64,000 nucleotides of DNA from positions 434,001-498,000 of the forward strand of contig JAILHF010000051.1 of assembly GCA_024696005.1 (NCBI GenBank). The letters run 5' to 3'. The notes below the pieces were generated by a model, which was given only the letters and a program-made list of their open reading frames with translations, did not search any database and was not told the origin of the DNA. The stretch comes from Lachnospiraceae bacterium. GTDB lineage: Bacteria > Bacillota > Clostridia > Lachnospirales > Lachnospiraceae. Shown here piece by piece: positions 1-64,000 of the stretch (within the stretch, counting starts at the first letter, position 1; every line of letters starts with the position of its first letter). The position numbers and the translations under genes were made by a program.

Positions 1-627
1 GATCGAAGGAAGCGGCACTTCCTCCTTCTGATGGCTCTCATACCAGACTGCGCCCCCGTACTTTTCCTGCACCGTGACCAGATTGCCGAGAACATAAAGG
101 CTGGCGAGGATCACGGCCACCGCGGCAAGGCCCGCGACGATGCCCAGGATATCCCAGAAACTGAACGGATTTTCCTTCTTTTTCTTTTTTCCGTCGCCGT
201 CTCCCCCGGCCCCCGTGCTGTCCGCAGGGGCTTCCGTCTGCTCCCCGGGTGCGGCCGGCTCTTCCGTTGAAGATGCCTCTTCCGGTGCAGCCTCCCCTTC
301 CGGCGCGTTTTCCTCTTCGGATGCAGCCGGTTCTTCAGAAAGGGCAGCTGTTTCCTCCGGTGCATTCTCCCCTTCCGGTGCGGCTGCTTCTTCCGGCACG
401 ACCGATCCTTCCGCTGTCGCTTCTTCTTCGGAGACAACAGTCTCCTCCGGTGCGGCTTCCTCTTCCGGCACTGTTTCCCCTTCGGGCACAGTTTCCCCTT
501 CGTCCACGCCTTTTTCTTCGGCATGCACGGTCTCCTCAGCCACACTCATTTCTTCGGACTGTGTATTTTCTCCGGCCGGCAGATCTTCTCCGGCCGTTTC
601 TTTTTCTTCCGTATTCTTATCTTCCAT
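1..627 (-). CDS. Acidic-repeat single-pass membrane protein, 3' end outside window
   Basis: Open reading frame of 209 codons that runs off the left edge without a stop. The ATG at 627 follows an AGGAG ribosome site about 9 nt upstream. Residues 1 to about 145 are a low-complexity Glu/Pro/Ala region with loose repeats of the type (A)PE(E/G)E. A lysine run (KKKKK) follows, then a hydrophobic segment (about residues 158-183, beginning WDILGIVAG) and the start of an outer domain. This predicts a long acidic cytoplasmic tail, one membrane helix and an external C-terminal part that is cut off here. The family is not recognised. The gene is divergent from the SOS polymerase gene and has its own TTGACA/TATCAT promoter. 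Function unknown. Confidence 0.75.
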   Translation of the reverse strand, partial: MEDKNTEEKETAGEDLPAGENTQSEEMSVAEETVHAEEKGVDEGETVPEGETVPEEEAAPEETVVSEEEATAEGSVVPEEAAAPEGENAPEETAALSEEPAASEEENAPEGEAAPEEASSTEEPAAPGEQTEAPADSTGAGGDGDGKKKKKENPFSFWDILGIVAGLAAVAVILASLYVLGNLVTVQEKYGGAVWYESHQKEEVPLPSI

Positions 628-676
628 ATGTTCTCTTCTCCTGTGCGGATTTCTTCCGACACAAAAACCAGAATGA

Positions 677-705
677 ATGATACCCAATTCTTCCTCCAAT
701 GTCAA
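677..705 (-). promoter_or_regulatory. SigA-type promoter of the acidic membrane protein gene
   Basis: On the minus strand, TTGACA (705-700), a 17-nt spacer and TATCAT (682-677). The predicted transcription start near 670 leaves a leader of about 43 nt containing a normal ribosome site. The -35 box lies back to back with the -35 box of the divergent polymerase promoter, 2 bp apart. Confidence 0.7.
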
Positions 706-707
706 AC

Positions 708-736
708 TTGACATTTGCAAACATCTGTTCGATAAT
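708..736 (+). promoter_or_regulatory. SigA-type promoter of the Y-family polymerase gene
   Basis: TTGACA (708-713), exactly 17 nt, then GATAAT (731-736). Only 7 nt separate the -10 box from the ATG at 744, so the predicted transcription start falls on the start codon. The spacer holds a LexA-type operator. Confidence 0.8.
718..731 (+). promoter_or_regulatory. LexA/DinR-type SOS operator
   Basis: The 14-mer CAAACATCTGTTCG matches the Gram-positive LexA box (CGAAC-N4-GTTCG form) apart from one base in the left half. It fills the -35/-10 spacer and touches the -10 box, the classic position for repression. The gene it controls is a translesion polymerase, which fits SOS control. Confidence 0.8.
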
Positions 737-743
737 CATTTTC

Positions 744-2174
744 ATGGAAGAACACTGCTACGTCGCGATCGATCTGAAGAGTTTTTATGCCTCCGTGGAA
801 TGCCGGGAACGGGGGCTTGATCCTTTGCGCGCGCGTCTCGTAGTCGCAGACCCGGAGCGCACTTCCAAAACCATCTGCCTGGCGGTATCTCCCGCCCTGA
901 AGGCATACGGCATCCCGGGACGCCCCCGTCTTTTCGAAGTGGAACAGATCCTGAAAAACCGCGGAGTCGACTATATCGTGGCACCGCCCCGCATGTCCCT
1001 GTACATGCGCTACAGCACGGAGATCTATCAGATCTACATGAAATACGTTGCCCCCGAGGACATGCACGTCTATTCCTGCGACGAGGTGTTTCTGGATGTG
1101 ACGCATTACCTGAAGAACAGCGGCATGAGTGCGCACGAGCTTACCGTGACCATGATACGCGACGTGTTGAAAAAAACCGGCATCACTGCCACGGCCGGCA
1201 TCGGGAGCAATCTCTATCTCTGCAAGATCGCCATGGACATCGTGGCCAAACATATCCCTGCCGATGAGGACGGCGTGCGCATCGCGGAGCTGAACGAGCG
1301 TACCTACCGAGAGAAGCTCTGGAGCCACACCCCGATCACCGATTTCTGGCGCGTCGGGCACGGCACTGCCAGGCGGCTTGCGCATCTCGGGCTGTATACC
1401 ATGGGCGACATCGCACGCTATTCGGAGCAGTATGAAGATTCCCTCTATCAGACCTTCGGGATCAACGCGGAATTGCTGATCGATCACGCCTGGGGCTGGG
1501 AGCCCTGCACCATTCAGGCGATCAAGGAATACCGCCCCGAAAGCAACAGCCTCGGCCGCGGCCAGGTCCTGCAGCGGCCCTATGACTTCGACGAAGCCGC
1601 TGTGATCACACGCGAGATGATCGACCTGCTCTCCCTCGACCTTGTGGAGAAGGGCCTGGTGACCGATCAGATCGTGCTGTACATCGGCTACGATGTGGAC
1701 AGCCTGAAGGATCCCGAAGTACGAAAACAATATGCGGGAGAGGTCGGCCGGGACCACTACGGACGCGAGGTCCCGAAGCACGCCCAGGGCACGACCAACC
1801 TGAAAATGCACACCGCTTCGACACGCCTGCTCAGCGATGCCTGCATGCAGCTTTACGAGAGCATCGTCAATCCCCTGCTTCTGGTACGCCGCATCAGCGT
1901 CACTGCCTGCCGCGTCCTGCCCGAGGGAGAAGGGCTGGCACGTAACCGTTCCGAATCGCAATACAAACAGCTGGATCTGTTCAGCGATCCCGAGGCAGAG
2001 GAAGCGGAATCCGAAAACGAAGCCGAGCTCCTTGCCAAGGAAAAAGCCCTGCAGCTTGCTTCCATCGCGATCAAAAAGAAGTTCGGAAAAAACGCGATCC
2101 TGAAAGGGACCAATCTGAAAGACTGCGCCACAGCCCGTGAACGCAACCGGCAGATCGGAGGCCACAAAGCATGA
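744..2174 (+). CDS. Y-family translesion DNA polymerase (UvrX/YqjW/DinB-like)
   Basis: Error-prone polymerase that copies past damaged template bases. The N-terminus carries the metal-binding motif AIDLKSFYASVE (residues about 8-19). The second catalytic motif reads YSCDEVFLD (about residue 110), with Cys where Ser or Ala is common. A helix-hairpin-helix region (about 200-240) and a little-finger domain follow. The C-terminus has a QLDLF-type sequence (about residue 409), which resembles a beta-clamp-binding motif. I chose ATG 744 because the family motif begins right after it; an upstream in-frame ATG at 699 lies before the promoter. The LexA box supports SOS induction. The stop overlaps the next gene (ATGA at 2171-2174), so the two are probably co-translated. 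No Shine-Dalgarno site precedes the ATG. Confidence 0.92.
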   Translation: MEEHCYVAIDLKSFYASVECRERGLDPLRARLVVADPERTSKTICLAVSPALKAYGIPGRPRLFEVEQILKNRGVDYIVAPPRMSLYMRYSTEIYQIYMKYVAPEDMHVYSCDEVFLDVTHYLKNSGMSAHELTVTMIRDVLKKTGITATAGIGSNLYLCKIAMDIVAKHIPADEDGVRIAELNERTYREKLWSHTPITDFWRVGHGTARRLAHLGLYTMGDIARYSEQYEDSLYQTFGINAELLIDHAWGWEPCTIQAIKEYRPESNSLGRGQVLQRPYDFDEAAVITREMIDLLSLDLVEKGLVTDQIVLYIGYDVDSLKDPEVRKQYAGEVGRDHYGREVPKHAQGTTNLKMHTASTRLLSDACMQLYESIVNPLLLVRRISVTACRVLPEGEGLARNRSESQYKQLDLFSDPEAEEAESENEAELLAKEKALQLASIAIKKKFGKNAILKGTNLKDCATARERNRQIGGHKA

Positions 2175-2374
2175 ACGAATACGCCGACATCATCGACCAC
2201 CCTCACTACCGTTCCAAAAAACGGCCTGCCATGAGTCTCCACGACCGTGCCGCCCAGTTTTCCCCTTTCGCCGCCCTGACCGGCTTTGACGATGCCGTGG
2301 AGGAAACAAGAAAACTCGCCGAAGAGCAGCTGCTCCTCAGCGAGTCCGGCATTCCCGTATCGGAAGATCCTTAA
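2171..2374 (+). CDS. YolD-like small protein
   Basis: A 67-residue protein with the pattern ADIIDHPHYRSKKRPAMS followed by DRAAQFSPFAALTGF. This resembles YolD-like proteins found beside Y-family polymerases in Firmicutes (yqjX next to yqjW in Bacillus). Its ATG overlaps the polymerase stop by 4 nt, so it shares the SOS-controlled transcript. Members are proposed to work with the UmuC-like polymerase, but the mechanism is unclear. It ends 2 nt before the convergent transglutaminase gene ends, with no room for a separate terminator. Confidence 0.7.
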   Translation: MNEYADIIDHPHYRSKKRPAMSLHDRAAQFSPFAALTGFDDAVEETRKLAEEQLLLSESGIPVSEDP

Positions 2375-2376
2375 AA

Positions 2377-5300
2377 CTACCAGGGAAAAATCCCTTTTAC
2401 GATCCGGAAGTTTCCTTTCCGGCTTCCGGAATAATTTCCTATCCCCTTCAGCAGTATCGTTGCGCTTCCCTTATTGACATTGTTGACATAGAAGACTTCA
2501 AAATCCTCGCCCTCCTTCAACTGCTTCCTGTCCTTTCCGATCGTCACCACAAGCTCCTGCTCTCCTCCGATCACGACCGGCTCGCCGGTATACGGCAGTT
2601 TCTTCACCGCCTTTTTACTCGTCCTGTCTATGATCGAGATCTTAGCGTTCGCAAGGTCGTATTCCTTTTCCGCTTTGGAAACACGGTATTCGCCCCATGC
2701 CGTTCCGCTCATGTCTTTTTTCCCGCTGATCTTTACCCGTATCGTCACTTCACCTTCGGTCAGATCCGCATCCGTAAGCTTGCTCCCGGCAGGCAGGAGC
2801 CTGTCACCGATATAGTATTCCACATCGTATTCCGCTTTGGGCAAAGCCGTTCCGTCCAGGCTGACATAGGGAGCCGGAAAATACTTTCCGCTCTTCTTAT
2901 ACACCTGATCCGGAATGAGCACCACGGTCTTCTCGTCAAACGCCGCGGCTTTGATCACAAAAGTGCCTTCCTTTTTGGGCGTCCCCTTATAGTTGCCGGT
3001 GAACGTGATGCTGTACTTCCCCGTTCCCGCCGCCTTGTTGGATTTCAGGCTGAGTTTGTAATCGCGGTTCTGTTCGAGCAGCCGGCCGTCACGCCAAAGC
3101 GTTATCTCCGGGCTGCAGCCTCCGGGGCGGAACGTGCACTCTCCTTCCGTCTTCAGCTCGATGTCCGAAGCGGAAAGCGGTGCGATCTTGTAAGACTTTC
3201 CGACGCTTCCCGAATATTTCCCGATCCCCACGACCGTGATCGCCACCGTTCCCGCATTCACGGTATCAATGGGATAGACGACATGGTAATCCGCGCCGTC
3301 CCTGAGCTTTGCGCCTGTAGAGGCATCATAGACCAAAAGCTCTTCCTGGCTCAGTTTCTGCGCCTCTCCGTTATAGACGCGTTTTACGGGCTTGAAGCTC
3401 AGGCGGAACTTGCGTCCCGTCTCTTTCATGACCGTCACGGCTATCTCGCGGCTTCCGCAATAATTCCCTTTGCCCTGTACCGTTAATGTCCCGTCTTCCG
3501 AAAAACTCTCACTGCCGTAAGTGATGTCCGCACTGCCGAGTTTTTTTGTTCCGTAATACAGTGCAGGCACGGCTTTCTCCCCGCTCATTACCGCAACGGG
3601 CAGCGCTCTCACATCCCTCTCCCCGATATCCTTCGGAACAATGCGGAACTTGTGACTTGACGTAAAGGGCAGGGCTTTGCCGCTTACCGTGGCCAGCGCC
3701 TCATCGCCCACATTAACGTTGTTGCTGTATTTCACGGTATAATCCGTCCCCGCGCACAAAAGCCTGCCGCGGTAAAACACATTGATGTCGGGCATGACGG
3801 CCTTGCCGCTGTATACATACTCCCCGCTGCCCGCGAATTCCACAAGGAGTTTATCATCCTTAGCCGTAGGGATCCCTGTGGGCGTGGGCGTGACGGTAGG
3901 CACTTCCGTCGGCGTCGGCGTAGCGATATCCGTCGGAACGGGAAGCCCGTCGATGATATAGATCCCGGTCCCGACAACGGTAAAGTCATAGAAATAGGGA
4001 TATTCAATGATAAAATATTTTACCCCGTAGCTCAGAGGCTCCAGTTCACCGATGATCCCCAGTGCCTTCTGCTCTTCGGTCAGCGCATATGCCGTCTTCC
4101 ATTTTCCGTCAACACTGAGACTGCACAGGGCCTCCGGGGTCGAGAAATAGAACGTACCCGCAACCGCCGTGATCGCGGTTAATCCCTCGGCTCCGATCGG
4201 ATACGTTCTGCCGCTCTCAGTCTGCAGATCGTACACGAGGATGCCCGACTCCGTGAGGATTGCCGCCCTGTGTTGCGCAACGGGAAGGGTCCTGCGCCAA
4301 TCCTGCCAGAAATACGCATCGTAATGCGTGTCTCCGGGAATATCATGGTACACGTTCTTCCAATCTTCCGAGCCGGTCCAGTCCTCTCCCTCATGCCCCG
4401 TATCCCTCATGCCGGCCAAGCTTCTCAGAAGATTCTCATGACGGCAGGTCCATTCGTCATTCGTCTCATCCCAGGTGCAATCGACATAATACCACTTCCC
4501 GTCCAGCTTCAGGACATTCCAGGCATGATCGAGCACCTTGCTCGTGATCAGCTGGCCTTCTATTCCCGAAAGGGACAAGAGGCATTCATAGCCCGACGCA
4601 TAGCCGTTGCACACCGCAAGGCCTTTTACAAGAGCGCCGTAAGCATCATAGATGCCGGGCTTCGAGATCGTTGTATCATACTGGCAATGGTTGACGATAT
4701 AGTCGTGAAAGATGATCACCTTTTCCAGATCGCTCGCGTCCTCCGGAACAAGCTCCATGATCTCATCGACTTTCTGATTGAAGGTCTTAACACTCGCCTT
4801 GGAGTATATGGATTTATAGCTTGGACGGATCTCCGTCACGATGCCGTCCTTTGTCAGCCCCCAGCTCAGTCCGCCGTCGACGTAAAACAGCTCCATGTGG
4901 GAATTGATGACACTCAGATAAAGGTGATAGAGCGAATCGCTCTGAATGGAATACGGTGAAAGATCGATCGTCCTGCTCCAGGATTTTACTCCCTTATAGA
5001 TCGCATTTCTGGCCCCGTTCAGATCCGAAGCGAAGGGCAGCGTTTCCTCCCCGCCCGCATCCGGGACGGACTCCTCCGGGAAACCGCCCATGCAGATCAT
5101 GTAAGCCGACAGATCGGCATATTGCTCCGACACGGCTGCTTCATTTCCGGACATTGTTTCGGGGTTTGCGGCAGGTTCGCCCCCGGGCAGGGGCGTGGGC
5201 ACAGGGACAGGAAGCTCCCGGGCACCTTCCTCTTCGGACGGCTCAGCAACAGACCCTTCCGCGTCTTCTCCGCCGGTGGTGTTTTCGGAAACCGCCTCTT

Positions 5301-5406
5301 CCTTTCCGGCCGGCTCATCTTCTCCGGCGCAGATCGGCAGGAAATCGCCGCCCAGCAGGAACAGGATCAGGCAAAAAGCCAGAATGCGTTTTCCGAAGCG
5401 TTTCAT
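2377..5406 (-). CDS. Secreted transglutaminase-like protein with Ig-like repeats
   Basis: Long exported protein of 1009 residues. The signal peptide covers about residues 1-28 (hydrophobic core LAFCLILFLL). An acidic Pro-rich spacer follows, then a transglutaminase/papain-fold domain (about 130-330) with a visible triad: Cys266 in AVCNGYA, His294 in DHAWN and Asp309 in YYVDCTWDE. A PTPTEVPT-type linker (about 485-520) leads to repeated beta domains, each ending like DY.V.Y.NN.N.G.A...V.G.G.Y.GS. Start: ATG 5406 sits 7 nt after GGGAGG; the upstream GTG at 5412 is too close to that site. It lies 26 nt after the MltG-type gene and is probably in the same transcript. Role inferred: cleavage or cross-linking of envelope proteins or peptidoglycan. 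No LPXTG anchor is seen. Confidence 0.85.
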   Translation of the reverse strand: MKRFGKRILAFCLILFLLGGDFLPICAGEDEPAGKEEAVSENTTGGEDAEGSVAEPSEEEGARELPVPVPTPLPGGEPAANPETMSGNEAAVSEQYADLSAYMICMGGFPEESVPDAGGEETLPFASDLNGARNAIYKGVKSWSRTIDLSPYSIQSDSLYHLYLSVINSHMELFYVDGGLSWGLTKDGIVTEIRPSYKSIYSKASVKTFNQKVDEIMELVPEDASDLEKVIIFHDYIVNHCQYDTTISKPGIYDAYGALVKGLAVCNGYASGYECLLSLSGIEGQLITSKVLDHAWNVLKLDGKWYYVDCTWDETNDEWTCRHENLLRSLAGMRDTGHEGEDWTGSEDWKNVYHDIPGDTHYDAYFWQDWRRTLPVAQHRAAILTESGILVYDLQTESGRTYPIGAEGLTAITAVAGTFYFSTPEALCSLSVDGKWKTAYALTEEQKALGIIGELEPLSYGVKYFIIEYPYFYDFTVVGTGIYIIDGLPVPTDIATPTPTEVPTVTPTPTGIPTAKDDKLLVEFAGSGEYVYSGKAVMPDINVFYRGRLLCAGTDYTVKYSNNVNVGDEALATVSGKALPFTSSHKFRIVPKDIGERDVRALPVAVMSGEKAVPALYYGTKKLGSADITYGSESFSEDGTLTVQGKGNYCGSREIAVTVMKETGRKFRLSFKPVKRVYNGEAQKLSQEELLVYDASTGAKLRDGADYHVVYPIDTVNAGTVAITVVGIGKYSGSVGKSYKIAPLSASDIELKTEGECTFRPGGCSPEITLWRDGRLLEQNRDYKLSLKSNKAAGTGKYSITFTGNYKGTPKKEGTFVIKAAAFDEKTVVLIPDQVYKKSGKYFPAPYVSLDGTALPKAEYDVEYYIGDRLLPAGSKLTDADLTEGEVTIRVKISGKKDMSGTAWGEYRVSKAEKEYDLANAKISIIDRTSKKAVKKLPYTGEPVVIGGEQELVVTIGKDRKQLKEGEDFEVFYVNNVNKGSATILLKGIGNYSGSRKGNFRIVKGIFPW

Positions 5407-5432
5407 GAGCACACCTCCCGAAAAGGATCTGT

Positions 5433-6269
5433 CTAATGCGACGACGTCAGTATCTCACAGATCTGCTGATATGTGGCTCCCGCCGGGATCAGATGCACGC
5501 CGGTCGAGATCCTTCTGTCATAACCGTTTTTGCACATGTATTCGTCAAATTCCGCAGCCGAAGGCACGATCCCCGCTTCCGCCAGCCGCCTTGCGACCGT
5601 ATAGGAACCGTCTCCCGATACCACGATGATCTCCTTTGCCTCGGTGTTAAGGCCTCCGGGGCCCGGATTGGCCTGCGCAGGCGTCGGTGTTGCGAGCGGA
5701 GCCGTCGTGGGTGTCGGCGTGGGTGCTGCTGTCGGCGCCTTCGTGGGCGTCGGCGTGGGTGCTGCCGTCGGAGCCTTTGTGGGCGTCGGTGTTTCGGTAG
5801 GCGTCGGTACCTTCGTCGCCGTGGGTACCTTTGTTGCCGTAGGCACTTTCGTAGCCGTGGGAACCTTTGTTGCCTCAGGTTCTTCATCCTGCGTGGGTGC
5901 AGGTGTTACGACAGAACTGTCGTTTTCCTTCTTCTCTCCCGTCCCGGCCGCATCATCCGAAACCGTGGCATCGGAACCCTGTTCAAAATTGACGAGACCG
6001 TTTAGATCAGCTGCCGCGGCAGCCCCGGCCTCACGCACATCGTTTGCGTCACCGACATTCGGAAGGCTGAGCGCAGTCCCGGAATTGCCTCCCGATACGG
6101 AATACGCATTATCCGTCAGCATCCTGCTTTCCGTCATCCCCAGCTGGCGCGCCCTGCTGCGCACCTCATCATCACTCATTCCCGCTTCCTTCGGACCGGA
6201 AAAATGCAGGATCAGGGATGTAACGGCCATCCCGATCCCCAGTCCGCGCATATATGATGCCAGTCTCAT
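5433..6269 (-). CDS. Envelope protein with MltG/YceG-type N-terminal-like domain and PT repeats
   Basis: 278 residues. An N-terminal hydrophobic segment (about 8-24) anchors or exports it. The middle is a Pro/Thr-rich spacer with tandem PTATKV and PTPTKAPTAA units (about 125-200). The C-terminal 65 residues (AKEIIVVSGDGSYTVARRLA onward to the end) match the small substrate-positioning domain at the front of MltG/YceG lytic transglycosylases: G.s...A..L...G...S...F..Y, then G...I..G.tY..I..IL. The catalytic MltG domain is absent, so it may bind peptidoglycan rather than cut it. GAGGAG precedes the ATG by 6 nt. It lies between the swrB-like gene and the transglutaminase gene. Confidence 0.7.
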   Translation of the reverse strand: MRLASYMRGLGIGMAVTSLILHFSGPKEAGMSDDEVRSRARQLGMTESRMLTDNAYSVSGGNSGTALSLPNVGDANDVREAGAAAAADLNGLVNFEQGSDATVSDDAAGTGEKKENDSSVVTPAPTQDEEPEATKVPTATKVPTATKVPTATKVPTPTETPTPTKAPTAAPTPTPTKAPTAAPTPTPTTAPLATPTPAQANPGPGGLNTEAKEIIVVSGDGSYTVARRLAEAGIVPSAAEFDEYMCKNGYDRRISTGVHLIPAGATYQQICEILTSSH

Positions 6270-6281
6270 CTTTGCTCCTCT

Positions 6282-7724
6282 TTATCCCACATTCTCAAAC
6301 AGATCGATCACGAGCTTCACCTCGCCGATCCCCAAACCCAGATCCTTGGCGATCGCCATGTTGGAGCGTCCCATGCGGTGCATCTCCAGAATGCGCTCGT
6401 TATGATTGGCGGAGTTTTCCTTTTCAGGCGCAAACTGAAGCTGCACCACCTCCGCTGTGTTCTCTTTTTCGGCAGCCGTCTTCTTCTTTGCCCTGGGCTT
6501 TGCAGGGGCTGCAGCCTTCCGCTCGGCTGCCGCTTCCTTCTTCGGCTGCGGTGCTTCTTCTTCCGCAGCAGCTTCTTTCACGGAAGAATTGCCCGGCGCA
6601 TCCGGATACAGTTCTTCCGGGATGGACATCTGCCCTTCCATCACTTCGGCTTCCGCCAGCTTCTTCAAAGTGCTCTTCGTCTTGCGGCGCACAACGGTAC
6701 GCCCGCCCATCTCAGCGGGAAGGCTGTGCTTCTCCGGAATGGGCAGCATCTGCTGTCCCGGGATCTCCTCGGAGGCTTTTGCTGCCGCAGGCTTTTTTAC
6801 GCTCTCCTGCACTGCAATTTCAGCGGCAGGTTCCTGCGCAGCACTCTCTGCCGGCTGCTCCTTTTCAATCTCTTCGACGTTCTCTTTTGCCTTCGCTTTT
6901 TTCTTGTGCCCCGACACCTGGGAGATGTCCTCAGCCAGCTCCGCCGTAGCTTCCCGAAGGATCTTTTCCATCATCTCCTCTTCGCTCAGCTCTTCCCCGG
7001 GAACAGCTTCCGAAGGGATGTCATCCGCGGGGATGTCATCCATCGGAAAATCTTCCTCAGGAAATTCTTCCGAAGGAAGCTCTTCCGCCAAAGCGGCATC
7101 CGAAACGGACTCATCGGGAACACTCTGCGCCGAAAGCGCGGATGCGAGTTCTTCCCCCTGTCGTCCGGGCACGGCCTCGTACTGCGGAAGCTCCTGCATC
7201 ATGCGTCTCGCATCGATCATCTTTTCCTCGGCAGCCACCACGGTCCTGCCGGCTTCGTCGGCCCTTGCCTGCACTTCCTCTGCCAGCTTTCTTGCACTGC
7301 TCGCCAGATCATAAGCTTCGTTCGCGCGCTTGCCTGCCTCGTGCGATTCCTTCTCGGCACGGTTCAAAAGCTCGGTCAGCTCATCCTTGCTGCGGTTGAG
7401 CATGTCATGAAGAAAAACAGCCTCCTGGTGATTGTTTCCGATCTGCGTCATGATCGTGTCGGAATAATCTCCCAGAGCCATGATCTTCTCATTGGCTATG
7501 CGGTCCAGGGAACGCTCCGTCTTCTCAACGGCATATTGCGCGGCTTCTTCCGTAAGCTCATTGATCCGGGCTGCGCTCCTCCCCTCGATCTCTTTATCCA
7601 GCAGGCGCTGCAATTCTTCTTCACTCACAGCACCGTCTGCTCCCTTTTTCCCGTCGGGCAGGAAAAAGCTGCTGATGAACGCCAAAAGCCCTGCCACCAG
7701 CAGTAAAATCTCCAATACCGTCAT
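6282..7724 (-). CDS. DUF6115/SwrB-like protein
   Basis: 480 residues. There is one N-terminal membrane helix (about 3-22), a coiled-coil segment (about 35-175), then a long acidic Ala/Glu/Pro region. The C-terminal helix-turn-helix-like motif contains ERILEMHRMGRSNMAIAKDL, followed by GLGIGEVKLVIDLF. That C-terminal motif and the location downstream of sigD match Bacillus SwrB (YlxL), which promotes flagellar basal-body assembly at the membrane. It is much longer than Bacillus SwrB because of the low-complexity middle. AAAGGAAAAG precedes the ATG. Homology rests on motif and position, not on an alignment. Confidence 0.7.
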   Translation of the reverse strand: MTVLEILLLVAGLLAFISSFFLPDGKKGADGAVSEEELQRLLDKEIEGRSAARINELTEEAAQYAVEKTERSLDRIANEKIMALGDYSDTIMTQIGNNHQEAVFLHDMLNRSKDELTELLNRAEKESHEAGKRANEAYDLASSARKLAEEVQARADEAGRTVVAAEEKMIDARRMMQELPQYEAVPGRQGEELASALSAQSVPDESVSDAALAEELPSEEFPEEDFPMDDIPADDIPSEAVPGEELSEEEMMEKILREATAELAEDISQVSGHKKKAKAKENVEEIEKEQPAESAAQEPAAEIAVQESVKKPAAAKASEEIPGQQMLPIPEKHSLPAEMGGRTVVRRKTKSTLKKLAEAEVMEGQMSIPEELYPDAPGNSSVKEAAAEEEAPQPKKEAAAERKAAAPAKPRAKKKTAAEKENTAEVVQLQFAPEKENSANHNERILEMHRMGRSNMAIAKDLGLGIGEVKLVIDLFENVG

Positions 7725-7741
7725 TTTCTTTTCCTTTTCCT

Positions 7742-8050
7742 TTAGATCTTTATGTCAAAAGCCATCGTATTCTTTTTTACGATACGGCCTTCTTCCCTTG
7801 CAACGGGCTTCTTTCCGCCCTTCTTGCCGTTGTCGGCATAACGCTTTCCGTCTCCGCCTTCCGCCGAGTTATCCTCACCCGCGTTATCTTTTTTATGTAC
7901 CTGGCCGACAAACCGATCGGCATTCTGATCCACCTGTTCCTGCTGCTGCGTCTGGTAGATCATCCCTTTTTCGTTTTCGTGATGCTGCAGCTGCTGAAAA
8001 TCCTGGGTCCGATTGATCATCCCCTGCATCTCGACCATTCCGATCGCCAT
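7742..8050 (-). CDS. Small hydrophilic protein between fapA and the swrB-like gene
   Basis: 102 residues, very Gln/Asn/Lys-rich, with no membrane segment or signal peptide. It begins MAIGMVEMQGMINRTQDF; the first half is predicted helical and the second half is basic and probably disordered. GGAGGTGATCAC directly before the ATG is a strong ribosome site. It lies 15 nt after fapA and 17 nt before the swrB-like gene, so it belongs to the fla/che transcript. I do not recognise the family; a motility-linked role is only inferred from position. Confidence 0.65.
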   Translation of the reverse strand: MAIGMVEMQGMINRTQDFQQLQHHENEKGMIYQTQQQEQVDQNADRFVGQVHKKDNAGEDNSAEGGDGKRYADNGKKGGKKPVAREEGRIVKKNTMAFDIKI

Positions 8051-8065
8051 GTGATCACCTCCGTT

Positions 8066-9649
8066 TTACAGAGCCGCTATGCGAACATCGCCTTTCTCCC
8101 GCACAAAACGGCAATACTTTACGGTATCTTTAATGATCATGGAAACATCCGATATCGCGATGATCACGCCCTGATAGGCTTCTCCCTTGACTTCGACCGA
8201 CGCTTCGGATCCTTCCTGCATGAGCTCTTTCAGATTCTCCAGCTCTTCGTTATCCTGCACGATCTTTTCCTGTGTGGTCTTAATGTTTGCCGCAAGCGCC
8301 TGGACCTGCTTGACCTGTTCCGGCGTCATCTTGGCCCCGGCTGCCAGTTTTTTCTTGAAGGCATCCAGTACCGGCAGAGCGCTCTTCAGATTCTTCTGTT
8401 CTTCCTGAAGCTCCTTGTTCAGCTCACCGATGCGGCTTACGACGGAAGGGTTCACGCCGACGGTCACGCGCGTATCCGCGCCCATCTGCGAGCCCAGGGT
8501 GCGCACCCGGATCTTTCCGGTCGCCATCACCTCACCGCCCGTGATGAACCCGCGTTTGCTCATGACATTGATCTCGGTCCCCGCCTGTACCTTGGAATGC
8601 AGGATCGAATTGGTCTCCACATAGCCCCCTGCTTCCGCTTTGCAGTTTTCCATGTACTTGGCGATGATATTTCCGCCGGCTTTCAGCGTGCCTTTCCCCA
8701 TGCCGTTGATGCCCCGTACCAGCACGATATTTCCGCCGGCCTCGATGGTGGCGCCTTCCACCACACCCTGCACCTCCACGTCACCGCTGCAGCGGATGCT
8801 GAAATTGGAATTCACATTTCCCTGTACGAGGACATTTCCCTGATACTCGATGTTTCCGGTGGAATTGTCCACATTCACCACCTGCATCACATCGGATACA
8901 AAAACCTTGCCTCCGGTAAGCGTCACATGACCGTTCACGCGGGAACTGATGGAGCACATGTCCTCGGCAAGCTGGATGTTTAATCCGTAAGAAAGCCGCG
9001 CGGGCTTAACATTCCTGGGCGCGAGCTCCGTTCCGCTCACGTCACGGCCGGCCTCACCTTTCACCTCCGGATGGAGGGTCGCCAGGACCATTCCTTCCGT
9101 GCAGTGATTGACCAGGTTCAGATTAAAGAAATCAACGGTGCCGTCCTCATTCAGCGTAGGGCGTACCCTGTTGTCGGTGTTGAAGTGATATTCGATCCAG
9201 GCATCCTTGCCTTCCTTTACCGGCACGCCTTTTGCGATCACATAATCCGTGCAGTATTTCTTGTTGGCCAGGAAATCGTCCAGAACTTTTTCGTCAACGC
9301 CGAAGTTCACCTTTGCCAGGCGGCATTCGCTGTAGATCTCTTCCTTGTTCAGCAGACGCCCGCCCGTGGAAGGCGGATAAAAACGGGCCGTAGCGGTCAT
9401 CCCGTCTTCGCTGATCCGGATCATGCTCCCCTCCGAAACAGCCAGGATGCGGTTCTTGCTCAGGGGGATCAGCTTTTCGGGATCGCCGGCCTTGAAAAAG
9501 GCACCGAGCACGGCAACGTCAAAAGGCACTTTCTTAAAATCGAGATAATTCATTACCTCCTGGACCGAGGGAAGGCTCCCGTCGTCTCCGGGGATCAGCT
9601 GCAAAAATGTGCCGCTGTCGTTCAGCACGATCTGAAAATAAGCATTCAT
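8066..9649 (-). CDS. fapA: FapA family (DUF342) flagellar assembly protein
   Basis: 527 residues. The middle (about 170-400) is a run of short beta-strand repeats of the form G.v.v.GnV..... (for example NIEYQGNVLVQGNV and EVQGVVEGATIEAGGNIVLV), typical of the DUF342 beta-helix. A coiled coil follows (about 410-480), then a small C-terminal beta domain. FapA-family proteins occur in motility and polar-assembly loci; the Vibrio member is needed for flagellar assembly, and the biochemical role is not settled. A ribosome site (GGAGAGGAG) precedes the ATG. It lies 14 nt downstream of sigD. Confidence 0.85.
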   Translation of the reverse strand: MNAYFQIVLNDSGTFLQLIPGDDGSLPSVQEVMNYLDFKKVPFDVAVLGAFFKAGDPEKLIPLSKNRILAVSEGSMIRISEDGMTATARFYPPSTGGRLLNKEEIYSECRLAKVNFGVDEKVLDDFLANKKYCTDYVIAKGVPVKEGKDAWIEYHFNTDNRVRPTLNEDGTVDFFNLNLVNHCTEGMVLATLHPEVKGEAGRDVSGTELAPRNVKPARLSYGLNIQLAEDMCSISSRVNGHVTLTGGKVFVSDVMQVVNVDNSTGNIEYQGNVLVQGNVNSNFSIRCSGDVEVQGVVEGATIEAGGNIVLVRGINGMGKGTLKAGGNIIAKYMENCKAEAGGYVETNSILHSKVQAGTEINVMSKRGFITGGEVMATGKIRVRTLGSQMGADTRVTVGVNPSVVSRIGELNKELQEEQKNLKSALPVLDAFKKKLAAGAKMTPEQVKQVQALAANIKTTQEKIVQDNEELENLKELMQEGSEASVEVKGEAYQGVIIAISDVSMIIKDTVKYCRFVREKGDVRIAAL

Positions 9650-9663
9650 AGGCTCTCCTCTCC

Positions 9664-10434
9664 TTAGCTGAGCTTATGCAGGATGCCCACATAATCCCCG
9701 AGACGCTTGCGCATCTTCTCGAGTGCCCTGGTGTGCAACTGCGAGATCCTTGATTCCGATACTTCCAGGATGCTTGCGATCTCCTTAAGGGTCAGTTCCT
9801 CGTAGTAGTAGAACAGGATCACGCTGCGCTCTTTCTCCGTAAGAAGATCCAGCGCTTCCATCAGCATTTCCTTCAGCTCCGCCTTGTCCATCACCTCTTC
9901 GGGGGATTCGTAATGCGAAGCACGTGTGCTGTCGCCGGCCACTTCGCTGCCGGACTCCATGAATTCGTTAAGGCTTACGACATTGGTGAGCTTCATCTGC
10001 GACTGCCATTCCAGAAGCTCATCGTCCGTGATCCCGAGAGCTGTCGCAAGCTCCTCATCCGTGGCGGGCCTTCCGGTCGAAGCCTCGATCTCCTTCATCG
10101 CGTTGTCGATCTGCTTCTGTCGCTGGCGCACCGTGCGCGGGATCCAGTCGTTCTTGCGGATCTGGTCCAGGATCGCTCCGCGTATCCGCAGGGATGCATA
10201 GGTCTCGAACTTGATCCCTTTGCGGATATCATACTTGTCGATCGCATCGATCAGACCGAATATCCCATAGCTCACAAGGTCGTCATATTCAACATTGTAC
10301 CCCAGATACATGGAAAGACGCCCGGCCACGAGCTTGACCAGAGGCGCATATTCCAGGATCAGCTTCTCGCGCAGATCCGCGCTGCCGACCCTGGCATAAT
10401 CTTCCCATAATCTTTTTCTACCGGCTTCGTCCAT
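9664..10434 (-). CDS. sigD: Flagellar sigma factor SigD/FliA (sigma-28 family)
   Basis: 256 residues, the usual length. Region 2 contains EYDDLVSYGIFGLIDAIDKY and GIKFETYASLRIRGAILDQIR, giving -10 recognition. Region 3 includes a WIPRTVRQRQ-like start. Region 4 contains LTLKEIASILEVSESRISQL, the -35-binding helix-turn-helix. This sigma factor directs RNA polymerase to late flagellar and chemotaxis promoters (TAAA-N15-GCCGATAA). Its place near the end of fla/che matches Bacillus, where distance from the operon promoter limits SigD level. GGAGG lies 11 nt before the ATG. Candidate target promoters are seen upstream of fliK and flgE. Confidence 0.95.
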   Translation of the reverse strand: MDEAGRKRLWEDYARVGSADLREKLILEYAPLVKLVAGRLSMYLGYNVEYDDLVSYGIFGLIDAIDKYDIRKGIKFETYASLRIRGAILDQIRKNDWIPRTVRQRQKQIDNAMKEIEASTGRPATDEELATALGITDDELLEWQSQMKLTNVVSLNEFMESGSEVAGDSTRASHYESPEEVMDKAELKEMLMEALDLLTEKERSVILFYYYEELTLKEIASILEVSESRISQLHTRALEKMRKRLGDYVGILHKLS

Positions 10435-10450
10435 CTAGCACGGGACCTCC

Positions 10451-10741
10451 TCAGAAATTATCGTCGGGGCCGCCCTTCTCCACCAGGTCTCCGGCGTCCT
10501 CAAAATAATCGCTGTAATCGATGTTCATGTTAAATCGGTCCACGATCTCTTTGACCACGGTACCGAGGATCGCAAATACAAAGAGAGTGATCAGCAGTAC
10601 AAGCAAAAGCTCCGTCATCGGGAAATGCTGCAACAATCCCAGGATCAATGCGATCGATCCGCCCAGCAGCATAAATAACGACGGCAGGAGCTTCGTCTTC
10701 AGCTTATTCTTCTTTTGCGGCAATTTGACATCATCTTCCAT
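10451..10741 (-). CDS. Small two-helix membrane protein between cheD and sigD
   Basis: 96 residues. The basic N-terminus (QKKNKLKTK) is followed by two membrane helices (about 18-38 and 44-64) and an acidic tail with DYSDYFEDAGD. The N-terminus is probably cytoplasmic and the acidic tail also inside. Its ATG overlaps the cheD stop by 1 nt (TGATG), which indicates translational coupling. I do not recognise it and recall no equivalent between cheD and sigD in Bacillus. Confidence 0.75.
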   Translation of the reverse strand: MEDDVKLPQKKNKLKTKLLPSLFMLLGGSIALILGLLQHFPMTELLLVLLITLFVFAILGTVVKEIVDRFNMNIDYSDYFEDAGDLVEKGGPDDNF

Positions 10742-11226
10742 CAGATCACCTTCAGCGGCTTGCCTACCGCTTTAACCTCGTAGTCTCCCGTCTCGGGATT
10801 GAACGTTACGGTACGTCCGTAATTGGCTCCCGTATCTTCTGCGAGGATGGGGATATTCAGGGCTTTCAGGGCCGCTTTTGTCGCTGCGACATTACGGTCC
10901 CCGATCCCGGTAAGCTCCGATTTCGACTGGAAAGAGAACATGGTCGCACCGCCGGCGATCTTCGCAACCATGCGGCTGCGGAGAGCACCCATTTTTTCCA
11001 GACGCCTTACCAGCTCCGGAATGCCCGTATCGGCAAACTTGGCCAGATTGTTGCTGCTCTTTACTTCCTTGCTGTTCGGAAGCATCACATGAACCAGCCC
11101 GCCGATCTTACTGTGTTTGTCGCGGATCGCTATGCCCACACAGCTTCCCAGTCCAATCGTCGTAATCAGATCAGGGGGCTTGACCACATTCAGATCCGCT
11201 ATGCCTACTTTAATCGTCTCAGCCAT
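10741..11226 (-). CDS. cheD: Chemoreceptor glutamine deamidase CheD
   Basis: 161 residues, the normal length. The catalytic Cys29 is in TIGLGSCVGI and His46 in GGLVHVMLP, as in CheD deamidases, which convert receptor glutamines to glutamates and also bind and stimulate CheC. Later motifs KIAGGATMF and GDRNVAATKAAL fit the fold. It lies 16 nt downstream of cheC, its functional partner. The ribosome site (GGGA) is weak. Confidence 0.95.
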   Translation of the reverse strand: MAETIKVGIADLNVVKPPDLITTIGLGSCVGIAIRDKHSKIGGLVHVMLPNSKEVKSSNNLAKFADTGIPELVRRLEKMGALRSRMVAKIAGGATMFSFQSKSELTGIGDRNVAATKAALKALNIPILAEDTGANYGRTVTFNPETGDYEVKAVGKPLKVI

Positions 11227-11242
11227 AGTTTTATCCCGTCAA

Positions 11243-11863
11243 TCAAAATCCCAACGCGTGCAGTATCTTAGCATCCGACTCCTCATCCGGGACCAGGATG
11301 AAATATCCCGAGAGGTCATCATCATCCGCAAAATCCGTCTGGATCAAAAGCATCTTGTCCGAGATCGCACCAAACTCGATCGCGGGGACCGACAGGATCG
11401 CACCTGCCATGTCGATGCAGACATCCGGAACGGAAGGATAGATCGTCAGATTTGTCAGTGTGGAAAGGGAATTCAGATACGCTCCGGTAATGACGTTTCC
11501 GATCTCTTTCAGGGCGGAAAGCTCCATCTCGGTGAAATCCTCCTCATCCGAGGGCATTCCCATCAACTTCTGCACCATGGCCCGTGCCGATTCCTTCTTC
11601 TGGACAAACATGATGCTTCCGTGAATATCGCCGTCCACCACAAGGTAGATGCCGGCAACCAGCTGCTCTTCGCCGCCCAGCGTGGTCCCGACTTCCTTGA
11701 ACTCCATCAGACGGACCTTGGGAACCATCATGTCCACCTTGGTTCCCAGCATCGTGGACAGGGCTGTGGTCGCATTTCCCGCTCCGATGTTTCCGATCTC
11801 CTTCAGCACATCAAAGTACTGGTCGGACATCTCTTCAATTGTCAGATCGCGCGTATCCGCCAT
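11243..11863 (-). CDS. cheC: CheY-P phosphatase CheC
   Basis: 206 residues. Two phosphatase signatures of the form (D/S)-x3-E-x2-N are visible: DVLKEIGN in the first half and SALKEIGN in the second. CheC removes phosphate from CheY-P and is activated by CheD. I chose ATG 11863 because AGGAGGTG lies just upstream; an extended reading frame overlapping cheW has no ribosome site. Its presumed substrate CheY is not encoded in this window. Confidence 0.95.
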   Translation of the reverse strand: MADTRDLTIEEMSDQYFDVLKEIGNIGAGNATTALSTMLGTKVDMMVPKVRLMEFKEVGTTLGGEEQLVAGIYLVVDGDIHGSIMFVQKKESARAMVQKLMGMPSDEEDFTEMELSALKEIGNVITGAYLNSLSTLTNLTIYPSVPDVCIDMAGAILSVPAIEFGAISDKMLLIQTDFADDDDLSGYFILVPDEESDAKILHALGF

Positions 11864-11879
11864 CAGGCACCTCCTAAAA

Positions 11880-12341
11880 TTATAATCCCTGGAAGACCAT
11901 GTCCAGGTCAAGCAGGGTGATCAGACCGGTCTCGTGCTTGCCGATGCCGGAAGCATAAGCGTTCTGTCCGTCACTCTTGTCAAAGCTTGCGCGCTCAATC
12001 TCGGCGGAGTTCAGGTTTACAACCTCTTTCACGCTGTCAACCATCATTCCGATGGGCTCATGCTGGTCCATTTTGATGATGATGATACGCGTATCCTTGG
12101 TCTCCTCATCCGCGGAAAGCCCCATCTTGATCCTGAGACTCATCACGGGGATAACCTCGCCGCGAAGATTGATCACGCCCTTAAAATGCCCCGGCACCTG
12201 AGGTACGCGAGTGATCTGCTGCATGCGTACGATGTTGTCGATATACTTGATATCGATGCCGTACTGCTCTTCTCCGATGCGGATCACGATGTACTGCGTG
12301 ATCTCATTCACATTGGTACTTAATTCGTTTGCCATCGCCAT
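11880..12341 (-). CDS. cheW: Chemotaxis coupling protein CheW
   Basis: 153 residues. Typical CheW signatures are QYIVIRIGEEQYGIDI near the start and RVPQVPGHFKGVINLRGEVI in the middle. It links chemoreceptors to CheA in membrane arrays. Two starts are possible: ATG 12341 is only 3 nt from AAGGAG, while ATG 12335 has a better 9-nt spacing. It lies between cheA and cheC. Confidence 0.95.
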   Translation of the reverse strand: MAMANELSTNVNEITQYIVIRIGEEQYGIDIKYIDNIVRMQQITRVPQVPGHFKGVINLRGEVIPVMSLRIKMGLSADEETKDTRIIIIKMDQHEPIGMMVDSVKEVVNLNSAEIERASFDKSDGQNAYASGIGKHETGLITLLDLDMVFQGL

Positions 12342-12359
12342 ACTCTCCTTGCCTGTTTA

Positions 12360-14498
12360 TTAGATCAGCGCGTTCGAATCAATGATCAGAGCCACTTCAC
12401 CGTCACCGAGGATGGTCGCGCCGCTGATGAACTTGCACTTGTTGATATACTTGCCCATGGACTTGATAACGATCTCCTGCTGTCCGATCAGTTCATCCAC
12501 CACAAGGCCGGCCAGCTTGTCGCCCTTCTTGGCGATGACAACGATCATGTGGGAATCGGCCTTCCGTCTCGACTCACACTCCAGGATATGATCCAGACGG
12601 AGAAGCGGGATGACCGTTCCGCGCAGGTTGATCACTTCCTTGCTCTCCACGGTCTTCACATCATGAGGATTGATGTCCTCGATGGTCTGAATGCCGCTGA
12701 GGGCGATCGCGTATTTCTCGCCGCCCACAACAACCATGAGAGCCTGGATGATGGCCAGGGTCAGAGGCAGGCGGATCGTGAAGGTCGTGCCTTCCCCAAG
12801 CTTGGTCTTGACATCCACTTCACCGGAAAGCGCTTCGATCTTACTCTTGACCACGTCGAGACCGACGCCTCGGCCGCTCAGATCGGAAACCTGCTTGGCC
12901 GTGGAGAAGCTCGGCATGAAGAGCAGATTGATGATCTCGGAATCATCGGCCGCATATGCCTGTTCCTCGGTCATGATGCCGCGCTCAATGGCTTTCTGGC
13001 GCACGCGGTCGGTATCGATTCCGTTACCGTCATCCCTGACCTCGATCACAACGTTGTTGCCGTCCTGATAAGCATCCAGGAAAATGGAACCGCTTTCGGG
13101 CTTGCCCTTTGCGATACGCTCTTCAGGCATTTCCAGACCGTGGTCTGCGGAATTACGGAGCATGTGCATCAGAGGATCGCCGATCTCATCGACCACGGTA
13201 CGGTCCAGTTCGGTCTCTTCACCGCTCATGAACAGCTCCATGGGCTTGTTGAGAGACTTGGAGATATCGCGGATCATGCGCGGGAATTTGCTCACCACGC
13301 TCTCGATGGGTACCATTCGGACCTTCATGACGGATTCATGCAGGTTCGTCGTGACACTCTCCAGATATTCAATCTGCTCGTGCAGATTGGAATTGCCGCC
13401 ATTTTCGGCTTCGCTGGTCGCGCCGCTCACAAGGGAGTTCTTGGCGATGATCAGCTCGCTGACCAGATTCATCAGGGAATCCAGCTTTTCGATATCCACA
13501 CGTACCGTGCGGTTCACTGCAGGCTTTCCGCCCTTCTTTTCGTTCTTGGCTGCGGGTGCCGCCTTGGATTCGGGCTTCTTCGCAACCTCGTTCTTCACGG
13601 GCGCGACCGCGGTGGTGGGAGCAGGTGCCGGCTTTGCGGCTTCCGCTTCCTTGGGCTTCTCGTCCTTGGGCGCTTCGCTCGCCGATGCGTCTGCCGAACT
13701 CTCTCCGTCAAAGATGCCGCCCTTGGCATCCGCGATCTCGGAAACTGCCTTGATCTCCTTCAGGATCGGCTCGAGCTCTCCTTCGGATGCGATGATCAGG
13801 GAGAAGGAAAGATCAAACTTCTCATCCTCGATGTCCTGGGTGGAGGGATCGGCCGCGATGATCTCGCCGCTCTCTTCGATCGCTTTGAATACAAGAAACG
13901 CCCTGGCCGCCTTCAGCAGGCAGTTCTCCTGCACGGTGACCGTGACGTTATAGATCTTCTTATTCGCCAGCATGGCGTCTTCCAGAGCCTTCTGCTCTTC
14001 TTCGCTGAGCGAGCCCACGTTCCATACGTGGCCGGCATCGGCTGCAGGCTCTTTTGCCTCTTCCTTCGGCGCTTCCGCAGGTGCTTCCGCAGCAGGAGCC
14101 GCTTCAGCCCCGCCCTTGCCCGCAAGGATGTCATTCAGTTCCTTGATGATGGGCTCGTTGTCGTTGGTACCTTCGTCCGAGGTTTCGGCGATCACGGAAA
14201 CATAGCCTTCGATGGCATCAAGGCAGCGGAACAATACATCGATCATGCCCGCATTGACCTTCAGATTACCGTCGCGCACCTCGGAAAACACATTCTCCAT
14301 GTCATGGGTCAGGGTCTGCATACGCTTGTAACCCATGGTACCTGCCATGCCCTTCAAGGTGTGTGCCGCACGGAAGATCTCACCGATGGTATCGGGATTT
14401 TCCGGATCCTGTTCCAGATTCAGCACACTGGTATTGAGGTTTTGGAGATGCTCCTTGCTCTCGTCAAGGAAGATGTCTAAATACTGGCTTACGTCCAT
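12360..14498 (-). CDS. cheA: Chemotaxis histidine kinase CheA
   Basis: 712 residues with all five parts. The HPt domain has His46 in RAAHTLKGMAG. A P2-like CheY/CheB-binding region follows, flanked by Ala/Pro/Lys-rich linkers (about 130-150 and 270-330). The P3 dimerisation helices come next. The ATPase has the N box HMLRNSADHGLE, the G1 box DDGNGID and the G2 box GRGVGLDVVKSK. The C-terminal CheW-like domain begins near VGGEKYAIAL. CheA phosphorylates CheB and CheY. The ribosome site (AAGGAGAGAAGAC) is strong. Confidence 0.97.
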   Translation of the reverse strand: MDVSQYLDIFLDESKEHLQNLNTSVLNLEQDPENPDTIGEIFRAAHTLKGMAGTMGYKRMQTLTHDMENVFSEVRDGNLKVNAGMIDVLFRCLDAIEGYVSVIAETSDEGTNDNEPIIKELNDILAGKGGAEAAPAAEAPAEAPKEEAKEPAADAGHVWNVGSLSEEEQKALEDAMLANKKIYNVTVTVQENCLLKAARAFLVFKAIEESGEIIAADPSTQDIEDEKFDLSFSLIIASEGELEPILKEIKAVSEIADAKGGIFDGESSADASASEAPKDEKPKEAEAAKPAPAPTTAVAPVKNEVAKKPESKAAPAAKNEKKGGKPAVNRTVRVDIEKLDSLMNLVSELIIAKNSLVSGATSEAENGGNSNLHEQIEYLESVTTNLHESVMKVRMVPIESVVSKFPRMIRDISKSLNKPMELFMSGEETELDRTVVDEIGDPLMHMLRNSADHGLEMPEERIAKGKPESGSIFLDAYQDGNNVVIEVRDDGNGIDTDRVRQKAIERGIMTEEQAYAADDSEIINLLFMPSFSTAKQVSDLSGRGVGLDVVKSKIEALSGEVDVKTKLGEGTTFTIRLPLTLAIIQALMVVVGGEKYAIALSGIQTIEDINPHDVKTVESKEVINLRGTVIPLLRLDHILECESRRKADSHMIVVIAKKGDKLAGLVVDELIGQQEIVIKSMGKYINKCKFISGATILGDGEVALIIDSNALI

Positions 14499-14566
14499 GT
14501 CTTCTCTCCTTCATTTTACTGCAGTTCCCCATCGGGATCAGCTCCCTCCGGAGTGTCCGCGTGATA

Positions 14567-15649
14567 TCACCTCACCCCGACATTCGCCAGGATGGCTTGT
14601 GCTACCTGATCCAGATCCACCACTTCATTGACGAGCCCGGTAGAAACGATGCTGCCCGGCATCCCGTTCACGACACAGCTCTTTTCATCCTGTGCGATGA
14701 TGTGGCATTTCTTGGCCTTTACAAGATTCTGTATCCCTTCCGTGCCGTCCTTCCCCATTCCGGTGAGTACCACGCACACGATGCTGTGGAACGGACTTTT
14801 CACAAGGGATTCAAACATATAGTTGGCGCAGGGTTTCACGCCTTCCCGGCTGGGCTCGTCCGTATAGGCGATGCGCCCGCGGCCGTTCTGCTCAACATAG
14901 TTCAGATGAGCCCCGCCTTTGGAGATATAAACATGTCCCTTTTCGAGGACTTCGCCGTCCACTGCTTCGCTGACGCTAAGCTCGCTCATGCTGTTGAGAC
15001 GGTCAGCCAGGGATTTGGTGAAACCGACCGGCATGTGCTGCACGATCATCACCGGTGCGTCCAGATTCTTCGGAAGACGCGGGATCACGCTCTGCAGCGC
15101 CTTGGGCCCGCCCGTCGAAGAAGCGATCGCAACCAGCTTGTTTCCCTTTCCCTCTCTGGGGACCTGGGTGTTGTCAACCTTCACGATCATCCCGCCCGGC
15201 CGTATCACCACGGTATTGCGGAAGATCCCGCTGGAAGCCTTGCGGTTTGACAGGACCACCGCTTCCAGTATCTCAAAGAAACGCTTGATAAAATCCTGGT
15301 CCTTGGAATAGATCGCGCTCTGCGGCTTCTGGATAAAATCCACCGCTCCGAGCTCGAGCGCATCCATCGTGACCCGCGCTCCTTCGCTGGTTTCCGTGGA
15401 AAGCACCATGACGCGCTCATCTCTTTTCCGGATCTTCAGTTCCTTCAGGAATTCGAGGCCGCCCATCTTCGGCATATTGATGTCGGTAATGATCCCGTCA
15501 AAGCGGGTCGTTTCCAGCATCTTCAGCGCTTCCACGCCGTTGTTTGCCATGCCTTCCACAGTAAATCTTTTATCGCTATTTATTATATCACAGAGAACTC
15601 TTCGCGTGAGTGCAGAATCATCAACAACGAGAATTTTCTTGGCATCCAT
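14567..15649 (-). CDS. cheB: Protein-glutamate methylesterase/response regulator CheB
   Basis: 360 residues. The receiver domain has Asp10/Asp11, phospho-acceptor Asp56 (GIITDINMPK) and KPQ at about 108-110. The methylesterase domain has the Ser of ASSTGGPKAL (about 177), His205 in IVQHMP and Asp301 in LTGMGKDG. It demethylates chemoreceptors for adaptation. I chose ATG 15649 because GGAG lies 9 nt upstream and the receiver fold begins at once. A SigA-type promoter lies directly upstream, so cheB-cheA and downstream genes may have their own transcript. Confidence 0.96.
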   Translation of the reverse strand: MDAKKILVVDDSALTRRVLCDIINSDKRFTVEGMANNGVEALKMLETTRFDGIITDINMPKMGGLEFLKELKIRKRDERVMVLSTETSEGARVTMDALELGAVDFIQKPQSAIYSKDQDFIKRFFEILEAVVLSNRKASSGIFRNTVVIRPGGMIVKVDNTQVPREGKGNKLVAIASSTGGPKALQSVIPRLPKNLDAPVMIVQHMPVGFTKSLADRLNSMSELSVSEAVDGEVLEKGHVYISKGGAHLNYVEQNGRGRIAYTDEPSREGVKPCANYMFESLVKSPFHSIVCVVLTGMGKDGTEGIQNLVKAKKCHIIAQDEKSCVVNGMPGSIVSTGLVNEVVDLDQVAQAILANVGVR

Positions 15650-15686
15650 AACTTCCGTCTCCTTACATTCTCCGATTGCTATGTGC

Positions 15687-15716
15687 ATTATAACACATTA
15701 AAGGCATACGGTACAA
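15687..15716 (-). promoter_or_regulatory. Internal SigA-type promoter upstream of cheB
   Basis: Minus strand TTGTAC (15716-15711), an 18-nt spacer and TATAAT (15692-15687) with an extended TG one base upstream. A small inverted repeat (ATGTG/CACAT, arms 5 bp) surrounds the -10 box and could be an operator. The predicted leader is about 30 nt and contains the cheB ribosome site. Confidence 0.65.
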
Positions 15717-15766
15717 GCATTATTTCGTCATAAATGCTAAACAGAAAGGCGTTGTCAGACGGCCGC

Positions 15767-16495
15767 TTATACATTTCCGCTCTGGCGGGCCCGCCCCTTT
15801 CGTTCTTCGTCAAAAATGAAACGGATGATCTCTTCCCTCTCCCCGTTCTCGATGCGAAGGAACTGTCCGCGCAGCTCACTGTTGCTGGGATTGTTCACAA
15901 CGCTCTCGACGGAAAGGATGCGCACCACAAGGTCATACTTCCGCATCTGCCCCTTCAGCTCCAGCATGAAACGGCAACGCACCAGCGATCCTTCCCGGTA
16001 CCCCGCTCCCGTGACGAAACGGATCCCGCCGCCGGAGAGGTCCACGATCACGCCCTTTTCCGCAGGCTCTTCCATGAAATACACGGTACCGCCCTGCTCA
16101 TAGAGAGTTGCTTCCTCCTTGGTCAGTTCAGCGCTGGTCATACCGATCACGCAGCTGTAGCGGTAATACTCCCTGCGCTGGTGCCGGCGCAGCTCCGACG
16201 TGAGCGAAAGCACCGCGATCGCTACGCCCGTGTCATTCCTGCGGCTGACCACCTCGGCCGTGCAGGCATAGATGCCCTTCCCGGCATAGAAGAAGAGCTC
16301 GTACACCATCCCGACACTGAGTACGATAAGCTTGGTCTTTTCCGTCGGCATGATGATCTCCACCTGGCCGTCCTCACTGACGTCGAATACCTTGGTGATG
16401 AAATACTTCCGCTCATCCTCCGGGAGTTCGTCCGCCTTCACGCTTTCGATGTCCACCCGGTCTCCGGGTCTTACGATGTCAAAGATTTCGATCAT
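15767..16495 (-). CDS. YcgR-like PilZ-domain c-di-GMP receptor
   Basis: 242 residues. The N-terminal YcgR-type beta domain covers about 1-100. The PilZ domain starts with the arginine-rich loop RRHQRREYYRYSC (about 103-115) and continues with DLSGGGIRF (about 152), the (D/N)xSxxG c-di-GMP motif. Proteins of this type act as flagellar brakes by binding stator or rotor when c-di-GMP is high. Its ATG overlaps the flhG stop by 4 nt, so it is translated with flhG. Its place between flhG and cheB differs from Bacillus, where the equivalent gene lies elsewhere. Confidence 0.9.
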   Translation of the reverse strand: MIEIFDIVRPGDRVDIESVKADELPEDERKYFITKVFDVSEDGQVEIIMPTEKTKLIVLSVGMVYELFFYAGKGIYACTAEVVSRRNDTGVAIAVLSLTSELRRHQRREYYRYSCVIGMTSAELTKEEATLYEQGGTVYFMEEPAEKGVIVDLSGGGIRFVTGAGYREGSLVRCRFMLELKGQMRKYDLVVRILSVESVVNNPSNSELRGQFLRIENGEREEIIRFIFDEERKGRARQSGNV

Positions 16496-17382
16496 TGTCC
16501 TTTTTTATTGGCCACGATGTGCGAGAAGAACGCAGCCATCCCCCTTTTCTTTATTTTTCCTTCCGTTTCCAGATGCATGAGGCGCCCCGCTATCACCTCG
16601 AATGCCTGCGCCGATCTTGCTCCCGGGTTGGCGAGCGTGACCGGTTTCTGCTGCATGACCGCCTGGCTCAGATGCTTGTCCTGCGGCACGGCTCCCAGAT
16701 ACTCCAGCGGCAGTCCCAGAAAACGTCCGACCACCACGTTCAGCTTCTTGAAGAGGATCTCGCCCTCCGCGTCGTTCTCCACACGGTTCGCGATCACCTT
16801 GATCTGGGAATTCTCTTTGGAAAAACGCGGATGCCGGTTCAATGCTTTCAACAGGGAATAGGAATCCGTGATGGAGGTCGGTTCCGGCGTGGTGATCAGA
16901 AGGATCTCACCGCTGGCCACCAGAAACTCCAGAACCGCATCCGAGATGCCGGCCCCCGTATCGATGATGATCACATCCGCGATCGCATCCAGCTGTGCCA
17001 GATTCTGTATGATATACGTCAGGTATTCCTTCCCCAGGTTGGAAAGACCGGCTATCCCCGAGCCTCCGGAGATGAAGCCGACGTCTCCGGGTCCCCAGGT
17101 GATGATCTCCGTAATGTTTTTCCCCTGGTAGATCAGATCGCTCAGATTGTGCTTCGGCAGCGTGCCGAACATGATCTCGATGTTGGCAAGACCGAAGTCT
17201 GCATCCAGAATGATGACCCTCTGCCCCAGCTTCTTGAAGTTCAGAGCCAGGTTGATGGCCGTGTTGGATTTGCCCACGCCGCCCTTGCCGCTGGTAACGG
17301 TAATGACCCTTGCCAGCGGACGCGCAGCCTGTGCCTGCGGATTTGCCTTTATGATGTTTCTTAACTGTTGCGCCTGATCCAT
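16492..17382 (-). CDS. flhG: Flagellar number/placement ATPase FlhG (MinD-like)
   Basis: 296 residues. A DQAQQLR motif at the extreme N-terminus matches the segment of FlhG that activates the FlhF GTPase. The deviant Walker A is SGKGGVGKS (about 31-39), the switch region DADFGLANIEIMFG and the Walker B region VIIIDTGAGI. There is a short basic C-terminal stretch. FlhG works with FlhF to set flagellar number and site. It lies 9 nt after flhF. Confidence 0.95.
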   Translation of the reverse strand: MDQAQQLRNIIKANPQAQAARPLARVITVTSGKGGVGKSNTAINLALNFKKLGQRVIILDADFGLANIEIMFGTLPKHNLSDLIYQGKNITEIITWGPGDVGFISGGSGIAGLSNLGKEYLTYIIQNLAQLDAIADVIIIDTGAGISDAVLEFLVASGEILLITTPEPTSITDSYSLLKALNRHPRFSKENSQIKVIANRVENDAEGEILFKKLNVVVGRFLGLPLEYLGAVPQDKHLSQAVMQQKPVTLANPGARSAQAFEVIAGRLMHLETEGKIKKRGMAAFFSHIVANKKGQ

Positions 17383-17391
17383 TTGTTTTCC

Positions 17392-18672
17392 TTATGCGTT
17401 CTGATCCGTCAGAAGCTGTTTCGCCATGTTCTGCGGATTAAAGACTTCGATGTCGTCGGGCACATTCTGCCCGTTCGTCACATAGCTCATGGCTGCTCCG
17501 GTATGAAGCCGCAGGTTCAGCAGATTGCCGCATTCCCGCGTTTCGTCCAGCTTGGTAAAGATCAGCCTGTATTCCGTCAGTTCCTTGTAAGCATCCGCGA
17601 TCGCCACCAGATCCTTGTACTTCGTAGTCGCGCTCACGACAAGATAAAACTCACACTCCGCCACATCCTTCAGGGCTTCCAGGAAGAGCATCATCTCTTT
17701 CTTCTGCTCCTCGTTCTTGTGGGAATGCCCGGCCGTGTCGATCAGGATGTAATCCAGATCCTTGTATCTTTCGTAATGCTCCTTCAGCTCCTCGGGCGTA
17801 TAGATCACGTGGAAGGGCGCTCCGAGGATCCCCGCGTAGGTCTTGAGCTGGTCGGTGGCCGAGATGCGGTAGGTATCCGTGGTAAAGAGCACGATGCGCT
17901 TGTTCTCGGTCAGACGGAACCTGGATGCGATCTTGGCAAGCGTCGTGGTCTTTCCCACGCCCGTGGGCCCGATGAAGAATACGACCTTCGCCCCTTTCTC
18001 CGCCGGAGAGATGCGCTGCGTCTTTCCGAACTTCAGGATGATCTTCTGGTAGATGTGCGAGAGCACATGCTCCATCTGCGCACCGCCGCTGTAATTCTGC
18101 TCGATCTCGTCCACGAGTTCGTTGGCATTGCGCTCGCTCACTTCGTTTTCCACAAGAGTATGGTAGAGCAGCCGGCAGAAATCCGTCAGCTCCTTGCGCT
18201 GCTTTCCGTCTTCCTCGGTTTCCGGCTTTTTTTCTTCCGTCTCTTCCTTTTCGGGAACATCCGCGCGGGAAAGCTTCCGCTCCAGGAGATTCTGGATGTT
18301 CTCGAGCTTCTCCTCCACCGCCGCCTCTGCCAGAAGGCTTGCCGCACGGTCCGTTGCCCTTCTGTCCTCTGCGGGAGCAGACGCCGCTTCCGGCTTGTCC
18401 TTTTCGGTCTTTTCGGCTTTGTCAGCTTCGTTTCCGGCCTTCTGCCGCAGCTGGTCCACGCCTGCAACGGCTTCCCTGGCCCTGGCTTCGGAACGGTCCA
18501 TCTCCTCCTCCTTGGCGACTGTCACTTCCACCTGCATCTTTCTCAGGAAAGAAAACAGTCCCTTGGGTTTTACGTTACGGGAATGGATCAGGGTCACCTC
18601 ATCCCCGAGATCCTTCCTGGCCGCTTCGAGCGCCTCTGCTTCACTTTTTGCCGTGTACTTTTTTATGATCAT
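17392..18672 (-). CDS. flhF: SRP-type GTPase FlhF
   Basis: 426 residues. The N-terminal B domain starts MIIKKYTAKSEAEALEAARK. A variable acidic linker (about 60-170) leads to the NG domain with G1 GPTGVGKTTTLAK, the G2/I-box region DTYRISATDQLKTYA, G3 DTAGHSHKN and G4 TKLDE. FlhF dimerises on GTP at the membrane and marks the site of basal-body assembly. AAGGGGAAG precedes the ATG. Confidence 0.95.
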   Translation of the reverse strand: MIIKKYTAKSEAEALEAARKDLGDEVTLIHSRNVKPKGLFSFLRKMQVEVTVAKEEEMDRSEARAREAVAGVDQLRQKAGNEADKAEKTEKDKPEAASAPAEDRRATDRAASLLAEAAVEEKLENIQNLLERKLSRADVPEKEETEEKKPETEEDGKQRKELTDFCRLLYHTLVENEVSERNANELVDEIEQNYSGGAQMEHVLSHIYQKIILKFGKTQRISPAEKGAKVVFFIGPTGVGKTTTLAKIASRFRLTENKRIVLFTTDTYRISATDQLKTYAGILGAPFHVIYTPEELKEHYERYKDLDYILIDTAGHSHKNEEQKKEMMLFLEALKDVAECEFYLVVSATTKYKDLVAIADAYKELTEYRLIFTKLDETRECGNLLNLRLHTGAAMSYVTNGQNVPDDIEVFNPQNMAKQLLTDQNA

Positions 18673-18720
18673 TGCTTCCCCTTATGCCGGCGCATCCTCA
18701 CGCCCAGCATTCCTGCGTTC

Positions 18721-20769
18721 TTACGCCGTCACCATGCCCACACTCTGCAGATTGACATCCGACTCCACTTCATTATAACTCACAACCACCAGATCCTGGA
18801 AGTACTCTTCTACCAGACGCCGGAAATACATGCGCACGATGGGACTCGTCAGGATGATCGGACTTGCGCCCATCTCCTTGAGCTTCTCGAGCTCAAGCCC
18901 CAGATTATCGTTGATCTTGCGGATGCGCTCGGGATCCAGCGTTATATACGCTCCCTGCTCGCTCTGCTTGACACTGGCCATGATATCCTGCTCCAGCTTG
19001 GGATCGAGCGTCAATACATTGACCGTGGTCTCTCCCGCAAAATACTTGTTCGAGATCGCACGCTTCAGGGAAGCGCGCACATATTCCGTGAGCAGATCCG
19101 TGTCCCTCGTAGCCGTCGCGTGATCCGCAAGACTTTCAAAGATCGTAAGCAGATCGCGGATGCTGATCCCCTCGGAAAGGAGATTCTGCAGCACCTTCTG
19201 GATCTCACCGAGTCCGAGAAGCTTCGGAACAAGCTCTTCCACGATGGCCGGATTGTTCTCTTTCAGATTATCGACAAGCGCCTGCACATCCTGACGCGTC
19301 AAAAGCTCGGCGATGTGCCGGCGGATCACCTCGGTCAGATGGGTCGCGATGATGCTGGGCGGATCCACAACGGTATAGCCGACGCTCTCGGCACGTTCCC
19401 TCTGCCCCTCCGTGATCCACTGTGCCTTCAGCTTGAAGGCCGGCTCAATGGTCGGGATGCCGGTGATCTTTTCCTCAACGTATCCGGGATCCATCGCCAG
19501 ATAGTGATCGAAGAAGATCTCTCCTTCCGCCGTCTGTATTCCCTTGATCTTGATGATGTACTGGTTCGGGTTCAGCTGGATGTTATCACGCAGACGGATG
19601 ATCGGCACGACCGTACCGAGTTCCAGTGCGATCTGACGGCGGATCATGACAACGCGGTCCAGAAGATCGCCGCCCTGGTTCGCATCCGCAAGAGGAATGA
19701 TGCCGTAACCGAATTCCAGTTCAATGGGATCCACCTGCAAAAGTGAAGTGACATTCTCGGGCTTGCGGATCTCTTCCGCCTCGGCCACTTCCTCGGCTTC
19801 CACCTGTTCTTCCACGGACTTCTGCTCCATGGTCTTTTCCATCTTGCGCGCCACCAGGATGAAGACAACACCAAGTGGGACAAAGATAAACCAGTGCAGC
19901 GGCGTGAATACTCCCAGGAAGGAAAGTGTCGCACCCACGACATACAGCGCGCGGGGCAGGCCGAAGATCTGCTTGAGCAGGGTATTTCCGAAATCCGCTT
20001 CCTTGGAGCCCTTTGTTACCAGCACACCGGTAGCCAGCGAGATCAGAAGCGAAGGGATCGCGCTCACCAGGCCGTCACCGATGGTCAGGATCGCATAGGC
20101 ATTCAATGCTCCCGTGAAATCCATGCTCCTGCGGAACATTCCCATCAGAATGCCGCCGACAAGGTTGATGGCGCTGATCAGCAGACCGGCCAGCGCGTCT
20201 CCCTTTACGTATTTCACGGCACCGTCCATGGAACCGAAGAAGCTTGCCTCTTCCTGAATCTTATCGCGCCTGCGCTTGGCTTCCGCGTCGTCGATGGCAC
20301 CGGTATTCAGGTCCGCATCGATGGCCATCTGTTTACCGGGCATGGCATCCAGCGTGAAACGCGCCGTCACTTCCGCCACTCGTTCCGAACCTTTGTTGAT
20401 GACCATGAACTGCACGATCAAAAGGATCGCAAAGACGATGATGCCCAGCACCAGATCGCCGCCGCCCACGAAGTTTCCGAAGGTCATGACCACGTTTCCG
20501 GGATTGCCGTCGATCAGGATCAGACGGGTCGAGGAGACGTTCAGCGAGATGCGGAACAGTGTGGTGAAGAGCAGCATCGTGGGATAAAAGCTCATGTCCA
20601 GCGGTTCCTTGGAGAACATTGCCGAGAAAAGGACGGAAAAGGCCACGGCCATGTTGACCGCGAGCAATATGTCAAGAAGCCAGCTCGGGATCGGGACGAT
20701 CATCATCACGAAGGCCGCGAGGACATAAAAGGCTACAACAAAATCGCCCTTCAGAAACTTCTTGAGCAT
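18721..20769 (-). CDS. flhA: Flagellar export gate protein FlhA
   Basis: 682 residues, the normal length. Several N-terminal membrane helices begin MLKKFLKGDFVVAFYVLAAF. The conserved FHIPEP-region segment reads TLFRISLNVSSTRLIL, followed by the loop DAMPGKQMAIDADLN. The cytoplasmic half forms the nonameric ring that docks substrates and chaperones. It couples proton flow to protein export. GGAGG precedes the ATG. It is separated from flhB by 159 nt that hold a dispersed repeat. Confidence 0.96.
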   Translation of the reverse strand: MLKKFLKGDFVVAFYVLAAFVMMIVPIPSWLLDILLAVNMAVAFSVLFSAMFSKEPLDMSFYPTMLLFTTLFRISLNVSSTRLILIDGNPGNVVMTFGNFVGGGDLVLGIIVFAILLIVQFMVINKGSERVAEVTARFTLDAMPGKQMAIDADLNTGAIDDAEAKRRRDKIQEEASFFGSMDGAVKYVKGDALAGLLISAINLVGGILMGMFRRSMDFTGALNAYAILTIGDGLVSAIPSLLISLATGVLVTKGSKEADFGNTLLKQIFGLPRALYVVGATLSFLGVFTPLHWFIFVPLGVVFILVARKMEKTMEQKSVEEQVEAEEVAEAEEIRKPENVTSLLQVDPIELEFGYGIIPLADANQGGDLLDRVVMIRRQIALELGTVVPIIRLRDNIQLNPNQYIIKIKGIQTAEGEIFFDHYLAMDPGYVEEKITGIPTIEPAFKLKAQWITEGQRERAESVGYTVVDPPSIIATHLTEVIRRHIAELLTRQDVQALVDNLKENNPAIVEELVPKLLGLGEIQKVLQNLLSEGISIRDLLTIFESLADHATATRDTDLLTEYVRASLKRAISNKYFAGETTVNVLTLDPKLEQDIMASVKQSEQGAYITLDPERIRKINDNLGLELEKLKEMGASPIILTSPIVRMYFRRLVEEYFQDLVVVSYNEVESDVNLQSVGMVTA

Positions 20770-20837
20770 GTCTTTTCCTCCTTTCTGTATTTTTCGATTC
20801 CTGTATCCGCCGGTCGGGAGTTATCGGTTCTGCCTCG

Positions 20838-20882
20838 CATCATCCGTCCCGGTCGCTGACACGCTCCCGGCTCCGGATGATG
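20838..20882. repeat. Dispersed intergenic repeat, copy 1 (flhB-flhA gap)
   Basis: A 27-nt core (20847-20873, TCCCGGTCGCTGACACGCTC and seven more bases) is flanked by perfect 9-bp inverted arms, CATCATCCG (20838-20846) and CGGATGATG (20874-20882). The core matches copies at 26935, 32661 and 35661, while the arms differ and still pair. The element lies in the 159-nt gap between flhB and flhA. Confidence 0.85.
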
Positions 20883-20928
20883 ACTCGGCTTCCACATATC
20901 CTGTCTCACCGCTTCCTTTTCACGCCAC

Positions 20929-22089
20929 TCAGATCCGGCCGGTGTTTCTGTATACGATCGCAAGTACTTCCGCCACCGCCACATAGAGTTCCTCGGGGAT
21001 CTGCTCCCCCAGTTCCACGTTGGCGTAGAGGGAACGGGCCAGCGGTTTGTTCTCCACGATCTCGATCCCGTGCTCCGTCGCGGCTTTCTTGATCTGCTGC
21101 GCGAGATAATCCGCTCCCTTGGCGACCACAAACGGTGCCTCGGCGATATCCTTGTCGTAGCGCAGGGCAACGGCGTAATGCGTGGGGTTGGTGATGACCA
21201 CGTCTGCCTGCGGCAGCGACTGCATCATGCGCCTCCTGGAAGCTTCCTGCATCCTCTGGCGGATCTTGCCCTTTACGGCAGGATCACCTTCCTGGGACTT
21301 GTATTCTTCCTTGACCTCCTGCTTGGTCATCTTCATGTCCTCGTGGAACTTCCACTTCTGATAAGCGAAATCCGCAAAGGCCACTCCGATGAAGATCAGC
21401 GAGATCTTCAGGCCGATATCGATCAAAAGCTGCCCCGAGAGGAGCACTGCCTGCATCATCGGCATGTCGTAGAGCACAAAGAGCATGGGCCATTGGTCCC
21501 TGAGCTCGTTGTAGATCACGATCACCATCACCGTGATCTTGAGCAGCGATTTGATCAGCTCCACGAGCTTGTTCAGCGAAAAGATGCGTTTCAGCCCGTT
21601 AACCGGGTTGAGCTTGCTGAACTTGGGCTGCAGCGGTTTGCTCGTCGGCTTCCACTTCACCTGCACCAGGTCCGCTATGAACGAGACCGCAAATCCCGCA
21701 AGCAGAAACGGCAGGATGATGACCAGTGTGCGCAAAATCCCGAAACCGATCAGGTTGGAATACTCCTGTGCCTGGTTCTTGTAAGACGGCAGCTTCGTGT
21801 AATACGGTATCTGGCCGTAAAAGCCGGAAAAGAGTTCACCGAGCTGGCTTCCCGTCGTCGAGATCCAGATGCGCAGCAGGATGAACATCGCCAGCAGGGT
21901 AAAGCTGGAAGCAAACTCCTGGCTCTTGGCAACCTGCCCTTCCTTGCGGGCATCCTCCAGTTTCTTGCTGGTCGGTTCCTCGGTCTTTTCCCCGCCTTCC
22001 CCTTCCTTGGCGAAGAACTGCAGGTCATATGCAAAACGCAGCCGCAGCTTTTCCGTTTCGGCGGCTGTCAGGTTCACTGCGGTGCTCAA
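20929..22089 (-). CDS. flhB: Flagellar export switch protein FlhB
   Basis: 386 residues. The N-terminus includes EGGEKTEEPTSKKLEDARK, four membrane helices follow (about 60-240), and the cytoplasmic domain holds the autocleavage site NPTHYAVALRYD. FlhB switches export from rod/hook to filament substrates after cleavage between Asn and Pro. The start appears to be TTG at 22089, 6 nt after GGGAGG and overlapping the fliR stop. Confidence 0.95.
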   Translation of the reverse strand: MSTAVNLTAAETEKLRLRFAYDLQFFAKEGEGGEKTEEPTSKKLEDARKEGQVAKSQEFASSFTLLAMFILLRIWISTTGSQLGELFSGFYGQIPYYTKLPSYKNQAQEYSNLIGFGILRTLVIILPFLLAGFAVSFIADLVQVKWKPTSKPLQPKFSKLNPVNGLKRIFSLNKLVELIKSLLKITVMVIVIYNELRDQWPMLFVLYDMPMMQAVLLSGQLLIDIGLKISLIFIGVAFADFAYQKWKFHEDMKMTKQEVKEEYKSQEGDPAVKGKIRQRMQEASRRRMMQSLPQADVVITNPTHYAVALRYDKDIAEAPFVVAKGADYLAQQIKKAATEHGIEIVENKPLARSLYANVELGEQIPEELYVAVAEVLAIVYRNTGRI

Positions 22090-22886
22090 GCACTTCCTCC
22101 CATCGCTTCGATCATCGACACGATGATCGTCCGCATCTGTATAAAGAGCAGATCCGCCGCATCCGGCAGAAGGCGTACCGTCAGGACCAGGATCGCCAGT
22201 CCCATGACCGCCTTGAACTGCACGCCGATCGCGAACATGTTCATCTGCGGACTCACCTTGGCCATGATGCCCAGAAGCCCGTTCGTGAGCAGGGACGCAC
22301 AGAACAGAGGCAGCCCGATCCGGAAACCGAGCATCACATATTCCGCCATGAAGCCGACCAGCGAATCGTAAAAGCGCTGTAGGTCAAATACCGACTTTCC
22401 GATAGGGATCAGCTTAAAGCTGTCTGCCATCGCCTGTATCAGAAAGCGGTCCATTCCGGCCACGATGAACACCAGCATGAAAGCATACTGGTAATAGCGG
22501 CCCGTCACCGTGACGTTCATGCGCGTCAGCGGATCCATCTGCGAAGCCATCGAAAAGCCGATGTTGGTATCCACGATCTGCCCGGCAAAGGAGGCGATCT
22601 CCATCGTCCAGTTTGCCACGACCCCGATCACCAGCCCGGTGATCGCTTCCTTCAGCACAAGGTTCGTGTAATCCAGAAGCGTCCGGTATTCCGGGTACAG
22701 ATGCGGCGTGATCCCCTCGTACAGAAGAAAGCTGAGGATGGCCGCGAAGGCAGCCCTGATGGTGCGCGGAACCTCGGCTCTCCCGAAAAACGGTGCAGCG
22801 AAAACGAACATGGAGATGCGCGTCAGGATCAGCAAAAAGTATTCCAGTTCTTCCAGCGGAAAGGACAAGTCCACGATCCAGTTCAT
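22086..22886 (-). CDS. fliR: Flagellar export gate protein FliR
   Basis: 266 residues with about six membrane helices. Motifs such as RISMFVFAAPFFGRAEVPRT near the N-terminus and IVDTNIGFSMASQMDP in the middle are typical. It forms the export gate with FliP and FliQ. The 3' end overlaps flhB. Confidence 0.95.
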   Translation of the reverse strand: MNWIVDLSFPLEELEYFLLILTRISMFVFAAPFFGRAEVPRTIRAAFAAILSFLLYEGITPHLYPEYRTLLDYTNLVLKEAITGLVIGVVANWTMEIASFAGQIVDTNIGFSMASQMDPLTRMNVTVTGRYYQYAFMLVFIVAGMDRFLIQAMADSFKLIPIGKSVFDLQRFYDSLVGFMAEYVMLGFRIGLPLFCASLLTNGLLGIMAKVSPQMNMFAIGVQFKAVMGLAILVLTVRLLPDAADLLFIQMRTIIVSMIEAMGGSA

Positions 22887-22895
22887 ACGCCGCCC

Positions 22896-23165
22896 CTAGT
22901 GGATATAAATGCTGAAATCCGACCACAGTTTTTCCATGAAACCGATCATGTTGTTCAGCATCCAGTTGCCCCCGAGCATCAGGGTCAGAAAGATCGCCAG
23001 AAGCTTCGGCACAAAGGTCAGCGTCTGTTCCTGGATGGATGTCACTGTCTGGAATATGCTGACGAGCAGTCCTATGAGCATCGAGATCAGCAGGGGCGGC
23101 AGCGCCGTGATCAGGACCGTATACATGGCATCCGCCATGATCTGTGTGATCAGATCGATCGTCAT
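22896..23165 (-). CDS. fliQ: Flagellar export gate protein FliQ
   Basis: 89 residues, the normal length, with two membrane helices. The family signature SIFQTVTSIQEQTLTFVPKL is present. It is a small subunit of the FliPQR export gate. The ATG follows a G-rich ribosome site. It lies between fliP and fliR. Confidence 0.95.
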   Translation of the reverse strand: MTIDLITQIMADAMYTVLITALPPLLISMLIGLLVSIFQTVTSIQEQTLTFVPKLLAIFLTLMLGGNWMLNNMIGFMEKLWSDFSIYIH

Positions 23166-23178
23166 TTAGCAAGCCCCC

Positions 23179-24039
23179 CTAATAAAATGTCTTTACCAGG
23201 TTTACGATGATCAGGTTCCAGCCGTCCGCCAGAACAAAAAGCAATATCTTGAACGGCATCGATATCGTGGTCGGTGGCAACATCATCATGCCCATGCTCA
23301 TCAACACCGAGGATACCACCATGTCGATGATCAAAAACGGCACATAGATCAGAAAGCCGATGATGAACGCGGTCCGCAGTTCGCTCATCACATAGGACGG
23401 GATCAGCACCTGCAGCGGGACATCATCCGGCTCTCCGGACCAGTCCTCGTAACCGGCGATCTGCATGAACACCGATACGTCCTTCACCTCGGTCTGCGGA
23501 TACATGTATTCCCGCAGGGGCTTTACGCCGGCCTCAAAGGCCTCCATCGTCTCGATCTCCCCGTTGTTCAGCGGAACAACCGCATCATTGTAGATCTGTC
23601 CGAAGACCGGGCTCATGATATAGATCGTGAGAAAAAGCGCGATCCCGAGCAGGACCATATTCGGCGGCGCCGTCTGCGTGTTCAGCGCCTGCCTGGTAAA
23701 ATGCAAAACAATGATGATGCGTGTAAAGCTTGTCAGCGTCAGCAGAAGGAACGGCAATAACGAGATGGCCGTCAGGATCAATACGATCTGCAGCGCCCCG
23801 TTTACCGAACCGTTTCCGTTGTTCAGCGCGATCGTAACGGTATTTCCGACATTCGGAGCCGCCACATCCCCGGAATCTTCCGCGTCTCCGGGTTCTTCCG
23901 CGTAGGTCCGTTCATCCGTATCCCCGTCGTTATCCGAATCGGTGGCGTGTGCCCGTAAAGGACTCATAATGCACAGTATGCCCGCTGCAAGCAGCAGGCA
24001 CAGCAGGATCAGTTTTTTACTGATCGTTCTTTTCTTCAT
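23179..24039 (-). CDS. fliP: Flagellar export gate protein FliP
   Basis: 286 residues. A cleavable signal peptide (KKLILLCLLLAAGILCIMS) precedes an acidic spacer rich in Asp, then the core with LTSFTRIIIVLHFTRQALNT, TAFIIGFLIYVPFLIIDMVV and SVLMSMGMMMLPP. FliP builds the core of the export channel. Its start overlaps the fliO end by 23 nt. Confidence 0.95.
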   Translation of the reverse strand: MKKRTISKKLILLCLLLAAGILCIMSPLRAHATDSDNDGDTDERTYAEEPGDAEDSGDVAAPNVGNTVTIALNNGNGSVNGALQIVLILTAISLLPFLLLTLTSFTRIIIVLHFTRQALNTQTAPPNMVLLGIALFLTIYIMSPVFGQIYNDAVVPLNNGEIETMEAFEAGVKPLREYMYPQTEVKDVSVFMQIAGYEDWSGEPDDVPLQVLIPSYVMSELRTAFIIGFLIYVPFLIIDMVVSSVLMSMGMMMLPPTTISMPFKILLFVLADGWNLIIVNLVKTFY

Positions 24040-24478
24040 GTTCGTCCGTTCCTTTGTCCGGTTCCGCGGCCTGCAGGCTCTTCACCCGCCGGAGTATCTC
24101 CCCGAAGCCTCCCGGGGAACTGCCTTCCGTCACCGGAAGGATCTCGTCCTCCGCAAGCTCCGCCACGGTCGACACACTGTCTTTTCCGGTCGCCAGCACC
24201 AGATAATGCTTTCCGGCGCGTACCAGCAGCAGTGTCTTTCCCCCGCCCAGGGCCATGCTCTCAAGGATCTGCATGTTCCCGGCGTGTCCCAGCCCCCTCT
24301 GGCTCTTGGCCACAAGGCGCGTCGTATAATAGGCCAGCGCAAGTACCAGGATGAAGATCACCAAAAGGCTCAGAAAACGAGCCAGATTGTTGACCGCATT
24401 TCCCGGTGCCGCGCTCTCAGTGGTCGTGCCCTTAAAACTCAGCAGCATTCCGGCTGCCACCCTCAAATAGATCAGCAT
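24017..24478 (-). CDS. fliO: Flagellar biosynthesis protein FliO/FliZ
   Basis: 153 residues with one strong membrane helix (about 33-52, FLSLLVIFILVLALAYY) and a small cytoplasmic domain (MQILESMALGGGKTLLLVRA, then KHYLVLATG). FliO helps assemble FliP. The ATG overlaps the fliY stop by 1 nt (TGATG), leaving no space for the cheY gene found between fliY and fliZ in Bacillus. Confidence 0.9.
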   Translation of the reverse strand: MLIYLRVAAGMLLSFKGTTTESAAPGNAVNNLARFLSLLVIFILVLALAYYTTRLVAKSQRGLGHAGNMQILESMALGGGKTLLLVRAGKHYLVLATGKDSVSTVAELAEDEILPVTEGSSPGGFGEILRRVKSLQAAEPDKGTDEHEEKNDQ

Positions 24479-25680
24479 CAGTCTTTAATGATCTCGGTGA
24501 TGCGCACACCGAAGCTTTCCTCAATGACCACCACTTCACCCTTGGCCACGAACTTGCCGTTTACAAGGACATCGATGGGCTCACCTGCGATCTTTTCCAG
24601 TTCGATGATGGTTCCCGGCGCAAAATCCAGGATATCGTGTATCGTCTTGGACGTGCGCCCCAGTTCCACGGTAACCTCCAGCGGAACATCCATGATCAGC
24701 CCGATGTTTTCCTGTCCGATCAGCGCCGCCATGTCCGGCGTAAAGGCCGAAAACTGTGCCGGCTGAACGTTCATCTGCGGCATGGGCTGTGCCATGGGCG
24801 GATAAGGATACGGCTGCTGCGGCGGATATCCCGCATAGGGATCTGCTCCGGGAGCTGCAGCGGCGGGTGCCGGAGCAGGCGCGGGCGCGGGTGCCGGAGC
24901 AGGCGCAGGAGCCGGTGCGGGTGCAGGGGCTGCTGCGGGCGCAGGCTCGGGTGACGAGGAAGCGCCTCCGGTAAACTTCTCATACAAGGACTTCGCAAAC
25001 TGGATCGGATACAGCTGCATGATCGTGGAATCGATCAGATCCCCGATCTGCATGCGGAATTCGATCTGCACAAAGGTATCTTCGGTAAAGGGATCCTGCC
25101 GGCGTCCGTCCGTCAGTTCGTTGACCTTCACCAAAGAAGCGATGGGCGGACTGATGTCGATCTTCATCTCCATCATGGAGGAAAGCGAAGTCGCCGAAGA
25201 ACCCATCATCTGGTTCATCGCTTCGGAAATCGCGGAAAGATGCAGATCCCCGAGCTCGCCTTCCGTGTTGGAGCCGTCACCGCCCATCATCAGATCCGTG
25301 ATGATCTTCACGTCACGTTCGTTCAGGATCAGGATGTTCGACCCCGTAAGGCCGATGGTATACTGGATCTCCACGAAAACGCAGGGCGCAGGATAATCCG
25401 CCAGCACCGTCTCCCAGTTCGCAAGCGTGACTCTGGGCGTCGTGATGTTTACCTTCTGGTTGACCAGCGAGAATAAGGTCGTGGCCGAGGTACCCATGCT
25501 GATATTGGCGATCTCACCGATGGCATCCTTTTCGATATCGGAAAGGAGACTCTGGTCGGGCGCAGGTTTCCCCCCGCCGCCGCTTCCCGCGTCCGCAGGC
25601 GCGTCTCCACCGCCGGAATCGCTCAGATCCATTCCGTTAAGGAGCGCGTTGATCTCGTCCTGTGATAGCATTCCATCCAT
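24478..25680 (-). CDS. fliY: Flagellar switch protein/CheY-P phosphatase FliY
   Basis: 400 residues. The N-terminal segment MLSQDEINALLNGM resembles the CheY-binding end of FliM. The CheC-like middle keeps both phosphatase motifs, DAIGEIAN and SAISEAMN. A Pro-Ala linker (APAPAP repeats, coded at about 24855-24950) leads to the FliN-like C-terminal domain (LEVTVELGRTSKTIHDILDF, then FGVRITEII). FliY is a C-ring part and removes phosphate from CheY-P. I chose ATG 25680; ATG 25671 is also possible. Confidence 0.93.
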   Translation of the reverse strand: MDGMLSQDEINALLNGMDLSDSGGGDAPADAGSGGGGKPAPDQSLLSDIEKDAIGEIANISMGTSATTLFSLVNQKVNITTPRVTLANWETVLADYPAPCVFVEIQYTIGLTGSNILILNERDVKIITDLMMGGDGSNTEGELGDLHLSAISEAMNQMMGSSATSLSSMMEMKIDISPPIASLVKVNELTDGRRQDPFTEDTFVQIEFRMQIGDLIDSTIMQLYPIQFAKSLYEKFTGGASSSPEPAPAAAPAPAPAPAPAPAPAPAPAPAPAAAAPGADPYAGYPPQQPYPYPPMAQPMPQMNVQPAQFSAFTPDMAALIGQENIGLIMDVPLEVTVELGRTSKTIHDILDFAPGTIIELEKIAGEPIDVLVNGKFVAKGEVVVIEESFGVRITEIIKD

Positions 25681-25745
25681 CGTGTCTCTGTCCTCTCTTA
25701 TGGATTCCGCCCGCAAACACATGAAGCGCGGGCTTTACGCAGACC

Positions 25746-26768
25746 TTAGGCGTCCGCATCCGCGGCTTCCCCTGCCGCTTCCTCCCTTTCCTCGTCTTCC
25801 CTGTACACTCCGGTGACACGGACAGCATAGCGGTCGTGATCCGTGCCGGGCACGGCGGAAAACTTCTTGTACATCCCGACGTAGACATCCAGTTCGTTGT
25901 CCACGCGGCGTTCCAGCCGTATGATATCTCCCACCTGCAGCGTGAGGAAATCGCTGACGGCGATCTGGCTCTTTCCGAGCACCGCTTTGACCGGCACATC
26001 GACCCTGCGCAGGAGGTTCTCGATATCCTGGCGGTGATCGCCGGAATCGCTTCCAACCATGCTGGTGAACCAGAATTTGGTGTTCAGGTTGTCTATGATG
26101 GGCTCAATGGTCATGTAAGGGATACAGACGTTCATGAAGCCCTCGATCTCACCCATCTTGATGTTGAGGGTAACGATCGCGATCATTTCGTTCGGCGCGA
26201 TGATCTGCGCAAACTGCGTATTGGTCTCGATGCGCTCGAGCACCGGCTCGACCTCCAGCACGTTCTTCCAGGGTTCACGCAAAAGCTGCGCGCTGATGGT
26301 CACCATCTTTTCCAGGATTCCCATCTCGATCTCGGAAAAATCCCTGAGCTTGTCGAGCGGCTCGCCGGGTCCTCCCAGCATGCGGTCGATAAAGGAAAAG
26401 CCCACATTCGCCGTCAGATCCAGAAGGATATTCCCCATCAGGGGCTGGAAATTCACGATCCCCAGGATCACGGGATTCGACAAGGCATTCGTAAACTCGT
26501 TAAAGGTAACAGTCTCGGAGCTCACCACTCCCACCTGTACGTTCTTGCGCAGATAGACCGGAAGATTCGTGGACAGAAGCCGACCGTAATGTTCAAAGAT
26601 CAGCTCAAGGGTACGCAGGTGTTCCTTGGAGAACTTGGCAGGACGCTTGAAGTCGTAATTCTTCACCTGACGGTCATCGGCATTCTTCATGTCCTCGACA
26701 TCAACCGTTCCGTCTGTCAGTCCTTTTAAGAGATTATCAATCTCCTCCTGCGACAGTATATCGCCCAC
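25746..26768 (-). CDS. fliM: Flagellar motor switch protein FliM
   Basis: 340 residues. The N-terminal CheY-P-binding peptide LSQEEIDNLLKGL is intact. The CheC-like middle contains LDLTANVGFSFIDRMLGGPG, and the C-terminal SpoA/FliN-like domain contains SDFLTLQVGDIIRLERRVD. FliM forms the C-ring and reverses rotation on CheY-P binding. This implies a CheY elsewhere in the genome. The last residues are acidic and Ala-rich. Confidence 0.96.
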   Translation of the reverse strand: MGDILSQEEIDNLLKGLTDGTVDVEDMKNADDRQVKNYDFKRPAKFSKEHLRTLELIFEHYGRLLSTNLPVYLRKNVQVGVVSSETVTFNEFTNALSNPVILGIVNFQPLMGNILLDLTANVGFSFIDRMLGGPGEPLDKLRDFSEIEMGILEKMVTISAQLLREPWKNVLEVEPVLERIETNTQFAQIIAPNEMIAIVTLNIKMGEIEGFMNVCIPYMTIEPIIDNLNTKFWFTSMVGSDSGDHRQDIENLLRRVDVPVKAVLGKSQIAVSDFLTLQVGDIIRLERRVDNELDVYVGMYKKFSAVPGTDHDRYAVRVTGVYREDEEREEAAGEAADADA

Positions 26769-27058
26769 GTATCCCCACCTCCTTTCCGGTCAAAGATTCT
26801 GGTATTTCCACGGGAACGTTCCCGGCTTGTAATTGTTTGCACGGCCTTCACGGGATCGTTTTTTTTTGCGCGGCCCTCACGGGATCGGTCCCGGGCATCG
26901 ATCATCAGTGTTTCTGCGGCCCTCACGGGATCGGTCCCGGCTCGCTGACACGCTCCCGGCTCCCGATCCCGATTCGGGCCAAACGCAAGCGATCCGCAAA
27001 ACCCGGATCCGGGCCTGGCGCAAGCATTCCGCAGGATCCCGATCCGGCCTGCCTCTTC
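26769..27058. repeat. Repeat-rich gap between fliM and fliL
   Basis: 290 nt without a credible gene. It holds the palindrome CGGGAACGTTCCCG (26811-26824). A perfect 25-bp direct repeat starting GCGGCCCTCACGGGATCGG occurs at 26870-26894 and 26916-26940, with a partial third copy near 26842-26858. The palindrome CCCGGATCCGGG lies at 27002-27013, and two GCAAGC..TCCGCA units lie near 26985-27035. The second 25-bp repeat runs into dispersed repeat copy 2. Short reading frames here have no ribosome site. Confidence 0.8.
26926..26971. repeat. Dispersed intergenic repeat, copy 2 (fliM-fliL gap)
   Basis: A 28-nt core (26935-26962) begins TCCCGGCTCGCTGACACGCT. It is flanked by perfect 9-bp inverted arms, CGGGATCGG (26926-26934) and CCGATCCCG (26963-26971). 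The arms differ from those of the other copies but pair fully. Confidence 0.88.
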
Positions 27059-27574
27059 TCAGCCGAACACGATGTTCGAGATCGAGATGTCGTAGATCAC
27101 GTCATTGCCCAGACGTGCCTGCACGCGCTTCAGGATCTCATCGCAGATCTCGGGCTGCATCAGCCTGATCTCGTCCGCCGTATACTGTCCGATCACGGCG
27201 ATCACTTCGCCCTTGATCATGTCCACATAATTCGCCATGGCTTCGCCGCCGTAGGTCGCATATTTCTCGTGCGTCTTGTTAAGGCCCATCGTGATGGCGA
27301 TGATGCAGTAGGTATCCTTGGTCTCGCCTTCCGCACGACGGGTGGTGATGGTCATGTCGGGAATGGTGTAGTATTCCGTATCCTCGGGAGAGGGCATTCC
27401 GGTGGCACCGCTTCCGTCGGTCCCGAGTTCAAGGGAAAGGATCCCCGCGATGTCGGTCACGATCTCTGCTGTCTTTTTGTTCGTTCCGATGACGGAGAAC
27501 AGCATGACGGCCGTCATGACGATGTTTACCACAAGCAACGACAGTATCACGATGGAAAGCAGATTCTTCTTCAT
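27059..27574 (-). CDS. fliL: Flagellar basal-body protein FliL
   Basis: 171 residues. One N-terminal membrane helix (about 5-27) is followed by a Ser/Gly spacer and the outer stomatin-like FliL domain ending RVQARLGNDVIYDISISNIVFG. FliL sits beside the stator and supports torque. It follows motB by 12 nt. Confidence 0.9.
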   Translation of the reverse strand: MKKNLLSIVILSLLVVNIVMTAVMLFSVIGTNKKTAEIVTDIAGILSLELGTDGSGATGMPSPEDTEYYTIPDMTITTRRAEGETKDTYCIIAITMGLNKTHEKYATYGGEAMANYVDMIKGEVIAVIGQYTADEIRLMQPEICDEILKRVQARLGNDVIYDISISNIVFG

Positions 27575-27586
27575 TTCGGTTCTCCC

Positions 27587-28384
27587 TTATTCACTCAGTG
27601 TGTTATAGATCTTGATCTCGACCCGGCGGTTCAGTGCACGTCCTTCCGCAGTGGAATTGTCCGCTATGGGATTGTACTCGCCGCGGCCGCTGTGCTTGAC
27701 CTTGGCCGGATCCAGACTCGTATGCTCGGTCAGGTAGTAAAAGACCGAAAGTGCACGCGCGTCCGAAAGCTCGTTGTTGCTGGGAAACTGCGCGGAATGC
27801 ATCGGCACCGAATCCGTATGTCCCTCGATCTCCACCGTGGACTCCGCGTAACGCTCCAGGATCAGTCCCACCTGGTCCAGGACCGCGCCCGCATCGGCGG
27901 ACAGTTTCGCGCTTCCCGAGTCAAAGAGCAGGGCGCCGTTCAGCGTGATCTCCACGTACTGGGATGTATAGGAAAGCTCCACCAGTTCATCCAGTCCCGC
28001 CTCGCTCACCGCTTCGCTGACCTTTTCTTCCAGCTCTTCGGAGGCAGCCATCTTCTGCTTTTCCGCCTCCTCCATGATATTTTCCTTTTCGGCGTCCATA
28101 TCCTCCGCCGCTTTACCGGTGGAATTGATATATTCATCCAGCTGATTCAGCTGGCTCACGCCGTTGCTGATCAGTATGCCGTCGCCTATGGCCTGCGCTC
28201 CTCCCGAAAAGATGCTGAAGGTTGACGTGAAGCTGGCCGCAACCTCCTCCCAACGTTTCTGGTCGATCGAACTCATGGAGAAGAGCAGCACGAAGAAGCA
28301 CAGCAGCAGATTCATCAAGTCGGAGAAAGTCGCCATCCAGGCGGGCGAACCCGCAGGCGGATCTTCCTGTTTCTTCTTGCCCAA
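27587..28384 (-). CDS. motB: Flagellar stator protein MotB
   Basis: 265 residues. The single membrane helix carries the ion-binding Asp22 (ATFSDLMNLLLCFFVLLFS). A coiled plug region (about 90-140) precedes the OmpA-like peptidoglycan-binding domain (EIEGHTDSVPM, SNNELSDARALSV and RALNRRVEIKIY). It anchors the stator to the wall. It lies 19 nt after motA. Confidence 0.95.
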   Translation of the reverse strand: MGKKKQEDPPAGSPAWMATFSDLMNLLLCFFVLLFSMSSIDQKRWEEVAASFTSTFSIFSGGAQAIGDGILISNGVSQLNQLDEYINSTGKAAEDMDAEKENIMEEAEKQKMAASEELEEKVSEAVSEAGLDELVELSYTSQYVEITLNGALLFDSGSAKLSADAGAVLDQVGLILERYAESTVEIEGHTDSVPMHSAQFPSNNELSDARALSVFYYLTEHTSLDPAKVKHSGRGEYNPIADNSTAEGRALNRRVEIKIYNTLSE

Positions 28385-28403
28385 TTCCTTTTACCTCGTT
28401 TAC

Positions 28404-29201
28404 TTACTCTCCGCCTCCCTCTTCTCCGCTCGGACGATCCGAAGGAGCAAGGAAAGACTTCAGTTTTTCTTCAATGACATGGGGATTTTCTCCGGCCTGT
28501 ATGGAAAGCAGTCCTTCGATCATGATCTGCTTCTCCCCGGCTTCCATCCCGTCATAAACACCCATCTTGCTGGTAACGGGCGCACATATCCAGTTTGCCA
28601 GCATGGAACCGTACATCGTTGTCAACAGGGCGACGGCCATTGCGGGTCCGATCGCGTTCGGGTCATCCAGAGCCTTCAGCATGTTAACCAGACCGATCAG
28701 GGTACCGATCATGCCCCATGCAGGACCCATGGCCGCAACACCTTCCCAGAAGCCCTTCTTGGCTTTGTGGCGCTCTGTCATCGCATCCAGCTCCGTCTCC
28801 ATGATCGCGCGCACCAGTTCGGGATCGGTACCGTCGACGACCAGCATGATCCCTTTCTTGAGAAAAGGATCCTCCACATCCGCCGCGCCTTCCTCCAACG
28901 CAAGCAGGCCCTCTTTACGGGCCACATTGGAAAGCTGGATGATCTTCTGGATCGTCCCGACGGGATCCACCTGGGGCGGCTTGAAGATCACGGTAAAGCT
29001 CTTCAGACCGGCAATGAAATCACCCATGGTGTTACCGGCCATGATACACATGAAAGCACCACCGAAGGTGATGATGGCGCTGGGCACGTCCAGGAAGTTC
29101 AGCAGCGAGCTGAAATTCACGCCGCTCTTGGCATCGAAGACGATACCAAAGACCACCAGTATTCCGCACATTACAAGACCGATTATCGACGCTAAATCCA
29201 T
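28404..29201 (-). CDS. motA: Flagellar stator protein MotA
   Basis: 265 residues with four membrane helices. The cytoplasmic loop has the charged segment that contacts FliG, and GFWEGVAAMGPAWGMIGTLI marks helices 3-4, with the conserved Pro. It forms the ion channel with MotB. The acidic Gly-rich tail (SGEEGGGE) is unusual but short. The upstream 114-nt gap to flbD shows only a weak 5-bp hairpin. Confidence 0.95.
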   Translation of the reverse strand: MDLASIIGLVMCGILVVFGIVFDAKSGVNFSSLLNFLDVPSAIITFGGAFMCIMAGNTMGDFIAGLKSFTVIFKPPQVDPVGTIQKIIQLSNVARKEGLLALEEGAADVEDPFLKKGIMLVVDGTDPELVRAIMETELDAMTERHKAKKGFWEGVAAMGPAWGMIGTLIGLVNMLKALDDPNAIGPAMAVALLTTMYGSMLANWICAPVTSKMGVYDGMEAGEKQIMIEGLLSIQAGENPHVIEEKLKSFLAPSDRPSGEEGGGE

Positions 29202-29315
29202 GATATCTGTTCCTGCCCTTTACCTGTGATATAGGAAGCCGCACCTTCCGGCGCGCAAAAAAAGCCCATTAAAGGAAACGCACAGAAAACACAGTGACCG
29301 ATCCGGCCTCCGTGT

Positions 29316-29501
29316 TCATCCGCGATATATTTCCTGCTTAAAGCATTTTACAAGATTTTTGATTTCTTGTCTACTCTCTTTTACGATCAATTTCCGCCCT
29401 GTGGTCAGAGTTACCACCGTATCGGGCGTCTCCTCAACGTACTCGATCAGGTCACAGTTGATCAGGACCGTGTTGCCGCCGATCTTGGTCAGTTCGATCA
29501 T
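29316..29501 (-). CDS. flbD: FlbD/YlzI family flagellar protein
   Basis: 61 residues, with MIELTKIGGNTVLINCDLIE at the start and VTLTTGRKLIVKES in the middle, the standard FlbD-family pattern. Homologues lie directly after flgE in many Gram-positive flagellar operons. I chose ATG 29501 because GGAGG lies just upstream; the longer frame has no support. Biochemical role unclear. Confidence 0.88.
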   Translation of the reverse strand: MIELTKIGGNTVLINCDLIEYVEETPDTVVTLTTGRKLIVKESRQEIKNLVKCFKQEIYRG

Positions 29502-29773
29502 GTCAGCCCCCCTCCTCCTTTGCATGAACCGCTTACTGTTCAGACCCGGGCCACGCACCTGCTGCGTGGCTGCGGGCCGATACTTTGGTCATCAGGCCTG
29601 CCGTCCATCGCCGAAGCCGATTTTGCATGGCAGCAAGCACGTTATGTGCAAGAGAAGCCCCGAGGCATCTGCCTCCGGGGCTTCCTTGATCATTTTCCGT
29701 TCTTTTCGTTATCTCTTCATCATTCCGCACCAGACCTCATGCGCCCCCGGGCGCCTGTACCGACTGCCCGTCA
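29502..29773 (-). other. Structured gap between flgE and flbD
   Basis: 272 nt without a credible gene. It contains a GC-rich hairpin at 29741-29754 (GCGCCC/GGGCGC), a strong hairpin at 29654-29684 (GAAGCCCC/GGGGCTTC extended by five more pairs past one bulge), and a perfect 8-bp hairpin at 29550-29570 (GCCACGCA/TGCGTGGC, loop 5 nt). None has a convincing U tract on the minus strand, so RNA processing or stability elements are more likely than full terminators. Confidence 0.6.
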
Positions 29774-31528
29774 TTATCTCTTCAGGTTCACAAGTTCCTC
29801 AAGCAGGGTATCGGATACGGTGATGATGCGGCTGTTCGCCTGGAAACCTCTCTGCGTCGTGATCAGCTCGGTGAACTCGCTGGACAGGTCCACGTTGGAC
29901 ATTTCCAGGATACCGGTGGAAACCTTGCCGCCGTCTGCCGCCACATCGACGCCGATGCCGTCGAACTCGCCGGAGTTCAGGGTGGCTGCGTAAAGGTTGT
30001 CGCCTTCCTTTTCCAGACCGGAAGCATTCGCGAACTTCGCAAATGCGATCTGGCCGAGGAGCTTGGTCTGTCCGTTGTCATATGCTCCGTAGATCTTGCC
30101 GTCGTTCTGGATCGACACGCCGGTCATGGTACCCAGGGCCCAGCCGGTACCGAAAGCATCGTGGTCACCGCTGGTGGCGCTGATGGTGGACTTCTTCTCG
30201 TTGTTCACGTTGGTGGTATCGTTCATGTAGATCGCGATGCCGGGAGCCCCCTTGTCATCACCCTGGGCGGAATCCATGGAGAAGGGATTGTCCGCGCCGG
30301 CCTCGATGGGCTCAATGTTCAGGTAGAAATTGTCGGCATTCGTTCCGCCGATCTTGCTGAGGGCACCGCTGATCTGGTCGTAAGACACCGTCAGGGTCTT
30401 GCCGTTCTGTGCGATATAGCCGGAAGAGGTCAGGGTCGCGTCGGTGGTATCCATGACTTCCGCAAGGACATCCGCGTTCGCGGGCAGGAACAGATCCGCA
30501 AAACCCACCACCTTATCCGCAACGGGCGGGGTAGCCAGGGGATCGCCCTTCTTGGTGAACTGAAGGCTCTGAAGGGTCTCCCAGTCCTTTACGCCCCAGG
30601 CCTGCGCATACTGCGCTTTCTGCTCGTCCGTAAGCGCGGCATTGGTGGGATCGATGGTGGTGCTTCCGTCGGAGCTTACGATCTCGCCCTTGGTGGTGCC
30701 GGCCACGATGGACCACTTATCGGAAAGGGAATAGGTCTTTTCCCTGTTGATGGTCGTTCCGGGAGCCGTGGGATCAAAAGCCGTCCCGGTGAAGATATTC
30801 GCATTATACTTGTCCAGCACGGAATCGTTGTTCGCATCGCGAAGGTCTTCCAGGGTCAGGGCGTATACGCCTTCCTCGTCCGTGGACTGCACGCTGAACC
30901 TTGCCGTGTAGGAATACCCCAGATTGTCGTAAATCTGCAGGTTTACGATCTTGCCGTCGCCCAGCACCTGGGGATCCATCTTATCGACGATGCCGCTCAT
31001 GTTGGCACGGGAAGTCACCTGGGGGGGAGAAGTCATATTGGCCGGAGCCAGGATCTTGAGTGCGGAAACGTTGTCCTGCACGATATCGCCGTTCTGATCC
31101 ACCTGCCAGCCCATCACGTTGTAACCGTTGCTGCTCATGGCCAGGTTACCGGCTGCATCCACATAGAAGGAGCCATCACGGGTGAACTTGTTTCCGGAAC
31201 CGCCGTTTACGACGAAGAACGCGTCACCGGAGATACGCAGATCGAAGGCATTGCCCGTATTCTGGGAAGACCCCTGCTGGGAGATCGCCGTGGAGATCGC
31301 CGCGCTCTGCACGCCGAGACCGATCTGCTTGGCATTCACGCCGGCACGCCCGGTTTCCGCATTGGGTCCGGATGCATTCTGGGTCGTCTGGTACATCAGC
31401 TCCGCAAAGGTAATGGACTGGGACTTATAAGCCACGGTGTTGACGTTGGCGATGTTGTTACCGATAACGTCCATCTTGACCTGGTGCGTTTTTAACCCCG
31501 CCACGCCGGAGTAGAGTGATCTCATCAT
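29774..31528 (-). CDS. flgE: Flagellar hook protein FlgE
   Basis: 584 residues. The N-terminal rod/hook motif MMRSLYSGVAGLKTHQVKMD leads into IGNNIANVNTVAYK, and the C-terminus ends with the coiled-coil motif NVDLSSEFTELITTQRGFQA. The central domain is long, so the protein exceeds Bacillus (264) and E. coli (402) hook proteins. It polymerises into the hook. AAAGGAGG lies 9 nt before ATG 31528; ATG 31525 is also possible. Its upstream gap holds a candidate SigD promoter and an attenuator-like fold. Confidence 0.95.
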   Translation of the reverse strand: MMRSLYSGVAGLKTHQVKMDVIGNNIANVNTVAYKSQSITFAELMYQTTQNASGPNAETGRAGVNAKQIGLGVQSAAISTAISQQGSSQNTGNAFDLRISGDAFFVVNGGSGNKFTRDGSFYVDAAGNLAMSSNGYNVMGWQVDQNGDIVQDNVSALKILAPANMTSPPQVTSRANMSGIVDKMDPQVLGDGKIVNLQIYDNLGYSYTARFSVQSTDEEGVYALTLEDLRDANNDSVLDKYNANIFTGTAFDPTAPGTTINREKTYSLSDKWSIVAGTTKGEIVSSDGSTTIDPTNAALTDEQKAQYAQAWGVKDWETLQSLQFTKKGDPLATPPVADKVVGFADLFLPANADVLAEVMDTTDATLTSSGYIAQNGKTLTVSYDQISGALSKIGGTNADNFYLNIEPIEAGADNPFSMDSAQGDDKGAPGIAIYMNDTTNVNNEKKSTISATSGDHDAFGTGWALGTMTGVSIQNDGKIYGAYDNGQTKLLGQIAFAKFANASGLEKEGDNLYAATLNSGEFDGIGVDVAADGGKVSTGILEMSNVDLSSEFTELITTQRGFQANSRIITVSDTLLEELVNLKR

Positions 31529-31537
31529 AAAGCATTT

Positions 31538-31602
31538 CCTCCTTTATCTTTGCGGAGGCATAAAAACAGCCTCCCCTCGTTCTTTTCGATCCGAAAGGAG
31601 GC
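31538..31602 (-). promoter_or_regulatory. Attenuator-like leader upstream of flgE
   Basis: On the transcribed minus strand four short segments alternate. They are GCCTCC (31602-31597), GGAGGC (31574-31569), GCCTCC (31559-31554) and the ribosome site GGAGG (31542-31538). Segments 1 and 2 form an 11-pair stem, including two G-U pairs, followed by TGTTTTT, an intrinsic terminator shape. Segments 2 and 3 can pair instead and put the U run in the loop. Segments 3 and 4 can pair and hide the ribosome site. The terminator alone (31561-31602) is well formed; the switch is inferred. Confidence 0.6.
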
Positions 31603-31663
31603 CGATCGTCCATATCCTTAAGTTTCTCTTCCCTGAGAAACCTTCCTCTCGATTACAATTACT

Positions 31664-31691
31664 TTATCGTCACGCCGCCGACAATACTTTA
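31664..31691 (-). promoter_or_regulatory. Candidate SigD-type promoter upstream of flgE
   Basis: Minus strand TAAA (31691-31688), a 16-nt spacer and GACGATAA (31671-31664), 7 of 8 bases of the sigma-28 -10 consensus GCCGATAA. The spacer is one base longer than ideal. The resulting leader of about 130 nt contains the attenuator-like fold and a further hairpin (31622-31641). Confidence 0.5.
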
Positions 31692-31707
31692 GGTAAACGG
31701 GAGATTT

Positions 31708-32562
31708 TTATTTCCGGAGTTCCTGCAGGCGCTCGTAGTACGCTTCGATCCTGGCAATGTTGTCGCTGCCCAGGTAATCCTTTACCATGTCATTCACGCT
31801 CTGCAGAGCCGAATACAGGCTTTCGATCTTATCGGCATGTTCCTCTGCCGTGATGCTGTCCACCTCCGGCAAAGAAGCGAGTGCCTTCTTCAGCGTTTCC
31901 GCGCTGTCCTGCGCATTCTGATCCGAGACCAGGGCAAGCATGCGCTCCCCGTATCGGTTGATCTCGTCGATGGCATCCTTATCCACGAAGCTCTTTTCGT
32001 AATCCGACATCCCCGTCAGGATCTCGCCAAGCTCCATTACCGTATCCTGATCGCCGATGGTCAGATTCTGCATGCCCGGCAGCTTCTTGATCAGCTCGCG
32101 GATGCGGTCCACCTTTTCCTGCGCCGCCATGTACTCGTCGCTGACCACGGTATCAAGGTCGTCAATCGAATACGGGCTGCCGTCGATGTAAAGATAGGCC
32201 TTTTTATCCTCATAGCCGATCCGCTCCACCATGCCCTGGATGTAATCCGTGGTACCGGTGGAATCCGTCACGCGCATGATCACGTTCTTTCCGACCAGGC
32301 CCTGTGCCTGGACGCTCGCCATGGAGTCGCCGATGGACTGGATCTCGCTGACCTGGGTGAAGGTCGCATACTGGCTCACCCACTCGGTATTGGAGGTAGG
32401 CTCCAGAGGATCCTGGTTCTGCATTTCCGCGACCAGAAGCTGCAGGAACGCCTCGGAATCGACCGAGCTCTTTCCCTTTTCCTCCTTCGAATTGCGAAGG
32501 CTGGCGCTGCTGGAATTTTCCGTTTGAAACTGTCCGTCTACAAGAGGTGCTATCAGACTCAT
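31708..32562 (-). CDS. flgD: Flagellar hook-capping protein FlgD
   Basis: 284 residues. The N-terminal signature AFLQLLVAEMQNQDPLEP, followed by TFTQVSEIQSI, identifies FlgD, the scaffold needed for hook polymerisation. A small beta domain (about 92-130) follows. The C-terminal 150 residues are helical and unlike standard FlgD, ending in IEAYYERLQELRK. It lies between fliK and flgE. Confidence 0.93.
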   Translation of the reverse strand: MSLIAPLVDGQFQTENSSSASLRNSKEEKGKSSVDSEAFLQLLVAEMQNQDPLEPTSNTEWVSQYATFTQVSEIQSIGDSMASVQAQGLVGKNVIMRVTDSTGTTDYIQGMVERIGYEDKKAYLYIDGSPYSIDDLDTVVSDEYMAAQEKVDRIRELIKKLPGMQNLTIGDQDTVMELGEILTGMSDYEKSFVDKDAIDEINRYGERMLALVSDQNAQDSAETLKKALASLPEVDSITAEEHADKIESLYSALQSVNDMVKDYLGSDNIARIEAYYERLQELRK

Positions 32563-32596
32563 ATCGTTTTCCTCCTAAGGTGATGACACTGCTGTT

Positions 32597-32697
32597 TGGC
32601 GACGCCTTGCGCGTTCTTGGCGGTGACTGAATGATTACTGGCGACGCCTTGCGCGATCCGTCCCGGCTCGCTAACACGCTCCCGGCTCCGGGGCGTT
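32597..32697. repeat. Dispersed intergenic repeat, copy 3, with upstream 17-bp duplication
   Basis: The 28-nt core at 32661-32688 matches the other copies with one change (GCTAACACG for GCTGACACG). The left arm (32651-32660) and the right bases (32689-32695) pair only partly, so this copy looks degraded. A perfect 17-bp direct repeat TGGCGACGCCTTGCGCG occurs at 32597-32613 and 32639-32655 just beside it. The whole lies in the 142-nt fliK-flgD gap. Confidence 0.75.
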
Positions 32698-32704
32698 TTC
32701 CTGT

Positions 32705-34159
32705 TTATGCCTTATAGTCCATGCGGTTTCCGTCGGCCTGCATCATTTCCACGGTCACGGCATCCGCCTCGTCCACTTCCGGCTCATCGCCTGCGAGCCC
32801 CAGATCGATCTTACGGGTCGCACGGCGCAGTCTTTCCTGTTCCTTTGCTTCGGCATCGCTCTGTCCGTCGTTACCCTGTTCCAGGTTCTGCTCGAAGGCA
32901 TGGGATCCGACCGTCACTTCCACGGCCGTCACCTTTACGCCCGCCTGCTCCAGATTCTGTCTGAGCACGACAAGCTGGCTCTCCAGCGCTTCCTTGACCG
33001 CTTCACTCTGAGCGGTCAGCTGTGCCGTAACACTGCCGTCACGGCTTACCAGGTTCAAAGCCACATTCCCGAGACTGGCCGGGTGCAGCACCATTTCCAG
33101 ACTGCTCATGTCGGGACCGACCTGGGTCTTGATCCGGTCTGCCACCTGTTCCAGGATCTGCCGGGGGTCACTCGCGTAACGCAGCAGTTCCGCTTCGGGA
33201 CGCAGGTCCTCCGCATTCAGTTCCATCGCTTCCGCATTGCTCATCTCGGGAGCAAATACGTTCTGGTCCCCGCGAAGATCTTCATGCGCAAAGCGGTCCG
33301 TGCGGCGCTCGTCCTTTGCGTCGCTGCCCTGGCCGCTCTCCTGTTTCACGCTATCACCGCCCGTCTGCACAGGCTGCTGAACGGGACGGATCTCCTCTCC
33401 GGAAACAGGCAGTTCCACTGCGGGACGCGCGATGTTTTCATTCACATCGGCATTCCCGGTCATTTTGCCGAGCTCCTCCGCAACAACGGGTTTCAGCAGA
33501 TTCAGCGGCTCCTCTTCGGGAAGCAGCTGCTTCACTTCACCCAAAAGTTCGGTGATCTTCTGATTGATCTCTCCGGCGATATCGGAAAGATTGCTGTCCG
33601 TTACCAGCGCGGCCAGGTCGCCTTCTCCGAGAAAATCCGCCACCAGCAGATTGGCGCTGCCGGACGAAAGAAGATCCTCCGGCTTCAGATCAAGGCGCGT
33701 GAAAGCATCCGTGAGTTCCTGCAGGTCTCCCCCGCCCAGAAGCCCAAGGATATCCTCCAAAAGCTGCGCCACATTGGCCGATATGGTCTCCATGACAATC
33801 TCATCCGGCTCGGACGACGTATCGTTGCCCGTCTCTGCCGGCTGTTCGGCCGTTTTCGTCTTTTCCGCTTTATTTACTGCAGGCCTGTCGCTGCCGACGG
33901 CCTGCCGGTCGTTCTTTCGAACATCCGTATTGTCATCGGGCGAAGCATTTCCCTTCTCCGCCTGCTTCGTATCGGAATCCTTTCCCTTTGCACCGGTTCC
34001 TTCCGTCTTTACCGGCTGCGGTGCCGCCTGTGCTTCCTTCGCACTCTGGAACGTCTGCATGAAATCGCCCTTATCGCTCTCCTTAGCGGCGGGGGCGGGC
34101 ATTGCGGGCATTCCGGCCTGAACCGCATCCATAATACCTGTGATCGGTGCTATGGTCAT
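32705..34159 (-). CDS. fliK: Flagellar hook-length control protein FliK
   Basis: 484 residues. The N-terminal and central parts are Ala/Glu/Lys/Asp-rich and low complexity. The conserved C-terminal FliK domain includes SLEMVLHPASLGNVALNLV and LVVLRQNLEQAGVKVTAVEV. FliK measures the hook and triggers the FlhB switch. I chose ATG 34159 because GGAGGAGCAGGA precedes it; a longer frame to 34276 crosses the SigD-type promoter. Confidence 0.9.
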   Translation of the reverse strand: MTIAPITGIMDAVQAGMPAMPAPAAKESDKGDFMQTFQSAKEAQAAPQPVKTEGTGAKGKDSDTKQAEKGNASPDDNTDVRKNDRQAVGSDRPAVNKAEKTKTAEQPAETGNDTSSEPDEIVMETISANVAQLLEDILGLLGGGDLQELTDAFTRLDLKPEDLLSSGSANLLVADFLGEGDLAALVTDSNLSDIAGEINQKITELLGEVKQLLPEEEPLNLLKPVVAEELGKMTGNADVNENIARPAVELPVSGEEIRPVQQPVQTGGDSVKQESGQGSDAKDERRTDRFAHEDLRGDQNVFAPEMSNAEAMELNAEDLRPEAELLRYASDPRQILEQVADRIKTQVGPDMSSLEMVLHPASLGNVALNLVSRDGSVTAQLTAQSEAVKEALESQLVVLRQNLEQAGVKVTAVEVTVGSHAFEQNLEQGNDGQSDAEAKEQERLRRATRKIDLGLAGDEPEVDEADAVTVEMMQADGNRMDYKA

Positions 34160-34199
34160 TCCTGCTCCTCCTCTCGAAGATGATCTCATTACAAGAAGA

Positions 34200-34226
34200 T
34201 TATCGGCAAGGCGCTTCCGTATCTTA
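34200..34226 (-). promoter_or_regulatory. Candidate SigD (sigma-28) promoter upstream of fliK
   Basis: Minus strand TAAG (34226-34223), exactly 15 nt, then GCCGATAA (34207-34200). This is 3 of 4 and 8 of 8 against TAAA-N15-GCCGATAA. It sits in the 149-nt gap between the motE-like gene and fliK, and would start a transcript near 34193, about 34 nt before the fliK ATG. Confidence 0.7.
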
Positions 34227-34308
34227 ACCGCTTTCCGGAAAATAGTGCTTCCCTGATCGCTGTTCTGTTCCGTCACCGGAGCAAAGAGACCTCCGCGGGG
34301 CGTTTTCC

Positions 34309-35160
34309 TTATTCGGGATCCATGAGCCTCGTCACCTGGGCCGCAATCTCGGGATCCATGGCTGCCAGGATGGGCCCGCGCTGGGCGCTGGTCATGCTCC
34401 AGAGGATCTCTCCGACCAGTTCGAGAGAATTGCCCATGGTGTTAAAGATCTTGGCCGCATCCTCGGCCGGCATGGCCGCATAAGCCGCTGCGTAATCCGC
34501 CATCTGTCCGGATGCCGCGCTGCTCTTCACGACCAGCTGGTAAAGATACTCGGCCGTGGTCGGATCGATCTGCTCATAATATTTCCGGTACTCTTCGGGA
34601 CCGGGGCCGTTCTCCGCATAGACCACCTGTTCAAAGAACTCCGTCCTGATCCGCGCGAACTCCTCCTGGTTGTCCTCAAAGGTTTTGAGACGCTCCACCT
34701 CGCCTACCAGCTTCGTGACATCGGCGGCATAGGTCTCATTTGCGGTTCTGGCGCTCTGAAGCTCCAGTTCCAGTGCCTTGATCTGGTTTACGGCCTCCTC
34801 CAGGGACGTGTAACCGTAATACGCCTCCAGATCCTCAGTCTCGGTCGTGGTATCCTTGGGCAGGATCTTGTTGAGAATGGGAACATCACGGATCACCGGC
34901 GCGAGCACGCCGCTGCCGAAACCGCCCACATCCATCTTGATCAGGATGCCGAGGATCGCCAGCCAGATCAGAATGATGAAAAGCGTCACAAAGAACATGG
35001 AAATGCCGCCGCCGGTGGTCTCGCCCTCAAGCTCGGCCTCCTGCGCCGCCAGTTCCTTCGCCCGCTTTTTCGCTTCCTTCTTCTGGGCGTCCTGGTCCTT
35101 TTTGAATTTTTTCTTTTCTTCGGCGAGTTTTTTCTTCTCGGCCTTCAGATCTTCTGCCAT
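34309..35160 (-). CDS. MotE/YlxF-like flagellar protein
   Basis: 283 residues. A charged N-terminal coiled coil (KAEKKKLAEEKKKFKKDQ) precedes one membrane helix (about 55-75, MFFVTLFIILIWLAILGILI). A second coiled coil (about 115-160) and a C-terminal MgtE-N-like helical domain (YAAMPAEDAAKIFNTM, ending PEIAAQVTRLMDPE) follow. The C-terminal domain and the slot between fliJ and fliK match YlxF/MotE proteins, which help stator or export assembly. The long cytoplasmic N-terminal coil is unusual. Confidence 0.8.
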   Translation of the reverse strand: MAEDLKAEKKKLAEEKKKFKKDQDAQKKEAKKRAKELAAQEAELEGETTGGGISMFFVTLFIILIWLAILGILIKMDVGGFGSGVLAPVIRDVPILNKILPKDTTTETEDLEAYYGYTSLEEAVNQIKALELELQSARTANETYAADVTKLVGEVERLKTFEDNQEEFARIRTEFFEQVVYAENGPGPEEYRKYYEQIDPTTAEYLYQLVVKSSAASGQMADYAAAYAAMPAEDAAKIFNTMGNSLELVGEILWSMTSAQRGPILAAMDPEIAAQVTRLMDPE

Positions 35161-35165
35161 ATGCT

Positions 35166-35621
35166 TTATCCGTCCTCCTCATCCTTTGTTCCGTATACGT
35201 AGCTCGTCAGCTCGTCGATCTCTTTCACTTCTTCGGCGTTCACTTCCTCCACGAAACGTTCAAAGGCTTTTTCCCGCATCTTTTCATGGATCTTTCGTTC
35301 CTGCATCGCCAGCTGCATCTTCTGCCTGGCCGCTTCCAGGTTCTTTTCGGCCACCCTCACTTTCAGGCGCTGCGCTTTGATCTCCTCTTCGACATAATCC
35401 CGTTCACGTTCGTTTTCCTTTATCTTCCGCACATCGATGACGGTCAGCCGGATGGCTTTTCCTTCTTCCACGATGCCGTCACGCTTTGCAAGCAGCGCTT
35501 CCATCTTTGCCTCTTCATCGTTCAGGGCGATGCGTCTTGCAGCGAAGTTGTTCTTCTCCTGTTCCTCGATCTTTTCCTTGAGTTCGAGGATGTTTTGCAT
35601 GCGATAGCGGAATCGTGCCAC
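35166..35621 (-). CDS. fliJ: Flagellar export chaperone-like protein FliJ
   Basis: 151 residues, almost wholly coiled coil, beginning ARFRYRMQNILELKEKIEEQ as in FliJ. FliJ links the FliI ATPase to the FlhA gate. The start appears to be GTG at 35621, 6 nt after GGAG. It lies between fliI and the motE-like gene. Confidence 0.9.
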   Translation of the reverse strand: MARFRYRMQNILELKEKIEEQEKNNFAARRIALNDEEAKMEALLAKRDGIVEEGKAIRLTVIDVRKIKENERERDYVEEEIKAQRLKVRVAEKNLEAARQKMQLAMQERKIHEKMREKAFERFVEEVNAEEVKEIDELTSYVYGTKDEEDG

Positions 35622-35651
35622 AATCTACTCCCCATTTTTCGTACGCCCTCG

Positions 35652-35697
35652 CATGATCGGTCCCGGCTCGCTGAAACGCTCCCGGCTCCCGATCATG
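35652..35697. repeat. Dispersed intergenic repeat, copy 4 (fliI-fliJ gap)
   Basis: The 28-nt core at 35661-35688 (one change, GCTGAAACG) is flanked by perfect 9-bp arms CATGATCGG (35652-35660) and CCGATCATG (35689-35697). The arms differ in the outer bases from copy 2 but pair fully. Confidence 0.88.
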
Positions 35698-35732
35698 TCT
35701 CAGGCTAAAAGCATGTATCTCGAATGCACTCG

Positions 35733-35752
35733 CATGACCGGTCCCGATCATG
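35733..35752. repeat. Core-less derivative of the dispersed repeat
   Basis: CATGACCGG, TC and CCGATCATG in direct succession: the arms of copy 4 with one mismatch but no 28-nt core. It lies 35 nt from copy 4 in the same fliI-fliJ gap. The short TCCCGG direct repeats at both ends of the core could allow such a deletion. Confidence 0.7.
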
Positions 35753-35773
35753 TCCTTGGCTGAAGCACGCTGA

Positions 35774-37078
35774 TCAGCGGAACAGATCCTCCAGCAGCTT
35801 CTCGGTCTCTTCGTATTCGAATTTATCGTTCACATCCTGGCACAGGAAATCATTGACCGCATCGATCTTTTCGATCGCGTAATCAATGTTCTTGTTGGAG
35901 CCCTTCCGGTAGGCCCCGATATTGATCAGATCCTCTGCCTCGTCATAAGTCGCCATCACGGCCTTGAGCTTGGTCGCCGCCTGCCGGTGTTCCTTCGTGG
36001 TCACCATGGACATGCATCGGGAAATGGAAAGCAGCACATCAATGGCAGGATAATGTCCCTTTGCTCCCAGGCGGCGGCTCAGCATGATGTGACCGTCCAG
36101 GATGCCTCGGGCGGTATCGGTGATCGGTTCGTTGAAATCATCACCATCCACCAGCACCGCGTAAAGCCCCGTTATGGAGCCCTTGTCGTCACGGCCCGCG
36201 CGCTCGAGAAGCTTGGGCATCTCGGAGTATACGCTGGGCGGATATCCCCTTGTCACCGGCGGCTCTCCGGTTGCCAGACCGATCTCGCGCTGTGCCATCG
36301 AGAAACGGGTCAGGTTGTCCATCATGAGCAGCACGTCTTTTCCCTGCGAACGGAAGTATTCCGCGATGGCCGTTGCGGTCTGCGCCGCTTTTTTGCGCTC
36401 CAGCGCAGGCTTGTCCGAAGTCGCGCACACGACCACGCTGCGCTTCATCCCCTCAGGGCCCAGGTCCCGTTCGATAAACTCCCTCACCTCACGGCCGCGC
36501 TCGCCGATCAGGGCGATCACGTTGAGTTCGGCCCTGGTGTTTCGCGCGAACATTCCCATCAGGGTGGATTTGCCCACACCGGAACCGGCAAAGATGCCGA
36601 TCCTCTGCCCCTTTCCGACAGTGATCAGACCGTCCACGGCCTTTACGCCGAGCGGGAGCACTTCATCGATGATGGTGCGGTTCATCGGATCCGGGGATCT
36701 GGCATCCAGCGGATACCAGGTCTCGCCGCTGGGCGTGAAATCGCTGATCGGCCTTCCCAGACCGTCCAGGATCTGCCCCAAAAGAAAATCCCCCACCTGC
36801 ACGGAAAGGGGACGCTCCATATTTTCCACCACACAGCCAGCGCCGATACCCTCCGTCGCCTCGTAAGGCATGAGCAGCGTCATGTTGTTCTTGAAGCCCA
36901 CCACCTCACTCATGATCGTATGTCCGTCCGTGGTAGTGATGCGGCACATGTCGCCCATCTTCGCGTCCGGTCCGGCACTTTCGAGTGTCAGTCCCACCAC
37001 GTTCATGATCTTGCCCAGGCGCCGGTAATACAGCCGTTCGGCGGCAGCGTCGTATTTGTTCAGATCGATCTCACTCAT
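35774..37078 (-). CDS. fliI: Flagellar export ATPase FliI
   Basis: 434 residues. The Walker A is GIFAGSGVGKSTLMG and the Walker B region KDVLLMMDNLTRFSMAQREI, followed by GEPPVTRGYPPSV, all typical of FliI. The enzyme releases substrates from chaperones at the export gate. Its ATG overlaps the fliH end by 8 nt. Confidence 0.97.
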   Translation of the reverse strand: MSEIDLNKYDAAAERLYYRRLGKIMNVVGLTLESAGPDAKMGDMCRITTTDGHTIMSEVVGFKNNMTLLMPYEATEGIGAGCVVENMERPLSVQVGDFLLGQILDGLGRPISDFTPSGETWYPLDARSPDPMNRTIIDEVLPLGVKAVDGLITVGKGQRIGIFAGSGVGKSTLMGMFARNTRAELNVIALIGERGREVREFIERDLGPEGMKRSVVVCATSDKPALERKKAAQTATAIAEYFRSQGKDVLLMMDNLTRFSMAQREIGLATGEPPVTRGYPPSVYSEMPKLLERAGRDDKGSITGLYAVLVDGDDFNEPITDTARGILDGHIMLSRRLGAKGHYPAIDVLLSISRCMSMVTTKEHRQAATKLKAVMATYDEAEDLINIGAYRKGSNKNIDYAIEKIDAVNDFLCQDVNDKFEYEETEKLLEDLFR

Positions 37079-37907
37079 AACTCAATATCTTCAGCTGCTG
37101 TACCAGGAGACTCAACTGCGTCCCCAGGGAGCAGTCCCATATTCCTCCGTCGCTTTCGATCAGGCAGGCGTTCGGTGTCAGCGTGTTGTCCTCCACGATC
37201 TCGAAATTCTCGGGAAGGATGCCCGTTCCCTTCGCCACGTTTTCCTTTTCCGCCTTGACATTGTCATAATCCGCCGCGGAAACATGCACGATATAATTCC
37301 TGCTTCCGTCCAGTCCCGTGAGAGAACGCTTGAGAAGATAAAGGATCGTCTCCCTGTCGTTCTCGAGCCTGGCTCCGGTGACCCTTTCAAAGATCCCGGC
37401 GATCTTGTCCACCAGAAGCGGTTCCAGCTCCTCGCTCTTTTTCCGAAACTCCCGCTCCGCCGCCGCGGCACGGTTTTCGCATTCCAGCTCCTTCTCCCGG
37501 TACTTTCTGCGGCATTCCTCCTCGGCCTGCTGCTGTCCTTCCCGGTAGCCCGCTGCCTGTCCCTCGTCCCTGGCCGCTCCGCGGATCTGCTCCGCTTCCC
37601 TGCGCGCCTCTTCGATGATCTCCTCCGCTTCCCGCCTGGTATGGTCCAGCTTTTCCTCGATATCTTCCCTGGTCAGCGCGCCGCCGGCCTTGATCACGGC
37701 CTCGTCCTCTTCCGGACTGGATACCAGCCGTTCTACCAAAAGGGGATCCAGCCCCTCCGAAAATCCTTCCTGTATCACTTCCGCAGGTTCTTCCTGCATC
37801 CTGGCCCGGAGTTCCTCCAGACGCTTTTCCACCCGCTCATTGGAATTGATGGTCAGCTTCTTTGCGGATTCAACGGTAACATATCCGCCCTTGATGAAAT
37901 TAGACAA
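37071..37907 (-). CDS. fliH: Flagellar assembly protein FliH
   Basis: 278 residues from the chosen start. It begins SNFIKGGYVTVESAKK, then has a long Glu/Arg/Gln coiled coil (about 60-160) and a FliH/HrpE C-terminal domain. It regulates FliI. I chose TTG 37907, which overlaps the fliG stop by 8 nt and is preceded by GAGG, because the family usually starts at this point; GTG 37919 is an alternative. The start codon remains uncertain. Confidence 0.85.
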   Translation of the reverse strand: MSNFIKGGYVTVESAKKLTINSNERVEKRLEELRARMQEEPAEVIQEGFSEGLDPLLVERLVSSPEEDEAVIKAGGALTREDIEEKLDHTRREAEEIIEEARREAEQIRGAARDEGQAAGYREGQQQAEEECRRKYREKELECENRAAAAEREFRKKSEELEPLLVDKIAGIFERVTGARLENDRETILYLLKRSLTGLDGSRNYIVHVSAADYDNVKAEKENVAKGTGILPENFEIVEDNTLTPNACLIESDGGIWDCSLGTQLSLLVQQLKILSYE

Positions 37908-38916
37908 TGACCTCGTCACCTCCGCCACGGGATATGATGATCTCGCCGGAATCCTCCAGCTTACGAATGACATTCACGATCTTCTGCTGGGCATCTTCCA
38001 CGTCCTTCATTCGCACGGGGCCCATGAATTCCATGTCTTCCTTGATCATCTCGGCCAGGCGCTTGGAAAGGTTCGTAAAGATCGCGTTCTGCACTTCTTC
38101 ATTGGTGCTCTTGAGCGCCAGCTCCAGATCGCTGTTCTCCACCTCACGCAGGACACGCTGTATGGCCTTGTTGTCCAGAAGCAGGATATCCTCGAATACG
38201 AACATCTTTTTGCGGATCTCGTCCGCCAGTTCCGGATCCTCGATCTCCAAGATCTCCATGATGTGCTTTTCGGTACCGCGGTCGGTGGTATTGAGGATCT
38301 CCACCACCTGGTCCACGCCGCCGATCTGCGTGTAATCCTGGTTCACCAGGTTTGCAAGCTTGCTTTCCAGCACGCGCTCCACCTCCTGTATCACGTCGGG
38401 GCTCGTCCGGTCCATCGTCGCGATACGCCTTGCCACATCCGCCTGGTTCTCCTGGGGCAGAGCCGAAAGGATCAGGGCCGCCTGACTGGCCGACAGATAG
38501 GACAGGATCAGGGCGATGGTCTGGGGATGCTCATCCTGGATGAAAGAAAGCAGCTGTGTCGCATCAGTCTTTCGCACGAACTCGAAAGGCTTGACCTGCA
38601 GCGAAGCCGTCAGCTTTCCGATCACGTCCAGGGCTTTGTCGGAACCGAGGGCTTTTTCCAGAAGCTCCTTGGCATAGCTGATGCCGCCCTCTGCGATATA
38701 CTGCTGCGCAAGACAGATCTCGTAAAACTCGTTGATCACGTCCTCCTTCACCTGCGGCGAAATGCTGCGGGTGTTGGCGATCTCGAGCGTAAGATCCTCG
38801 ATCTCTTCTTCCTTCAGATGTTTGAAAACCGTCGAGCTCATTTCCGGTCCCAGAGCGATCAGAAGAACTGCCGCCTTCTGCAGACCGGTCATGCTCGAAT
38901 CATTTGATGACGCCAT
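37900..38916 (-). CDS. fliG: Flagellar motor switch protein FliG
   Basis: 338 residues, the normal length. The N-terminal domain has GLQKAAVLLIALGPEMSSTV. The EHPQT motif reads EHPQTIALILSYL. The C-terminal torque helix contains KNMFVF-like and VEDAQQKIVNVIRKLEDSGE segments. It joins the MS ring to the C ring and contacts MotA. GGGGATAAGAG precedes the ATG. Confidence 0.96.
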   Translation of the reverse strand: MASSNDSSMTGLQKAAVLLIALGPEMSSTVFKHLKEEEIEDLTLEIANTRSISPQVKEDVINEFYEICLAQQYIAEGGISYAKELLEKALGSDKALDVIGKLTASLQVKPFEFVRKTDATQLLSFIQDEHPQTIALILSYLSASQAALILSALPQENQADVARRIATMDRTSPDVIQEVERVLESKLANLVNQDYTQIGGVDQVVEILNTTDRGTEKHIMEILEIEDPELADEIRKKMFVFEDILLLDNKAIQRVLREVENSDLELALKSTNEEVQNAIFTNLSKRLAEMIKEDMEFMGPVRMKDVEDAQQKIVNVIRKLEDSGEIIISRGGGDEVIV

Positions 38917-38919
38917 CTC

Positions 38920-40536
38920 TTATCCCCAATCGTCGTTCAGCCAGTTGCGGAGCAGATTGGCTGCCGCCTCCGGATTGTCTTCCACAAATTTTTCCACGAT
39001 CTTTCTCGCCTCGGACTTATCCTCCACGCCGATCTCATCCAGTTCGGTATCGGGCTGGGTGGACTGCAGGATATCGTCGATGCTGATCTCGGGTTCGGGC
39101 TCTTCCACACGTGCCTGGCGCATGCTGCGCAGGATCACGAATGCCAGGAGGCCCAGGATCAGAACGATCAGGATGATCTGCAGCACATCGGTCATACGGA
39201 TATTGAGCCCCTCGTGGTCCACAAAGAAGGGCTGCTCATAGGAAAGGATCGTGATCTTTCCCGTGGCGATGCCCGAAGCCGTGGATACGGCCTGCACCAG
39301 ATTCTGCGGGACCTCCAGCTCACGGCGGATATCGTTTGCCAGCTTGTACTGGTTCCAGGTGATGCCTTCCAGCTCGCCGGCTTCCTGCACGTCATCCTCA
39401 TTGATCATCTTGTAGGTGAGCAGGGTCACGGTAACGGAGGAATTCTCGCGGTCAATGTTGCCCGCCTTGCGGGTCTGGGTCTCGATCTGCTCGTCCGGAA
39501 GGAAGTCCTCGCTGGTCTCGGTCACGCTGGAGCTCGTCGCCGACTGGTTCTCATACACGTAGCCGGTCTCGACCTCTCCGTTCGCGTCCGTTCCCGGCAC
39601 ACCGCCGGTGCTTCCTTCGTTGATGCTCTGATAGGTATCGCGGCTGGCCAGGACCCCGTCGCCCTCTTCATCGGTATTGGAATAGGTGTGGGTCACCCGT
39701 TCCGTGTCCGAAGCATCAATGGCGATGTTGGCCGCCACTTCGATGCCCGAGAACTGGTTGGTGGCCAGCAGGGCGTTGCGGACCTTCTGCTCGACGATCT
39801 TGGCCTGCTGCTCCGAAAGGCTTAAGTAGCTGGAGGGCGAAGCGGCGCTCGCGCTCTCATCCGCCCCGGCATAGAGCAGTGTCCCGGTGGTATCCGTGAT
39901 CGTAATGTTAGTGGTGGTATCGTTTCCGAGGGCAGTCGCGACCAGACGCGCGATCCCGCCGGCCTGCTCGACCGAGCAGTTCTGTATCAGTTCCAGTTTG
40001 ACAGCCGCATAGCTCTCCTTGTTCTGCGCGATCAGCGTGCCGTCTTCTTCCGGGATATGGAGCAGCACATCCGCTTTGCGGATGAAATCATAACCTTCCA
40101 GGTCCTGCTCGAGCGCATCCTCCAGATAGGCGATGTATTTCTTCTGGCGGTCGCTCTCGGTAGAGAAGAAGCCGCCGTCGGTGACGTTATCGATGGAGTA
40201 ACGGTCGGTGGAAATGCTGTTGCTTCCCAGAAGGAGCACCGTCTTTGTGTAATCCTTGCGGTTGACCGAGATCGTGAGCCCGTCCTCGCTGGTCTTGTAG
40301 GCGATGTCATCCCCGGTCAGCAGGTCGATGACCTCCTGGGCTTCCTTGGCCGACTTTGCCGTATGGATCGTCATGTATTCGGGCTTTGTCACATAAAGGA
40401 TCAGAACGACAAAAGCAGCGATCGTAAAGATCGCCAGCGCGATGATGATCCCTTTCTGCCGCTTGGAAAACTTTTCCCACCAATCCAGGAAACGTCTCGG
40501 AAGAGACCGTAACCAGGCCAATAATCTGTCTACCAT
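38920..40536 (-). CDS. fliF: Flagellar MS-ring protein FliF
   Basis: 538 residues. There are membrane helices at about 30-50 and 440-465. The ring-building motifs include GLTISVNRKDYTKTVLLLGS and LPDEQIETQTRKAGNIDREN. The C-terminal peptide DNPEAAANLLRNWLNDDWG is the FliG-binding tail. It is the assembly base of the flagellum. GGGGGGAGAG precedes the ATG. Confidence 0.96.
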   Translation of the reverse strand: MVDRLLAWLRSLPRRFLDWWEKFSKRQKGIIIALAIFTIAAFVVLILYVTKPEYMTIHTAKSAKEAQEVIDLLTGDDIAYKTSEDGLTISVNRKDYTKTVLLLGSNSISTDRYSIDNVTDGGFFSTESDRQKKYIAYLEDALEQDLEGYDFIRKADVLLHIPEEDGTLIAQNKESYAAVKLELIQNCSVEQAGGIARLVATALGNDTTTNITITDTTGTLLYAGADESASAASPSSYLSLSEQQAKIVEQKVRNALLATNQFSGIEVAANIAIDASDTERVTHTYSNTDEEGDGVLASRDTYQSINEGSTGGVPGTDANGEVETGYVYENQSATSSSVTETSEDFLPDEQIETQTRKAGNIDRENSSVTVTLLTYKMINEDDVQEAGELEGITWNQYKLANDIRRELEVPQNLVQAVSTASGIATGKITILSYEQPFFVDHEGLNIRMTDVLQIILIVLILGLLAFVILRSMRQARVEEPEPEISIDDILQSTQPDTELDEIGVEDKSEARKIVEKFVEDNPEAAANLLRNWLNDDWG

Positions 40537-40553
40537 TTTTCTGCTCTCCCCCC

Positions 40554-40606
40554 ACAGGCTTCGAACCTGTATCTGTTACTGCCACACTCGGAAAGGCTGT
40601 GGACAG
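40554..40606 (-). other. Two hairpins in the fliE-fliF gap
   Basis: The 87-nt gap holds a bulged 8-bp stem (40579-40606, CTGCCACA with TGTGGACAG) and a 5-bp stem with a 7-nt TTCGAAG loop (40554-40570). They are followed by the fliF ribosome site, not by a U tract. Role unknown. Confidence 0.45.
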
Positions 40607-40623
40607 CAATATCGCAAGAACGT

Positions 40624-40968
40624 TCAGATCTGCATGTTGATGATCTGCCGGTATGCCTCCAGAAAACTGTTCTTGATGGTCACGGTGTATTGCAGGGCCG
40701 TGGACGCTTTCTGCAGGGCGATCGCCAGATCATGGGTGCTGGTGGCCTTTCCCATTGCCAGCTTGATCTCTTCGTTTTCCGCATCGGAGAGATACTTGTT
40801 CGTTGTATTGATGTTATCGAGCGCCGCATTGAAGATCGAGGAAAACATATCTTCCGTATCGCTTCCGCGCTCTTTCACAAAACGGCTGACCTCTTTTCCG
40901 GGCCGGACGTTGAGCCGCTCGATCGGGTTGCTCACCGTTGTGCCGGTCCGTGTATCAACATACTGCAT
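40624..40968 (-). CDS. fliE: Flagellar hook-basal body protein FliE
   Basis: 114 residues, the normal length. The C-terminal signature ALQKASTALQYTVTIKNSFL, ending EAYRQIINMQI, is that of FliE, which joins the MS ring to the rod. It lies 15 nt after flgC. Confidence 0.94.
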   Translation of the reverse strand: MQYVDTRTGTTVSNPIERLNVRPGKEVSRFVKERGSDTEDMFSSIFNAALDNINTTNKYLSDAENEEIKLAMGKATSTHDLAIALQKASTALQYTVTIKNSFLEAYRQIINMQI

Positions 40969-40983
40969 GAGCTGCCCTCCTTA

Positions 40984-41487
40984 TCACTTGCTGCCCGCCA
41001 GTCCCAGTCCGGTCGTCGCCATGGATTTGCTGGCGTTAAAGACCGTGGCATTGGCTTCATAAGCGCGGTTGGCATCGATCAGGTTTGTCATCTCGGTGAT
41101 CGTGTTGACATTCGGATACGTCACATAGCCGTTCTCGTCCGCGTCCGGATGGGAAGGATCATAGACCATGTTCATGGGGCTGACCTCATCCTCTTCGATC
41201 TTGGGGATCTTCACGCCGTAGCCGATCAGATCCTCCGCAACGATGTTGCGGTCGTGGCGCTGCTGTGCCCGTCCCGTGCCTACCACCGTGGAAAGCACGC
41301 GTCCGAAGCTCCTGCGGTCCTGCTGTGTCTCCTGCGTTTCAAAGACCACAACCTTGCGTCGGTAGGGCGTTCCGTCGCCCGTGCGCGTCGTGTTGGCATT
41401 CGCGATGTTCTCCGCGATGGTATCCATGCGGTAACGCTCTGCCGTAAGTCCGGTTGCCGTTATGTCAAAAGATGTAAAGATTCCCAT
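40984..41487 (-). CDS. flgC: Flagellar proximal rod protein FlgC
   Basis: 167 residues. The rod motif DTIAENIANANTTRT and the C-terminal segment VNTITEMTNLIDANRAYEAN are typical of FlgC. It follows flgB by 18 nt. Confidence 0.95.
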   Translation of the reverse strand: MGIFTSFDITATGLTAERYRMDTIAENIANANTTRTGDGTPYRRKVVVFETQETQQDRRSFGRVLSTVVGTGRAQQRHDRNIVAEDLIGYGVKIPKIEEDEVSPMNMVYDPSHPDADENGYVTYPNVNTITEMTNLIDANRAYEANATVFNASKSMATTGLGLAGSK

Positions 41488-41505
41488 CTGTCACGCTCCT
41501 TTCGA

Positions 41506-41904
41506 TCAGCCGCCGTTGCCCATCGCCGTGCGCAGGTTCGAAAACTCGCTTGTCAGGCACTGGATCAGGCTGTTATAGGTGATCTGGTTCTCCGCCAGAT
41601 AGACGTTTTCTGTATCGATGTCCACGTTGTTGCCGTCGAGACGGTAGGAAACAGACTGCGCATCGGTGTACACCCTCGGCTCAATGCGTGAGAGCCGCAT
41701 GTTGTATACCTTCGCGTCCATCGTCCGGTACTCCACCTTGTTCAGATTGCGGATCAGCTCCTCCTCAAACGCCACGTCCTGACGCTTGTAGTTCGGCGTA
41801 TCGACATTGGCGATGTTGTTCGAGATGGCCTCATTGCGAAGCCAGGCCGCATCAGCCGCCTTGTCCAGAACATTGATATAGGAATAAACATTCGTATTGA
41901 TCAT
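41506..41904 (-). CDS. flgB: Flagellar proximal rod protein FlgB
   Basis: 132 residues. The N-terminus contains NEAISNNIANVDTPNYKRQD, the standard rod motif, and the C-terminus ENQITYNSLIQCLTSEFSNL. It is the first gene of the fla/che locus, downstream of codY, as in Bacillus. A GGAG lies about 10 nt before the ATG. Confidence 0.95.
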   Translation of the reverse strand: MINTNVYSYINVLDKAADAAWLRNEAISNNIANVDTPNYKRQDVAFEEELIRNLNKVEYRTMDAKVYNMRLSRIEPRVYTDAQSVSYRLDGNNVDIDTENVYLAENQITYNSLIQCLTSEFSNLRTAMGNGG

Positions 41905-42035
41905 GCCCCATCCGCTCCGTAGCTTTACTTCCTACACAAAACAAGCACAAACAGCCCCGCCCCGCCGTTCCCTGGCGAAATGCGCGTCCCTGCCTATGCT
42001 TCTCTTTCTATATCTCGGCCGAAAGGCTTAGGAAT

Positions 42036-42063
42036 ATTATATCCGATTTCCCCAAAAATACAA
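42036..42063 (-). promoter_or_regulatory. Candidate SigA-type promoter of the fla/che operon
   Basis: Minus strand TTGTAT (42063-42058), a 16-nt spacer and a perfect TATAAT (42041-42036). It lies in the 192-nt codY-flgB gap and would give a leader of about 125 nt. The -35 is weak. No clear CodY box (AATTTTCWGAAAATT) was seen nearby. Confidence 0.6.
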
Positions 42064-42073
42064 GTGTCCGCTA

Positions 42074-42098
42074 AGGATCAGTCACAAAATATGATCCT
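42074..42098. other. Inverted repeat at the codY 3' end
   Basis: AGGATCA (42074-42080) and TGATCCT (42092-42098) form a 7-bp stem with an 11-nt loop across the codY stop. No U run follows on the minus strand, so it is a poor terminator and may allow read-through into flgB, or serve as a protein-binding site. Confidence 0.45.
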
Positions 42099-42864
42099 AA
42101 ACTTCTTCAAAGATATAGCTGTTCAGGACACGTATCCTCGTCCCCTTTACACCGGCGGAACTGCTTTCGATGATCCCGGCGCTCTCCATTTTGCGGATCG
42201 CGTTGACGACCACGCTGCGCCCGATCCCGATCTGTTCCGAAATATGGGAGGTGACCAGCAGCGCTTCCGAGCCGTCGATCTGGCCCAGGATATGACGCAT
42301 CGCCTCCCGCTCCGACGCGGTAAGCGCATCCAGGGCACTTCGAACGCCCTGCTCCTTGCGGTCGGTCTCATCCGCCTCTTCCGTCAGGCTGCGGATCAGT
42401 TCGAGCCCGACCACCGTGGCGGCATATTCCACCAGGATGATGTCGTCCATCTCGTACCAGCCTTTGTCCTTGAAGAGAAAGAGGGTTCCCAGACGCTCGC
42501 CGGACGCATAGATCGGAGACGCGATCGCGTGATAGCGTTCCCCGGTACGGTTCTTTTCCTTGGCAAAGCCCAGGGTCATCAGGTTCACATTGTCCTGCGT
42601 GGAAAGAATGGTCATGAAGCGGTCGTTCAAAGCCTCATCGATATGCTGTCCCACTTCGTAGACCAGAAGCTCTTTCATGCGCTCCACGCTGCTGCATTCG
42701 CCCAGCCCCAGCACTTTGCCGCCGCGGCTGCACACGAACACATCCGAGGCCAGGGTCTCGCTCAGCACGCCGCAGATGTCGTCAAACGCGACCTTGGGGG
42801 AAGCGTTGTTGTGCAAAAGCCTTCCGAGTTTACGGGTACGGTCAAGTAACGATATATTGCTCAT
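42097..42864 (-). CDS. codY: Global transcriptional regulator CodY
   Basis: 255 residues. The N-terminal GAF domain senses branched-chain amino acids. The C-terminal winged helix has the highly conserved ALLVTSHISEQIGIGRSVVV followed by NAIRKMESAGIIES. GTP and isoleucine increase DNA binding in known members. Its ATG overlaps the topA stop by 4 nt. The Bacillus genes between topA and codY (trmFO, xerC, hslVU) are missing. Confidence 0.96.
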   Translation of the reverse strand: MSNISLLDRTRKLGRLLHNNASPKVAFDDICGVLSETLASDVFVCSRGGKVLGLGECSSVERMKELLVYEVGQHIDEALNDRFMTILSTQDNVNLMTLGFAKEKNRTGERYHAIASPIYASGERLGTLFLFKDKGWYEMDDIILVEYAATVVGLELIRSLTEEADETDRKEQGVRSALDALTASEREAMRHILGQIDGSEALLVTSHISEQIGIGRSVVVNAIRKMESAGIIESSSAGVKGTRIRVLNSYIFEEV

Positions 42865-44912
42865 TCTTCCTCCCTTTTATCTTCTTCCACATAGCCGCAT
42901 TCCGCATCAGCGCAGACCAGCTTGTTTCCTTTCTTCAGCATCAGCCCGCCGCAGGTCGGGCATTTCTTTTTGACCGGACTGTTCCAGACCATGAAGTCGC
43001 ACTCGGGTATCCCTTCGCAGCCAAAATAGCGCCGACCGTTCTTCGTCATGCGCATGACGATCTCCTTGCCGCACTTGGGACACTGCACGCCGGTCTTTTC
43101 GAAATAGGGTTTGGTATTCCGGCAGTCCGGGAAACCGGGGCACGCCAGAAAACGCCCGTGCGGTCCGTACTTGATCACCATCATCCTGCCGCAGTTCTCG
43201 CATTGCACATCGCTCACTTCATCCTTGATCTCGATGTGGGCCATCTCCTCTTCGGCCTTCTTCACCGCGGCATCCAGATCGGGATAGAAATTCTCGATGA
43301 TGGTGCGCCAGTTCATCTTGCCCTCACCGATGTTATCCAGAAGGCTTTCCATGGTCGCCGTGAAGTTCACGTCCACGATGGCCGGGAATTCGTCCTTCAT
43401 CACACGGTTCACAACTTCGCCGAGCTCCGACACAAAGAGGTTTTTGCTTTCCTTCAGAATATATCTTCTCCCGAGGATCAGGGTGATGGTAGGCGCATAG
43501 GTAGAGGGTCTTCCGATCCCCAGTTCCTCCAGCGCCCTCACCAGGCTGGCTTCGGTATAGTGTGCCGGCGGCTGCGTAAAGTGCTGCTTCTTTTCCAGGA
43601 AAGCAAAACGCACTTTGGTATCTTCCTTCAGTTCCTTTAACAGGAAGCTGTTTTCTGCCTTTTCGGTTTCCGTCTCGGTATATACTTTCATGAAGCCGTC
43701 AAAACGGATCGCGCTGGCGCTGGCCGAGAAGCAGATCCCCTTGGCACAGAGCTTTAAGGAAAGCGTATCGTAGACGGCCGGAGCCATCTGGCTTGCCGCA
43801 AAACGCTTCCAGATCAGGGCATACAGACGGTACTGATCCCTGGGCAGCTTGTCTTTCAGCGAATCCGGGGTACGGGAAATGTCCGTCGGACGGATCGCCT
43901 CGTGGGCATCCTGGATCTTCTTGTCACTCTTTGCTTCCTCCGCCCGGACCGCCGGATAATCGGCACCGAACTGATCAAGTATGTATTCGTGGGCAGCCGC
44001 AAGCGCTTCCTCGGAGATGCGCGTGCTGTCCGTACGAAGATAGGAAATGTATCCGTCTTCGTAAAGGGACTGCGCCGTTCGCATCGTCTTCAGCGTCGAA
44101 TAATTCAGTGCCTTGCTGGCTTCCTGCTGCATCGTGGAAGTGGTGAAGGGAAGCGGCGCCTTGCGGGTACGTTCCCCTCTGCGGATATCCTTGAGCTCAA
44201 ACTCCGCTCCTTTCAGCATCTGCTCGATCCGCTCGGCTTCCGCCTTGCTGTCGATGGTCTTTTTTCCGTTCTCGTCACTGTAAAAAGATGCGGTAAAGCT
44301 CTTCTTTCCGTTGCCTGCCGTGAAACCGGCTTCCACCGTCCAGTACTCCTTCGGGATGAAGGCTGCGATCTCCTCCTCACGGTCACAGATGATACGGAGC
44401 GCCACGCTCTGCACCCTGCCCGCGGAGAGCCCGCGCTTGATCTTGCCCCAGAGCAGGGGCGAGATGCGGTATCCGACCATGCGGTCCAGGATGCGTCTTG
44501 CCTGCTGTGCATCCACCAGATCCATGTCGATGTCCCTCGGATGCTTCAGGGCTTCCTTGACTGCATTCTTGGTGATCTCGTTAAAAGAAATGCGGTGCAC
44601 CTTCTTGTCACCGAGCTTCAGGGCCTCGTAAAGATGCCAGCTGATCGCTTCCCCTTCGCGGTCCGGGTCGGTTGCGAGATAGATATTGTCGGCCTTCTTC
44701 ACTTCCTTCCGAAGCTTGGCCAGCACTTCGCCCTTGCCGCGTATCGTGATATACTTCGGCTCATAACCGTGTTCCACATCAATGCCCATGGTGCTCTTCG
44801 GCAGATCGCGCACATGTCCGTTGCTCGCACATACCTCATAATTTGCACCGAGAAATTTCTTGATCGTCTTCACCTTTGCGGGAGACTCCACGATCACAAG
44901 ATTTTTTGCCAT
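42861..44912 (-). CDS. topA: DNA topoisomerase I
   Basis: 683 residues. The Toprim domain starts AKNLVIVESPAKVKTIKKFL. Further signatures are DPDREGEAISWHLYEAL and the tyrosine-bearing segment LYEDGYISYLRTDSTRIS. Three C-terminal Cys4 zinc fingers end the protein (CENCGRMM..CPGFPDC, CPKCGKEIV..CEGIPEC, CPTCGGLM..CADAECGY). It relaxes negative supercoils. I chose ATG 44912 with AAGGA 8 nt upstream; a longer frame from 45014 crosses the promoter. Confidence 0.97.
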   Translation of the reverse strand: MAKNLVIVESPAKVKTIKKFLGANYEVCASNGHVRDLPKSTMGIDVEHGYEPKYITIRGKGEVLAKLRKEVKKADNIYLATDPDREGEAISWHLYEALKLGDKKVHRISFNEITKNAVKEALKHPRDIDMDLVDAQQARRILDRMVGYRISPLLWGKIKRGLSAGRVQSVALRIICDREEEIAAFIPKEYWTVEAGFTAGNGKKSFTASFYSDENGKKTIDSKAEAERIEQMLKGAEFELKDIRRGERTRKAPLPFTTSTMQQEASKALNYSTLKTMRTAQSLYEDGYISYLRTDSTRISEEALAAAHEYILDQFGADYPAVRAEEAKSDKKIQDAHEAIRPTDISRTPDSLKDKLPRDQYRLYALIWKRFAASQMAPAVYDTLSLKLCAKGICFSASASAIRFDGFMKVYTETETEKAENSFLLKELKEDTKVRFAFLEKKQHFTQPPAHYTEASLVRALEELGIGRPSTYAPTITLILGRRYILKESKNLFVSELGEVVNRVMKDEFPAIVDVNFTATMESLLDNIGEGKMNWRTIIENFYPDLDAAVKKAEEEMAHIEIKDEVSDVQCENCGRMMVIKYGPHGRFLACPGFPDCRNTKPYFEKTGVQCPKCGKEIVMRMTKNGRRYFGCEGIPECDFMVWNSPVKKKCPTCGGLMLKKGNKLVCADAECGYVEEDKREEE

Positions 44913-44967
44913 AATCATCTTCCTTCTTATTATAAAACTGCGCATACAATTCGCACACGCAATAAAA

Positions 44968-44996
44968 AAAATACAACAGGACCGTGATAATGTCAA
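44968..44996 (-). promoter_or_regulatory. topA: SigA-type promoter of topA-codY
   Basis: Minus strand TTGACA (44996-44991), a 17-nt spacer and TATTTT (44973-44968). The leader of about 50 nt contains a normal ribosome site. Confidence 0.7.
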
Positions 44997-44999
44997 GAC

Positions 45000-45029
45000 A
45001 AAAAAATCCCCCACCCGAAGGTGGGGGAT
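45000..45029 (-). terminator. Intrinsic terminator of the pilus operon
   Basis: On the minus strand a 10-bp GC-rich stem (ATCCCCCACC with GGTGGGGGAT) closes a TTCG tetraloop, followed directly by a run of T. It lies 18 nt after the last pilin gene and just upstream of the topA promoter, so it insulates the two units. Confidence 0.95.
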
Positions 45030-45047
45030 ACTCTTTTGTCATGAAAC

Positions 45048-46967
45048 TCAGTGACCGCCTTCGTAATACTCGTAAGGCTTGGGATTGCCGGACGAAGGAG
45101 TCGGCTGGATATCCTCTGCAGTCGGAGTGGCTTTGAGCTCATCCACCAGTCTGTCATGCTGGTCATCCGTACCGGTATTCTGCGGGAAGTAATATCCGTA
45201 GCAGTCATAGATGTAGGTGTACTTATCAAGGGTATCGATCTTGTTAAACTGGCACCACACATGAAGACGGATATAACCTGTCACGGCGGGGTTCAGATCC
45301 ACAATGTAATCCCAGTAAGCGCTGCTGGCCGTGGCATGATTGGTGGTATTTACGCTGAAGCCGTTTGCCTTGTTATCCACATGGATGCGGTCCACCTCGA
45401 AATCGGCGATCGTGCCGGCTCCGGTCGAACCGGGATCCGGGAAATACATGCAATGCTGGCCGGCCGTCCCCTTCTTCTGATAAGGGTCAGCGGGATTGCC
45501 TGCGCTCTCCAGAAGGTATTCATAATAATCATTACGATACTGGTGGCCTGCATATGCAAAACCGTCGGGATATTCCTCCCAAATATCATGATCCATAATG
45601 ATTCCGTCCTTCTGCTTCATGGGGCATACAGAGAAGAACATGCGGGAGATCTCGATCTTGCCGCCGCCCTCATGCACACGGTTAAAGATCTCGTTCTCCA
45701 GGTTAGCGGAACAGTTCCACTCGGACACACCCGATCCCATCTTGGGATCATCATCCCCGGGCCCCTCATCCGTATGCAGGCGGATCTCAAAGCCCTTGGA
45801 ATTCGTACCGGAAAGACCGTTGGATGCCAGTACCGCAAGGTCTACAGTCTCCGTGGTACTGGAAGGCGGCCAACCGCCCTTGCTGACTTTTACGGTTCCC
45901 TCACAGGGCAGGGTGATCTGCGCATCCATTACGACATTCTTGGCACACTTGTCACAGGTGCAGATACCGTTTACGGGGATCGCGTTGATCATCGGAACTG
46001 TGGTATTCGTCCAGGTGTAGACAGGCATTCTTGCACCGTCATTTACCTTCGGCGTGCTGATGTGGATCTTGTAGGTTCCGCCGCTGGCGCTGGTCGCAGT
46101 AAGATCCGCTTCCTTCTCAACATTCCAGTTGGAATTCAAGTTCAGCTTGCAGCAGATCTCACCGGTAGATGTGTTCAGATCGTAAAAGTTGTCCGCGCCC
46201 GCAGTGACAAAGGCAAAGCTTCCGCCCGTGGCATACTCGCTGGGGATAAAATCGGTAAGCTTATAGTCATGGATACGAAGGATCGTGATATCCACATCCG
46301 CAGCCGAGCCCTTGCTGGAATCGGGGAAGGGATCTCCGCCGGTACCGATGCGGTTACGTAGATAGATCTCGCCGGAGGTGGAGTAACTGTAATTCTCGTT
46401 CACCATGTTCATCGTGATACTGACCACGTCGGCGGTCTTCACATTGAACATGTCACCGTCAGCCGTGGATTCGATATCACTGTTCTTGGTAAGATAGATG
46501 GACTGGACACCTTCTGCAATAAGGCTTACGGTCTCAACAGCTCCTACCTTTCTGACCAGCACCAGATCGGAAAACTCACCGGCTTTGCCTGTTCTTTCGG
46601 TTCCGGCAAAATCCGGCAGATCCGCCCTGCGGCAGATCTTGTAATCCACCGTCTCATAAGTACCGGTATAGGTATCTCCGGATCTCTTGCGCTCCTCCGT
46701 CTGGAACTCGATGACATCGGACTTATGACCTGCGAGTGAGGTATTCGTCGTCACCTTCAGACTGTCCACAACATTGGCGTTCATCAGCAGGTCCTGTATG
46801 GTCTGCACCACCTGCTGCGAGTTCTCCTGCAGATTTACCTCATAATACCCGTTTTTATACAGGCTCTGACTGTTGATCATCAGCGCGCCCACTTCAGCCA
46901 TGACCAAAAGGAGCACTCCTACCGCAACGATCAGTTCCACCAGGGTATAACCCTTATTGTTCCTCAT
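45048..46967 (-). CDS. Minor prepilin, PilW-like, large
   Basis: 639 residues. The prepilin signal NNKGYTLVELIVAVGVLLLV has Gly at -1 and Glu at +5. The domain that follows is long, with Cys clusters (ICTCDKCAK) and aromatic-rich beta sequence. The N-terminal region LQENSQQVVQTIQDLLMNAN is PilW/GspJ-like. I chose ATG 46967 with GGAGG 5 nt upstream. It is the last gene of the operon. The large C-terminal domain may lie at the pilus tip; its binding target is unknown. Confidence 0.85.
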   Translation of the reverse strand: MRNNKGYTLVELIVAVGVLLLVMAEVGALMINSQSLYKNGYYEVNLQENSQQVVQTIQDLLMNANVVDSLKVTTNTSLAGHKSDVIEFQTEERKRSGDTYTGTYETVDYKICRRADLPDFAGTERTGKAGEFSDLVLVRKVGAVETVSLIAEGVQSIYLTKNSDIESTADGDMFNVKTADVVSITMNMVNENYSYSTSGEIYLRNRIGTGGDPFPDSSKGSAADVDITILRIHDYKLTDFIPSEYATGGSFAFVTAGADNFYDLNTSTGEICCKLNLNSNWNVEKEADLTATSASGGTYKIHISTPKVNDGARMPVYTWTNTTVPMINAIPVNGICTCDKCAKNVVMDAQITLPCEGTVKVSKGGWPPSSTTETVDLAVLASNGLSGTNSKGFEIRLHTDEGPGDDDPKMGSGVSEWNCSANLENEIFNRVHEGGGKIEISRMFFSVCPMKQKDGIIMDHDIWEEYPDGFAYAGHQYRNDYYEYLLESAGNPADPYQKKGTAGQHCMYFPDPGSTGAGTIADFEVDRIHVDNKANGFSVNTTNHATASSAYWDYIVDLNPAVTGYIRLHVWCQFNKIDTLDKYTYIYDCYGYYFPQNTGTDDQHDRLVDELKATPTAEDIQPTPSSGNPKPYEYYEGGH

Positions 46968-47006
46968 GTTATCCTCCTTCCCTTTCAACGCCTTCCGGCT
47001 ATCTTA

Positions 47007-47570
47007 TCAGCCTTCTTCGCCTTCTCCTTCGCCTTCACCATCGCCGCCGCCGGGCGTATACAGGCCGCACTCTACCGCGCCCGTATATTTGGAGACAACC
47101 ACTTTGTATGCTTTCTCCCCTCTGGCGAGGATGAAATAATAAGCGTCCGTCCTAGACTCACGTATGCGACCGTTGGTGTTGAACGACACATATACGGTTC
47201 CGTCAGTAGGAGTATCGGCGATGGGAGGAGCAACCCCCTCGACATCGGATACCGACACGGCCACGTTGGCATTGCAGATCAGTTCCTTCTTTGCGGCAGC
47301 GGCACCTTCCCCTACATAGGCGAAAAGCCTGCCGTTCTCCGTAGAGAGCTTTACGACGCCGGCATCCTGCCCGCGGCTCATCGCCGCCACCCTGGCTGTC
47401 TTTAATACATTTTCCAGACGCTTGGCCGCCTTGGTCGTATTGGCGTTGTTCACCACATTGTAGGAGATGACCACCATGGTAAGGATCATCAGGGAGATCG
47501 CCATCACGAGCAGGAGCTCCATGATCGACATGCCCTTATTGCTGCTTGTTTTTTTTCTAAACTCAGCCAT
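47007..47570 (-). CDS. Minor prepilin, GspH/FimT-like
   Basis: 187 residues. The prepilin signal SNKGMSIMELLLVMAISLMI has Gly -1 and Glu +5. The next segment TKAAKRLENVLKTARVAAMS resembles GspH/FimT. The C-terminus is a Gly/Glu run (GGDGEGEGEGEEG). AAGGAGG lies 5 nt before ATG 47570. Confidence 0.85.
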   Translation of the reverse strand: MAEFRKKTSSNKGMSIMELLLVMAISLMILTMVVISYNVVNNANTTKAAKRLENVLKTARVAAMSRGQDAGVVKLSTENGRLFAYVGEGAAAAKKELICNANVAVSVSDVEGVAPPIADTPTDGTVYVSFNTNGRIRESRTDAYYFILARGEKAYKVVVSKYTGAVECGLYTPGGGDGEGEGEGEEG

Positions 47571-47580
47571 AGACACCTCC

Positions 47581-49164
47581 TTATTCCTTGGACCAGTTCG
47601 AGAACGAGATCATAGGCTGTGCACTTGCATCGGAATCTCCTCCGGCCGCCCCCTTAAACTCACGGAGGGTCTTCTCCATTTCCTTGTCCAGGAAATTATC
47701 AAAGGGGAAATAATTCTCGTTCGGCTTAGACACATCAAAGTAGAAAGGCTTGCTGTCATCATCATTCGTGAACTTCTCAAGCGTGATGCCCCCCAGCTTG
47801 CAGCGGTTGGGGTCACCCTCAATGGTTTTCAGATTGTCGACAGTAAGGGTGGAACTCGGCATTGTCACACCGTTATCCGTCTTGGTCTTGACAAACAGCT
47901 TCCTGGCTTTTTCAAAGCTCGCATCATCCATGGTTCCCCAGGGGAAGCTCCCTCTCTGGACACCGATCTCAAAAACCTGGGACTTATCTACACAGAGGTA
48001 GGTGCAATTCGTCAGCTTACCCTGAAACATAGACGGGCAGCCTCCGGAAATGATCAGGCAATTCTCATATTCCACGCTATCAGGTACATTGGACTGGTTC
48101 GTAAGATAGATGGCACTCACACCGTCCCCGTAAACAATGGCGTCATCCTTGTTCAGACCGCCGTTCTGACACAGATCACGGAAATCCTTCTGATTGTACT
48201 TCATGTCCTTTTCCGAGGATGCATTGCTTTTATGAACATGCATGTACTCAGAAACCAGCTTATTGCCGAGGCCGCCGTCATAAGCGGCATAATTTTCCCA
48301 CTTCACACCGCCGGAGCCCTTATTTTCGCCGTTTCCGAACGTCTCAATGTTTCCGCTTGCCCCGTCACGATAGTAAAGATCTCCGCCCACAAAAAGATGT
48401 CCGGATCCGTTAACAGTGATCTTTCCGCGTACATAGGTCGTCCCGTTCAGGTAAAGCTTTCCTCCGCTCTGAATGGTAAGATCACCGTCGATGAAACAGA
48501 AGTTCCCCATAAAAGTCACATTGGAATGTTCCCCTACCCGCAGGGCATCGTTTCCGAGATGCGTATTCGCTCTGACGTAGATGTCGCCGCCGAAATACTG
48601 GCTGCTCTCCTTAAGGGAAAGCGGGCTGTCAGAAAGGATGCTGAAATCATTCAGTCTGCCGGGCGCATCGGAGCTGGAAGGGAAACCGATCTTGATATCG
48701 GTCACGATGCTGCTCTCATACCCCGACTTCGTAGTGGTGGTAACTTTGATGCCTCTGAGATAGATATAATTGCCTTTCTCCTCATAGGAAGCAACGCCCG
48801 TTCCGTCATAGATGCAGCTTACCTTCGCACTGGCAATATCGGGTAATACACCGTTTCCGCTTCCGTATCCGATCAGCTTCTGCAGATTGCCTGTATTAAC
48901 AGTGCTGGAACCGGCTTGCAGATAGCCGCTAAGCTTCGTTCTCGGATCGTCAGAAGCATAGCTCATCTGCTTGACCTGCGCAAGCATATCCGCCATGGCG
49001 TATTCAGCCGTATAGAAATTATCCGAAGCCTGCGCGCGCATTCCCTTCATCTTAAAGTTCATGCTCGACATAAAGAGCAGCGAACTTGCCAGGATCGCAA
49101 TGAACAGGATCCCGATCAATACGGCGACCAGTGCTGCTCCCCTGTTCCCTTTCATTCTCCTCAT
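47581..49164 (-). CDS. PilX/GspK-like minor pilin with beta-helix repeats
   Basis: 527 residues. The N-terminus KGNRGAALVAVLIGILFIAI is pilin-like but lacks the usual Glu at +5, as in PilX or GspK tip proteins. A central stretch (about 190-270) shows short beta repeats (DLTIQSGGKLYLNGTTYVRG) like a right-handed beta helix. GGAGGAG precedes the ATG. It lies between two E5-containing pilins. Confidence 0.8.
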   Translation of the reverse strand: MRRMKGNRGAALVAVLIGILFIAILASSLLFMSSMNFKMKGMRAQASDNFYTAEYAMADMLAQVKQMSYASDDPRTKLSGYLQAGSSTVNTGNLQKLIGYGSGNGVLPDIASAKVSCIYDGTGVASYEEKGNYIYLRGIKVTTTTKSGYESSIVTDIKIGFPSSSDAPGRLNDFSILSDSPLSLKESSQYFGGDIYVRANTHLGNDALRVGEHSNVTFMGNFCFIDGDLTIQSGGKLYLNGTTYVRGKITVNGSGHLFVGGDLYYRDGASGNIETFGNGENKGSGGVKWENYAAYDGGLGNKLVSEYMHVHKSNASSEKDMKYNQKDFRDLCQNGGLNKDDAIVYGDGVSAIYLTNQSNVPDSVEYENCLIISGGCPSMFQGKLTNCTYLCVDKSQVFEIGVQRGSFPWGTMDDASFEKARKLFVKTKTDNGVTMPSSTLTVDNLKTIEGDPNRCKLGGITLEKFTNDDDSKPFYFDVSKPNENYFPFDNFLDKEMEKTLREFKGAAGGDSDASAQPMISFSNWSKE

Positions 49165-49190
49165 AATGTTCTCCTCCTTCTGCGCTGCTC

Positions 49191-50159
49191 TTACTTATTG
49201 ATACTCTTATTCAGGATCCCCGAATGAAGCTCTGCGATCGGGGGATCCTGGAAGGTATTCGAACCATCCTCCGCAAAGCGCCCTACCCAGAGCTTCTTCG
49301 CCGGATCGTAGTGATACTCGTATACCTTAACGATAACTTCATATGTAAAATAGGTATCGGCCGCCTCGTAGCTTCCGCCGCCCACGGGTCTTCTCATCTC
49401 AGCCTTGCCGTTGTTCTGCGTATGGGAACGGGGCAGGAATGTTACGGTCGCATCATAGAAGCGGTTGTCCTTCTGAATGCGGCTGTAAAGCATATAGGTG
49501 GTCTTGGGAACCCCCTTCCCGGAAGAATGGGTAGGATCGGCAAACTGTACGTTTCCCGTAAAGCCGAAGTACAAAAGCTTGTCAAAGTTCGTCTTCATAT
49601 AATCCTCATAGGTCATGGTCGGATCAAAACCCAGCTTCAGATCCTGAATAGCCTTCCCGGCCATCACCTGGTCTTCCGTCTCTGCAGCTGTTCTCTTGTG
49701 ACAGTCATCCGCTCCAACACTTATGTATGTAGACTCAAAATCCCCATGGAAATTCCGGGTTGTCATGGGGGCACCGCTCTCCAGGATCTTCTTGCCCGGA
49801 TCGATGCCGCCGACATGCCCCATGTTATACCAGTTGTCATTGATACTGGAAAGCGCGAGCTTCGCACTGGAAGACTCGTCTCCCACAGATGTTGTAAAGC
49901 CGGTGGGCGCGGCGCACAACGCCATGACCACTTCCTCATAGGTCTTGCTCTTGATGCCTTCCATAATGGAATTGGCAACATCGGTCGCGACCATCACATC
50001 ACGGCCCCTCTTGTTCACCTGGATGGCCGTGACAAAGGAACGCATCACCGGCGTAATGATCACGGCAAACAGGGCCAGCGCGATCATCACCTCAAAGACC
50101 GTCACTCCGGCCGAACCCTTTCTGAACCAAGCCAACAGTCCCTTTCTTCTTTTTTTCAT
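49191..50159 (-). CDS. Minor prepilin, PilV/GspI-like
   Basis: 322 residues. A long basic leader (KKRRKGLLAWFRKGSAG) is followed by VTVFEVMIALALFAVIITPV, with Gly -1 and Glu +5. The next segment DVMVATDVANSIMEGIKSKT resembles PilV. I chose ATG 50159 with GGAGGAG upstream. A 10-G run lies a short distance upstream. Confidence 0.85.
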   Translation of the reverse strand: MKKRRKGLLAWFRKGSAGVTVFEVMIALALFAVIITPVMRSFVTAIQVNKRGRDVMVATDVANSIMEGIKSKTYEEVVMALCAAPTGFTTSVGDESSSAKLALSSINDNWYNMGHVGGIDPGKKILESGAPMTTRNFHGDFESTYISVGADDCHKRTAAETEDQVMAGKAIQDLKLGFDPTMTYEDYMKTNFDKLLYFGFTGNVQFADPTHSSGKGVPKTTYMLYSRIQKDNRFYDATVTFLPRSHTQNNGKAEMRRPVGGGSYEAADTYFTYEVIVKVYEYHYDPAKKLWVGRFAEDGSNTFQDPPIAELHSGILNKSINK

Positions 50160-50187
50160 GCGCTCCTCCTCCATTTCAGAACTACCG

Positions 50188-50214
50188 CCTCCCCCCCCCC
50201 GGAAAGGGGGGAGG
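50188..50214 (-). other. Homopolymeric C/G tract and hairpin upstream of the PilV-like gene
   Basis: Ten consecutive C (50191-50200, G on the transcribed strand) form part of a 9-bp stem CCTCCCCCC/GGGGGGAGG in the 72-nt gap. No U run follows. It could slip during replication or slow ribosomes and RNases. Confidence 0.6.
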
Positions 50215-50231
50215 ATAAAACACAGATCGTA

Positions 50232-51110
50232 TTACTCTTCCGGAACTACATCTTCCAATTCGAAGTCAAAGCCTTCGCCTTCTTCACCTTCCAGCGCTTT
50301 TCTCTCCATCTCTTCCAGATAGAGTTCAAACAGCTGATGCGTATAGAGTGCATCCGGGCTGAGCGGTCCGAAGACGTTCTCGCCCTGCAGGCCACGCATG
50401 CCAAGCTCGTCGATGTCCTTGAATACAGGCACGGGATCGAGCACTCTGCCAGGTCCGGCGATCGCCCACTGTTCGATCTGCATCTCGCCTTCCAGCTCGC
50501 CGGAATCGGGATCGTAATCGACAGTGATGCTCTTGTAGATCATCGGGTCCTCGTAATTCAGGACATAATCCAGCATATAGCGCAGGCCTTCATAATGACA
50601 CTTGAAGGTTAGCGTGGAATCGTTGATGACACCCATCAGGTTGGTCCCGTAGTCCTCATCGCCGATGGCGATGTAATCGTTGTCACCGTATCCTACCGAG
50701 CCGATCAGGAACGTGGTGTCGCCGTCGATCCCGCTGTAACCGAACCTGGGCGTCTCATCATCGTCATCGTCAAGCAGCTTTGCCATATTCTCGCTGGCCG
50801 TTTCGATGGAAGATACTTCCAGATACTGCATGAACATCGTGTAGTTTTCCTGTGCGATCTCTGCAGGGAAGGAAGCGATCAGGTCGTCGCGCTCCTTCTG
50901 CATGCGTGCGGTCTCGGCGATATAAAATTCGCGGTTCTGGTTCATCTCCTGCAGTTCCTTCAGGCGGATATCCAGGTCCGCATTTGTTGCTTCAATTGAT
51001 TTGGTATCCTCGCGCAGTCCCTTCGTATAGAATGTATACGGAAGAACAATGATCGCGACGATCAGCAATACCAGTATGATCTTTGAGTCTCTGTCAGACA
51101 TATTAAGCAT
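50232..51110 (-). CDS. PilO-like pilus alignment protein
   Basis: 292 residues. One N-terminal membrane helix (about 11-29) is followed by a coiled coil (DLDIRLKELQEMNQNREFYI) and a ferredoxin-like domain with ITVDYDPDSGELEGEM-type sequence. This is the PilO/GspM layout. The ATG overlaps the PilM-PilN stop (TAATG). PilO forms the inner alignment complex with PilN. Confidence 0.8.
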   Translation of the reverse strand: MLNMSDRDSKIILVLLIVAIIVLPYTFYTKGLREDTKSIEATNADLDIRLKELQEMNQNREFYIAETARMQKERDDLIASFPAEIAQENYTMFMQYLEVSSIETASENMAKLLDDDDDETPRFGYSGIDGDTTFLIGSVGYGDNDYIAIGDEDYGTNLMGVINDSTLTFKCHYEGLRYMLDYVLNYEDPMIYKSITVDYDPDSGELEGEMQIEQWAIAGPGRVLDPVPVFKDIDELGMRGLQGENVFGPLSPDALYTHQLFELYLEEMERKALEGEEGEGFDFELEDVVPEE

Positions 51111-53014
51111 TACTGCTCACCCCCTTCCTCTTCGGTAGCGTCAGCCGGTGCTTCCTCTTCGGGCGCCTGGGCTTCTTCTGCCGCCTTCAAAGCTTCCTGC
51201 TCTTCCGGGGTAAGGGTAAATCCGATGTGGCAGCTTGCTTCATATACAACCTGTCTCTGCATGACGGTCTGGATCATCTCGATTCCGTCCAGGATGACCA
51301 TTCCGACTTCATATTCCACATATTCCTTCGGGAAATCCGGGATGCGGGTCTCATCGACATCCTCAAGGTCTTCGGCATCAATCAGTTCAACCGGTTCCTC
51401 TTCTTCCTCGTCCTCTTCCCCTTCCCCTTCGGGTACATAATCCTCGGTCCAGTAGATCGGATTTCCGTCCTCATCGTAACCGATGATCATGATGTAACGC
51501 CACAGATCGTCAACAGCCGAGATCTTGAAGTTGCGCACGTAATCCAGGCTGCCGATCTTGAGCAGCACATCCGCCACTTCGTTCTTCGCCGTCTCGTGCC
51601 AGCCGCTGGTCAATTCAAAGGTCACTTCACCGTCAACGCAGGTGATCGTCGTGATGTGGGAGTCCTTCGGAAGCAGTCTTTCCAGATCATCGATGAACTG
51701 GACGAGGTATTCATTGTCATTGTGCGTGCCGAGCTCGAAGGCCTTGACCTGGAGATACTCTGCTTCCGCTTCTTCGTAAGCGGCTTTGATCTCCTCGATA
51801 TCCTTGATCTTCTCGATCTCGGCTTCCAGACGCTTGCGCTCGTCATCAACCTTCTTGTGCTGGTAGATGGAAATGCCGGTAAAGACCGCGCTTCCCACAA
51901 ACGCTACCAGGAATGCGTACTTCAGATACTTGATCAGGTCCGAAGACTCGATCAGGCTCGACTTCTGCCCGGAACCGATGTTCAGGTTCATGGGATCGAT
52001 GATCGCACCGATGTTGGGCAGGTAACGGAGCACTTCCTCTGCGGTCAGTGCAGCCTGTCCCTTGATGGATACGCCGGCAAGTGTATCGAAGTGTTCCACC
52101 GGAGCACCGAGCTCACGCTGGAGGATCTTCTCGATACCGGCAATGGCGGAACCTTCACCGAAGATCTTGATACCCTGCAGCAGTTCGCCGGGGTTCTTGG
52201 TTCTGTGGTATTCCACCGCACGTCCGATACCGTTTACCAGGTAGGAAACCGTCTGTGCATATTCATCTGCCGTGACGTGCTGATCCAGAAGGGCCTCGTT
52301 GGAAAGCAGCGTTTTCGCGTCTTTCTCCGAGATCTTCTTGACATCCATCAGGGCATTGATAACTGCCGTCTTACCGTAGTTGACGCTACGCTGCAACACG
52401 AGCACGTGTCCGCGCATGACGTTGACGTAGGTTGCGTCTTTTTCGATCTGAAGGACCAGATCGGTACGCCCTTCCTGCATCTGCAGGGCCAGAAGCTGAA
52501 TAACGGAATTACCGAAGTAATCGATGCTCTTAACGTTCAGTTTCAGGTCTTCCGCAACTTCGTAATAGCCGCGGACAAGATCCATGGGGGCAGCCACTGC
52601 GGATACGCGGTACTTGCGACCTTCCTCTGTCATATAATCATCGAGGATCGAATAGGCGAAGAGGTAATCCCCCGAACCACTCATCGGGAAATACTCGCCG
52701 GAGTTTGCCTGCAGTACCTGTCCGAGTTTTTTGGTGTTTTTGAAGTAGTTGATCTCTACTTCCTTGCTGGCGATCTTTTTACTTGCAATGGTGAAGATGA
52801 CATCCTTTGCCGTGAATCCTCTTCCGAAGATGGCAGTCCGGATCGCTTCTGCCACGGACGATACATCTACGATGTAGCCGTCATTGTAGCTTCCCGCCGG
52901 AGTCGGGATCTCTGCCGCATTGCTCAGCACGACCGTCTTGTTGTTGTTCCTCTGCATCTCGGCAATACGTGTAACATCGCCCGAGATGTAGATTGTCAGT
53001 GCCTTGTTGGCCAT
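51110..53014 (-). CDS. PilM-PilN fusion protein
   Basis: 634 residues. Residues 1 to about 350 are an actin-like PilM ATPase domain (motifs TIYISGD, VDVSSVAEAIRTAIFG and ALLDQHVTADEYAQTVSYLV). A membrane helix (about 368-388) and a PilN-like coiled coil plus ferredoxin-like domain (DDLERLLPKDSHITTITC) follow. The tail is very acidic. PilM and PilN are usually separate proteins that bind each other, so this joins the cytoplasmic and membrane parts. AAGGGGAG precedes the ATG. Confidence 0.85.
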   Translation of the reverse strand: MANKALTIYISGDVTRIAEMQRNNNKTVVLSNAAEIPTPAGSYNDGYIVDVSSVAEAIRTAIFGRGFTAKDVIFTIASKKIASKEVEINYFKNTKKLGQVLQANSGEYFPMSGSGDYLFAYSILDDYMTEEGRKYRVSAVAAPMDLVRGYYEVAEDLKLNVKSIDYFGNSVIQLLALQMQEGRTDLVLQIEKDATYVNVMRGHVLVLQRSVNYGKTAVINALMDVKKISEKDAKTLLSNEALLDQHVTADEYAQTVSYLVNGIGRAVEYHRTKNPGELLQGIKIFGEGSAIAGIEKILQRELGAPVEHFDTLAGVSIKGQAALTAEEVLRYLPNIGAIIDPMNLNIGSGQKSSLIESSDLIKYLKYAFLVAFVGSAVFTGISIYQHKKVDDERKRLEAEIEKIKDIEEIKAAYEEAEAEYLQVKAFELGTHNDNEYLVQFIDDLERLLPKDSHITTITCVDGEVTFELTSGWHETAKNEVADVLLKIGSLDYVRNFKISAVDDLWRYIMIIGYDEDGNPIYWTEDYVPEGEGEEDEEEEEPVELIDAEDLEDVDETRIPDFPKEYVEYEVGMVILDGIEMIQTVMQRQVVYEASCHIGFTLTPEEQEALKAAEEAQAPEEEAPADATEEEGGEQ

Positions 53015-53039
53015 TCTTGCTGCTCCCCTTTCATATTAG

Positions 53040-53091
53040 ATTATACGGCTCTTTCAAAAGCCTGTATCATAGCAACGGCCGCAGGCCGTGA
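53040..53091 (-). promoter_or_regulatory. Possible internal promoter upstream of the PilM-PilN gene
   Basis: Minus strand TATAAT at 53045-53040, with no strong -35. A small hairpin ACGGCC/GGCCGT (53076-53090) and a GGCTTTT/AAGAGCC pair lie upstream in the 91-nt gap. Weak evidence. Confidence 0.35.
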
Positions 53092-53105
53092 TATGCTCAC
53101 TTTAC

Positions 53106-53816
53106 TCAGAACGTAAAAAACGTTCCGATATACCAATCGATCACTCTGTCGCCCCAGATCATCGCAACGACCGCTCCCAAAGCAAGATAAGGCCCGAAAG
53201 CCAATACATGCTCCTTTTTGCTGATGATCATACGAAGTCCGTGTATCAACACCCCCAAAACGCATGCCAGCAAAAGCACCAAAAGGATCTTTTTCCACCC
53301 CAGGAATAAACCGAGCGCCGCCATCATCTTGACATCACCGAAGCCCATGGCCCTGCCCCCGCTGATCAGCCCGATCGCAAGGAACAAACCGCTCACCAGC
53401 ACGGCTCCGATCAGGTATTCGTACCAGTGTCCCAAATCTGTCATCAGGCGTCCCGCTCCGCAGAACGCGATCAGAAGATTCAGTTCAGGCGGCAATTCAT
53501 AGATCGCCAGATCCACCATGGACAAAGCCGACAGCAGACCGCAGCAGATGCCGCACAAAAGGAAATACCAATCCGCACCGTATTCCTGAAGAAGGATAAG
53601 CCAGAGGATCACCTGCAGGATACAGAAAGCAAACAGGCGGCCTCCCTGTCCCTTCTTTCTGCAGGCTGCCATTCCATCCGGCACCCTCATCTTTTCCAAG
53701 GTTCTGTTGCGTTCCTCCTCCGGCCCCAGACAAATCTTAAAAGCAGCATAATGATACATTATGGCACCAAAGAAAAAAGCAGCACAAATTGCACATAAAA
53801 AATAATATGGTTTCAC
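53106..53816 (-). CDS. Type IV prepilin peptidase (A24 family)
   Basis: 236 residues with about seven membrane helices. The two catalytic aspartates are Asp102 (SMVDLAIYELP) and Asp161 (GFGDVKMM), the GxGD signature. It cleaves prepilins after the -1 Gly. The N-terminal Cys4 zinc region of PilD-type methyltransferases is absent. The start appears to be GTG 53816, 1-2 nt after the predicted transcription start, so the mRNA may be leaderless; ATG 53759 is an alternative that would cut the first helix. Confidence 0.9.
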   Translation of the reverse strand: MKPYYFLCAICAAFFFGAIMYHYAAFKICLGPEEERNRTLEKMRVPDGMAACRKKGQGGRLFAFCILQVILWLILLQEYGADWYFLLCGICCGLLSALSMVDLAIYELPPELNLLIAFCGAGRLMTDLGHWYEYLIGAVLVSGLFLAIGLISGGRAMGFGDVKMMAALGLFLGWKKILLVLLLACVLGVLIHGLRMIISKKEHVLAFGPYLALGAVVAMIWGDRVIDWYIGTFFTF

Positions 53817-53824
53817 TTATGCCG

Positions 53825-53853
53825 ATTATAACAAATGAAACTCTGTTCGTCAA
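53825..53853 (-). promoter_or_regulatory. SigA-type promoter of the pilus operon
   Basis: Minus strand TTGACG (53853-53848), exactly 17 nt, then TATAAT (53830-53825). The start codon of the peptidase gene is 8 nt after the -10 box. Confidence 0.8.
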
Positions 53854-53871
53854 TTTGCATATAACAAAAAA

Positions 53872-56433
53872 TTATTGATTGATGTCGGTCTTTTGACGAA
53901 GCAGCTTCCATTCGTTTTCATCGAAAATGTTTCCGCCCACCGAATAGACGTTCCCATCCGACGTATCCAGTTCCGCCCCGTTCTTTTCCACATCAAAGAT
54001 GTCGATCCTGCTGAGTACGGAAAAGAAAACTTTCTGTCGGGCGTTCTTTGCCGTCCCGTCGATCCTGCGGCCGGTAAAGGGATTGACCGGCTCCTCCACG
54101 ATCCCTTCCAGGGCCAGGCTCGGCACATCCGCATTGGTCATGAATTCCTCCGAAACGCCGAATTCCCCGTCCCCGAAATCCTTGACCAGGAGCAGGGGAT
54201 TGACCCGGGTCGCATCCTCGCCGCCTTCCAGCTTCACATCCAGAAGCCCCAGCCCGGTGCCGTGATCGGCTGCCAGGATAATGCGGGTGTTTTCGTACAC
54301 CCCTTCCGCTTTCAGGCACTCGATCCACCTTCCCAGGGCCAGGAGCGACGCCATGTTCACATGATAATGGCTGACCCGCTCATCCGTCCAGCCCGGAAGA
54401 TCACAGGGGTAGCCCGGCGCTTCGCACCCGCGGTTGTCGACCTTCGCGGACGGGATGTAATCGGGAAGCTGCAGGCGGCAGGGGCTGTGCGTCGTCTGGT
54501 TCGCCAGCATGATGAAACTCCCCGCCCCGCCGGCATCGTAATCCGTCAATTCCGGCAGCGCATCCAGAACACTGTAGGCATTCCAGAAGGCAGGGCTCAC
54601 ATCGGACGCCGGCACCACGCTCATGTAGCCGCCTTTTCCGTAAACGTAAGCTGCCAGCGGAGGAGGCAGCGCACGGAACAGGCTGTAAAACACGAAATTC
54701 CGCTCCACATCGATATCGACAAAGCCCTCATAATCCGCATACTTTCCGTCCGTAACGATGGCACTTACCCCCTCTGTCCCGGCATACAGTTCCTCCCAGG
54801 GCGTCCGATGGTAGTGCGCTTCCAGGGGGTCATCGCTCATGACGACCTCATACCCCGCACCGGCAAACAGCTTCGGCAACAGCAGAAGAGCCTCATCCGT
54901 TTTTTCAATATAAAACGCATCCTGTCTCTCATGCATCCCCGCGGGCGAATACTCATAACCGCCGTAGACCGCCGGTGCCCCCAGACGGGTACTCCCCCCG
55001 AAGGAGAGCGTGTTCGGATACCAGGTAAAACCGGAATAGACCGCCGGAAGTTCGGGTCTTTCTTCCATTATATATGGAATAAAAGCCGAGACCGCCCGGT
55101 CCAGCATGATGACGACCACGTTCTTCCCGCTCCGGCTCAGATGAAAGACAGGCTCCTTCGCTTCATCCGCCGCAAGCGCCGGCCCCTGATCCTTCTCATA
55201 GCGCGCCAGCTGCTCTCCGATCCGAAACAGCCCCGGCAGAGAGGCGAGGAAAAGACTCGCGCAGAGGATGCGAAGCAGCGTGCGCCACAAAGCCTCCTTC
55301 TCTTTCAGAAACCAGTACACGAGCAGGGGCAGGGCTATGAGCAGGAAGATCCCGATGCTGACCTCCGTATCCGACCAGGAAGGCAGACTGTCATAGATAA
55401 GCTGCCCGGAGATCGTCCCCAGCTTTCTGTGAAACAGCAAAAGAGAGAGACTCCCTGCCGTAAGAAGACATCCCAGCAGGAAACGGACAAAGCGTCTCCC
55501 CCCTTTTCCCAGAAGGGACAGATAGATCCCGCCCCACAGAAGAAAGAGCCCCGCATAATCCAGCGCAGTGGTGTAGATATAGTGCCAGGGAGAAACAAAG
55601 TGGAAGGGATCCACGAAATCCGCCGGAGAAGCGGAAATGCACAGCACCGGGATCAGCAGTCCCAGAAGCAGTGCGGCTCCGACGGTCTCCTCGGCCAGAA
55701 AGCCCCCTTTGCCCGCCTGCTGCTCGGCCGTTTTCTTTTTCGGCACAGGGACCAGATTCTTTCCGAGGGACAGAAGATTATTGCACAGCCAGTACAGCAC
55801 CAGACCGGAAGGGCAGTCATACAGAAGAAGCAGGAACAAAAGCGCCAGGAGGACAGGCTGGATCAGTTCGCTCTTCGGCCGTTTTCCCACGAAGACGACC
55901 GCCGAAAGCAGATTGACCGCTGTCATCAGGATCGGGAGCAGATGGATGCCCGTTCCTGCGATCTCAAGCAGGGAATCCGGCCGGTCCAGTGCTCCCAGAA
56001 GAGGCACCTCCGTTCCCTTCAGCGCCGGATGCTCCGAAAGGAAATGATAGGCAGCGATAAAGAAGGGGATCTGCAACAGCAGGGAAAGGCTGCCCTTCAG
56101 GGCGGCCAGCGGATCCCGATGAATCTTTCTGTACAGGGCCTGCCGCATCATGATGCGTTCGTCCCCGGAAAAGGTCCTGCGGATATGCTCGTTCCAGGCT
56201 CTCACCCTCTCCTGCTTATCCCTTCCCGCCTCCTGAAGCCTTTCCGCATTCCGGTACAGCGGCAGCGTCAGCAGAAAGACCAGGCCGCTCAGGCCGATGA
56301 TGGCGAAAACCACCCTGTCTCCGGAGATCTGCATCAGCAGGTAGAAAAACAGATCCATCAGATATTCCAGCGGACTGATCACGAGTCGGTACAGAAAAGA
56401 AACTGCGGCTTTGCCTACCATCGGTTCCCCCAT
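53872..56433 (-). CDS. YidC/Oxa1-like domain fused to AlkP-superfamily (sulfatase) domain, paralogue C
   Basis: 853 residues. Residues about 20-235 match the YidC/Oxa1 core: LPLYRNAERLQ, a charged cytoplasmic hairpin (70-105), LLLQIPFFIAAYHFL, LHLLP-type and SGLVLYWLCNNLLSL. About five more helices follow (250-400). The outer domain starts near 435: metal-binding Asp445 (VVVIMLDRA), likely nucleophile Thr482 (GGSTRLGAP), TTHS..LQLPDY (about 647) and AADHG (about 722). The tail has FMTNADVP..NPFTG and GNIFDENEW. LTA synthase-like enzymes move phosphoglycerol in this way; the substrate here is unknown. It overlaps the GT-C gene by 19 nt. Confidence 0.88.
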   Translation of the reverse strand: MGEPMVGKAAVSFLYRLVISPLEYLMDLFFYLLMQISGDRVVFAIIGLSGLVFLLTLPLYRNAERLQEAGRDKQERVRAWNEHIRRTFSGDERIMMRQALYRKIHRDPLAALKGSLSLLLQIPFFIAAYHFLSEHPALKGTEVPLLGALDRPDSLLEIAGTGIHLLPILMTAVNLLSAVVFVGKRPKSELIQPVLLALLFLLLLYDCPSGLVLYWLCNNLLSLGKNLVPVPKKKTAEQQAGKGGFLAEETVGAALLLGLLIPVLCISASPADFVDPFHFVSPWHYIYTTALDYAGLFLLWGGIYLSLLGKGGRRFVRFLLGCLLTAGSLSLLLFHRKLGTISGQLIYDSLPSWSDTEVSIGIFLLIALPLLVYWFLKEKEALWRTLLRILCASLFLASLPGLFRIGEQLARYEKDQGPALAADEAKEPVFHLSRSGKNVVVIMLDRAVSAFIPYIMEERPELPAVYSGFTWYPNTLSFGGSTRLGAPAVYGGYEYSPAGMHERQDAFYIEKTDEALLLLPKLFAGAGYEVVMSDDPLEAHYHRTPWEELYAGTEGVSAIVTDGKYADYEGFVDIDVERNFVFYSLFRALPPPLAAYVYGKGGYMSVVPASDVSPAFWNAYSVLDALPELTDYDAGGAGSFIMLANQTTHSPCRLQLPDYIPSAKVDNRGCEAPGYPCDLPGWTDERVSHYHVNMASLLALGRWIECLKAEGVYENTRIILAADHGTGLGLLDVKLEGGEDATRVNPLLLVKDFGDGEFGVSEEFMTNADVPSLALEGIVEEPVNPFTGRRIDGTAKNARQKVFFSVLSRIDIFDVEKNGAELDTSDGNVYSVGGNIFDENEWKLLRQKTDINQ

Positions 56434-57962
56434 TCCAGCTCCGAATCCCGGCCCAGACCATACTCTTCCTCAAAATACCGCACGGGCGGATGCTCCTCAT
56501 CCAGCTCCAGCAGGGAAAAGCAGTCCTCCCCTCCCACCGGTACCGAATAGAAGAGGATCCTGTGCGCTCTTTTCTCCGCCATTTCCTGCCAAACCCAGAA
56601 TCTGCGGTCCTTATCGGGAACGTAAAACGTCACCGGCTCCTCATAGCAAAGAGCAGCCGCCCCGTATGCCAGCACTCTGGCATAGGATGTGCATATCGCC
56701 ACATCCGCCCCGCTCTGTCTGACCGCCTCTTTCAGCATCCCGGTCTGCTTTTGCAGCTCATCCGTCCGCATCATGGCGATGAAGCTGGCCTTCCAGACCA
56801 TACTGTCCGGATCGGCCAGGGCCCGTTCGAACAGAAAGCCCTTGCAGGCAAGGATCAGGCAGAGCAAAAGCAGGGCTGCCCCGCAAAAGAGATGCGACAT
56901 CTCTTTCCCTGCGCCCTCCGAGCGCATGGAATCCGGGATCAGCACTGCCAGATAAGCCCAGAACAGGAGCATCCGCAGCTGCCCGTACAGAAGGCTGTCG
57001 TCATCGTATCCGTAGGAACGAGACAGACCTAACATCAGGATCGAAGCCGCGACCGAGGCCAGCAGCAGCCAAGCCGTTTCCTTCCTGCCTTTCGCAAAGC
57101 AAAAGACAAGGAGAAGGATCAGGAAAAGGGGGATCAGGACCACGCCCGCCTTCCCGGCAAAGCAATACTCGGAAAACCTCGCCGGCAGGACGCTTAAGTT
57201 GCGCAAAAACACCTCGGCGGAAAAGCCGCCTCCCGCCACATGATACAGGGCATATTCCGGCTGCAGGACATAGAAAAGGCAGCGTGCCCCGTAAACGCAG
57301 CCTCCGGCCGCAGTACCGAGCAGCACGGGAAGCCAGCTTCCTTTTGTGAACCATTCCTTTTTCTCCTTCAGGATCATCCGGAAGATCCCGAGAGCCAGAA
57401 TGATCAGCGCCGTCTCTGTCATGACAAAACCGATCATCCCAAGGAATGCGGCAAGAAGCTTTTTCCAAAAGCCCGCCTTTTCATCCCAAAGCAGCTTTAC
57501 CGCAAGCACCGCAAACGGAAGCCCCGGGATAAAGGAGCGTGGAACGGAGGTGAGCACATCCCAGGCCCAGCCGCATCCGGCGGCAAGCAGCAGGATCCCG
57601 AAGGCCACATGCGGCCTTCTGCCGCGATAGGCCGAAACACTCAGCAGCACAAAGGGAAAAAATCCCCACAGCATGCTGACGGTAGGAAGCGCCACGTATA
57701 ACGGCCAGCCCATGAGATAGAGCGGAACGGCAAGAAGGGATTCCCACATGCTGCCGTAATCCTGACCGAAAAAGCAGGGCTCCGGAAAATGGCCGTGGGC
57801 GAAATGCACCGTGCCGTACCACATCAGCGTCTGATCGTCATCGGTGTAGCAATAGGAATAGCGGATCAGCACATAGATGCGCCAGCCCAGCAGGATAAGC
57901 CAGCCCATTGTCAGGACCAGCGCCTGAGGGTCCGTTTTCTTCTTTTCGTTCTTCTCCGTCAT
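56415..57962 (-). CDS. Polytopic GT-C-like membrane protein
   Basis: 515 residues with about ten or more membrane helices. The first outer loop has a TDDDQTLMWYG motif and FFGQDYGSMWE, which resembles the acidic loop of GT-C glycosyltransferases that use lipid-linked sugars. The C-terminal 90 residues form a soluble domain. The ATG overlaps the stop of paralogue B by 4 nt, and the 3' end overlaps paralogue C by 19 nt, so the three are co-translated. Proposed role: adding a sugar to the polymer handled by its neighbours. The family call is by eye and moderate. Confidence 0.65.
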   Translation of the reverse strand: MTEKNEKKKTDPQALVLTMGWLILLGWRIYVLIRYSYCYTDDDQTLMWYGTVHFAHGHFPEPCFFGQDYGSMWESLLAVPLYLMGWPLYVALPTVSMLWGFFPFVLLSVSAYRGRRPHVAFGILLLAAGCGWAWDVLTSVPRSFIPGLPFAVLAVKLLWDEKAGFWKKLLAAFLGMIGFVMTETALIILALGIFRMILKEKKEWFTKGSWLPVLLGTAAGGCVYGARCLFYVLQPEYALYHVAGGGFSAEVFLRNLSVLPARFSEYCFAGKAGVVLIPLFLILLLVFCFAKGRKETAWLLLASVAASILMLGLSRSYGYDDDSLLYGQLRMLLFWAYLAVLIPDSMRSEGAGKEMSHLFCGAALLLLCLILACKGFLFERALADPDSMVWKASFIAMMRTDELQKQTGMLKEAVRQSGADVAICTSYARVLAYGAAALCYEEPVTFYVPDKDRRFWVWQEMAEKRAHRILFYSVPVGGEDCFSLLELDEEHPPVRYFEEEYGLGRDSELEWGNRW

Positions 57963-60625
57963 TGTCCGCTCTGCTCCATCTTTTCCCAGTTTTCTTTGAT
58001 AAAGATATTATCATGCACAGTATACCACGGCGCATCGGAAGTATCAAAAGCCGTTCCGCCCTGAAGCTCCCATATCCCCGTATAGGTCACTTCCATCGGT
58101 CCCTGCTCTTTCCGGCTCGAATCGACGGGATTCCCGGTAAAGGGATTGACCGGATCTTCGATCAGCCCTTCCAGCACCAGGACCGGCGCATCCGCATTGG
58201 TCATGAATTCCTCCGACACCGTGAAGCCGTGGGCGTCGAAATCCTTGAACATCAGAAGACAGTTGAACGCTTCCATGTCCGTGCCGTCATCCTGGATCAG
58301 GTCATCAAACTGTCCGAAGGGATAGCCGTGGTCCGAAGCGATCACGATCCTGGTATTGTCATATACCCCCTGCTCCCGCAGCAGATCGAACCAGTCCGCG
58401 AGGAACTGGTACGCGGCCACATTGACATGATAATGCCGGATCTGGCTCATGGTCTCCAGGTGCATGACCCTTCCGTCCACGACGCGGTCTCCGTTCAGGA
58501 CGTATCCGCTGTTATCGATCTCACCATCCTCCGGCAGGGTATAATCCGGAAGCTGCAACACGGTTCCCTCATGGGTAAGATAATTGCAGAACACATTCAG
58601 CTGTCCGGCCCCGTCCGTAAACGTTGTTTCTTCCCGTAACGACGAGAGCACCGCAAAAGCCGTCTCGAAATCCAAAAGGGATTCGCTTCTGGCCGGGTTC
58701 ACTTCATAGTATAGGTAATGCTGCAGAAAATAGGGCGCGATGCGGAACATACTGTAATCCCGGAAAGCCAGGGAAAGCTTTTCCTCATCCATCCCCTGCC
58801 CGGCCCGCAGCTTCCGCTCGGGTGCATGGGCACGCACGCCTTCGATCCCGTCGAAAACGGAGTTATCCCCCGATGAGACATAATTCCCGTAAGGAACGGA
58901 AGTGACGGACACCCCGTATCCGTTTTCCGAAAAGATCGTCGGCAGAAGCGTCAGCGCTTCGTTGTGTTTTTCCGAAAGGAGCTTGTCCGTTCTTGCATTC
59001 ATGGCCGACGGGGTATATTCATACCCGCCGTAGAGCGTGGGTGCCCCCAGATTCGTGGACCGTCCCATGGAGATGGAGTTGGGATACCAGCAAAAGCCGT
59101 CAAACTTCTCCCTAAGCCCTTCCCTTTCTTCCATTATATAGGGAAGCATGCCGCCGACCGCCCGGTCCAGCATGATCAGCACCACGTTCTTCTCCGTCTT
59201 CGACAGGACCATCAGCTCTTCCGTCCCCTCGTCCTCCCGGGCGCTCCGAAGCTCTTCCTCTTTCCCCTTCGCCAGGGCATCGCCGCCTTCGTAAAGGCAG
59301 AGCCCCAAAAGGCCCAGCGCCAGAAAGGGCAGAAGCCGCTGCCAGGGAAAACGCACACACAGCTGCCAGAGCACCGCAGTCAGGAGCATCAGCAGAGCCA
59401 GGCTCAAGACCACCCACGCCCAGGGGAAGGTGGGATCGTTCTCGTAGCGCATATTGCTGAGAAGCAGGCCGTTTTTGTTCCCCCAGAAAAAGAAGTCGTA
59501 AAAACCGAGAAGCACAAGGATCATGAAAAGCCGCCCGACGACAGGGCGCTTCTTTTTCTCGCTCATGAGCAGCAGGAGGCTGCACCACACAAAACTTACG
59601 CTTCCCCAGAAGGAAAGGTTTTCCTTTAAAAGCCCCGCAAGGCTTCGGATATCCCGCACCGGAAAATCCGCCGGTGCCGCATAGATCACGCTCAGCGGAA
59701 GGTAGACTCCCGCGAACAGAAAAAGGCAGCATTCACAGAGGAAATACGAAAGCCCCGCAAGCGGCTTCTCTTCTGCTTTCCGCTCGGGCAGCTTCCCTTT
59801 GCTCTTCAGATAAAGCAGCACCACGGGGACATGCAAAAGGAGCAGCGTGAGCAGGGAGACCAGGGAATCCTGAAACGGAAAATCCGACAGCTGCAGCACA
59901 TCGCTTCCGTTGTAGATCGTAAGCGTGAAAAACACAATATAGCACAGATAGGCCGCCGCCAAACCGAGCTTTTTGGCGTATTCCTGCCAACGGAGCCGGA
60001 TGAACAGGTTCTTCAGCAGTGAGAACAGGTTGTTGAAGCTCCAATACAAAACCAGGCCGGCCGGCGAACGGTACAAAAGGAGCAGAAAGACCGCCGGGAG
60101 CAGCAACATCGACAGTCTTTCCTTCATCGTCACCCGTTCCTGATACAGAAATACCGAGACCAGATTGAGCCCGGTCATGATGAGCGGGAGCAGATTGACA
60201 GACACCGCTCCCAGATGAAGCGCCGCGTCCGGCTGCCAGAACCAGGGATCCTTCACGGGTGCGGCTTCTCCGAGATAGCGGTACGCCGCCATAAAGAAGG
60301 GGATCTGTAAAAGCAGCGGCAAAAGCTTTCCGAGCCCCTGTGCCGGCGAGAATTTTTTGATCCCGTAATAGTACTGGGTGATGAGGGCCCGTTCATCCCC
60401 GCGGAAGGTCCTGCGGATATGAGTAAGCCACCCCTCCATGTCCGCTTCCTTCTTTCTCTGCGCCTCCTGCATGGCATCTGCCCGCAGATACAGGGGCAGT
60501 GTGAACAGGCTCACTGCGATGCTCAGCACCAGCAAAGCAGCCTGGGGACTCCGCGTCGCCATCAGGCTTCTCCGAAACAGGACATCCATCAGATATTCGA
60601 TTGGCGTGAGAAGAAAATCCAGCAA
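57959..60625 (-). CDS. YidC/Oxa1-like domain fused to AlkP-superfamily domain, paralogue B
   Basis: 888 residues. It begins LDFLLTPIEYLMDVLF, aligning without gaps with paralogue A. The YidC-like core contains TLPLYLRADAMQEAQRKKE, LLPLLLQIPFFMAAYRYLG and SPAGLVLYWSFNNLFSLLKN. Further helices lie at about 215-450. The outer domain has Asp487 (VVLIMLDRA), Thr524 (GRSTNLGAP), LTHEGTVLQLPDY, SDHGYPFGQFDDLI, FMTNADAPVLVLEG and the tail NIFIKENWEKM. The start is TTG 60625, a few nt after GGGAGG. It lies 22 nt after paralogue A. Confidence 0.88.
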   Translation of the reverse strand: MLDFLLTPIEYLMDVLFRRSLMATRSPQAALLVLSIAVSLFTLPLYLRADAMQEAQRKKEADMEGWLTHIRRTFRGDERALITQYYYGIKKFSPAQGLGKLLPLLLQIPFFMAAYRYLGEAAPVKDPWFWQPDAALHLGAVSVNLLPLIMTGLNLVSVFLYQERVTMKERLSMLLLPAVFLLLLYRSPAGLVLYWSFNNLFSLLKNLFIRLRWQEYAKKLGLAAAYLCYIVFFTLTIYNGSDVLQLSDFPFQDSLVSLLTLLLLHVPVVLLYLKSKGKLPERKAEEKPLAGLSYFLCECCLFLFAGVYLPLSVIYAAPADFPVRDIRSLAGLLKENLSFWGSVSFVWCSLLLLMSEKKKRPVVGRLFMILVLLGFYDFFFWGNKNGLLLSNMRYENDPTFPWAWVVLSLALLMLLTAVLWQLCVRFPWQRLLPFLALGLLGLCLYEGGDALAKGKEEELRSAREDEGTEELMVLSKTEKNVVLIMLDRAVGGMLPYIMEEREGLREKFDGFCWYPNSISMGRSTNLGAPTLYGGYEYTPSAMNARTDKLLSEKHNEALTLLPTIFSENGYGVSVTSVPYGNYVSSGDNSVFDGIEGVRAHAPERKLRAGQGMDEEKLSLAFRDYSMFRIAPYFLQHYLYYEVNPARSESLLDFETAFAVLSSLREETTFTDGAGQLNVFCNYLTHEGTVLQLPDYTLPEDGEIDNSGYVLNGDRVVDGRVMHLETMSQIRHYHVNVAAYQFLADWFDLLREQGVYDNTRIVIASDHGYPFGQFDDLIQDDGTDMEAFNCLLMFKDFDAHGFTVSEEFMTNADAPVLVLEGLIEDPVNPFTGNPVDSSRKEQGPMEVTYTGIWELQGGTAFDTSDAPWYTVHDNIFIKENWEKMEQSGQ

Positions 60626-60647
60626 AAAAGCCTCCCGTCAGGATCCG

Positions 60648-63332
60648 TCACCTGTCGATCCTGCTCCAGTTTTCCGGGTCAAAGATATTGCCCCGGACAC
60701 GATACCAGCTGTCCGCAGGCTCATCATAGCTGTTCGTGTCGGACAGATGGAAGCCGTGGGATGTGGTCACGATCGCCTCCTTCTCCGAAGGATCCTTTAT
60801 TCTGATGTCAGCACCGCTGAAGGGATTTTTTGCATTTTCGATGACCCCGTCCAGAAGCAGCGCCGGCGCATCCGCATTCGTCATGAAGTCTTTGTTCTCC
60901 GTAAAGCCGTGGGCATTGAAATCCTTCATCATCAGCAGACAGTTGAATCGCTGGACGTCTACATCCTCGCTGAGGATCAGATCCTCAAACATACCCGCCT
61001 CACTGCCGTGGTCCGATACGATGATGATGCGGGTATTGTCATACACACCCTCCCGCTTCAGCAGATCCAGCCACTCCGCCAGCAGCTTGTAGGAAAGCAC
61101 GTTCACATGGAACAGCGCCCTGCTGCCGCCGCTGTCATACTTCATCTCTCTGCCTTCCGCCTCCAGCCTGGCGGGAACATCGACTGTGCTGTTGTCCACC
61201 GGCATGCTCAGGGAGAAGCTGTAATCCGGCAGCTGGATCTGCCTGGATTCGTGGGTCAGGTTGCTGTCCCATTCGATATAGTGGTTCGTATCCCCGTCTT
61301 CGATCTCGGTCAGGGCCGGCAGTTCGCTCATGACCTTATAGGCCTTGTAAAATGCAAGATAGCCTCCCATGGCCACATCGTCCCAGCCGCAGTCCGTATA
61401 GAGGAATCTCTGCATGAACACCGGCGCCAGCTTGAACACGCTGTACTCGGCAAATCCCCTTCCGTAGGAATCCGGATCGCTGTCCGCCACAAAGAAACCT
61501 CCCGAATATCTGCGTTCCAGATTGGCTGCCGTGGTATTCTTCATCTTCTTGAAGCCGCTCATGTCTCCGCCCCAGGTATAATCCGCATAGGGAAGATCCG
61601 CCAGGGATACCTGCCAGCCCGCCTCGCCGAAGATCGTGGGCAGTACCTGCAGAGCCTCAAGGTGCTTGCTCTCCATCGACTCGGAGCTCCGCTCCTCCAG
61701 TGCGTAGGGACTATACTCATATCCGCCGAATAATGCGGGGGCCCCCATGTTCGTATGCCCCGCAAAGGAAAGGGCATCGGAATACCAGGTAAAACCGTCA
61801 AAGCTTGCCTTTAATTCCGGGCATTCCTGCATGATGAAGGGCACAAAGGTCCCGACAGCCCGATCCAGCATGATCAGCACCACATTCTGTCCCGACCTGC
61901 TGAGCGTAAAGAAGGGCGTGCTGCTCTTCGCCTCCTCATTGATCCTGGCCTCGGAGGCAAGCGCATCCCCGATCTTTACAAAACGGTATCCGCTGACCAG
62001 CACCAGACTCAAAAGGAGCAGAACCGTGACCGCCCTGTCGATCTTAGCCAGTCGGTCCGAAAGGACCAGGAGCAGGATGACTGCCGCAAGAAAGATCGCG
62101 ATCCCGGGCAGAACGATCTGATACCCGTAGAGCGGCGTCTGTTCGTAGCGCGAATTTGCCATCAGTATCCCGTGATCGTTGGACCAGAAGAAATGATCCG
62201 CCAGGGCCAGGATGGTCCCGATCCCCAGGAGCCTTCCAAAGATCCCCCGGCCCTTCTTATCCAGCAGGATATAGATCAGGTTACCCCAGACAAACCAGGT
62301 CCCCGCTGCAGAAAGGAGCGGGATGCGCATCAGCGGCAGCAGGTCTCCCACGTGCCGGATCGGAAACTCCGTTGGAGAATCCTCCACGATCCCTGTGATG
62401 ATGAAGACCGCCGACAGAAGAAAGAGCACCGCCTCCTTTATAAGCATGGTCCCCCAGCCGGGGTCCTCCGCTTCCCTCCGCCAGAGCCTGATCTTTTTAT
62501 CCTTCAGGAAAAGGACCACAAGAGCCGGGATCATGTAGGACATCACGATGCAGACCGAAACGAAAGAAGCCAGGGTATCATCGCGGTCCATCTCCGGAAC
62601 ATAGCAGCCCGCAAACGTCGTCACCGAATACATGTACATGCCGGCCAGAAAACCGCCTCCGATGCAGATCTTCTTCACGATCCGCTGCCAGCCGAGACGG
62701 GTAACGATGTTCCTGACCAGAGAGAAGGCATTGTTGAAGGTCCAGTAGAGGACCATGGCCTGGGGACAGGGATACAGGACCACCAGGAAAAGCAGCGGGA
62801 GCAGAGCCATCTGCAGCTTCTCCTTCAGCCCCAATCCTTTCCCCTTCACATAGATAAATGCCGAGAGCAGATTGATCACCGTCATCAGGATGGGAAGGCA
62901 ATTGATCCGCAGTTCTCCGAGCCGGATCAGACCGTCCGATTCGGTAAAGAGCTTTCCCGGGATCCCCTCCACTGCTCCGAGCATGTTATATGCCGCGAGA
63001 AAAAAAGGGATCTGCAAAAGCAGCGGAAAGAGCGTCCTGAGAGCAAAAGCCGGCTTATAGCCGCAGATGCGGTAATAATGCTGCAGCATGTAACTGCGTT
63101 CCTCTCCGCGGAAGACCTTCCGGATCTTTCCCTCCCATTCCTTCATGGAATCGCGCTTTCTGCGCTCCTCCTCCTGCATCGCCTCCGCCTGCCGGTAAAA
63201 GGGCATGGTCAAGAAGCCCACCGCGAGACTCAGGGCCAGAAGCGAGATATGGGTATTCAGTGTCACATGATAAAATGCGAAAAAAAGAACACGCAGAAGA
63301 TATTCGATTGGTCCGATCAGCAGCTTATACAT
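60648..63332 (-). CDS. YidC/Oxa1-like domain fused to AlkP-superfamily domain, paralogue A
   Basis: 894 residues from the chosen start. It begins MYKLLIGPIEYLLRVLF. The YidC-like core has TMPFYRQAEAMQEEERRKR, FPLLLQIPFFLAAYNMLG and YPCPQAMVLYWTFNNAFSLV. The outer domain has VVLIMLDRAVG, the nucleophile site AGHTNMGAP, LTHESRQIQLPDY, VSDHGSEAGMFEDLI, FMTNADAPALLLDG and the tail RGNIFDPENWSRI. I chose ATG 63332 because it matches the paralogue B start and lies 7 nt after a -10 box; ATG 63341 and TTG 63368 lie in or before the promoter. First gene of the operon. Confidence 0.86.
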   Translation of the reverse strand: MYKLLIGPIEYLLRVLFFAFYHVTLNTHISLLALSLAVGFLTMPFYRQAEAMQEEERRKRDSMKEWEGKIRKVFRGEERSYMLQHYYRICGYKPAFALRTLFPLLLQIPFFLAAYNMLGAVEGIPGKLFTESDGLIRLGELRINCLPILMTVINLLSAFIYVKGKGLGLKEKLQMALLPLLFLVVLYPCPQAMVLYWTFNNAFSLVRNIVTRLGWQRIVKKICIGGGFLAGMYMYSVTTFAGCYVPEMDRDDTLASFVSVCIVMSYMIPALVVLFLKDKKIRLWRREAEDPGWGTMLIKEAVLFLLSAVFIITGIVEDSPTEFPIRHVGDLLPLMRIPLLSAAGTWFVWGNLIYILLDKKGRGIFGRLLGIGTILALADHFFWSNDHGILMANSRYEQTPLYGYQIVLPGIAIFLAAVILLLVLSDRLAKIDRAVTVLLLLSLVLVSGYRFVKIGDALASEARINEEAKSSTPFFTLSRSGQNVVLIMLDRAVGTFVPFIMQECPELKASFDGFTWYSDALSFAGHTNMGAPALFGGYEYSPYALEERSSESMESKHLEALQVLPTIFGEAGWQVSLADLPYADYTWGGDMSGFKKMKNTTAANLERRYSGGFFVADSDPDSYGRGFAEYSVFKLAPVFMQRFLYTDCGWDDVAMGGYLAFYKAYKVMSELPALTEIEDGDTNHYIEWDSNLTHESRQIQLPDYSFSLSMPVDNSTVDVPARLEAEGREMKYDSGGSRALFHVNVLSYKLLAEWLDLLKREGVYDNTRIIIVSDHGSEAGMFEDLILSEDVDVQRFNCLLMMKDFNAHGFTENKDFMTNADAPALLLDGVIENAKNPFSGADIRIKDPSEKEAIVTTSHGFHLSDTNSYDEPADSWYRVRGNIFDPENWSRIDR

Positions 63333-63338
63333 AAGAAA

Positions 63339-63367
63339 CATTTTACCTCTTTGACACCCATAAATCA
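63339..63367 (-). promoter_or_regulatory. Candidate SigA-type promoter of the YidC-AlkP operon
   Basis: Minus strand TTGATT, a 17-nt spacer and TAAAAT, ending 7 nt before ATG 63332. The -35 matches 4 of 6 and the -10 5 of 6. It predicts a leaderless transcript. Confidence 0.55.
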
Positions 63368-63373
63368 ATACGA

Positions 63374-63402
63374 TTGCACAGCTCTCGCTTTTCGTTTATA
63401 AT
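63374..63402 (+). promoter_or_regulatory. Candidate promoter of the YfhO-family gene
   Basis: TTGCAC (63374-63379), 17 nt, then TATAAT (63397-63402). The leader of about 23 nt includes GAGG before the ATG. It overlaps the divergent promoter region. Confidence 0.5.
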
Positions 63403-63431
63403 CATAAGAAAAAAGATCCGAGGTAGTGACG

Positions 63432-64000
63432 ATGTCTGACGAAAACAAAAAGCTTCTTCAGAACAATAACCTGTATCCTGTTTTTGCCGCCGTTCTGACC
63501 GCGGTGCTCTTTCTCACCATCCTGGCGTTTTCTTCCATACTCGGTTACGGGAACAGGACCATCTTAAGCGGCGACCTGTATGCGCAGTATACCGCCTTTA
63601 TCCGTCACTTCCTGGAAGTCCTGAAGGGAAAGGGAAATCTGTATTACAGCTTCTCCATCTATCTCGGAAATCCCGCGGCTTCCACCTTTGCCTATTATTG
63701 CCTGAGTCCCTTCAATCTTCTTTATCTGATCCCCGGGATCTCCATGTCCGCCATGACCATCCTTGTCGTGACACTCAAACTTTCCCTGGCAGCCGCTTCT
63801 TTTCAGCTCTTTCAGGGCGGCTTTCTGAAGAACAGGACTCTCTTCTCCGTCATGTTCTCCGTCTGCTACGCCCTTTCCTCTTTTTCCGTCATGATGTCCA
63901 TGCACATCATGTGGCTGGATGCACTCTATATCCTGCCGGTGCTGATCCTTCTGATCGCACGCTTTGTGAATGGTTCTTCCTTTCTTCCCCTTATCCCGGC
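63432..64000 (+). CDS. YfhO-family polytopic membrane protein, truncated at window edge
   Basis: 189 complete codons before the right edge. The N-terminus has a membrane helix (about 14-36), then an outer loop with GYGNRTILSGDLYAQYTAFI and YYSFSIYLGNPAASTFAYYC, then further helices. The D-x-x-x-Q-Y pattern in the first loop is typical of YfhO/GT-C-like proteins. Bacillus YfhO takes part in lipoteichoic acid glycosylation. It is divergent from the YidC-AlkP operon, suggesting a shared surface-polymer role. GAGG lies 8 nt before the ATG. Confidence 0.8.
   Translation, partial: MSDENKKLLQNNNLYPVFAAVLTAVLFLTILAFSSILGYGNRTILSGDLYAQYTAFIRHFLEVLKGKGNLYYSFSIYLGNPAASTFAYYCLSPFNLLYLIPGISMSAMTILVVTLKLSLAAASFQLFQGGFLKNRTLFSVMFSVCYALSSFSVMMSMHIMWLDALYILPVLILLIARFVNGSSFLPLIP

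Follow-up and report, generated by a model that had tools for sequence, protein, structure and literature searches.

Proteins of the AlkP superfamily such as EptA, LtaS and OpgB have a multi-helix membrane part followed by an outer AlkP domain with an Asp, Thr and Asp-His set. The fusion proteins described here share the multi-helix part and the residue set, and their AlkP domain may likewise be outside, but they add an N-terminal YidC core and reach no named family model. A further family of relevance is TagB/TagF/TarF (PF04464), to which teichoic-acid polymerases belong according to the Pfam family description. The LicABCD phosphocholine and PntC phosphonate pathways have kinase, cytidylyltransferase-type, PepM, Ppd and PhnW genes in common with the loci considered here; they differ in the late step, which here apparently involves a TagF-like enzyme and the fusion. 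PMC6697681 names LicD-like phosphotransferases nearby, and its abstract describes the late part of phosphonate surface tailoring as enigmatic. Multi-component transmembrane glycosylation by CsbB/GtcA/YfhO (PMC8035078) follows the logic that is proposed below, i.e. lipid loading inside, crossing, and transfer outside; the outer domain of the fusion is however of the AlkP and not the GT-C type, the cargo would be a phospho-group, and the families are unrelated. Within the YidC/Oxa1 family (PF02096), lipid scrambling in liposomes has been described for the YidC of E. coli (PMC10491306).

The window, i.e. the whole 64,000-nucleotide stretch of Lachnospiraceae DNA that was analysed, has a minus-strand cluster at positions 53872–63368 which consists of three YidC-AlkP fusion genes and one further membrane-protein gene. 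F3 (60648–63368, 906 aa) has a TTG start at 63368 and a YidC-like core at residues 41–223 (62700–63248). Translation could also plausibly begin at one of two in-frame ATGs, at 63341 and 63332. F2 (57959–60625, 888 aa, also with a called TTG start) has its core at residues 30–210 (59996–60538), and F1, a short form (53872–56433, 853 aa), at residues 42–227 (55753–56310). These are the positions at which a reading made from the letters alone (the sequence-only reading) had placed three large open reading frames. It described them as three tandem genes; the three fusions are indeed clustered, but F1 and F2 are separated by another gene, and the genome total is nine. The intervening minus-strand gene (56415–57962, an ORF call) encodes a hydrophobic protein of 515 aa and overlaps both neighbours, F2 by 4 bp and F1 by 19 bp. 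Searches of Pfam and NCBIfam gave no family above cut-off for this protein, which looks GT-C-like by eye. At 55 bp below F1, a prepilin peptidase gene (53106–53816, minus strand; PF01478, 58.2 bits) heads a type IV pilus gene row that includes PilM (51110–53014; PF11104, 56.6 bits). Divergent from F3 is the first part of a YfhO gene (63426–63998, plus strand; PF09586), the whole of which is at L009:11427–14087.

HMM searches find the proposed YidC core in each of the three proteins, with PF02096 scores of 65.0, 65.9 and 57.1 bits for F1, F2 and F3, respectively; all nine fusions of the genome pass the Pfam cut-off of 35 (57.1–77.4 bits). PF00884 also hits the AlkP-type C-terminal domain of all three proteins, at scores (21.7, 20.7 and 21.8 bits) slightly below the cut-off of 25. 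Among the nine, F7 (38.2) and F9 (27.1) exceed this value, six are under it and one is unlisted. A PDB search with a 64-row profile of the fusion family finds YidC chains (best E 3e-12) as well as AlkP-superfamily chains (best E 2e-5). EptA can be aligned with the fusion in the region of the Thr motif (probability 41%, E 2.7e-4), and the alignment of OpgB is not significant. The PDB search also lists 4uoo, from a lipoteichoic acid synthase, as a weak hit (E 0.0045). Despite this hit, LTA synthase is rejected as a family name: no LTA-synthase model of NCBIfam matches any of the three window proteins at an E value of 1 or less; the phosphoglycerol transferase I model matches one of them at 9.1 bits (cut-off 572). 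A phage origin is likewise rejected, the PHROGs having no match to the three proteins at E 1e-3.

The motifs quoted in the sequence-only reading are present in the proteins, and the AlkP catalytic residues are invariant. In F3 numbering, D502, T539, H706, D786 and H787 are each found in 112 of 112 aligned fusions; by spacing, we take these to include the catalytic Thr and the metal ligands Asp and Asp-His. N212 and N213 of the YidC part are invariant as well. Of the 225 columns of the YidC part, 36 are conserved at 97% or more; the linker has 6 such columns among 255, and the AlkP part has 46 among 426. Hydropathy gives five helices between the YidC core and the AlkP domain in the short form (15 of the 112) and seven in the long form (95; two rows are unclassed). 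The number is odd in both forms, and a location of the AlkP domain outside the membrane is therefore consistent with the data. At the groove site, which presumably corresponds to R366 of E. coli YidC, no fusion has a positive residue (Asn in 90, Ser in 17). The ordinary YidC of the same genome has Tyr at this site, likewise not positive, and loss of the arginine was thus dropped as proof that the fusions are not insertases.

All nine fusions are found within 66 kb (contig positions 487872–554075). The sequence-only reading named recurrence across Lachnospiraceae as a form of support. The fusion is found in 27 of 35 genomes of a genus sample and 7 of 196 of a class sample. Its recurrence is far beyond chance: among the matches listed, at least 547 of 591 pattern matches on genome contigs encode relatives. 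The comparisons that follow use these two samples, a family sample of 397 genomes and 76 fusion loci.

The fusions have a partner, and the pairing is new here and well supported. A gene for a membrane-anchored TagF-like transferase is present in 58 of the 76 loci, and in 53 it is within 60 bp of a fusion. Sampled partners match PF04464 in 19 of 19 cases (E 1e-3 or better), e.g. at 55.9 bits in the genome of the window and 45.9 bits at locus L029 (cut-off 22.1). They differ from TagB/TagF/TarF proteins in having an anchor with a YIDP motif, in matching TarF only weakly (20 bits vs 550) and in the choline- or phosphonate-type supply genes nearby. In the class sample, fusion and TagF-like gene occur in the same seven genomes and neither is found in the other 189 (Fisher 5e-13). 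In the genus sample, 24 of the 27 genomes with a fusion also have the TagF-like gene, which is in none of the eight others (Fisher 7e-6). It should be pointed out that the Fisher tests, here and below, count related genomes as independent. The partner was not found in the three remaining genus fusion genomes (G028, G029 and G032), and none was seen at 7 of 27 loci with at least 8 kb of flank on each side. Co-occurrence in lock-step with a cytosolic-type transferase speaks against the YidC-like domain being a true insertase with no role beyond helping to fold its own or its partner's membrane segments, the AlkP domain being an ordinary surface transferase or hydrolase. Homology of the core to YidC suits such a role, yet the window fusions do not reach the TIGR03592 insertase model (66.8, 66.9 and 51.8 bits vs 84.3) and the genome encodes a separate, ordinary YidC. 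This reading is considered highly improbable.

The same domains are also found partitioned in another way. YidC-TagF proteins are present in 20 of the 397 family genomes, and both Pfam domains are confirmed in 20 of 20 proteins examined. Here, as in the YidC-AlkP fusions, the YidC/Oxa1 core differs from the described family in being joined to another enzyme, in this case a TagF-like one. A separate AlkP enzyme is found at 10 of the 20 loci and a YIDP-motif segment at 12, and the genes often adjoin the AlkP enzyme and supply genes, as at fusion loci. The groove residue is Lys in all 19 readable YidC-TagF proteins. One genome, G209, carries both architectures, and these are thus not strict alternatives. 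A single origin for the YidC parts of both architectures is neither favoured nor rejected (AU p 0.304).

The gene neighbours point fairly well to choline-, phosphonate- or ethanolamine-type groups, CDP- or CMP-activated, as the probable cargo class. Supply operons are of the choline type, the phosphonate type (PepM, Ppd, PhnW) or a type with an NTP-transferase/CobD-like fusion. Supply genes are present at 27 of the 76 loci; at the other 49, a search for nine such genes found none. PepM is in 5 of 7 fusion genomes vs 10 of 189 others in the class sample (Fisher 2.5e-5, kinship ignored) and in 19 of 27 vs 1 of 8 in the genus sample (Fisher 0.011, kinship ignored); in 10 of these 19 it is within 3.2 kb of the TagF-like gene. 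Among 21 fusion genomes tested, PepM was not found in that of the window, G017 and G172. One Ppd and one PhnW protein tested pass their NCBIfam cut-offs; the PhnW-like aminotransferase of the window genome's own cassette scores under its cut-off, and the LicA/LicC-like proteins tested pass no named one. LicD is found in 18 of the 21 fusion genomes, and another route may therefore place such groups. Genome-wide replacement of LicD by the fusion system is rejected on this basis.

These supply genes bear on whether the TagF-like enzyme makes or decorates a lipid-linked, teichoic-acid-like polymer inside, which the fusion would translocate, extend or attach outside in the manner of a teichoic-acid polymerase or ligase. 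The family membership of teichoic-acid polymerases, the match to 4uoo, and YfhO and other glycosylation genes nearby are in accord with a polymer. However, at the 27 of 76 loci with supply genes, these are of the choline, phosphonate and CobD types and not the glycerol type, one TagF-like gene is common to nine fusions in the genome of the window, and the window proteins match no LTA-synthase family model. A polymer role is considered unlikely. The earlier suggestion of a surface machine is partly supported: its layout, and a YidC-like part that may channel or hold a lipid, agree with the data, but lipoteichoic acid finds no support in the family models, and the neighbours indicate CDP/CMP-activated choline-, phosphonate- or ethanolamine-type supply instead. 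The TagF-like partner, the nine copies and the YidC-TagF architecture were outside the view of that reading.

The reading we favour, to which we give an even chance, is that the fusion supplies the outer and membrane-embedded half of a transmembrane route by which small phospho- or phosphono-groups, of the choline-phosphate, 2-aminoethylphosphonate or ethanolamine-phosphate type, reach the surface. Active-site conservation, partner linkage and co-occurrence, supply operons and re-partitioned domains are the observed parts. Supply enzymes would yield CDP-X or CMP-X in the cytosol, and the membrane-anchored TagF-like enzyme, which we infer uses such donors, would load P-X onto a lipid on the inner side of the membrane; PF04464 enzymes may use glycans or polyols as acceptor instead. 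Within the YidC-like domain, a hydrophilic groove would then pass the lipid head group, or hold it, and the invariant AlkP threonine might accept P-X and hand it to a surface acceptor. Passage of a lipid-linked intermediate through the YidC-like domain and the identity of the final acceptor are the more conjectural steps. Several fusions with one common TagF-like enzyme could represent one donor and several acceptors.

Perhaps the YidC-like domain merely docks the TagF-like and AlkP enzymes, with donor lipids crossing by other routes before AlkP takes the group; EptA, for example, takes its group from phosphatidylethanolamine. The missing groove charge in all 112 fusions fits a scaffold, and re-partitioning of the domains suits scaffold and translocator equally. 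On the other hand, fixed columns are at least as frequent in the YidC part as in the catalytic part, and short operons such as L042, L083 and L085 display no other translocator candidate, a LicB-like gene excepted. A scaffold appears rather unlikely.

The adjacent pilus genes raise the question of whether the fusions act as decorating enzymes for type IV pilins or pilin glycans, the YidC-like part handling pilin. PptA is the pilin phospho-form transferase of Neisseria. Besides the closeness of F1 to the prepilin peptidase gene and pilus row, F4 adjoins pilC-pilB-pilT, and similar layouts are found in G017 and G028. A regular association with type IV pilus genes is nevertheless seen in the genome of the window but not across the 76 loci: PilT-like genes are near fusions at five and a peptidase-like gene at a sixth (L070). 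Of 24 other genomes of the genus, two have type IV pilus matches close to the sampled fusions, and another has a pilin-like gene (L097). A pilin function also leaves the YidC-TagF proteins and the supply genes unexplained, and is regarded as distinctly unlikely. Type IV pilin is a possible surface acceptor in this one genome, but as a general acceptor it is not supported.

No title or abstract opening in the literature covered, mainly outside subscription journals, describes a YidC-AlkP fusion, in agreement with the initial remark that no enzyme of this layout is described. The fusion occurs in many copies in gut and rumen bacteria, and surface groups of this kind can influence the encounter of gut bacteria with their host. 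That the YidC/Oxa1 fold serves as a dedicated translocator of lipid-linked phospho-groups, in a TagF-like/AlkP relay which represents the late step of phosphonate tailoring, is put forward tentatively, as less than an even prospect. If true, a YidC-fold protein would handle non-protein cargo, and what insertase lipid scrambling (PMC10491306) means biologically would become directly testable. The relay would be the phospho counterpart of transmembrane glycosylation systems, and it would name the late-step enzymes of phosphonate surface tailoring for many Clostridia.

Gene calling by ORF length and overlap shows that the three large proteins singled out by the sequence-only reading are real genes: F1 (53872..56433), F2 (57959..60625) and F3 (60648..63368), all on the minus strand. 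The YidC core claimed for them (PF02096) exceeds its Pfam cut-off in each; the AlkP-type C-terminal half is matched by PF00884, yet slightly under the cut-off. The genes had also been called tandem, and the trio is there, but F2 and F1 are separated by a 515-aa gene that overlaps each of them, so the arrangement is not strictly tandem. This intervening gene has no Pfam or NCBIfam match above cut-off. Against solved structures, a 64-sequence family profile matches YidC chains (E 3e-12); its AlkP-superfamily matches include phosphonate monoester hydrolase and choline-sulfatase (E 2e-5 each) and lipoteichoic acid synthase 4uoo (E 0.0045).

PF02096 matches ten times in the genome: one ordinary YidC on contig C68 (E 9e-45) and nine matches in one region of contig C73. 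There, gene calling gives nine fusion genes of 853–930 aa (C73 487872-554075, all minus strand), with pairwise identities of 31–47%. The YidC core is above cut-off in all nine and PF00884 in two. A pattern scan of genome_contigs yields at least 591 matches, at least 547 of them encoding relatives; by record titles, mostly of MAGs, the hosts among the matches listed are mostly Clostridia, with a few Treponema, Solobacterium and Eggerthellaceae. The 76 loci retained among the matches listed hold 103 full-length and 8 partial fusions.

In an alignment of 112 fusions, the nine own copies included, D502, T539, H706, D786 and H787 (F3 numbering) are present in every row; from their spacing we equate them with the residues that bind metal and act as nucleophile in LtaS and EptA. 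Averaged hydropathy gives five helices between YidC core and AlkP domain in a short form (15/112) and seven in a long form (95/112), two rows being unclassed. As both numbers are odd, the AlkP domain would sit outside if the YidC core ends in the cytosol. Fixed columns, with at least 97% conservation, make up 36 of 225 positions of the YidC part, 6 of 255 of the linker and 46 of 426 of the AlkP part. That many fixed columns in the YidC part argues that it would be more than a mere anchor.

Clustering of neighbours over the 76 loci makes one family stand out, a TagF-like protein (PF04464, matched by all 19 sampled) with an N-terminal YIDPGTGSMLF. It is present in 58 loci; in 53 loci it is no more than 60 bp away from a fusion. 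It lies directly upstream (≤60 bp) of 44 of the 111 fusion ORFs and directly downstream of 11 more, in a count whose protein cluster leaves out three TagF-like proteins; many upstream genes overlap the fusion ORF by -4 or -1. No TagF-like gene was found in 18 of the 76 loci, seven of which have at least 8 kb on both sides (as do 27 loci in total). In a class-level sample of 196 genomes, for which 90% completeness was requested, fusion and TagF-like protein each occur in seven, an identical set for both, from four genera (E 1e-80; Fisher 5e-13). Strong fusion matches (E < 1e-100) are found in 27 of 35 genomes of the genus, two with weak matches (G003 and G004) being scored negative; the TagF-like protein (E 1e-60) is in 24 of the 27 versus none of the other eight (Fisher 7e-6), the exceptions at that threshold being G028, G029 and G032. 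Kinship among genomes is not accounted for in either Fisher test. In the own genome, nine fusions stand against a single TagF-like gene.

The same domains are also found joined differently. Genome G003, the sole fusion-negative, PepM-positive member of the genus sample, encodes a 645-aa YidC-TagF protein (PF02096 91.9 bits, PF04464 47.8 bits) in one gene row alongside PhnW, PepM and an NTP transferase. A search of 18 other genomes turned up no full-length relative; nine of these had partial matches at E 1e-5, of which eight fall in the YidC part and one, in G025, is a short C-terminal piece. This piece (G025:C47:8867-9139; 38% identity over 90 residues, two internal stops) could be what is left of a decayed gene in a fusion-free genome. 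In a family-level sample, YidC-TagF (E 1e-60) is present in 20 of 397 genomes, from 20 of 334 genera, and both Pfam domains were found in all 20 proteins examined (of 22 in total). One genome, G209, carries both architectures, which are thus not strict alternatives. In the YidC-domain tree the fusion domains group together (SH-aLRT 100), as do those of YidC-TagF (SH-aLRT 99); a single origin of the two is neither demonstrated nor rejected (AU p 0.304).

Read row by row, without double-counting overlapping matches, the 20 YidC-TagF loci contain a YIDP-motif segment in 12, a separate AlkP enzyme in 10, PepM in eight, an NTP-CobD-type gene in four and a LicA-type gene in three. The separate AlkP enzymes align with fusion residues 300-906 over 375–443 columns (probability 96–99%; 11/11 tested, 10 loci), whereas the alignment of EptA with the fusion C-terminal part is far weaker (E 2.7e-4, probability 41%) and that of OpgB is not significant. 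Beside one YidC-TagF gene, the YIDP segment is itself fused to an AlkP enzyme (L146:6780-9050; PF00884 52.4 bits). YIDP segment, YidC-like domain, TagF-like enzyme and AlkP enzyme thus occur in three partitions, which is strong evidence for a single machine.

The YIDP membrane segment is seen N-terminally in TagF-like proteins, on its own as a small protein or, once, fused to an AlkP enzyme (loci L092:5738-6055, L136, L137, L139, L141-L143, L146, L148-L150 and L152). The small protein of L092, the one scanned, has no Pfam match above cut-off.

Operon maps show three kinds of supply genes: choline type, phosphonate, and an NTP transferase fused to a CobD-like enzyme. The first consists of a LicC-like NTP transferase, LicA-like kinase and LicB-like transporter (e.g. 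loci L042, L043, L060, L062, L076 and L085), and a kinase of the LicA-like cluster, in L069, is above the Pfam choline-kinase cut-off (40.2 versus 29 bits). The kinase and the transferase compared with NCBIfam pass no named cut-off there, so the cargo name, a probable choline-type group, is one that we infer. In the phosphonate type PepM is fused to nucleotidyltransferase domains and Fe-ADH, and a single Ppd and a single PhnW protein were scored, both above their NCBIfam cut-offs. The NTP transferase-CobD-like fusion (175.5 bits against an NCBIfam cut-off of 290.55) is read as a putative ethanolamine-type supply. BLAST with nine supply proteins finds at least one supply gene in 27 of the 76 loci: LicC-like in 17 (a count inflated by generic NTP transferases), LicA-like in nine, phosphonate (PepM or Ppd) in five and NTP-CobD in three.

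PepM occurs in 5/7 fusion genomes versus 10/189 without fusion in the class sample, and in 19/27 versus 1/8 in the genus sample, where it lies within 3.2 kb of the TagF-like gene in 10 of the 19. No PepM in the own genome reaches the cut-off; adjoining its TagF-like gene are an NTP transferase, a DUF2284 protein and a class-V (PhnW-like) aminotransferase under the PhnW cut-off (L010:8011-10376; C73:514010-516375), which may together produce an activated amino-alcohol. Another aminotransferase, closely resembling this one at its N-terminus, is encoded near a YidC-TagF gene (L143:7530-8624). As 18 of 21 fusion genomes also have LicD, the fusion system need not be the sole such route in these cells.

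As to the acceptor, 55 bp separate F1 from a prepilin-peptidase gene and a row of pilus genes, and another own copy, F4, adjoins pilC-pilB-pilT. A type IV pilin is thus a possible acceptor in this genome. As a general acceptor it is not supported: only 5 of 76 loci have PilT-like genes close to fusions, with a peptidase-like gene in a sixth (L070), and BLAST finds type IV pilus matches nearby in 2 of 24 other genus genomes (30 loci, one of which, L173, showed no fusion, its fusion sitting at a contig end). A third genus genome (L097) has a pilin-like gene nearby that this BLAST missed. The pilus genes interleaved with the own fusions (window 45048-53816; beyond it, C73:509754-513884) are those for PilM, prepilin peptidase and pseudopilin-like proteins, and PilC, PilB and PilT; further down the window are topA (42861-45014) and a FliF gene (38920-40536). 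YfhO genes in the fusion neighbourhood suggest the presence of a surface polymer that would be glycosylated too. Two complete ones stand in a row, divergent from the fusions (L009:11427-16705), and a third gene is YfhO-like in appearance (C73:504295-506925). Close to the own copy F8 are an AMP-binding enzyme, an aminoglycoside-acetyltransferase-like protein and a DUF4910 protein in a row (C73:537838-541565).

E. coli YidC, Oxa1 and Get1 are reported to scramble lipids in liposomes, and in simulations the Oxa1-family members tested do so too (PMC10491306). Directly observed for the present system are gene content, linkage, co-occurrence and residue conservation. Given a TagF-like enzyme inside, AlkP outside and a YidC-like domain joined to one or the other, a relay is the simplest reading: the TagF-like enzyme would use a CDP/CMP donor and a lipid acceptor to form a lipid-linked group, which would cross along the YidC-like groove and be handed by AlkP to a final acceptor. 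A serious rival is that the YidC-like domain serves as scaffold instead of translocator. At the groove-arginine position, which we take to be R366 of E. coli YidC, the fusions have Asn (90/112) or Ser (17/112) and never Arg or Lys; E. coli has Arg, six other housekeeping YidC rows have Lys (3) or Arg (3), and YidC-TagF proteins have Lys in all 19 readable. This charge loss is taken only as a hint. The own genome's only ordinary YidC (L001, C68:17643-18545) has Tyr there, not Arg or Lys.

Literature searches returned no description of such a fusion system in titles or abstract openings, and we are aware of no published system that combines these parts. Every domain comes from a known family; what may be new is the system, not its domains.
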